The notes beneath the pieces were generated by a model that saw only the letters and a list, made by a program, of their open reading frames with translations, was not told where the DNA came from and did no database searches. From contig NZ_JAHQVB010000037.1 of the NCBI RefSeq assembly GCF_019052655.1, positions 1 through 20,142 on the forward strand: a DNA stretch of 20,142 bases, given 5' to 3'. The DNA is from Holdemanella porci (lineage in GTDB: Bacteria; Bacillota_I; Bacilli_A; Erysipelotrichales; Erysipelotrichaceae). The translations under genes were made by a program, and so were the position numbers. Position 1 is the first letter of the stretch. Each line of letters opens with the position of its first letter. Positions 1-20,142 of the stretch are shown here, in pieces.

Positions 1-792
1 GATGAAGTATGTGCTGGTGACCAAGGTATTATGTTTGGTTATGCATGTGATGAAAGTGATGAGTATATGCCATTAACAATCTACTATGCACACCTTTTAG
101 CTCGTCAATTGACAAAAGTCAGAAGACAACACCCAGATTTATTAAAACCAGATGGAAAAACACAGGTATCTGTTGAATATGAAAATGATGAAATTAAACG
201 TATCGATACAATCGTCGTTTCTACACAACATAGTGCCAATGTAACACAAGAAGAAATCAAAGAATTGATTATGAATGAGGTCATCAAACCTTGTATTGAT
301 GAAAAATATTTAGATGAAAATACAAAATATTTCATTAATCCATCTGGAAGCTTTGTCGTAGGTGGATCATGGGGAGATTCAGGAACTACAGGACGTAAAA
401 TCGTATGTGACACATATGGTGGACGTGGACGTATTGGAGGAGGATGCTTCTCTAGTAAAGACCCTACGAAAGTAGACCGTAGTGCTGCTTACTATTCTCG
501 TTATGTAGCTAAAAACATTGTTGCGAATGGATTAGCTCGTCGTTGTGAAGTTGAAGTAGCATACGCAATTGGTAAGGCACAACCAGTTTCATTATGTGTA
601 GATACTTTTGGGACAGGTAAATTTGATGATGAAAAACTATTAGAAATCGTTAAGAAAAACTTCAATTTTGAAGTAGGAAATATCATTTCAGAATTGGATT
701 TAAGAAAGCCAGTTTACCACAAAACATCATGCTATGGACATTTTGGTGATCCTCAATTTACTTGGGAAAAAGTAAAAAAAATAGTATGGTAA
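1..792 (+). CDS. metK: S-adenosylmethionine synthetase, 3' part (start lies outside the window)
   Basis: MetK makes SAM from methionine and ATP in the cytoplasm. The reading frame is open from base 1, and the first residues contain the hallmark [11 protein letters not shown] segment. Further on are the glycine-rich [13 protein letters not shown] loop and the [22 protein letters not shown] region (seen as GRGRIGGG and [12 protein letters not shown]), which form the active site, then the TSCYGHFG stretch near the end. Codon choice (more CGT, GCT, GTA) looks like a well-expressed housekeeping gene and differs from the AT-richer genes that follow. The protein stops soon after WEKVKKIVW; from memory of the family, MetK usually carries roughly a dozen more residues after WEKTDK, so the tail may have been replaced when the downstream DNA arrived. 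The stop overlaps the next gene. Identity is secure; the tail truncation is inference. Confidence 0.96.
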
Positions 793-1994
793 TTTCTAAA
801 AATAGATATGAAACCATTTCAAAACTTCAATTAATAAATGGAGAATATTCAATTTCACATACATCATGTGGGGAATATTTAAATGGGCTATATAAGGTTA
901 GATACCATGATTTGGAAGAAATTGAAAATCAATGTGTTTATGATATTAGTGTTTTAAAAAAAGTGAAACATGAAAATATAGAAATTGGACTAATTAAAAA
1001 GATATATGAACACTATAAAAAAATCTTTTTAAAATATAACATCAGCAACTATGAGATTGAAATTGTTGAGGTAGAAGGGTTTAAAGCTTTTCAAAATGAA
1101 AGAGAAACTTTGATAGAACCTATAAAAAGGTATTCGATTAATTTTTCAGTATATTCTTTAGTTAATACGTTAAACTATGAACGTGGTTTTGGTGGGACAA
1201 TTATAGATAAAATTTTAGATTTGGATAATCAAGTTGAAGAGTTAATCAAAGTTTCATTGACAAAAAGTTCGTACGTAAAAATAGATGGTTATTTTCCTGT
1301 GATTTTTGACAATGAAATGACGGGTTTGTTTGCACACGAAATAGTTGGTCATAATTTAGAAGCAGATATTTGGTATATGAATAAAAAATTGGATGAAAGA
1401 TTTAATCTCGGTGAAAAAGTATCTACATCAGCATTAAATATAGTTGATAATCCTTTGTTAAATACTGAATCTGGAACATATTTATTTGATGACGAAGGGA
1501 ATGCGCCACAATTAACGTACTTAATTAAAAATGGTGTAATAAATCATTTATTAACAAATGAAAAATATTCTAAATTATTTAATATTACAAACACAGGGAA
1601 TGCTAGATCGATATCTACATTTTATAAGCCTATTATTCGAATGAGTAATACATATGTAATGCAAGGGCAATCCGATGTAAAATTGTTATTTTCTTCAATA
1701 CCATATGGATTTTATTTTAAAGGTACAAGAAATAGCAAAGGTGGAATACATCCTTTTATTGAATCCAGAGAAGTATATTTAATAAAAGATGGTAAAATTG
1801 ATAGCTTATTAAATCCTATGAGCATAAGTGAAAATGCTCTATCTCTTTTAAAAAAAGTAAAAATGGTTGGTAATGATTTTGAAATATATGGTGGTGGTAA
1901 AGGAGGATGTGGAAAGTATAACCAGTTCCCTTTACCAGTTAGTTCAGGTGGACCGCATATATTATTAGAAGATGTTTTAATATATAACATATAA
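786..1994 (+). CDS. TldD-type zinc metalloprotease, RiPP cluster (peptidase U62 family)
   Basis: TldD proteins are the active zinc subunits of the TldD/TldE protease, which trims leader peptides (microcin B17 is the known case). Residues 184-189 read HEIVGH followed by LEAD, matching the HExxxH zinc motif and its LEGD-like continuation in TldD. The C-terminal [12 protein letters not shown] segment supplies the conserved Cys (about residue 375) expected as a further ligand. At about 402 residues it is shorter than typical TldD (about 480), mostly in the N-terminal domain. No TldE/PmbA partner is in the window, so it may act alone or as a homodimer. I chose ATG 786, which overlaps the metK stop (ATGGTAA); an upstream TTG at 762 is less likely. 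No good RBS is visible, so translation may be coupled to metK. Likely role: cutting the leader from the precursor at 3405. Confidence 0.85.
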
Positions 1995-2011
1995 AGAAAG
2001 CAAGGTATAGT

Positions 2012-3037
2012 ATGAAAGTATCAGAATTAGATTTTTTCTTGCCTAGTGAGTTATTGGCTAGAGAACCAAGAGAAACTAGAGGGGAAAGTAGAAGCGATTC
2101 AAAATTAATGGTTATGAACCGAAAAACACAAACTATTGAACATAAAAAGTTTAATGATGTAATTGATTATCTAGAAAAAGGAGATGTTCTTGTTTTAAAT
2201 AATAGCAAAGTTATTAACGCTAATCTAATAGGGTGGTTAGGATATAAAGAAAGAAAAATAAAAATTGATTTAGCTGGAATATTGGATAATGGAAATTGGC
2301 AAATATATATTGATGATAATGAAATAAATCCTGGAGATACATGTGAATTTGGTGATGGAATGTTAACGGGAACTTTTGAAAAGATGGAAGAAAATCATGT
2401 ATGGCAAATTAAATTTAATCAAGATAATGTCATTGAATTAGCCAATAAAATTGGGCGCCCAATTATGTCTCCATATGTAAAAAAGCAATATGATTTATCT
2501 TATTATCAGAATGTATATGCTTCAAAAGAAGGATCAGCAGAATTACCATCTGCAGGGCGTCATTTTACGAAAGAATTATTAGAAAAAATTAAGAAAAAAG
2601 GTGTAAGAGTAGTTTATGTTACTTTACATACAGGATTAAGCTCAATGATGGTAACAGAAGATACATTTGAAGAGCATCATATGCATAAAGAATATATTGA
2701 AATAACGAGCGCTGTTGCAAATACAATTAATGAAGCAAGAAAGAATGGGCATAGTATAGTTTGTGTTGGAACAACTGTGGTAAGGACTTTGGAAACCGTT
2801 GCTGATGAACAAGGAAATTTAAAACCGTTCACAGGATATAGTACATTATATATTTATCCGGGATATCATTTTAAGATAGTTGATAAATTTATAACAAACT
2901 TTCATGGGCCTAATACATCTAGAATTGCTATGGCAGCAGCATTTACAGGAAAAGATTTGCTTTTAAAGGGGTATGCAGAGGCTATTCAAAGAAAATATTT
3001 ATTTTATGAATTTGGTGACACTACATTAACGATTTAG
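2012..3037 (+). CDS. Divergent QueA-like SAM ribosyltransferase-isomerase homologue
   Basis: Canonical QueA moves the ribosyl part of SAM onto preQ1 in tRNA to make epoxyqueuosine. This 341-residue protein keeps the family length and framework: MKVSELDFFLP at the N-terminus, VLNNSKVI (about 61-68), EHHMHKEY (221-228), GTTVVRTLE (253-261), IYPGYHFKIVD (281-291) and a TNFH motif (295-298). Several of the most conserved QueA segments are altered: PTAGLHF has become PSAGRHF (179-185), the LHVGxGTF stretch reads LHTGLSSM (205-212), and NFHLPxST reads NFHGPNTS (296-303). It sits 17 bases after the TldD gene and ahead of a PqqD-like gene, with no other queuosine genes nearby. I infer a paralogue that keeps SAM binding but acts on the peptide or another small molecule rather than tRNA. 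It could still be a diverged true QueA. Start at ATG 2012, with AAGG upstream. Confidence 0.85.
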   Translation: MKVSELDFFLPSELLAREPRETRGESRSDSKLMVMNRKTQTIEHKKFNDVIDYLEKGDVLVLNNSKVINANLIGWLGYKERKIKIDLAGILDNGNWQIYIDDNEINPGDTCEFGDGMLTGTFEKMEENHVWQIKFNQDNVIELANKIGRPIMSPYVKKQYDLSYYQNVYASKEGSAELPSAGRHFTKELLEKIKKKGVRVVYVTLHTGLSSMMVTEDTFEEHHMHKEYIEITSAVANTINEARKNGHSIVCVGTTVVRTLETVADEQGNLKPFTGYSTLYIYPGYHFKIVDKFITNFHGPNTSRIAMAAAFTGKDLLLKGYAEAIQRKYLFYEFGDTTLTI

Positions 3038-3055
3038 TAGAAAGAGAGTTTTATA

Positions 3056-3331
3056 ATGGAACGATTTTTTGTGCAAAAAGATGATGTTATGACTTTTCCA
3101 ATTGAAAATGGAGAAGCATTACATAATTTAATAAATGATGAGTATTTTAGTTTAGAGGAAGGATTATCCACGATGATTTGGGATTCTTTGGATGGGAGTA
3201 TTAGTGTTGAAGGTATTATTGATATGATTTCTGATCAATATCAAATGGATAAATCGATTGTTGAAAAGGATACAAAAGATTTTATTAATAATTTATTTGA
3301 AAACGGATTGATAGAACAAATAGATAAATGA
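3056..3331 (+). CDS. PqqD-like RiPP precursor recognition protein
   Basis: This is a stand-alone protein of 91 residues with the size and pattern of PqqD-family RiPP recognition elements, which hold the leader peptide and present it to modifying enzymes such as radical SAM proteins. The visible signature is an LNDEYFSLEEGLSTMIWDSL-type core (here DEYFSLEEG, then MIWDSLDGSISVEGII), followed by a helix and a C-terminal segment, DFINNLFENGLIEQI, that matches the family's final LxxLxxxGLIE helix. A GAAAGAGAG RBS precedes ATG 3056. The gene lies directly before the small precursor gene, the usual place for such a protein. It most likely partners with the radical SAM enzyme at 8018-9107, and perhaps also with the QueA-like protein. 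The family assignment rests on motif reading, not a search. Confidence 0.85.
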   Translation: MERFFVQKDDVMTFPIENGEALHNLINDEYFSLEEGLSTMIWDSLDGSISVEGIIDMISDQYQMDKSIVEKDTKDFINNLFENGLIEQIDK

Positions 3332-3339
3332 TGGTAATT

Positions 3340-3378
3340 ACTGTGTACAGTGATTATAGATGATGTTAACAGTACTGT
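3340..3378. promoter_or_regulatory. Two related palindromes upstream of the precursor gene
   Basis: Between the PqqD-like stop and the precursor RBS are two palindromes that share half-sites: ACTGTGTACAGT (3340-3351) and ACAGTACTGT (3369-3378). Flanking ATTAC and GTAAT also pair, so the whole stretch could fold as RNA. It could be a tandem operator for a dimeric regulator or an mRNA structure that protects or controls the precursor message. No convincing -35/-10 pair was found nearby. Confidence 0.4.
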
Positions 3379-3404
3379 AATAACAAATGAAAGGCGGTGA
3401 AATC

Positions 3405-3497
3405 ATGAAACAGGAATACAAAAGACCTGAAGTCAAAAAAATTGACTTAGTAGCTGATTTAAACGGATTGGCTTTATCTTGTGGATCAAAGATTTAA
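3405..3497 (+). CDS. Probable RiPP precursor peptide (30 residues)
   Basis: This short gene has an excellent RBS (GAAAGGCGGTGA, ending 4 bases before the ATG). The product starts MKQEYKRPEVKKIDL, continues through VADLNG, and ends LALSCGSKI. The charged N-terminal half with a Y-x-x-P-x-V pattern followed by an acidic/hydrophobic stretch resembles leaders of many Firmicutes and Bacteroidetes peptide substrates. The last residues (Ser25, Cys26, Gly27, Ser28, Lys29) would be the modified core. It lies between the recognition-protein gene and the glycosyltransferase gene, and a hairpin follows its stop. Ser and Cys are natural sites for glycosylation or thioether chemistry. That it is the substrate of the locus is inferred from size, position and composition; the gene itself is well supported by RBS and terminator. 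It is too short for ordinary ORF cutoffs. Confidence 0.8.
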   Translation: MKQEYKRPEVKKIDLVADLNGLALSCGSKI

Positions 3498-3513
3498 TAA
3501 AACTATTTATTGG

Positions 3514-3545
3514 AAATGAGTCTTATTAGTCAATAAGGCTCATTT
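3514..3545 (+). terminator. Hairpin after the precursor gene (partial terminator)
   Basis: AAATGAG-T-CTTATT pairs with AATAAG-G-CTCATTT around a 4-base loop (14 pairs including one T-G wobble), starting 16 bases after the precursor stop. The following tract, ATTATATATG, is only partly T-rich, so read-through is likely. This would give much more precursor mRNA than mRNA for the downstream enzymes, as is common in peptide clusters. Confidence 0.75.
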
Positions 3546-3577
3546 ATTATATATGTAATATATTGGAGGTTGATTCA

Positions 3578-4738
3578 ATGAATATATTAGTGATTTCTGC
3601 AGAGTATCCACCATTTTCAGTAGGGGGGATAGCGTTGCATACACATGAAGTGAACAAATCGCTTGTAAAAGAAGGTAATGTTATTTGGACATTAACGTTT
3701 CATGGAGATAGAAATGCAGATAGTATTAATACAACAGTAGAGGATGGTATTAATGTGATAAGAATTCCAAGACCATCATCTACAATAAATGAGTCATATG
3801 AAGATAAATTTATAAATCAAAATGAGCAAATGAAAATTGGAATACATTATTTGATGGATCATATATTTTGTGATTTTAATATGGTTGTTTTACATGGATA
3901 TTTTTTAGGAATATGTGGAATGTACGCATGCGAAAAAATGTCAATTCCATTTGTATATCATGCACATACGCTTTTATCAGACGCTCAACTACATGACAAT
4001 GTTAAAATCTCAGAGACTGAAAGGGAATTATATAGCAAAGCTACGTACGTAATCGCAGTAAGTGGATTTTTAAAAACTGAAATATTAAAAAGATATTCAA
4101 TTGACACTCGAAGAATAAAAGTAATTACAAAAGGTGTTGAACTAAAAAAATATGATAAATATGAAAATAAAACTAATGATACGTATTTTAAAATATTATA
4201 TACAGGGCGAATATCTAGAGAAAAAGGATTTGAAACATTATTAAATGCAATTAGTTTGTCAGTAAAAAAACATAAAAATATTTTGGTTTTCGCTGTAGGG
4301 TTATTTTCCGATGAAGTTTATAGAAAAGAAATTATTGCAATGATAAGAGATAAAGGGTTGCAAAAAAATATAGTATTTTTAGGTTTTAAAGAAGATGACA
4401 AAGTCATACGAGAATATAAAAGTTCGAATATATCCGTCGTTCCAAGCTTTGCTGAAACATTTGGTAAGGTTGCCATTGAATCTATGGCAGCCAGAGTTCC
4501 CGTTATTGTGGCAAATATTGGTGGATTGGGACCAATAGTAAAAGATGGTGAAACTGGATTGAAATTTAAATGTGGAGATGAAGAAGATTTATCAAATAAA
4601 ATTAATCTATTGTATGAATATCCATGTTTATGTAAAAAAATAGCTGATAGTGCATATATGGAAGTTGTTAAAAAGTATCAATGGAAAGATATATTTAAAC
4701 TAACATTAGATATTTATCAAAAAGTTTGTGAGGTGTAA
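3578..4738 (+). CDS. GT4-family glycosyltransferase
   Basis: This is a retaining GT-B glycosyltransferase of about 386 residues that transfers a sugar from a nucleotide sugar. The N-terminal domain begins MNILVISAEYPPFSVGGIALH, with the GG loop seen in GT4 enzymes. The C-terminal domain shows ILYTGRISREKGFETLL and then SFAETFGKVAIESMA, the EX7E donor-binding motif (about Glu293 and Glu301), followed by a GGLGPIVKDGETG loop. No membrane segments are evident. The start is ATG 3578 with TTGGAGG upstream; the in-frame TTG at 3563 is inside the RBS. The gene ends 4 bases before the PIG-L deacetylase start, a pairing known from MshA/MshB (mycothiol) and BshA/BshB (bacillithiol). I infer that it adds an N-acetylated sugar to the peptide or a pathway intermediate, which the next enzyme then deacetylates. 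Confidence 0.9.
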   Translation: MNILVISAEYPPFSVGGIALHTHEVNKSLVKEGNVIWTLTFHGDRNADSINTTVEDGINVIRIPRPSSTINESYEDKFINQNEQMKIGIHYLMDHIFCDFNMVVLHGYFLGICGMYACEKMSIPFVYHAHTLLSDAQLHDNVKISETERELYSKATYVIAVSGFLKTEILKRYSIDTRRIKVITKGVELKKYDKYENKTNDTYFKILYTGRISREKGFETLLNAISLSVKKHKNILVFAVGLFSDEVYRKEIIAMIRDKGLQKNIVFLGFKEDDKVIREYKSSNISVVPSFAETFGKVAIESMAARVPVIVANIGGLGPIVKDGETGLKFKCGDEEDLSNKINLLYEYPCLCKKIADSAYMEVVKKYQWKDIFKLTLDIYQKVCEV

Positions 4739-4742
4739 TAAA

Positions 4743-5423
4743 ATGATAGAAGTAATGGCGGTTGCACCACACCCAGATGATGTAGAATTTGGGTGTGGAG
4801 GAATATTGTTTAAATTGAATAAAGAACAGTACCATATCACTGTGTTATGTAATACTTGTTTTGATATAGTAGATTGTACAGATCAATCTCAAAAAAGGAT
4901 TAGATTGGAAGAACAAAGGGAAGCCTGTGAAGTGTTTAATGCAGATTGTATTTTTTTTGATGCATATAAAAATTTAGATAATATATCAGATATTTTGAGA
5001 AAATTAAAACCAAATTTCATTTTTCTTCCATGGGAGAATGATTTTAATCCTACACATATGCATGTAACTAGTATAATAAAAAAATCAATATTTGAAGCAC
5101 AAAACAATTCAAAATATTACTCAGGATGGATGGTTAATCAATTGGCATATTATGAAACGTTTTCTTCTATTAATTTTAAATCAGAATTTAATGTTGACGT
5201 ATCCGATGTTTTCTCACAAGCATTAATGATATTAAAAAAGCACAAGTACGGATTAAAAAAATTACCTTCGTTATTATATAAATACAAAATAAATCATCAA
5301 AAAAGAGGCATAGAATGTTCAACATTTTATGCAGAAGGTATTATATTTGATAAAACATTTTGGATGGGATGGAAACAAAATTCCTTATTGGGAATTGACC
5401 TTTTATATAGTATGTATAGGTGA
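4743..5423 (+). CDS. PIG-L-type zinc deacetylase (LmbE/BshB-like)
   Basis: PIG-L enzymes remove the acetyl group from N-acetylglucosamine conjugates. Residues 9-20 read PHPDDVEFGCGG, the invariant zinc/active-site motif near the N-terminus. A later DFNPTHMHVTS segment supplies the second metal-binding His region. At 226 residues the length is normal for the family. ATG 4743 follows a GAGGTG RBS that overlaps the end of the glycosyltransferase gene. Coupling to a GT4 enzyme suggests that the pair installs a free amino sugar (such as glucosamine) on the cluster product. The C-terminal half (about 150-226) is not recognisable to me and may shape a pocket for a peptide acceptor. The family assignment is secure; the substrate is inference. 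Confidence 0.88.
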   Translation: MIEVMAVAPHPDDVEFGCGGILFKLNKEQYHITVLCNTCFDIVDCTDQSQKRIRLEEQREACEVFNADCIFFDAYKNLDNISDILRKLKPNFIFLPWENDFNPTHMHVTSIIKKSIFEAQNNSKYYSGWMVNQLAYYETFSSINFKSEFNVDVSDVFSQALMILKKHKYGLKKLPSLLYKYKINHQKRGIECSTFYAEGIIFDKTFWMGWKQNSLLGIDLLYSMYR

Positions 5424-5429
5424 TGATTG

Positions 5430-6419
5430 ATGGAAAACATTATAGAAATTATGAATGTACGGAAAATATACCGCACATATCAGAAAAAGAGTGGGTTAAA
5501 AAATATAATTAAAAATATTATTTATCCTGACTTTAAGGATTTTATAGCTGTGGACGATATGAGTTTTTTTATACGTAAAGGTGATATTGTTGGCTATATT
5601 GGACCAAATGGTGCCGGAAAAAGTACCACAATAAAAATGTTAACAGGAATCTTGATGCCAAATAGTGGAATGATTAAAGTGTTTGGAAAAGATCCTTTAG
5701 AGTACAGAAAGGAAAACTCTAAACATATTGGGGTTGTTTTTGGTCAGAAGAGTCAGCTTTGGTGGGATATTCCAGCTATAGAAAGCTTAGAACTGTTAAA
5801 AGGGATTTATAAAGTTCCAGATTGTGATTTTAAAGATAGAGTAGAAAAATATGCTGATATGCTGCAGGTAAAAGAATTCTTGAATTTACCAGTAAGACAG
5901 ATGAGTTTGGGGCAAAGAATGAAGTGTGATTTAATTGCAGCATTGATACATGATCCATCCATATTGTTTTTAGATGAACCAACTATTGGTTTGGATGTGG
6001 CAACAAAGGATAGGTTAAGAGAATTTATTTTGGAGTTAAATAGAACAAAGAAGGTAACTGTATTTTTGACAACACATGATATGCAGGATGTGGAAAAATT
6101 ATGTAATCGAGTAATTTTAATCAATCATGGGCGAATGTTATATGATGGGGATTTAGAGAGTGTAAAAGAAAAATATATACGATATCGGAATTTAAAAGTT
6201 GTATTTAATAAGACGTATTCTATTGATGAACTAAAGTTTTTAAAAGATTTTCAAGATCTTCGTATACAAAATTTAGATGATAAAACTATGCTGATTCAAT
6301 ACAATTACAAACTTTATTCGGTTACAGATATTGTGAGTTGCTTATTAAAAAATACAGAGGTTGCAGACTTTTCAATCAAGGACCTAGAAATAGAAGATGT
6401 AATTAAAGAGGTATGTTAA
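5430..6419 (+). CDS. ABC-2 type exporter ATP-binding protein
   Basis: This is the cytoplasmic ATPase of an export ABC system, 329 residues from ATG 5430 (RBS AGGTGATG). It shows Walker A GPNGAGKST, a Q-loop at VVFGQKSQLWW, the signature MSLGQRMKCDLIAALIHDP, Walker B SILFLDEPTIGLD and the H-loop TTHDMQDVEKLC, so it is a complete, active-looking NBD. An N-terminal extension (YQKKSGLKNIIKNIIYPDFKDF) before the core, plus a C-terminal tail, resembles the NodI/DrrA-like ATPases that pair with two DUF990 permeases. The two permease genes follow immediately. The likely job is export of the finished modified peptide, or self-protection. The downstream radical SAM gene suggests that the transporter lies within, not beside, the biosynthetic operon. 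Confidence 0.93.
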   Translation: MENIIEIMNVRKIYRTYQKKSGLKNIIKNIIYPDFKDFIAVDDMSFFIRKGDIVGYIGPNGAGKSTTIKMLTGILMPNSGMIKVFGKDPLEYRKENSKHIGVVFGQKSQLWWDIPAIESLELLKGIYKVPDCDFKDRVEKYADMLQVKEFLNLPVRQMSLGQRMKCDLIAALIHDPSILFLDEPTIGLDVATKDRLREFILELNRTKKVTVFLTTHDMQDVEKLCNRVILINHGRMLYDGDLESVKEKYIRYRNLKVVFNKTYSIDELKFLKDFQDLRIQNLDDKTMLIQYNYKLYSVTDIVSCLLKNTEVADFSIKDLEIEDVIKEVC

Positions 6420-6420
6420 T

Positions 6421-7206
6421 ATGTATCGTGTTTTATGTGCTTATTTAAAACAACAATATTCATCTTTAACAGCTTATAAATCTGCTTTTTGCATGACATT
6501 AGTCAATGTGTTTATACGAATCTATGCCTATGCAATGTTATGGATGACATTATATAAGCAGAATGCTTCTTTGTTTGGAAATATTGATCTAAATCAAATG
6601 CTGCTTTATAGTATATTTTCAATTTCTTTATCACAGGCATTTACTTGGTGGGATGGTCCACATATTTATGTGGAAGAAAATATAAAAAATGGAAGAATTA
6701 TATGTGATTTACTCAAGCCAATGGAATTAAAAACACAATTGTTTTTGAGAACTCTTTCTTCAACGGTGGTTAATCTTTGCATTTTCACAATTCCTTCCTT
6801 TTTAATATCAACTTGTTTTTTTAAACTAGAGCTAAATGTGAATATAATTGGAGCTTTAATTACTTTCGTGCTTGGCTTTTTATTGTTGTTCTCAATGAAT
6901 TATATTTTATCTTTAATTTGTTTTTTAAGTCTTGATCTAGAAGGATATCTCTATATTTTTCATGCTCTGATTGCATTTTGTTCAGGACAAGTGGTTCCTT
7001 TATGGTTTTATCCGGATTTTCTTTTGGGAATAATAAACTGGTTACCTTTTAAATATGTATTTTACGAGCCATTGCTTCTTTTTATTCGAAATGGCAATCT
7101 CTGTCAAACCGTTTGTTTTCAAGTGATTTGGATTTTTATATTATCTTTGATTGGACGCTTTATGTGGAAATGCGTATCGAAGAAAATCGTTGTACAAGGA
7201 GGTTAG
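6421..7206 (+). CDS. ABC-2 permease (DUF990-like), first subunit
   Basis: This 261-residue integral membrane protein has about six hydrophobic segments: around residues 20-45, 55-75, 110-135, 140-165, 170-195 and 230-250. It carries the KSAFCMTLVNVFIRIYAY start and the central NGRIICDLLKPME motif typical of the ABC2_membrane_6 (DUF990) family, in which a short N(G)xI..LLxP loop follows the second helix. It begins 1 base after the ATPase stop, so translation is probably coupled. It should pair with the next permease to form the channel driven by the ATPase at 5430-6419. The substrate is not readable from sequence. Confidence 0.88.
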   Translation: MYRVLCAYLKQQYSSLTAYKSAFCMTLVNVFIRIYAYAMLWMTLYKQNASLFGNIDLNQMLLYSIFSISLSQAFTWWDGPHIYVEENIKNGRIICDLLKPMELKTQLFLRTLSSTVVNLCIFTIPSFLISTCFFKLELNVNIIGALITFVLGFLLLFSMNYILSLICFLSLDLEGYLYIFHALIAFCSGQVVPLWFYPDFLLGIINWLPFKYVFYEPLLLFIRNGNLCQTVCFQVIWIFILSLIGRFMWKCVSKKIVVQGG

Positions 7207-7209
7207 GGT

Positions 7210-8001
7210 ATGGAAAGTATTCAACTATATTTTGATCTAATAAAAGCAGGCTTAAAACGATTTGCTGAATATCGTTCAAGTTTTATTGCAGGATTCTTCG
7301 GACTTATCATGATCAACGGTTCTTCTATTCTCTTGATCTGGGTCATGTTGAAAAACTTTCATACACTAAATGAATGGACTTTTTGGCAGATAGTTTTTAA
7401 TTATTGTTTATTCTTATCTTGTTTAGGATTTCATAATACTTTTTTTAGACATATTAGTGATTTAGAGAATCATATTGTGAATGGAACATTTGACCGATTC
7501 CTATTAAGACCGGTGAGCCCTCTTTTACAATTAGCATCTGAAAAAATTAGTATTACAGATTTATGTGATTTCACAACGGGAATGATTGGAGCTTTATTTG
7601 CGGCAAAAATGTTACATATCCAAATTACAGTTGGTTTTATGCTTGGATTTATACTCTCAATTATAAATGGAGTGTATGTATTTACCGCAATTCTTTTTTC
7701 AGTGAGCTGTATATCTTTTTGGACCATGAAATCAAAATCTATTTTATATAGTACAAATGAAATACAGGAAAGTGTACAACACTATCCAATAAGTATATTT
7801 AATAAAGCATTTAAGTTTATTGTTACGGTACTATTACCGTATGGTTTGGTAAATTATTATCCATCTTTAATTCTGTTAAATAAAGTGAATGTGCATTGGG
7901 TGTATGTCATTATGATTGCTTTAGTCGACATGATTTATGGTGTGATAGGAGCCTTTTTATGGCGAAGAGGACTGAAAAGATATAATGGTTCAGGTTCTTA
8001 G
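7210..8001 (+). CDS. ABC-2 permease (DUF990-like), second subunit
   Basis: This is a 263-residue membrane protein with the same layout as its upstream neighbour: about six hydrophobic segments, and NHIVNGTFDRFLLRPVSPL after the second helix, the matching DUF990 loop. It starts 3 bases after the previous stop, with AAGGAGG immediately upstream as a strong RBS. The two permeases are diverged paralogues, as is usual for these ATPase + two-permease cassettes, and most likely form a heterodimeric channel. The radical SAM gene starts 16 bases downstream, so all four genes appear to share a transcript. Confidence 0.88.
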   Translation: MESIQLYFDLIKAGLKRFAEYRSSFIAGFFGLIMINGSSILLIWVMLKNFHTLNEWTFWQIVFNYCLFLSCLGFHNTFFRHISDLENHIVNGTFDRFLLRPVSPLLQLASEKISITDLCDFTTGMIGALFAAKMLHIQITVGFMLGFILSIINGVYVFTAILFSVSCISFWTMKSKSILYSTNEIQESVQHYPISIFNKAFKFIVTVLLPYGLVNYYPSLILLNKVNVHWVYVIMIALVDMIYGVIGAFLWRRGLKRYNGSGS

Positions 8002-8017
8002 AAAGTAGGTGATGAAT

Positions 8018-9107
8018 ATGGATGATAGACTAAATCATGAACAAAAAATGTTTTCAAAAACAAATTGGGAATTTACCAAGAAAATTGTGGAAGGAAATTT
8101 TGAATCTCAAGTTAGTCCTATATTAACTTTAGATGTTTCTAAAAAATGCAATTTTCGTTGTAACCATTGTGTTGACCAAGAAACAGTAAATAAAGATAAT
8201 CTTGAAATAGATTGGGGAATTTTAAAACAACTATTAGTTGATTTGAAAATGCAAGGATGTAGTTGTGTTGAGTTAACAGGTGGAGGAGAACCTACTACAT
8301 ATACTCATTTTAAAGATTTGATCAAGTTACTATCATTACTTCAGTACAGAATAGCATTAATATCAAATGGGAGTAACTTACATAAATATTGTGATGATAT
8401 TATAAATGCACCTTTTGATTGGATTAGAATTAGTTTGGATTCTTCAAACGCACATACACATTCAGTCGTTCATGGATGTGGTTTAAATGTATTTAAATCT
8501 ATAACGGATTCTGTAAAGAAAATTGCTAAATATAAAACTGTTGGAATTAGCTTTTTAATTCTTCCAAACAATTATAAAGAAATATATAATTGTGCAAAAT
8601 ATGTAAAAGAATTAAATGTAAAATATATAGAGGTAAAGCCTGAACTTAATTTTAAAGATAAAGAAATTACTCAGATTGATGATAAAATAAAAGAAGAAAT
8701 AAAAAAAACAAATTAATAAAATTAAAAATGAATTGTGTGATGATACATTTTCTATTATTTATCCTTCATCAATCAACTATTCCCAAATGAATCAAGAAAA
8801 AAAGTACACAATATGTGAAGCATGTTATTATAGAACTGTATTAACACCCAGTGGCATTTATCCTTGTTCATATTTTAGAGGATTGACTGACGGCACAGAA
8901 ATTCCTACTAGTTGGGAAAATATGGTCAAAATAAGAAATAGCGAGATTAATAAAATTAATCCATCCAAACAATGCAAACATTTTTGTGCCAGAAATAAAA
9001 TTAATGAATGTATTAATATACTTTGTAGAATAAAAAAATATGCACCAGAATTTATAGATTATCTGGGATGGCCGATAGATTATGGCAATGACATAGAATG
9101 GATGTAA
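8018..9107 (+). pseudogene. Radical SAM/SPASM peptide-modifying enzyme, split by a frameshift at an A8 run
   Basis: Two adjacent frames together encode one radical SAM/SPASM enzyme of about 362 residues. The first frame (8018-8716) has the [4Fe-4S] motif CNFRCNHC (Cys44, 48, 51), the ELTGGGEP SAM-binding motif and ISLDSSNAHTH. The second (through 9107) carries the SPASM cysteines: CEACYYRTVLTPSGIYPCSYFRG-type core, then CKHFCARN and CINILC. The frame changes at eight A residues (8701-8708). Removing one A joins IKEEIKK to QINKIKNELCDDTF with no gap, and the second part has no RBS of its own (only a TTG at 8733). The gene may be inactivated, phase-variable, rescued by polymerase slippage on the A-run, or a sequencing error. 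ATG 8018 follows AAGTAGGTGA. SPASM enzymes modify peptides, so this is the expected core-tailoring enzyme for the precursor at 3405. Confidence 0.85.
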
Positions 9108-9227
9108 AAAAACAAGATTTTGTTAGATTTTGCTTTTATAAATAAGTGTCAAATTTTATTGAAAAGATTTACAATATTAGACGCGGATAAGTGATCATTT
9201 AATAATGTACACCTCTGATTACGCTTT

Positions 9228-9235
9228 GGTATAAT
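9228..9235 (+). promoter_or_regulatory. Extended -10 promoter element
   Basis: TGGTATAAT matches an extended -10 (TGnTATAAT). A weak -35 (TGTACA, 9206-9211) lies 18 bases upstream. It points at a 41-codon frame from ATG 9275 (starting MKVNNKIEIG, ending EIVREPGVW) that lacks a ribosome binding site and that I do not recognise. This could be the surviving promoter of a deleted gene. Confidence 0.3.
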
Positions 9236-9407
9236 TTTTGAGGTTTACAAGTACGTACATAAGTGTTAATCAACATGAAAGTAAACAACAAAATAGAAAT
9301 AGGTTTCTTAAATGCTCTCTTTATATTGAGAAGATTGCAGGTAGTAGGCAGTATTAAGGTACATAAATCAGAAATTGTAAGAGAACCTGGTGTTTGGTGA
9401 TGCCCTC

Positions 9408-9449
9408 TTGTACTCAATATGTACTCACAGTGACTCCAAAATGAGTACA
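9408..9449 (+). repeat. Att-like repeat, copy 1 (pairs with 13249-13290)
   Basis: The 42 bases match positions 13249-13290 with one difference. Inside are three TGTACTCA elements: two direct, then one inverted (TGAGTACA), the outer pair framing CAGTGACTCCAAAA. The CCAAAATGA core is shared with four other sites in the window. The bases after it (TTATTGAAT) also resemble those after the copy at about 11664. Confidence 0.8.
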
Positions 9450-9524
9450 CAATTTATTGAATGAATTATCGGGACCGACAGCTCATATGACTGTATAAGC
9501 AAAAAAACACCGAAATTAGAATAA

Positions 9525-9569
9525 AAAAGCAGATTTACATGTACTATTAGGCACAGTTGATCTGCTTTT
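9525..9569 (-). terminator. Terminator for the minus-strand gene remnant
   Basis: AAAAGCAGAT (9525-9534) and ATCTGCTTTT (9560-9569) form a perfect 10-bp stem with a 25-base loop. Read on the minus strand, the stem follows the stop of the remnant at 9578-9814 and runs into T-rich sequence, so it is the natural 3' end of that gene. Confidence 0.65.
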
Positions 9570-9577
9570 ATTTATTG

Positions 9578-9814
9578 TTATTTTTGTTTATCGTATGTAA
9601 TCCAATCTGAATCCCACGTGTTTTTATATGCATTGAATTTTCTCTTGTTTAAATGCCCGTCTACATCTTTGTATTTCCATCGAGTCATGTTTCTTGCATT
9701 GTTTAAAGCATGATCAGGTATATATAGAGAATGCTTTTCTCTTAAGTCAATTTCTTTTTTTAAAGTGAATAATTTTTTATTGGAGAAAATGCAAACGTTT
9801 TGTTTTCTTACTTG
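9578..9814 (-). pseudogene. 3' remnant of an unrecognised minus-strand gene
   Basis: On the minus strand a frame of 78 codons is open with no usable start near its beginning. The translation is compositionally protein-like: KEIDLREKHSLYIPDHALNN, then RWKYKDVDGHLNKRKF, ending WDSDWITYDKQK. A terminator stands directly after the stop. This combination (sensible C-terminus, own terminator, missing start) indicates the tail of a gene whose 5' part was lost. I do not recognise the family. The break falls at about 9780-9815, where the plus-strand remnant begins. Confidence 0.45.
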
Positions 9815-9901
9815 CTAGGAAAGGAGGCTGGAACGTATAATGGTATTGATGATACAGAGATATTTACTCTGGAAATAGAATTATTCGCACCAATGGTGTG
9901 A
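9773..9901 (+). pseudogene. 3' remnant of an unrecognised plus-strand gene
   Basis: A plus-strand frame of 42 codons without a start reads GENANVLFSYLLGKEAGTYN, continues GIDDTEIFTLEIELFAPMV, and stops 21 bases before the AlbA-family gene. It looks like the C-terminus of a real protein rather than random sequence, and its spacing suggests it once formed an operon with the downstream gene. Its first codons overlap the minus-strand remnant, so a recombination junction probably lies near 9780. The family is not recognised. Confidence 0.4.
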
Positions 9902-9922
9902 GTATAGATTAGGAGTGAAATA

Positions 9923-11368
9923 ATGGCAAAAGACACTATATTTTCGGGAGAATCGAAAAATATTGAATATAAAGTTACTTTACCAGATAAAAGTGAAAAA
10001 TACATGAAGACAATCGTAGCTTTTGCCAATACACAAGGTGGTAAGCTGATTGTTGGAGTGGATGATAAAACACATCAAATTGTTGGTGTTGAAAATGATG
10101 TGTTGTTTCAATTGATGGATGGAATTGCTAATGCAGTTTCTGATTCCTGTGTGCCTCAGATTATTCCTGATATTGAGCCACAGACAGTAGATGGCAAAAC
10201 AGTTGTTGTTGTATCTGTAGAAGCGGGGAAAAACAGACCGTATTATCTGAAATCAAAGGGAAAAGACAATGGTACTTATATACGTGTGGCAGGTACATCA
10301 AGACTGGCATTTCCGGAGAAGATAAAAGAGCTGGAAATGGAAGGTGCTAGAATCTCATGGGATGAACTTACCTGTGTAGGTTATCCTGTTTCAAAAGATG
10401 CTACGGAGAAGCTTTGTCAGGATATTGAAAGGTTCCGAAAAAAAGCAGGAATGCCGAATCATTCTGTAAATAAAGAACAACTTATAAATTGGAAAATCTT
10501 AAAGCAGAGTGAGGGACAACTTCTGGCAACAAATGCTTATGCATTGTTGACATCAGATTATTTTTCGTTTTCAAAAACGCAATGTGCGGTGTTCAAAGGA
10601 ACAGATCGTGCGGTATTCTTGGATAAGAGAGAACTTAAAGGACCGATTTATACACAAATCGAAGAAGCTGTAGATTTTGTATTGAGAAACATTCGACTCG
10701 GAGCAACAATCGACGGATTGGTGCGAAAAGAGAGATATGAGCTACCACCGGAAGCAATCAGAGAAATGATCATTAATGCCCATTGTCATCGTAACCTGTT
10801 GGATGAATCTTGTATTCAGGTTGCAATTTATGATGACAGGTTGGAAGTGACATCGCCGGGAGGCTTATATAACGGATTGACTTATGAGGAAGTCATGAAT
10901 GGTCATTCGAAAATTCGTAATAAAGGCATTGCCAATATATTTAGCCAAATGGGACTTGTTGAGGCATGGGGAAGTGGAATAAAAAGAATTTTGAACGCTG
11001 CTGAAGAGTATGGACTTCCGAAACCTAGATTTCAGGAGTTCGATAATATGTTTCGTGTAGAATTATTCCGTAATTTATTTCCGATGATGGAAGAAAGCAG
11101 AGACATCGGAGAAGCATCGGAGAAACATCGGAGAAGCATCGGAGAAGTATCGGGAATAGAACAACAAATAGAACTTAACGATACGCAGAAAAAGATTATT
11201 AAACTGCTTTTGGAAGATAATCAATTATCGGCTATTAAACTGGCTGATAGAATAGGTATTGCCAGTCGAAATATAGAAAGTAATATTAAGAAATTAAAAG
11301 AGCTTGGTATTCTTATACGACATGGATCGCCGAAAAATGGTTATTGGGAAGTTACTTTGACATATTAA
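9923..11368 (+). CDS. AlbA_2 (Schlafen-like)/HATPase_c_4 ATP-binding protein with winged-helix tail
   Basis: Proteins of this family (often labelled putative RecG-like transcriptional regulator or DNA-binding protein) join an N-terminal AlbA_2 domain (about 1-130: ESKNIEYKVTLP, then AFANTQGGKLIVGVDD) to a GHKL-type ATPase region (about 270-385: AIREMIINAHCHRNL, then DDRLEVTSPGGLYNGL and GIANIFSQMGLVEAWGSGI) and a C-terminal winged helix (about 420-481). Members often sit in defence or mobile islands; the biochemical role is not settled. RBS TAGGAGTG precedes ATG 9923. Its base composition is visibly richer in G+C than its neighbours, suggesting recent transfer. An 11-bp tandem repeat at 11104-11153, in the linker before the winged helix, could switch the frame. 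No partner gene remains except the remnant just upstream. Confidence 0.88.
   Translation: MAKDTIFSGESKNIEYKVTLPDKSEKYMKTIVAFANTQGGKLIVGVDDKTHQIVGVENDVLFQLMDGIANAVSDSCVPQIIPDIEPQTVDGKTVVVVSVEAGKNRPYYLKSKGKDNGTYIRVAGTSRLAFPEKIKELEMEGARISWDELTCVGYPVSKDATEKLCQDIERFRKKAGMPNHSVNKEQLINWKILKQSEGQLLATNAYALLTSDYFSFSKTQCAVFKGTDRAVFLDKRELKGPIYTQIEEAVDFVLRNIRLGATIDGLVRKERYELPPEAIREMIINAHCHRNLLDESCIQVAIYDDRLEVTSPGGLYNGLTYEEVMNGHSKIRNKGIANIFSQMGLVEAWGSGIKRILNAAEEYGLPKPRFQEFDNMFRVELFRNLFPMMEESRDIGEASEKHRRSIGEVSGIEQQIELNDTQKKIIKLLLEDNQLSAIKLADRIGIASRNIESNIKKLKELGILIRHGSPKNGYWEVTLTY
11104..11153 (+). repeat. 11-bp tandem repeat inside the AlbA-family gene
   Basis: Four copies of CATCGGAGAAG (third base-11 variant A in copy 2) run from 11104 to 11147, followed by a partial TATCGG. 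Because 11 is not a multiple of 3, adding or losing one unit shifts the frame and would remove the winged-helix domain. In the current frame it encodes an IGEASEKHRRS-type linker with an 11-residue period. Confidence 0.85.
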
Positions 11369-11461
11369 TCTCAAAATAATGGAAGTGGAAGAGTACTTAA
11401 ATAGTAGCTTTTAAAAGAGAATACATGTGAAATAATTTAAACCATATTTAGATTTGCTTGT

Positions 11462-11494
11462 AGGTATCTAGCTGCTACCAAAATGATACCAATA
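11462..11494 (+). repeat. Att-like repeat, copy 2 (pairs with 13464-13485 and 19624-19641)
   Basis: Positions 11473-11494 are identical over 22 bases to 13464-13485. Positions 11462-11479 (AGGTATCTAGCTGCTACC) match 19624-19641 at 17 of 18 bases. The core is CCAAAATGA, as in the other sites of the set. Confidence 0.75.
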
Positions 11495-11618
11495 GAAATA
11501 GTTAAGATATATAATACATGTTAATTGTATATAAATAGTGTAATTTGCGTATATATAGTAAACAATAATGTTTATGTTACAACTTTCTTTTCCGAGTTCG
11601 AATAATTCAATAAACATC

Positions 11619-11645
11619 AAAAGTCCTTTATATAAGGGCTTTTTT
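11619..11645. terminator. Palindromic terminator left of the AbiE cassette
   Basis: AAAAGTCCTT and AAGGGCTTTT pair (one T-G wobble) around a TATAT loop and run into TTTTTT. It resembles the hairpin at 13417-13444 in both stem and CCTTATATAAGG centre, so the two probably share an origin. The A-run before the stem makes it usable on both strands. Confidence 0.7.
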
Positions 11646-11663
11646 GTATACTGTTTTTGGCCG

Positions 11664-11700
11664 TGAGTACAAAATGAACACATAAATTATTGAATATGAA
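11664..11700 (+). repeat. Att-like repeat, copy 3 (degenerate)
   Basis: TGAGTACAAAATGAACACAT followed by ATTGAAT aligns with the right half of the 9408 repeat (TGACTCCAAAATGAGTACAC, then ATTGAAT). It lacks the upstream TGTACTCA pair. It lies between the palindromic terminator and the AbiE promoter. Confidence 0.5.
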
Positions 11701-11722
11701 TAATTAAATAAATTGAAGTCAA

Positions 11723-11767
11723 TTTACATTCTTACTAATATAAAGTATAATATTAGCAAGAATGTAA
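11723..11767 (+). promoter_or_regulatory. AbiE operon promoter embedded in a 44-bp palindromic operator
   Basis: A -35 TTTACA (11723-11728) and a -10 TATAAT (11746-11751) are 17 bases apart. The promoter is nested in an inverted repeat: TTACATTCTT (11724-11733) with AAGAATGTAA (11758-11767), and CTAATAT (11735-11741) with ATATTAG (11750-11756). AbiEi antitoxins are known to repress their own promoter through inverted repeats, so this is the expected binding site. Confidence 0.85.
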
Positions 11768-11781
11768 AAGGTGGTGAGAGT

Positions 11782-12360
11782 ATGGAAGGAGTAATGGATT
11801 CTAAAAAAATTGAGGTTTTGAATGTTAAAGAATTAAAGAATGTGAATGTATCGAGACAGTCTATTTATAATTTTATAAAAAGGAATTGTATGGAAAAAGT
11901 TGGCCCAGGTATTTATATTTCAAAAGATGTGTTGGAAGATGAAGCTTATGTTTTGTCACAGCGTTGTCCAAAAGGAGTTATTTCTCATGATGATGCCTTA
12001 TATTATTATGGTCTGGTTGATCGAGAACCTTTTGTGCATTGTATTACAATTTATAGTGGATATAATCCTTCTGCTTTAACAAACTCTGGTTATAAGGTTT
12101 ATACAGTGAAAAAGGAACTTTTAGATTTAGGAAAGACTACAATCACAAATCAATTTGGTCATGAAATCCCAATGTATGATTTGGAAAGAACAATCTGTGA
12201 TTTAGTGAGAAGTAGACGTAATTTCGAAATTCAGGATTTTAATATGGCGATTAAAACTTATTTACAAAGAAGTGATAAGGATCTTAATCGTTTAATGGTG
12301 TATGCAAAAGCATTTCGAATTGAAAAGATAATTAGACAATATATGGAGGTTTTATTGTAA
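11782..12360 (+). CDS. abiEi: AbiEi-family antitoxin (type IV toxin-antitoxin)
   Basis: AbiEi proteins neutralise the AbiEii nucleotidyltransferase toxin without forming a stable complex and repress the operon. This 192-residue protein has an N-terminal winged-helix portion (SRQSIYNFIKRNCMEKVGPG, then IYISKDV) and the family's CPKGVISHDDALYYYGL segment, followed by a C-terminal half with YDLERTICDLVRSRRN. The start is ATG 11782 behind AAAGGTGGTGA; an ATG four codons later also has a GGAAGGA. The stop overlaps the toxin start (TAATG), giving tight coupling that fits antitoxin-before-toxin order. It could act as an abortive-infection defence or as a stability module for the surrounding mobile DNA. 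Confidence 0.9.
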   Translation: MEGVMDSKKIEVLNVKELKNVNVSRQSIYNFIKRNCMEKVGPGIYISKDVLEDEAYVLSQRCPKGVISHDDALYYYGLVDREPFVHCITIYSGYNPSALTNSGYKVYTVKKELLDLGKTTITNQFGHEIPMYDLERTICDLVRSRRNFEIQDFNMAIKTYLQRSDKDLNRLMVYAKAFRIEKIIRQYMEVLL

Positions 12361-13208
12361 TGTATCTAACTCCAGCACAAATAAAAGGTAGAATTAAAAA
12401 TGTTGCCAAACAAAATGGATCGGATCCTATAACTTTGTTACGTATTTATATGATGGAGCGTTTTCTTGAAAGAATAACGTATTCTAAATATAAAGACGAT
12501 TTCATTGTTAAGGGTGGAATCTTGGTTACTTCTATGATTGGTATATCGATGCGATCGACTATGGATATTGATACAACAATACGTAATTTTGATTTAACCA
12601 AAGAAGAAACCACAAGGATTGTAAATGAAATTAAAGATATTTCTCTTGATGATCACATTGAATTTATCTTAAATGATGTATCTGATATCATGGACAATAT
12701 GGAGTATCCAGGAATAAGAATTCATATGGATGCAAAATTAGAAAATTTAATAGTACCAATCAAAATAGATATATCAACAGGTGATGTGATTACACCTAGA
12801 GAAGTAAGATATGAATATCCGTTGTTGTTAGAAGACAAATCAATACAACTGTGGTCATATAATTTAGAGACAATACTTGCAGAAAAAATTCAAACAATTC
12901 TTTCTAGAGGATTGTTGAATACACGTATGCGTGATTTTTATGATGTAACGACTTTATTTGATCGTTATAACGATTCAATAAACTATAATGATTTATCATT
13001 GGCATTTGATAAAACATGTAGAAAAAGAGAGACACTTTCTGTATTAGAGCATTATGAAGAAATATTATGCTCAATAAGTGAAGATTCAACATTGCAGAAT
13101 TTATGGAAGAATTATTGTCGCAAATATAAATATGCGAGTCATATTGAGTTTTCTACAAATTTAGAAATAATAAAACAATTGATGAGTCAAATGTTAGAAA
13201 TTGAGTGA
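12360..13208 (+). CDS. abiEii: AbiEii-family nucleotidyltransferase toxin
   Basis: AbiEii toxins are polymerase-beta-like nucleotidyltransferases; related enzymes act on tRNA acceptor ends and stop growth. In this 282-residue protein the nucleotidyltransferase core is FIVKGGILVTSMIG (Gly52-Gly53), then MRSTMDIDTTI with catalytic aspartates Asp69 and Asp71. A later conserved block, LETILAEKIQTILSRGLL then TRMRDFYDV (about 175-200), matches the family's EKI..R..RDFYDL region. All expected motifs are present, so the toxin looks intact. Its ATG shares a base with the antitoxin stop. There is no separate promoter, so it depends on the autoregulated one at 11723. The flanking repeats suggest that the pair moved as a unit. 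Confidence 0.9.
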   Translation: MYLTPAQIKGRIKNVAKQNGSDPITLLRIYMMERFLERITYSKYKDDFIVKGGILVTSMIGISMRSTMDIDTTIRNFDLTKEETTRIVNEIKDISLDDHIEFILNDVSDIMDNMEYPGIRIHMDAKLENLIVPIKIDISTGDVITPREVRYEYPLLLEDKSIQLWSYNLETILAEKIQTILSRGLLNTRMRDFYDVTTLFDRYNDSINYNDLSLAFDKTCRKRETLSVLEHYEEILCSISEDSTLQNLWKNYCRKYKYASHIEFSTNLEIIKQLMSQMLEIE

Positions 13209-13248
13209 AACAATATTTTAATTGTATGTATTGTTAGAATGAAATGGT

Positions 13249-13290
13249 TTGTACTCAATGTGTACTCACAGTGACTCCAAAATGAGTACA
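13249..13290 (+). repeat. Att-like repeat, copy 4 (pairs with 9408-9449)
   Basis: These 42 bases are identical to 9408-9449 except for one G/A change, and lie in the same orientation. The pair brackets the AlbA gene and the AbiE operon. Similarity fades immediately downstream. Confidence 0.8.
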
Positions 13291-13416
13291 TAATATACAT
13301 AAATGATTTGGAATATAAAATAATACAGGAAGTAATTGTGTAAATGACCATATAATGTATATGTTGCATGGATTTAAAAGTACACAAAATTGAGTTTGAG
13401 TAGAGATAAAATGAAT

Positions 13417-13444
13417 AAAAAGTTCCTTATATAAGGCACTTTTT
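13417..13444. terminator. Palindromic terminator right of the AbiE cassette
   Basis: AAAAAGT pairs with ACTTTTT, enclosing a CCTTATATAAGG palindrome, with one T-C mismatch. It closely resembles 11619-11645. It could terminate both AbiE transcription and minus-strand transcription from regulator A. Confidence 0.7.
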
Positions 13445-13463
13445 ATTCGGTTATAGGCTATTT

Positions 13464-13485
13464 TGCTACCAAAATGATACCAATA
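13464..13485 (+). repeat. Att-like repeat, copy 5 (identical to 11473-11494)
   Basis: A 22-base exact direct repeat of 11473-11494, again with the CCAAAATGA core. It lies just outside the palindromic terminator, mirroring the nesting on the left side of the AbiE cassette. Confidence 0.8.
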
Positions 13486-13583
13486 ATATAGAGAGCATGT
13501 TCCCGATGAGAAATTGAATGTGTATTTTATATCTAATATTATTATTAGTTTGATAAATAATTACTCGTTCGATTTCCGCTTTT

Positions 13584-14846
13584 TCAAATTGGCAACATAT
13601 CACTGGTTGAATCTAAATATGTTTTCAAGTCTTTATAACGCTTGGTTTGTTCGACAAGCATACTTAGTTCTTCATAAAAGAATTGTTTATATTTCCCCAT
13701 AGTATTATCGATTATAATGGGTACTTTATTCACTATAAAATAGGATAGTTCATCATTGTCGGTTTGATATTTATATTTCAAAATGAAGTAGTTCAAAAGA
13801 TTTTCGTATTGGCTATCACCTTTGTATACTTCTTTGGATTGTATAAAGGATTTAAGTTGATTGATTTTATTTGTCTTTTGATAAGAAATGCATAAATCGA
13901 TACCTACAATATTCGCATAAGGTGAATCCATAGCTATATATTGTTCAAAATAATTTATGGCTATATCGTACATATCAATTCTAAAGGCTTGTAGACCGAT
14001 ATTTTTTAGAAGTTGAGATGTTTTAATTTTAGGTATGTTTGAATTGTGTGCTTCTACTGTATGATTTATTTGAGAAACTAATTTTTCAAATTTTTCTTTT
14101 TCTGTATTTGAAAAGGCAAATCCTTTTAGAGAATAAATGTCGAGAAGACGAATGTAATTGTTTTTAATGGAATATTCCTCTTCTAAATCTTGACAATAAT
14201 CAAGCATTTCAGACAATTTGGATTGATTATATAAAATCATCATATGGTTTCCACGATTAATCATGCTGTTTGAATTTTTAAAATCAAAGTAGGAAAAATC
14301 ATAAATACCACTAATTGTTCGTTTCTTAAAAACTAGATCCATCATGACTTCATAGAGGTTAGAATTGATAATGTTTTTTAGGGAAATAATATATTCAGTG
14401 CTTTGAAGAGTCGGAAGTTCAAATGAGGAATAATAGGTGTAGATCCATTTGAAACACTCGTAGTATTCATGAAAGAAAATGTATTCTTTGAATGGATTTA
14501 ATTGTTTTACATAGGATTCAGAGATGGATATAAGCTTTTCTAAATTATAATAATCGCAAGCATTTAATAAATCAGAAAAAATGGAAGTTGGCAGGAATTC
14601 TTCAATACAATAATCCGTATTAAATTTTAGATTCACCTTTTTTAGTAATTCTTCATAAATAGAATCGTTTTTAATAATAACACCCTGTTCTATTTTACTA
14701 AGTGTTTGTCGAGTGCATATTGGCTCATTATACTCATTTAACAAAAAAGAATTTTGTGATAGATGTTTAAATTGTTGAGTTCGATATACATGGATTAGAT
14801 ATCCAATTTTCTTCTTATCGGAATCATTGATCTTTAAATAATGCAT
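13584..14846 (-). CDS. Regulator A: HTH/TPR transcriptional regulator (Rgg/PlcR-like)
   Basis: About 420 residues. An N-terminal helix-turn-helix (about 10-65, including CTRQTLSKIEQGVIIKNDSI) is followed by an all-helical, TPR-like region to the end (for example AINYFEQYIAMDSPYANIV and DICIS-type repeats, ending RYKDLKTYLDSTSDMLPI). This layout is that of Rgg/PlcR/MutR regulators, which usually bind short signalling peptides through the TPR domain. The HTH is longer than canonical, with an insert NSFLLNEYNEPI between the helices. ATG at 14846 follows GTGAGG; the upstream in-frame GTG at 14858 is inside the RBS. It is divergent from exporter A, with a perfect 12-bp inverted repeat between them, so control of that gene and of itself is likely. 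No signalling-peptide gene was found. Confidence 0.85.
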   Translation of the reverse strand: MHYLKINDSDKKKIGYLIHVYRTQQFKHLSQNSFLLNEYNEPICTRQTLSKIEQGVIIKNDSIYEELLKKVNLKFNTDYCIEEFLPTSIFSDLLNACDYYNLEKLISISESYVKQLNPFKEYIFFHEYYECFKWIYTYYSSFELPTLQSTEYIISLKNIINSNLYEVMMDLVFKKRTISGIYDFSYFDFKNSNSMINRGNHMMILYNQSKLSEMLDYCQDLEEEYSIKNNYIRLLDIYSLKGFAFSNTEKEKFEKLVSQINHTVEAHNSNIPKIKTSQLLKNIGLQAFRIDMYDIAINYFEQYIAMDSPYANIVGIDLCISYQKTNKINQLKSFIQSKEVYKGDSQYENLLNYFILKYKYQTDNDELSYFIVNKVPIIIDNTMGKYKQFFYEELSMLVEQTKRYKDLKTYLDSTSDMLPI

Positions 14847-14874
14847 AGTATTCCTCACTTCATAATTTACTTAA

Positions 14875-14931
14875 TTTTAACATTTTTTATATTTGCGTAG
14901 AAGAATCAATTGTTGAAATAAAATGTTAAAA
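14875..14931. promoter_or_regulatory. Perfect 12-bp inverted repeat between regulator A and exporter A
   Basis: TTTTAACATTTT (14875-14886) and AAAATGTTAAAA (14920-14931) are exact inverted copies 33 bases apart in the divergent intergenic region. Downstream is a -10 TATACT (14959-14964) without a fitting -35, which suits an activator-dependent promoter. The probable binder is regulator A. Confidence 0.65.
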
Positions 14932-14991
14932 AAGAAAGATAACGGGATGTGATAGGTATATACTATTAAACTAAGTAGGGGATGGAAGAGA

Positions 14992-16623
14992 ATGTTCCGA
15001 TATATATTGAGAAATAAAAAATATTTTATAGGGACACTGTGTACTAGTTTATTTGCGGGTGTCGTACCTTTATTTTTGGCGTATGTAATCCAATTAATAT
15101 CGGATGTTGCATTTAATAATCATTTTGAAAAAGCAGGTACATGCCTTTTTGCAAGTGTTTTATTTCTTGTGTATACATTGATGACGACTTCTATTAATTC
15201 AATAATGAAGTCAACTTATAGGAAAAAATTAAAAACAGATTTGGGTGAAGATCTCTATTCTAGTTTGATGAATCAATCGTATTCTACGTTTAAAAAAGAG
15301 AAGATTGGAAATCAGTTATCTCTATTTACTAATGATATAAAAATGGTAGATGAATATTACTTTTATCCAATATTAAGTATGATTGTTGATATCATTGTGT
15401 CTGTTATTATTTTAATATACATTCTTCGCATCCATGTATTTGTAGGACTCATGGTGGTTTTGATTGCAGTAGCAACACTTTTGGTACCGAAGATGATGGA
15501 AAAAAGATTGAAAAAGTATTCGAACCAATTGTCTTCTTATTCAGGTATATATAATTCAAAATTAAAGGAGATATTTCAAAATTTCGATATTATATTGGAT
15601 TTGGGCGTTCTAAAACAGTTCGTGGACAAAGGAAAAGAATGGATTGAAAACATGGAATATAAACAAAGAAATGTAAATATGGCAATATCTTTGACGGGAA
15701 ACTGGGCTAATTGTATTGCGGCCACTTTTCAATTGATTTTCATGTTGCTGATTGGATTGATGATATTATATGGACATTTAGATATGATATATATGATGCC
15801 AATTGTAAATGTTTCTAATAATTTTATTTCGAATTTAAATGATATTTCAAGCAATCTTGCTGGATTTAAGTCGGTGTCGGACGTGAATTCGAAATTACTG
15901 AATATTATCGATTCTCATGGACAGGCAAATAAGTTTGTATCGAACTATGATGGAAATATCTATTTGGAACATGTATCTTTTGGCTATACTGAAAGTAAGA
16001 TGATTATTGATGATTTATCTTTCAAATTTGAAAAGGGGAAAAAGTATGCGATTGTTGGTCCGAGTGGGTCCGGAAAATCTACAATTTTAAAATTGATTTT
16101 AGGATATTATCCAGTTCAAAAAGGAAATGTGAGTGTTTTGTATTCTAAGAATGTTTCTATGATTCACCAGGAAAGTCATATATTTGATGACACGATCCGA
16201 AATAACTTGAATATGGAGCTTGTACAAACAGAAGAAATACTGTTAAATTGTTTGGATTTTGTAGATTTACCAGAATTTAAATTAGACCAGAATATTGGTG
16301 AGGATGGAAGTAATCTTTCTGGTGGGCAAATTCAACGAATAGGAATTGCTCGTACAATCGCACATTTAAAAGAGGTACTTTTGTGTGATGAAATAACAGC
16401 AAGTCTAGATGCACAGACGGCCATCGAAATTGAAAATCGAATATTGGATTTAAAAGAAGAAACTGTATTATATGTAACACATAAATATTTTGACGAAACA
16501 CTTAAGAAGTTTGATTGTATCCTTGTATTTAAACAAGGACGGATTGTTGAACAGGGATCATTTGAAGAACTTATGAAAAATAAAGAGTACTTCTATAGCC
16601 TAAAAAACAAGGGACGTATTTAG
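14992..16623 (+). CDS. Exporter A: ABC half-transporter (six-TM domain fused to NBD)
   Basis: 543 residues: a membrane domain with about six helices (10-300), then a nucleotide-binding domain (about 325-543). The NBD has an A-loop Tyr (VSFGYTESK), Walker A GPSGSGKST, Q-loop MIHQESHIFDDTI, signature LSGGQIQRIGIARTIA, Walker B EVLLCDEITASLD and H-loop YVTHKYFD, so it looks catalytically complete. There is no N-terminal C39 peptidase domain, so it would not cut leaders itself. RBS GGATGGAAG precedes ATG 14992. The architecture matches exporters of peptides, lipids or drugs. A second half-transporter of equal size lies downstream, so they may form a heterodimer. The neighbouring TPR regulators favour a peptide as substrate or signal. 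Confidence 0.93.
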   Translation: MFRYILRNKKYFIGTLCTSLFAGVVPLFLAYVIQLISDVAFNNHFEKAGTCLFASVLFLVYTLMTTSINSIMKSTYRKKLKTDLGEDLYSSLMNQSYSTFKKEKIGNQLSLFTNDIKMVDEYYFYPILSMIVDIIVSVIILIYILRIHVFVGLMVVLIAVATLLVPKMMEKRLKKYSNQLSSYSGIYNSKLKEIFQNFDIILDLGVLKQFVDKGKEWIENMEYKQRNVNMAISLTGNWANCIAATFQLIFMLLIGLMILYGHLDMIYMMPIVNVSNNFISNLNDISSNLAGFKSVSDVNSKLLNIIDSHGQANKFVSNYDGNIYLEHVSFGYTESKMIIDDLSFKFEKGKKYAIVGPSGSGKSTILKLILGYYPVQKGNVSVLYSKNVSMIHQESHIFDDTIRNNLNMELVQTEEILLNCLDFVDLPEFKLDQNIGEDGSNLSGGQIQRIGIARTIAHLKEVLLCDEITASLDAQTAIEIENRILDLKEETVLYVTHKYFDETLKKFDCILVFKQGRIVEQGSFEELMKNKEYFYSLKNKGRI

Positions 16624-16653
16624 AACCTCTTTCAACATTCAGTGATGAGGTTC
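16623..16653. promoter_or_regulatory. Inverted repeat and -10 upstream of regulator B
   Basis: GAACCTC (16623-16629) and GAGGTTC (16647-16653) form a 7-bp inverted repeat directly after the exporter A stop, with no T-run, so it is not a typical terminator. A TATAAT (16663-16668) follows ten bases later. The repeat may be an operator over the regulator B promoter. Confidence 0.4.
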
Positions 16654-16716
16654 AATTCGTGATATAATTAGGAACAAATAATGAATTACTTTTTGGAATT
16701 AGTAGGTGGGCAGTGC

Positions 16717-17826
16717 ATGAATGATTACAGAGGATTATTGATTAAGAAACAACGAAAAGAGTTAGACATATCATTAGAAGCTTTATCACATGGGGTTTGT
16801 TCTCCTTCATACCTTTCTAAAATTGAAAATAATATCTTGGTCGCAAATGATGATATATACAATTTGTTGTTTAAAAAATTAGGGATTTCTACGATGGATA
16901 CAATTAAAGAAGAAAAAATTAAACAGATGTTGGATCTTTTCTTTAAATACTATATGTCATCGGATTCAAAAATATTTAAGGTAATGGATGAATTGTTGGA
17001 ATATAAAGATGAGGTTCTGTCATCCTGCTTATTTATTCAATATCAATTGTTTTTACTGTATGCTTCCGAAATGAATTCTCAAATCAATATATCACTTGCT
17101 GAAGTGGAAGCGTATTATTCATACATGGATGATTCGCAAAGAGAATATTTTAATTTGTTTAGATTATCTTCTGGAAATATGGAACTATCTGATAATGAGG
17201 AATGGATATTTATACGAAGGTTGAAGGCCAAAGCCAATCTATATGCGTATCAAAAAAATACTTTTGCGGCATACGATCTGTATAAAACATGTTTAAATTA
17301 TGCGATTGAATTAGGAAATAAAAAATTGATTGCGGAAATTCTTTGCTCATTAGGATGGCTTTGTCTTGATATAGATTTAAATCAGGCTGAAAAATATTAT
17401 ACAAGTGCGGCTCAGTATGACTCACAATATAAAATGTTGGCTTTTTTTAATCTAGGAGCAACTATGATACAGCATAAGGATTGTATGGAAAAGGGTAATC
17501 AATATTTAAAGAAAGGATTAAAATCATGTACGGATGACTTTTTTGCGGTCAACTTTGCAGTCAAATATAAAGAGGCTTTATTTGTATATGCAATTCTAAA
17601 AGAGAATATACACGACGCAAAAAGATTAATCAAAGAATTGGATGATTCTAAGTATATTGATGTTTTCTCTATGATGCTAAATGAGGATTATCAATTGAAT
17701 GTAGACTATCGGAATCGATTAAAAGAATTAAAAAATGATTCTTCTTTATTTAAATTTTTATTCATAAAAAATTGTGAATATTTGCATAAATATAAAGAGA
17801 TTTGTGTCGCAAATAATTTTATTTAA
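16717..17826 (+). CDS. Regulator B: XRE-family HTH/TPR regulator
   Basis: About 369 residues with a canonical N-terminal XRE helix-turn-helix (residues 1-60: LLIKKQRKELDISLEALSHG, then CSPSYLSKIEN), followed by a long TPR-like helical region with several repeat-type segments (AAYDLYKTCLNYAIELGNKK, then AEILCSLGWLCLD, QAEKYYTSAAQYD and KGNQYLKKGLKSC). It belongs to the same broad class as regulator A but is not a close copy. ATG 16717 with AGGTGGG upstream is preferred over the in-frame ATG 16681, which would sit almost at the expected transcript start from the TATAAT at 16663. It lies between two exporter genes on the same strand and probably controls exporter B or the whole pair in response to a peptide. 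Confidence 0.85.
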   Translation: MNDYRGLLIKKQRKELDISLEALSHGVCSPSYLSKIENNILVANDDIYNLLFKKLGISTMDTIKEEKIKQMLDLFFKYYMSSDSKIFKVMDELLEYKDEVLSSCLFIQYQLFLLYASEMNSQINISLAEVEAYYSYMDDSQREYFNLFRLSSGNMELSDNEEWIFIRRLKAKANLYAYQKNTFAAYDLYKTCLNYAIELGNKKLIAEILCSLGWLCLDIDLNQAEKYYTSAAQYDSQYKMLAFFNLGATMIQHKDCMEKGNQYLKKGLKSCTDDFFAVNFAVKYKEALFVYAILKENIHDAKRLIKELDDSKYIDVFSMMLNEDYQLNVDYRNRLKELKNDSSLFKFLFIKNCEYLHKYKEICVANNFI

Positions 17827-17867
17827 TATTAGTTTTGTGCAAGATCACACGATAAATTGAACTTAAT

Positions 17868-17916
17868 AAAGACAAGAAACCCATTTATTTCTCAATGACT
17901 GTTTCTTGTCTTTTCT
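17868..17916 (+). terminator. Strong terminator between regulator B and exporter B
   Basis: AAAGACAAGAAAC (17868-17880) and GTTTCTTGTCTTT (17901-17913) make a perfect 13-bp stem with a 20-base loop, followed by T-rich sequence. A possible promoter for exporter B overlaps its right arm: TTGTCT (17905-17910), 17 bases, AATAAT (17928-17933). Alternatively the hairpin is an attenuator. Confidence 0.8.
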
Positions 17917-17958
17917 TTTGTCTTGAAAAATAATAACCCTAAGGAAAAGGGGGTATTT

Positions 17959-19578
17959 ATGTTTAAACTTGTTCAGAATCATAAAGTATTATATTTTATT
18001 TCGCTTATTCTCATTGTTTCATATTCAGTAGTGGATCTATTGAAATCAATCTTAATGAGCTATATATTTGATGATCATCTTCTAGATTCAATTTCAAGCC
18101 TTATAGTGATCGTATTGGTATTTTTAGGTGTCTATTTAATTGTTTCCTCTTTGCAACAATATGTAGTGGAGGTGTTGAAGAATAAAATAAGTTATAGTTT
18201 AAATAAAAATTTGTATCAATCGTATGCTTCCAGGAATATAGAATCATTTCAAAAAAAGGATAGCAGTGAAATATTGAATGAATTTAATAATGAAGTGAAT
18301 GTGGTAATTGATAATTATGTTTCTTCAAAATTAAATGTGTTCTCATTAACCATTTCATTGATATTGGGAAGTCTATATATCGCAAATCTAAGTGTAGAAA
18401 TATTAATGTTTCTGCTCCTTTGTGCTTTTATAACGATTTTTATAAATAGTATTTTTAAGAATTGTTTAAAGAAGAATCAAATGAATTATTTGGCTTCAAT
18501 GAAGCAATGGCTTTGTTCTATTAAAAATCTGTGTCGCTGTTTTAATGATATAAAGGTTTTAAATTTGGAAAAAGTATTTTGTGACAATCTGGACATTGAG
18601 AATAAGAATTTAGAACAAAGTACTCTAAAAAATAATGGATTTATAAAAATACTTACTTCTATAAATTCTTTTATTTCTCAAGCCATGTTTTTTTTGACAT
18701 TGCTCTTTGGCATTGTATTAATACATTATAATCGATTAACAGTTGGACAATTATTAGGAATTGCACAAGCTAGTAATATGGTGATCATGCCAATCGTTAA
18801 TTATGCAAATCTTCGAAACATGATTCAATCTTCTAAGCCAGTTCTACAAAAACTGTTGGATAATTCAATGTGCTATGAAGAAAATAAACCAATTGTTTTT
18901 GATGAACAAATTCATGACATTAAGATTAAGCATTTAAGTTATTCTTATGGTGCTCGTCTAATATTGGATTTAAATAATTTGGTAATAAATCAGGGAAAAA
19001 AGTATTTAGTCATTGGAAAAAGTGGAGATGGTAAGAGTACGTTTTTAGACATTTTAACAAAGCAGAAGAAAGCAGATGGCATTTATGTGAACGATAAGGA
19101 TTTGAAGGATGTTCAATTTAGCACATATGCCGAAAAGTTTTCTTATGTGAATCAAAAAAATGACTTATTACCGTTTTCCTTTGAACAAAATATTACTTTA
19201 GGAAGGAAAATGAGTAAATATTCCTTGAAAGATTTAGTAACTATATTTAATTTAGAATCAATATTTGATAAGGAAAGAGACAATCTTGATTTTGAACATT
19301 TGAATTTAAGCGGTGGAGAGAAGCAACGTATTTGTTTGGCAAGAGCGATATATAGAAATAAAAAATGGCTTTTCTTGGATGAAGCTTTTTCTGCAATCGA
19401 TAAAGCAAATTCAGATCGAATACATCAATTCATTTTATCCAATCCAGATCTTACAGTACTATCTATTGAACATAAAGTAACAAAAGAAACAGTTTCTTTA
19501 TACGATAAAGTCTTACTGTTTGAAAACAAAAAGATTGTATCTATGGATGTAGAAGAATATATAAATAGTATCTTTTAA
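17959..19578 (+). CDS. Exporter B: ABC half-transporter (six-TM domain fused to NBD)
   Basis: 539 residues from ATG 17959 (RBS AAAAGGGGG). The membrane domain spans about 1-300 with five to six hydrophobic segments. The NBD has Walker A GKSGDGKST, Q-loop YVNQKNDLLPFSFEQNI, signature LSGGEKQRICLARAI, Walker B KWLFLDEAFSAID and H-loop SIEHKVTK. The D-loop SAID differs slightly from the usual SALD. It is similar in size and design to exporter A but clearly diverged, as in heterodimeric exporters. The NBD looks active, so a homodimer is also possible. It is separated from regulator B by a strong terminator, so its expression is probably controlled separately. No peptidase domain is present. Confidence 0.92.
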   Translation: MFKLVQNHKVLYFISLILIVSYSVVDLLKSILMSYIFDDHLLDSISSLIVIVLVFLGVYLIVSSLQQYVVEVLKNKISYSLNKNLYQSYASRNIESFQKKDSSEILNEFNNEVNVVIDNYVSSKLNVFSLTISLILGSLYIANLSVEILMFLLLCAFITIFINSIFKNCLKKNQMNYLASMKQWLCSIKNLCRCFNDIKVLNLEKVFCDNLDIENKNLEQSTLKNNGFIKILTSINSFISQAMFFLTLLFGIVLIHYNRLTVGQLLGIAQASNMVIMPIVNYANLRNMIQSSKPVLQKLLDNSMCYEENKPIVFDEQIHDIKIKHLSYSYGARLILDLNNLVINQGKKYLVIGKSGDGKSTFLDILTKQKKADGIYVNDKDLKDVQFSTYAEKFSYVNQKNDLLPFSFEQNITLGRKMSKYSLKDLVTIFNLESIFDKERDNLDFEHLNLSGGEKQRICLARAIYRNKKWLFLDEAFSAIDKANSDRIHQFILSNPDLTVLSIEHKVTKETVSLYDKVLLFENKKIVSMDVEEYINSIF

Positions 19579-19623
19579 GAAGAATAAGTGTCATTTATTT
19601 TAAATCGTATTTAAATTCATCCC

Positions 19624-19641
19624 AGGTATCTACCTGCTACC
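19624..19641 (+). repeat. Att-like repeat, copy 6 (partial, matches 11462-11479)
   Basis: AGGTATCTACCTGCTACC differs from 11462-11479 at one base of 18; similarity ends just before the AAAATGA core. It lies right after exporter B and could mark the right end of the acquired segment. Confidence 0.5.
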
Positions 19642-19698
19642 TGAATATTCCGTGTTGACTATGCCACCATGGAATTTTCATGAATTCAGAAACATAAA

Positions 19699-19743
19699 AA
19701 TCATTACCAAAATTATAAAAAAATTAAAGCTTTGGTAATGATT
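19699..19743 (-). terminator. Terminator for the minus-strand regulator remnant
   Basis: AATCATTACCAAA (19699-19711) and TTTGGTAATGATT (19731-19743) form a perfect 13-bp stem with a 19-base loop. Read on the minus strand, the stem follows the stop at 19758 and runs into TTTTT. On the plus strand there is no T-run. Confidence 0.75.
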
Positions 19744-19757
19744 GATGCACATGACTT

Positions 19758-20142
19758 TTATCTGTTTTTATATATATAATAAAGCTCCTTATATCTTCTT
19801 TGAATTAAATATACTTCCTCTAGATCAGCTAGATAAAATTTCTGAAATCCATATGAAAATATATTTTGGCTATTTTGAAAAATAAACTCAATATCTTCTT
19901 GGTATTTTTTATTACATAAATAATTAGGCTCTTTTAACTTAATAGTCAATGAATTTGATATCTTCTTTAAAAGATTTGATATTTTACTATCTTGTTTTGA
20001 GGCGAATTCATTTATCCAATTAATATAATAATTTGCTTTTTCATATTCTTTTAATTCGGTATATAAATATCCAAGTTTATGAACTACAAAAATTAGATAA
20101 TAAAAATCAAGCCTAATTCATAAAATTTTGTGTCTTTCCATG
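19758..20142 (-). pseudogene. Third TPR regulator, C-terminal part, frameshifted and cut by the window edge
   Basis: A minus-strand frame is open for 120 codons (20117-19758) without a start codon, encoding TPR-like helices (HKLGYLYTELKEYEKANYYI) and ending RRYKELYYIYKNR. The end resembles regulator A: an aromatic FY(L/E)xxLEE stretch, then RYK(E/D)L and a short tail. Upstream an in-frame TGA (20118-20120) interrupts it, but a second frame there reads WKDTKFYELGLIF, which continues the helical pattern. A single indel near 20095-20115 would join them. I infer a decayed paralogue of regulator A whose HTH lies beyond the window. It has its own terminator. Confidence 0.6.

What the first reader, a model, noticed from the sequence alone, without database searches (positions are those of the whole stretch)
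786..9107. A RiPP locus combining TldD, a QueA-like enzyme, PqqD, GT4, PIG-L deacetylase and radical SAM/SPASM
Seen: the motifs of each family, in one strand and tight spacing, around a 30-residue peptide gene. Known: PqqD-like proteins plus radical SAM/SPASM enzymes modify peptides, TldD trims leaders, and GT4 + PIG-L act in sequence in mycothiol and bacillithiol synthesis. Inference: the product is a short Ser/Cys peptide carrying an amino sugar, with an extra step by a SAM-ribosyl-transferring enzyme. I do not recognise this gene set as a described class.
Basis: partly seen in the sequence, partly recalled or inferred. Interest (0 to 1): 0.9.

Follow-up and report, generated by a model that had tools for sequence, protein, structure and literature searches.

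The report
Peptide cluster with diverted tRNA enzyme
A gut bacterium carries a conserved gene cluster that appears to decorate a tiny 30-residue peptide with a sugar and with a relative of a tRNA-modifying enzyme, a combination for which I found no description.

Summary
On one strand, 786-8001 encodes a TldD-type protease, QueA-like enzyme, PqqD-type RRE, 30-aa peptide, GT4, PIG-L deacetylase and ABC exporter; a radical SAM/SPASM gene follows (to 9107) with its frame broken in two. A Candidatus Stoquefichus locus keeps the set at 36-52% identity, peptide included, radical SAM intact, but without this exporter. Fourteen contig lengths recur between separate TldD, radical SAM and QueA-like searches, none with lower-ranked, mostly housekeeping QueA rows. 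The QueA-like protein is not typical tRNA QueA: a fully supported branch separates it from 81 housekeeping-type sequences, and Stoquefichus has a housekeeping copy besides. Relatives share gene runs with PqqD and YxxP peptides on Geobacillus and Streptococcus salivarius plasmids; a divergent Tumebacillus relative has no PqqD detected nearby. All five peptides carry the known RRE-binding motif and are followed by RNA hairpins. Stoquefichus adds an AlkZ-like DNA glycosylase, hinting at a DNA-reactive product. metK upstream is ordinary. Most likely an undescribed RiPP class using a QueA-derived SAM-ribosyl transferase. Chemistry untested.

The parts
1..792 (+). metK (SAM synthetase), 5' cut by the window; ordinary chromosomal gene, left boundary of the cluster
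   Evidence: PF02773 1.5e-63, PF02772 3.6e-46; 97% protein identity in two relatives that carry other genes downstream, homology ends at 793/794
786..1994 (+). TldD-type metalloprotease, 402 aa, of a subfamily with a divergent N-terminal part; presumed leader peptidase
   Evidence: PF19289; HExxxH and GGGxGGC invariant in 12 of 12 rows; model (pLDDT 85.6) matches E. coli TldD/E 5nj5 chain A, TMq 0.78, 20% identity
2012..3037 (+). QueA-R: QueA-like putative SAM ribosyltransferase-isomerase, 341 aa, outside the housekeeping QueA clade
   Evidence: PF02547 2.7e-99; clade separation and fixed substitutions; fold matches 1vky, 1yy3, 1wdi
3056..3331 (+). stand-alone PqqD-type RRE, 91 aa
   Evidence: PF05402 3.3e-9; best NCBIfam hit lasso_PqqD_Bac, 39.6 bits, below its cut-off of 80
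3405..3497 (+). precursor peptide gene, 30 aa, MKQEYKRPEVKKIDLVADLNGLALSCGSKI; YxxPx[V/L] leader, Cys near the C-terminus
   Evidence: 52% identity over 25 aa at the same place in L001; only YxxP small ORF with SD in the window
3514..3545 (+). RNA hairpin, 14 pairs, directly after the peptide gene (partial terminator or stabiliser, inferred)
   Evidence: fold z -3.37 and -2.46 on a longer stretch; terminator-like; unrelated hairpins follow the peptide genes of L001, L146 (two) and L148
3578..4738 (+). GT4 glycosyltransferase
   Evidence: PF00534 2.4e-36; MshA- and BshA-like NCBIfam hits far below cut-offs; 37% to L001
4743..5423 (+). PIG-L/LmbE-type de-N-acetylase
   Evidence: PF02585 1e-13; best solved relative N-acetylglucosaminyl-malate deacetylase 6p2t 3.6e-10; 38% to L001
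5430..6419 (+). ABC exporter ATPase
   Evidence: PF00005 6.5e-26; 34% to the ATPase in the Geobacillus plasmid cluster; no match in L001
6421..8001 (+). two ABC-2 permeases (6421-7206, 7210-8001)
   Evidence: PF06182 2.3e-17 and 2e-42
8009..8716 (+). radical SAM half of a radical SAM/SPASM maturase; reading frame ends early in an A-rich stretch
   Evidence: PF04055; the same truncated length in P0140 (232 aa), intact form P0129 (362 aa)
8733..9107 (+). SPASM-like half of the same gene, other frame
   Evidence: no Pfam hit alone; 38% to the C-terminal part of the intact L001 protein; 99% to the end of P0129; Cys columns invariant in A2

Best explanation
This is a biosynthetic cluster for an undescribed class of RiPP in a Holdemanella-like gut bacterium. 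The PqqD-type RRE binds the YxxPxV leader of the 30-aa precursor and presents the short Cys-containing C-terminus (GLALSCGSKI). A radical SAM/SPASM enzyme modifies the core. The GT4 enzyme adds an N-acetylated sugar and the PIG-L enzyme deacetylates it to a free amine, as in mycothiol and bacillithiol synthesis. The QueA-R enzyme transfers and isomerises the ribosyl part of SAM to an epoxycyclopentane-diol on an amine of the intermediate, by the chemistry of QueA on tRNA. The TldD-type protease removes the leader and the ABC exporter secretes the product. Shown: gene content, conservation with the peptide, and QueA-R as a family separate from housekeeping QueA that is found in PqqD-bearing gene runs. 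Inferred from families: RRE binding, sugar transfer and deacetylation, leader cleavage, export. Inferred with less certainty: that QueA-R keeps the SAM-ribosyl chemistry, and which group it acts on.
For: Same gene set with the peptide in Candidatus Stoquefichus L001: QueA 50%, PqqD 36%, peptide 52%, GT4 37%, PIG-L 38%, radical SAM 50% and SPASM part 38%, TldD 36% (ORFs). Fourteen shared contig lengths of 4 kb or more among the top 68 QueA-like, 28 radical SAM and 13 TldD rows, none with the 52 lower-ranked QueA rows, 31 of which have contigs that long. QueA-R: all 81 housekeeping-type sequences form one clade, support 1.0, branch 0.62, containing none of the 69 R-type. Stoquefichus also has a housekeeping QueA, 465 bits against 300.6 for the cluster copy. 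QueA-R in one gene run with PqqD and YxxP peptides on Geobacillus and S. salivarius plasmids. Peptides match the RRE motif [Y/W]xxPx[L/V/I/F/A] quoted in PMC13381572 (passages). QueA fold kept: the four Foldseek matches with E <= 0.001 are QueA chains or the T. thermophilus homologue TT0907; 36 columns are at least 95% identical in both groups.
Against: No product, expression or binding data. Only one locus with the whole neighbourhood could be read; other linkage rests on contig lengths. The radical SAM frame is broken in this copy. The exporter trio is not in L001, and no self-resistance gene is obvious in the window. A divergent R-like QueA in Tumebacillus has no PqqD or other cluster gene detected within about 10 kb either side, so the family is not always in such clusters. 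Geobacillus and Streptococcus clusters gave no GT4 or PIG-L match, so the sugar amine cannot be a universal acceptor, and two of the five peptides have no Cys. The three R motifs are not all kept: 31 of 69 R-type sequences have all three, one has none. TM-scores to QueA crystals are modest (TMq 0.57-0.60, rmsd 8-10 A). TIGR00113 would call this protein tRNA QueA (280.3 against cut-off 267.45).
Confidence: 0.74

Rival explanations
2. The cluster type is real but this copy is inactive or phase-variable, because the radical SAM gene is out of frame at an A-rich run.
For: Frame break in the window. Both lengths are common: the cluster of the truncated form P0140 has 104 member sequences, that of the intact form P0129 has 132 (clusters are at 90% identity, so not every member need share the length). 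Two sequence variants, P0129/window and P0138/P0140, each occur in both states (P0138 is itself incomplete at 284 aa but reads past the break), which suggests repeated switching or slippage.
Against: Transcriptional slippage on an A run could still yield some full-length protein; read or assembly error at a homopolymer cannot be excluded for single contigs.
Confidence: 0.35
3. The QueA-like gene is a horizontally acquired copy of the tRNA enzyme that happens to sit beside a RiPP cluster.
For: Passes TIGR00113 and keeps the QueA fold. A divergent R-like copy in Tumebacillus stands without PqqD.
Against: Separate fully supported clade with changes such as A177E, L183R, G210S, L304R. QueA-R shares gene runs with PqqD in the window type and in a plasmid type; a more distant QueA-like does so in a third. 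Stoquefichus has its own QueA. None of 30 housekeeping loci of about 4 kb held a detectable PqqD, and 29 of 30 held a tgt motif.
Confidence: 0.04

Closest known systems
tRNA preQ1(34) S-adenosylmethionine ribosyltransferase-isomerase QueA
   Same: Fold; 36 columns at least 95% identical in both groups, including H184, H206, N296, H298
   Different: Separate clade; the window protein has AGRHFT, HTGLSS, NFHG in place of AGLHFT, HVGLGTF, NFHLP; beside PqqD instead of tgt
Lasso peptide systems (stand-alone RRE, YxxP leader)
   Same: PqqD-type RRE and [Y/W]xxPx[LVIFA] leader
   Different: No asparagine-synthetase-like cyclase or B2 protease among the window ORFs scanned
Linear polyphosphorylated peptides (PMC13381572)
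   Same: Stand-alone RRE, YxxP leader, Bacillota
   Different: They use an SpI-like peptidase, HprK-like kinase and NTP transferase (passages); none seen here. QueA and queuosine occur 0 times in the paper's main text
Mycothiol and bacillithiol synthesis (MshA/MshB, BshA/BshB)
   Same: GT4 followed by a PIG-L de-N-acetylase
   Different: Gene-encoded peptide, RRE, radical SAM; no hit near equivalog cut-offs
Mycofactocin and PQQ pathways
   Same: PqqD-type protein, radical SAM/SPASM, peptide precursor (recalled)
   Different: No MftC- or PqqE-level match, added QueA-R and PIG-L
TldD/E (microcin-processing protease)
   Same: Fold and HExxxH motif
   Different: Single gene, divergent N-terminal part, inside the cluster
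AlkZ self-resistance glycosylase (azinomycin B; PMC9040887)
   Same: The L001 protein's only PDB hit at E <= 0.01 is AlkZ 5uuj (1.2e-6), with QAQ aligned to QAQ
   Different: In the Stoquefichus cluster, not in this window; no NCBIfam hit

Membership tests
RiPP biosynthetic cluster | short gene-encoded precursor conserved beside the enzymes | tested here: met
   Peptide genes at the same place in window and L001, 52% identity over 25 aa
RiPP biosynthetic cluster | RRE or other leader-binding element with matching leader motif | tested here: met
   PqqD 3.3e-9; YKRPEV fits [Y/W]xxPx[LVIFA] (motif). Binding itself not tested
RiPP biosynthetic cluster | precursor is post-translationally modified | not testable with these tools
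   needs mass spectrometry
tRNA QueA | falls in the housekeeping clade with its conserved motifs | tested here: not met
tRNA QueA | only QueA of its genome | tested here: not met
   Tested in the relative G001, which has both types; no genome is held for the window
tRNA QueA | acts on preQ1-tRNA | not testable with these tools
   needs complementation or assay
Lasso peptides | asparagine-synthetase-like cyclase and B2 peptidase | tested here: not met
   none in Pfam scans of the 19 window ORFs given
Linear polyphosphorylated peptides | SpI-like leader peptidase and HprK-like kinase | tested here: not met
   none; definition from passages
Mycothiol/bacillithiol pathway | equivalog-level MshA/BshA and MshB/BshB | tested here: not met
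   MshA 110.5 against 462.5, BshA 81.8 against 273.7, BshB1 71.0 against 182.5
Mycofactocin / PQQ | equivalog-level PqqD, MftC or PqqE | tested here: not met
   PqqD 23.1 against 46; PqqE 33.7 against 381.35 and MftC 36.3 against 265 on the window half; PqqE 39.7 and MftC 37.9 on intact L001
TldD metalloprotease | HExxxH motif and fold | tested here: met
TldD metalloprotease | TldE partner | tested here: inconclusive
   no second PmbA/TldD gene in the window ORFs scanned; a partner elsewhere in the genome cannot be excluded
AlkZ-type self-resistance glycosylase (L001 only) | PF06224 match and QxQ motif | tested here: met
   PF06224 4.8e-15; QAQ aligned with QAQ of 5uuj

The most novel reading that the evidence does not exclude
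A QueA lineage has been recruited at least twice into RRE-guided peptide pathways to install an epoxycyclopentane unit derived from SAM on a peptide or glycopeptide amine. At least one branch (Stoquefichus) makes a DNA-alkylating product whose warhead is that epoxide, with an AlkZ-type glycosylase as self-protection.
Probability: 0.22. Interest if true: 0.95.

Novelty: new variant of a known kind. Interest (0 to 1): 0.83.

Why it matters
In the one review that I checked (PMC10491745, one passage) ribosyl transfer from SAM is discussed for QueA in queuosine synthesis. A QueA family diverted to peptides would be a new enzymatic use of SAM, would correct proteins now annotated as tRNA QueA (for example P0247), and gives sequence motifs plus a YxxP peptide for mining a class that the paper searches did not return. 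The AlkZ-like neighbour makes a genotoxic gut metabolite a testable question.

Tried and rejected
metK as a cluster member supplying SAM: rejected as a cluster gene, because the relatives G212 and G213 carry the same metK followed by other genes; co-transcription is still possible.

Virus or phage origin: one search found no TldD relative; 77 IMG/VR loci for the radical SAM family held radical SAM matches but none to any other query gene at 1e-6.

More genomes: TldD alignment in the order of G001, 315 genomes, only G001 strong (5e-148; next best G182, 4e-61, no other cluster gene on its 4-kb locus). Radical SAM in the class, 1 of 395, G001 itself. QueA-R in the order of an Anoxybacillus, 0 of 397, with no known positive in that set. 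QueA-R in the phylum, 2 of 392: G001 itself, and G333, which is housekeeping by its motifs and tgt/ruvB neighbours.

Tumebacillus G660 has two QueA genes. One is housekeeping. It is a result against a strict link of R-type QueA with PqqD.

Streptomyces plasmid hit of the radical SAM protein (24.8%): no match to a query gene other than radical SAM types and ABC (those two not printed) and the SPASM part.

Hairpins are not unique in strength: 7 of 404 (window), 8 of 571 (L001) and 6 of 618 (Geobacillus A) same-length stretches fold as well or better; 0 of 616 and 0 of 330 for the other two.
Full report
Anatomy. The window starts inside metK (1-792) and carries on the same strand a TldD-type protease, a QueA-like protein, a PqqD-type protein, a 30-aa peptide gene, GT4, PIG-L, an ABC exporter trio and a radical SAM/SPASM gene broken into two ORFs. 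The peptide is MKQEYKRPEVKKIDLVADLNGLALSCGSKI at 3405-3497. It is the only small ORF in the window with YxxP in its first 15 residues and a Shine-Dalgarno-like sequence; 30 housekeeping queA loci (116,347 bases) gave two such ORFs by the same rule.

Conservation. One scan of the species-genome collection with two short patterns from the TldD alignment gave 57 stretches and six loci. One, L001 (Candidatus Stoquefichus), has the set: QueA, PqqD, peptide MIKYSKPELFKISLMNNIDGLALACGSSCC, GT4, PIG-L, an intact 364-aa radical SAM/SPASM protein and TldD, at 36-52% identity; the exporter genes gave no match there. The other five loci carry TldD relatives without the set; two have a weakly similar radical SAM gene nearby and one an ABC ATPase match. 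In three separate protein searches I compared the longest-contig lengths of the top 13 TldD rows (of 120 listed), top 28 radical SAM rows (of 110) and top 68 QueA rows (of 120 listed): 14 exact lengths of 4 kb or more were shared between marker types. None was shared with the 52 lower QueA rows, 31 of which have contigs that long; 50 of the 52 are housekeeping-type, and P0309 and P0336 are R-type. Of the 68 upper rows three are fragments left out of the tree, P0288 is housekeeping-type and P0294 fits neither rule.

Host and boundary. Genomes G212 and G213 have metK DNA 93-94% identical to the window. Their homology stops at window 793/794 and other genes follow, so the cluster is an insertion at the metK 3' end. 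P0129, 99% identical to both radical SAM pieces, is named Holdemanella porci; the window is therefore probably Holdemanella (inference).

The QueA-like protein. In a FastTree of 151 sequences all 81 housekeeping-type (two or three of AGLHFT, HVGLGTF, NFHLP) form one clade (support 1.0, branch 0.62) that contains none of the 69 R-type (none of those motifs). Of the 69, 31 have all three R motifs AGRHFT, HTGLS, NFHG[PS], 23 two, 14 one and one none. Substitutions fixed or nearly fixed between the groups include A177E, L183R, G210S, L304R, S333E and M338T, while 36 columns are at least 95% identical in both, among them H184, H206, N296 and H298. A 28-row AlphaFold model (pLDDT 94.3) has four Foldseek matches with E <= 0.001: T. 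maritima and B. subtilis QueA and T. thermophilus TT0907, TMq 0.57-0.60. G001 has both types, 465 and 300.6 bits; of 118 genomes searched 90 had a QueA, and G001 alone had two full copies (G008 had two fragments). At 30 housekeeping loci of about 4 kb a tgt motif was seen in 29 and PqqD in none.

The same family elsewhere. On Geobacillus thermodenitrificans plasmid pGeo12a a QueA-R gene is followed by a peptide gene (MVYTTPKLL..., ending in three KCR-containing repeats) and PqqD, then thymidylate-synthase-like, phosphotransferase and NUDIX genes, a second PqqD, a second YxxP peptide, and CYTH and ABC genes. S. salivarius plasmids pSaLI10 and pSAL813 carry a related set; there PqqD lies about 2.9 kb from the QueA gene, the pSaLI10 QueA matches only the NFHG part of the R motifs, and the peptide was sought only in pSaLI10. 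A third arrangement, QueA-like, PqqD-like, radical SAM/SPASM, B12 radical SAM, DAP-decarboxylase-like, is on S. meliloti pRmeGR4a and, by reading ORFs, on an IMG/VR contig (L150). It has no plausible YxxP peptide and its QueA has AGLHFT; its PqqD-like hits lie just under the Pfam cut-off (20.8 and 23.3 against 23.4). Against a strict link, a divergent R-like QueA in Tumebacillus G660 has no PqqD or other query gene in its 20-kb stretch.

Leader motif and hairpins. All five peptides fit [Y/W]xxPx[L/V/I/F/A], the motif that PMC13381572 gives for discrete RREs (passages). Each gene is followed by a hairpin with an unrelated stem, z -2.46 to -6.6 in one script, -3.37 for the window and -4.79 for L001 in another tool. 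For three of the five, 1.0-1.7% of other same-length stretches in the cluster fold as well; for two, none does. I read these as partial terminators that raise precursor levels; not shown.

Mechanism. Per PMC10491745 (one passage), QueA is thought to act through a vinyl sulfonium that takes up the substrate amine and closes to an epoxide, releasing adenine and methionine; how tRNA or SAM binds is unknown. Shared invariant histidines make similar chemistry plausible; the changed positions, such as L183R and L304R, suggest another acceptor (inference). A GlcN-type amine from GT4 plus PIG-L is the natural acceptor in this cluster type, but the plasmid types gave no match to either enzyme, so the peptide or another amine must serve there. 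In Stoquefichus an adenylation protein, an ACP, a PPTase and a BtrH-like protein (30 bits against a cut-off of 29.7) could acylate that amine, as BtrH does on an aminoglycoside (recalled). The neighbouring AlkZ-like protein has AlkZ as its only PDB match at E <= 0.01, with QAQ aligned to QAQ; PMC9040887 describes AlkZ-like genes in biosynthetic clusters as largely self-resistance genes against genotoxins (passages). Together these suggest a DNA-reactive product in that branch only.

The break. The radical SAM frame ends in an A-rich stretch near 8,700. Both lengths are common (P0140, 104 members; P0129, 132; clusters at 90% identity), and two sequence variants each occur in both states. Phase variation or slippage is plausible; an error in single contigs cannot be excluded.

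Novelty. Searches for QueA+TldD+PqqD and thymidylate synthase+PqqD+RiPP returned no paper. The searches around QueA, ribosyltransferase, natural product or queuosine with RiPP or peptide terms returned 3 to 6 papers each, none on such a RiPP pathway by title and abstract. (PIG-L with RiPP terms) listed RiPP papers in which PIG-L does not occur (10 of 584 shown); (Holdemanella, RiPP, gene cluster) listed two surveys. In PMC12710340 the words QueA, queuosine, thymidylate, TldD and PIG-L do not occur in the main text. The library lacks most subscription journals. Verdict: a well-supported undescribed RiPP class with a diverted QueA; product unknown.

Noticed in passing
L163:6989-13438 (S. meliloti pRmeGR4a) and L150:9893-15959 (IMG/VR): Third gene set: QueA-like, PqqD-like, radical SAM/SPASM, B12 radical SAM, diaminopimelate-decarboxylase-like, no plausible YxxP peptide. 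The plasmid search counted 32 Rhizobium and 6 Sinorhizobium records with some QueA match; only one was opened.
   Followed up: partly
L146:13701-26314 and L148:7995-17029: Geobacillus and S. salivarius plasmid clusters joining QueA-R, PqqD, thymidylate-synthase-like, CYTH, small AAA and ABC genes with YxxP peptides; the Geobacillus peptide has a three-fold KCR repeat.
   Followed up: partly
L152:9213-10220 (Tumebacillus G660): Second, divergent QueA with R-like motifs (HTGLS, AGRAFS) and no PqqD or other query gene found in the 20-kb stretch; its role is open.
   Followed up: partly
L001:10325-11362: AlkZ-like DNA glycosylase with QxQ motif inside the Stoquefichus cluster, a possible self-resistance gene.
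   Followed up: partly
L001:1999-4690 and 11377-13701: ACP-like ORF (no Pfam hit), a second radical SAM maturase (nearest nif11/SCIFF types), BtrH-like, adenylation, ACP and PPTase genes flanking the core set.
   Followed up: partly
window 8690-8740: Frame break of the radical SAM gene in an A-rich run, seen in two sequence variants that also occur in frame: possible phase variation or transcriptional slippage.
   Followed up: partly
window 780-800: The metK 3' end looks like a variable insertion site: the window and two relatives each carry different downstream genes.
   Followed up: partly
window 9923-13208: Schlafen/AlbA_2 protein and an AbiEii toxin gene with an AbiEi-like partner follow the cluster.
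   Followed up: no
window 13584-19578: A 424-aa minus-strand protein without a Pfam hit, an HTH/TPR regulator and two ABC transporters with fused membrane and ATPase domains.
   Followed up: no
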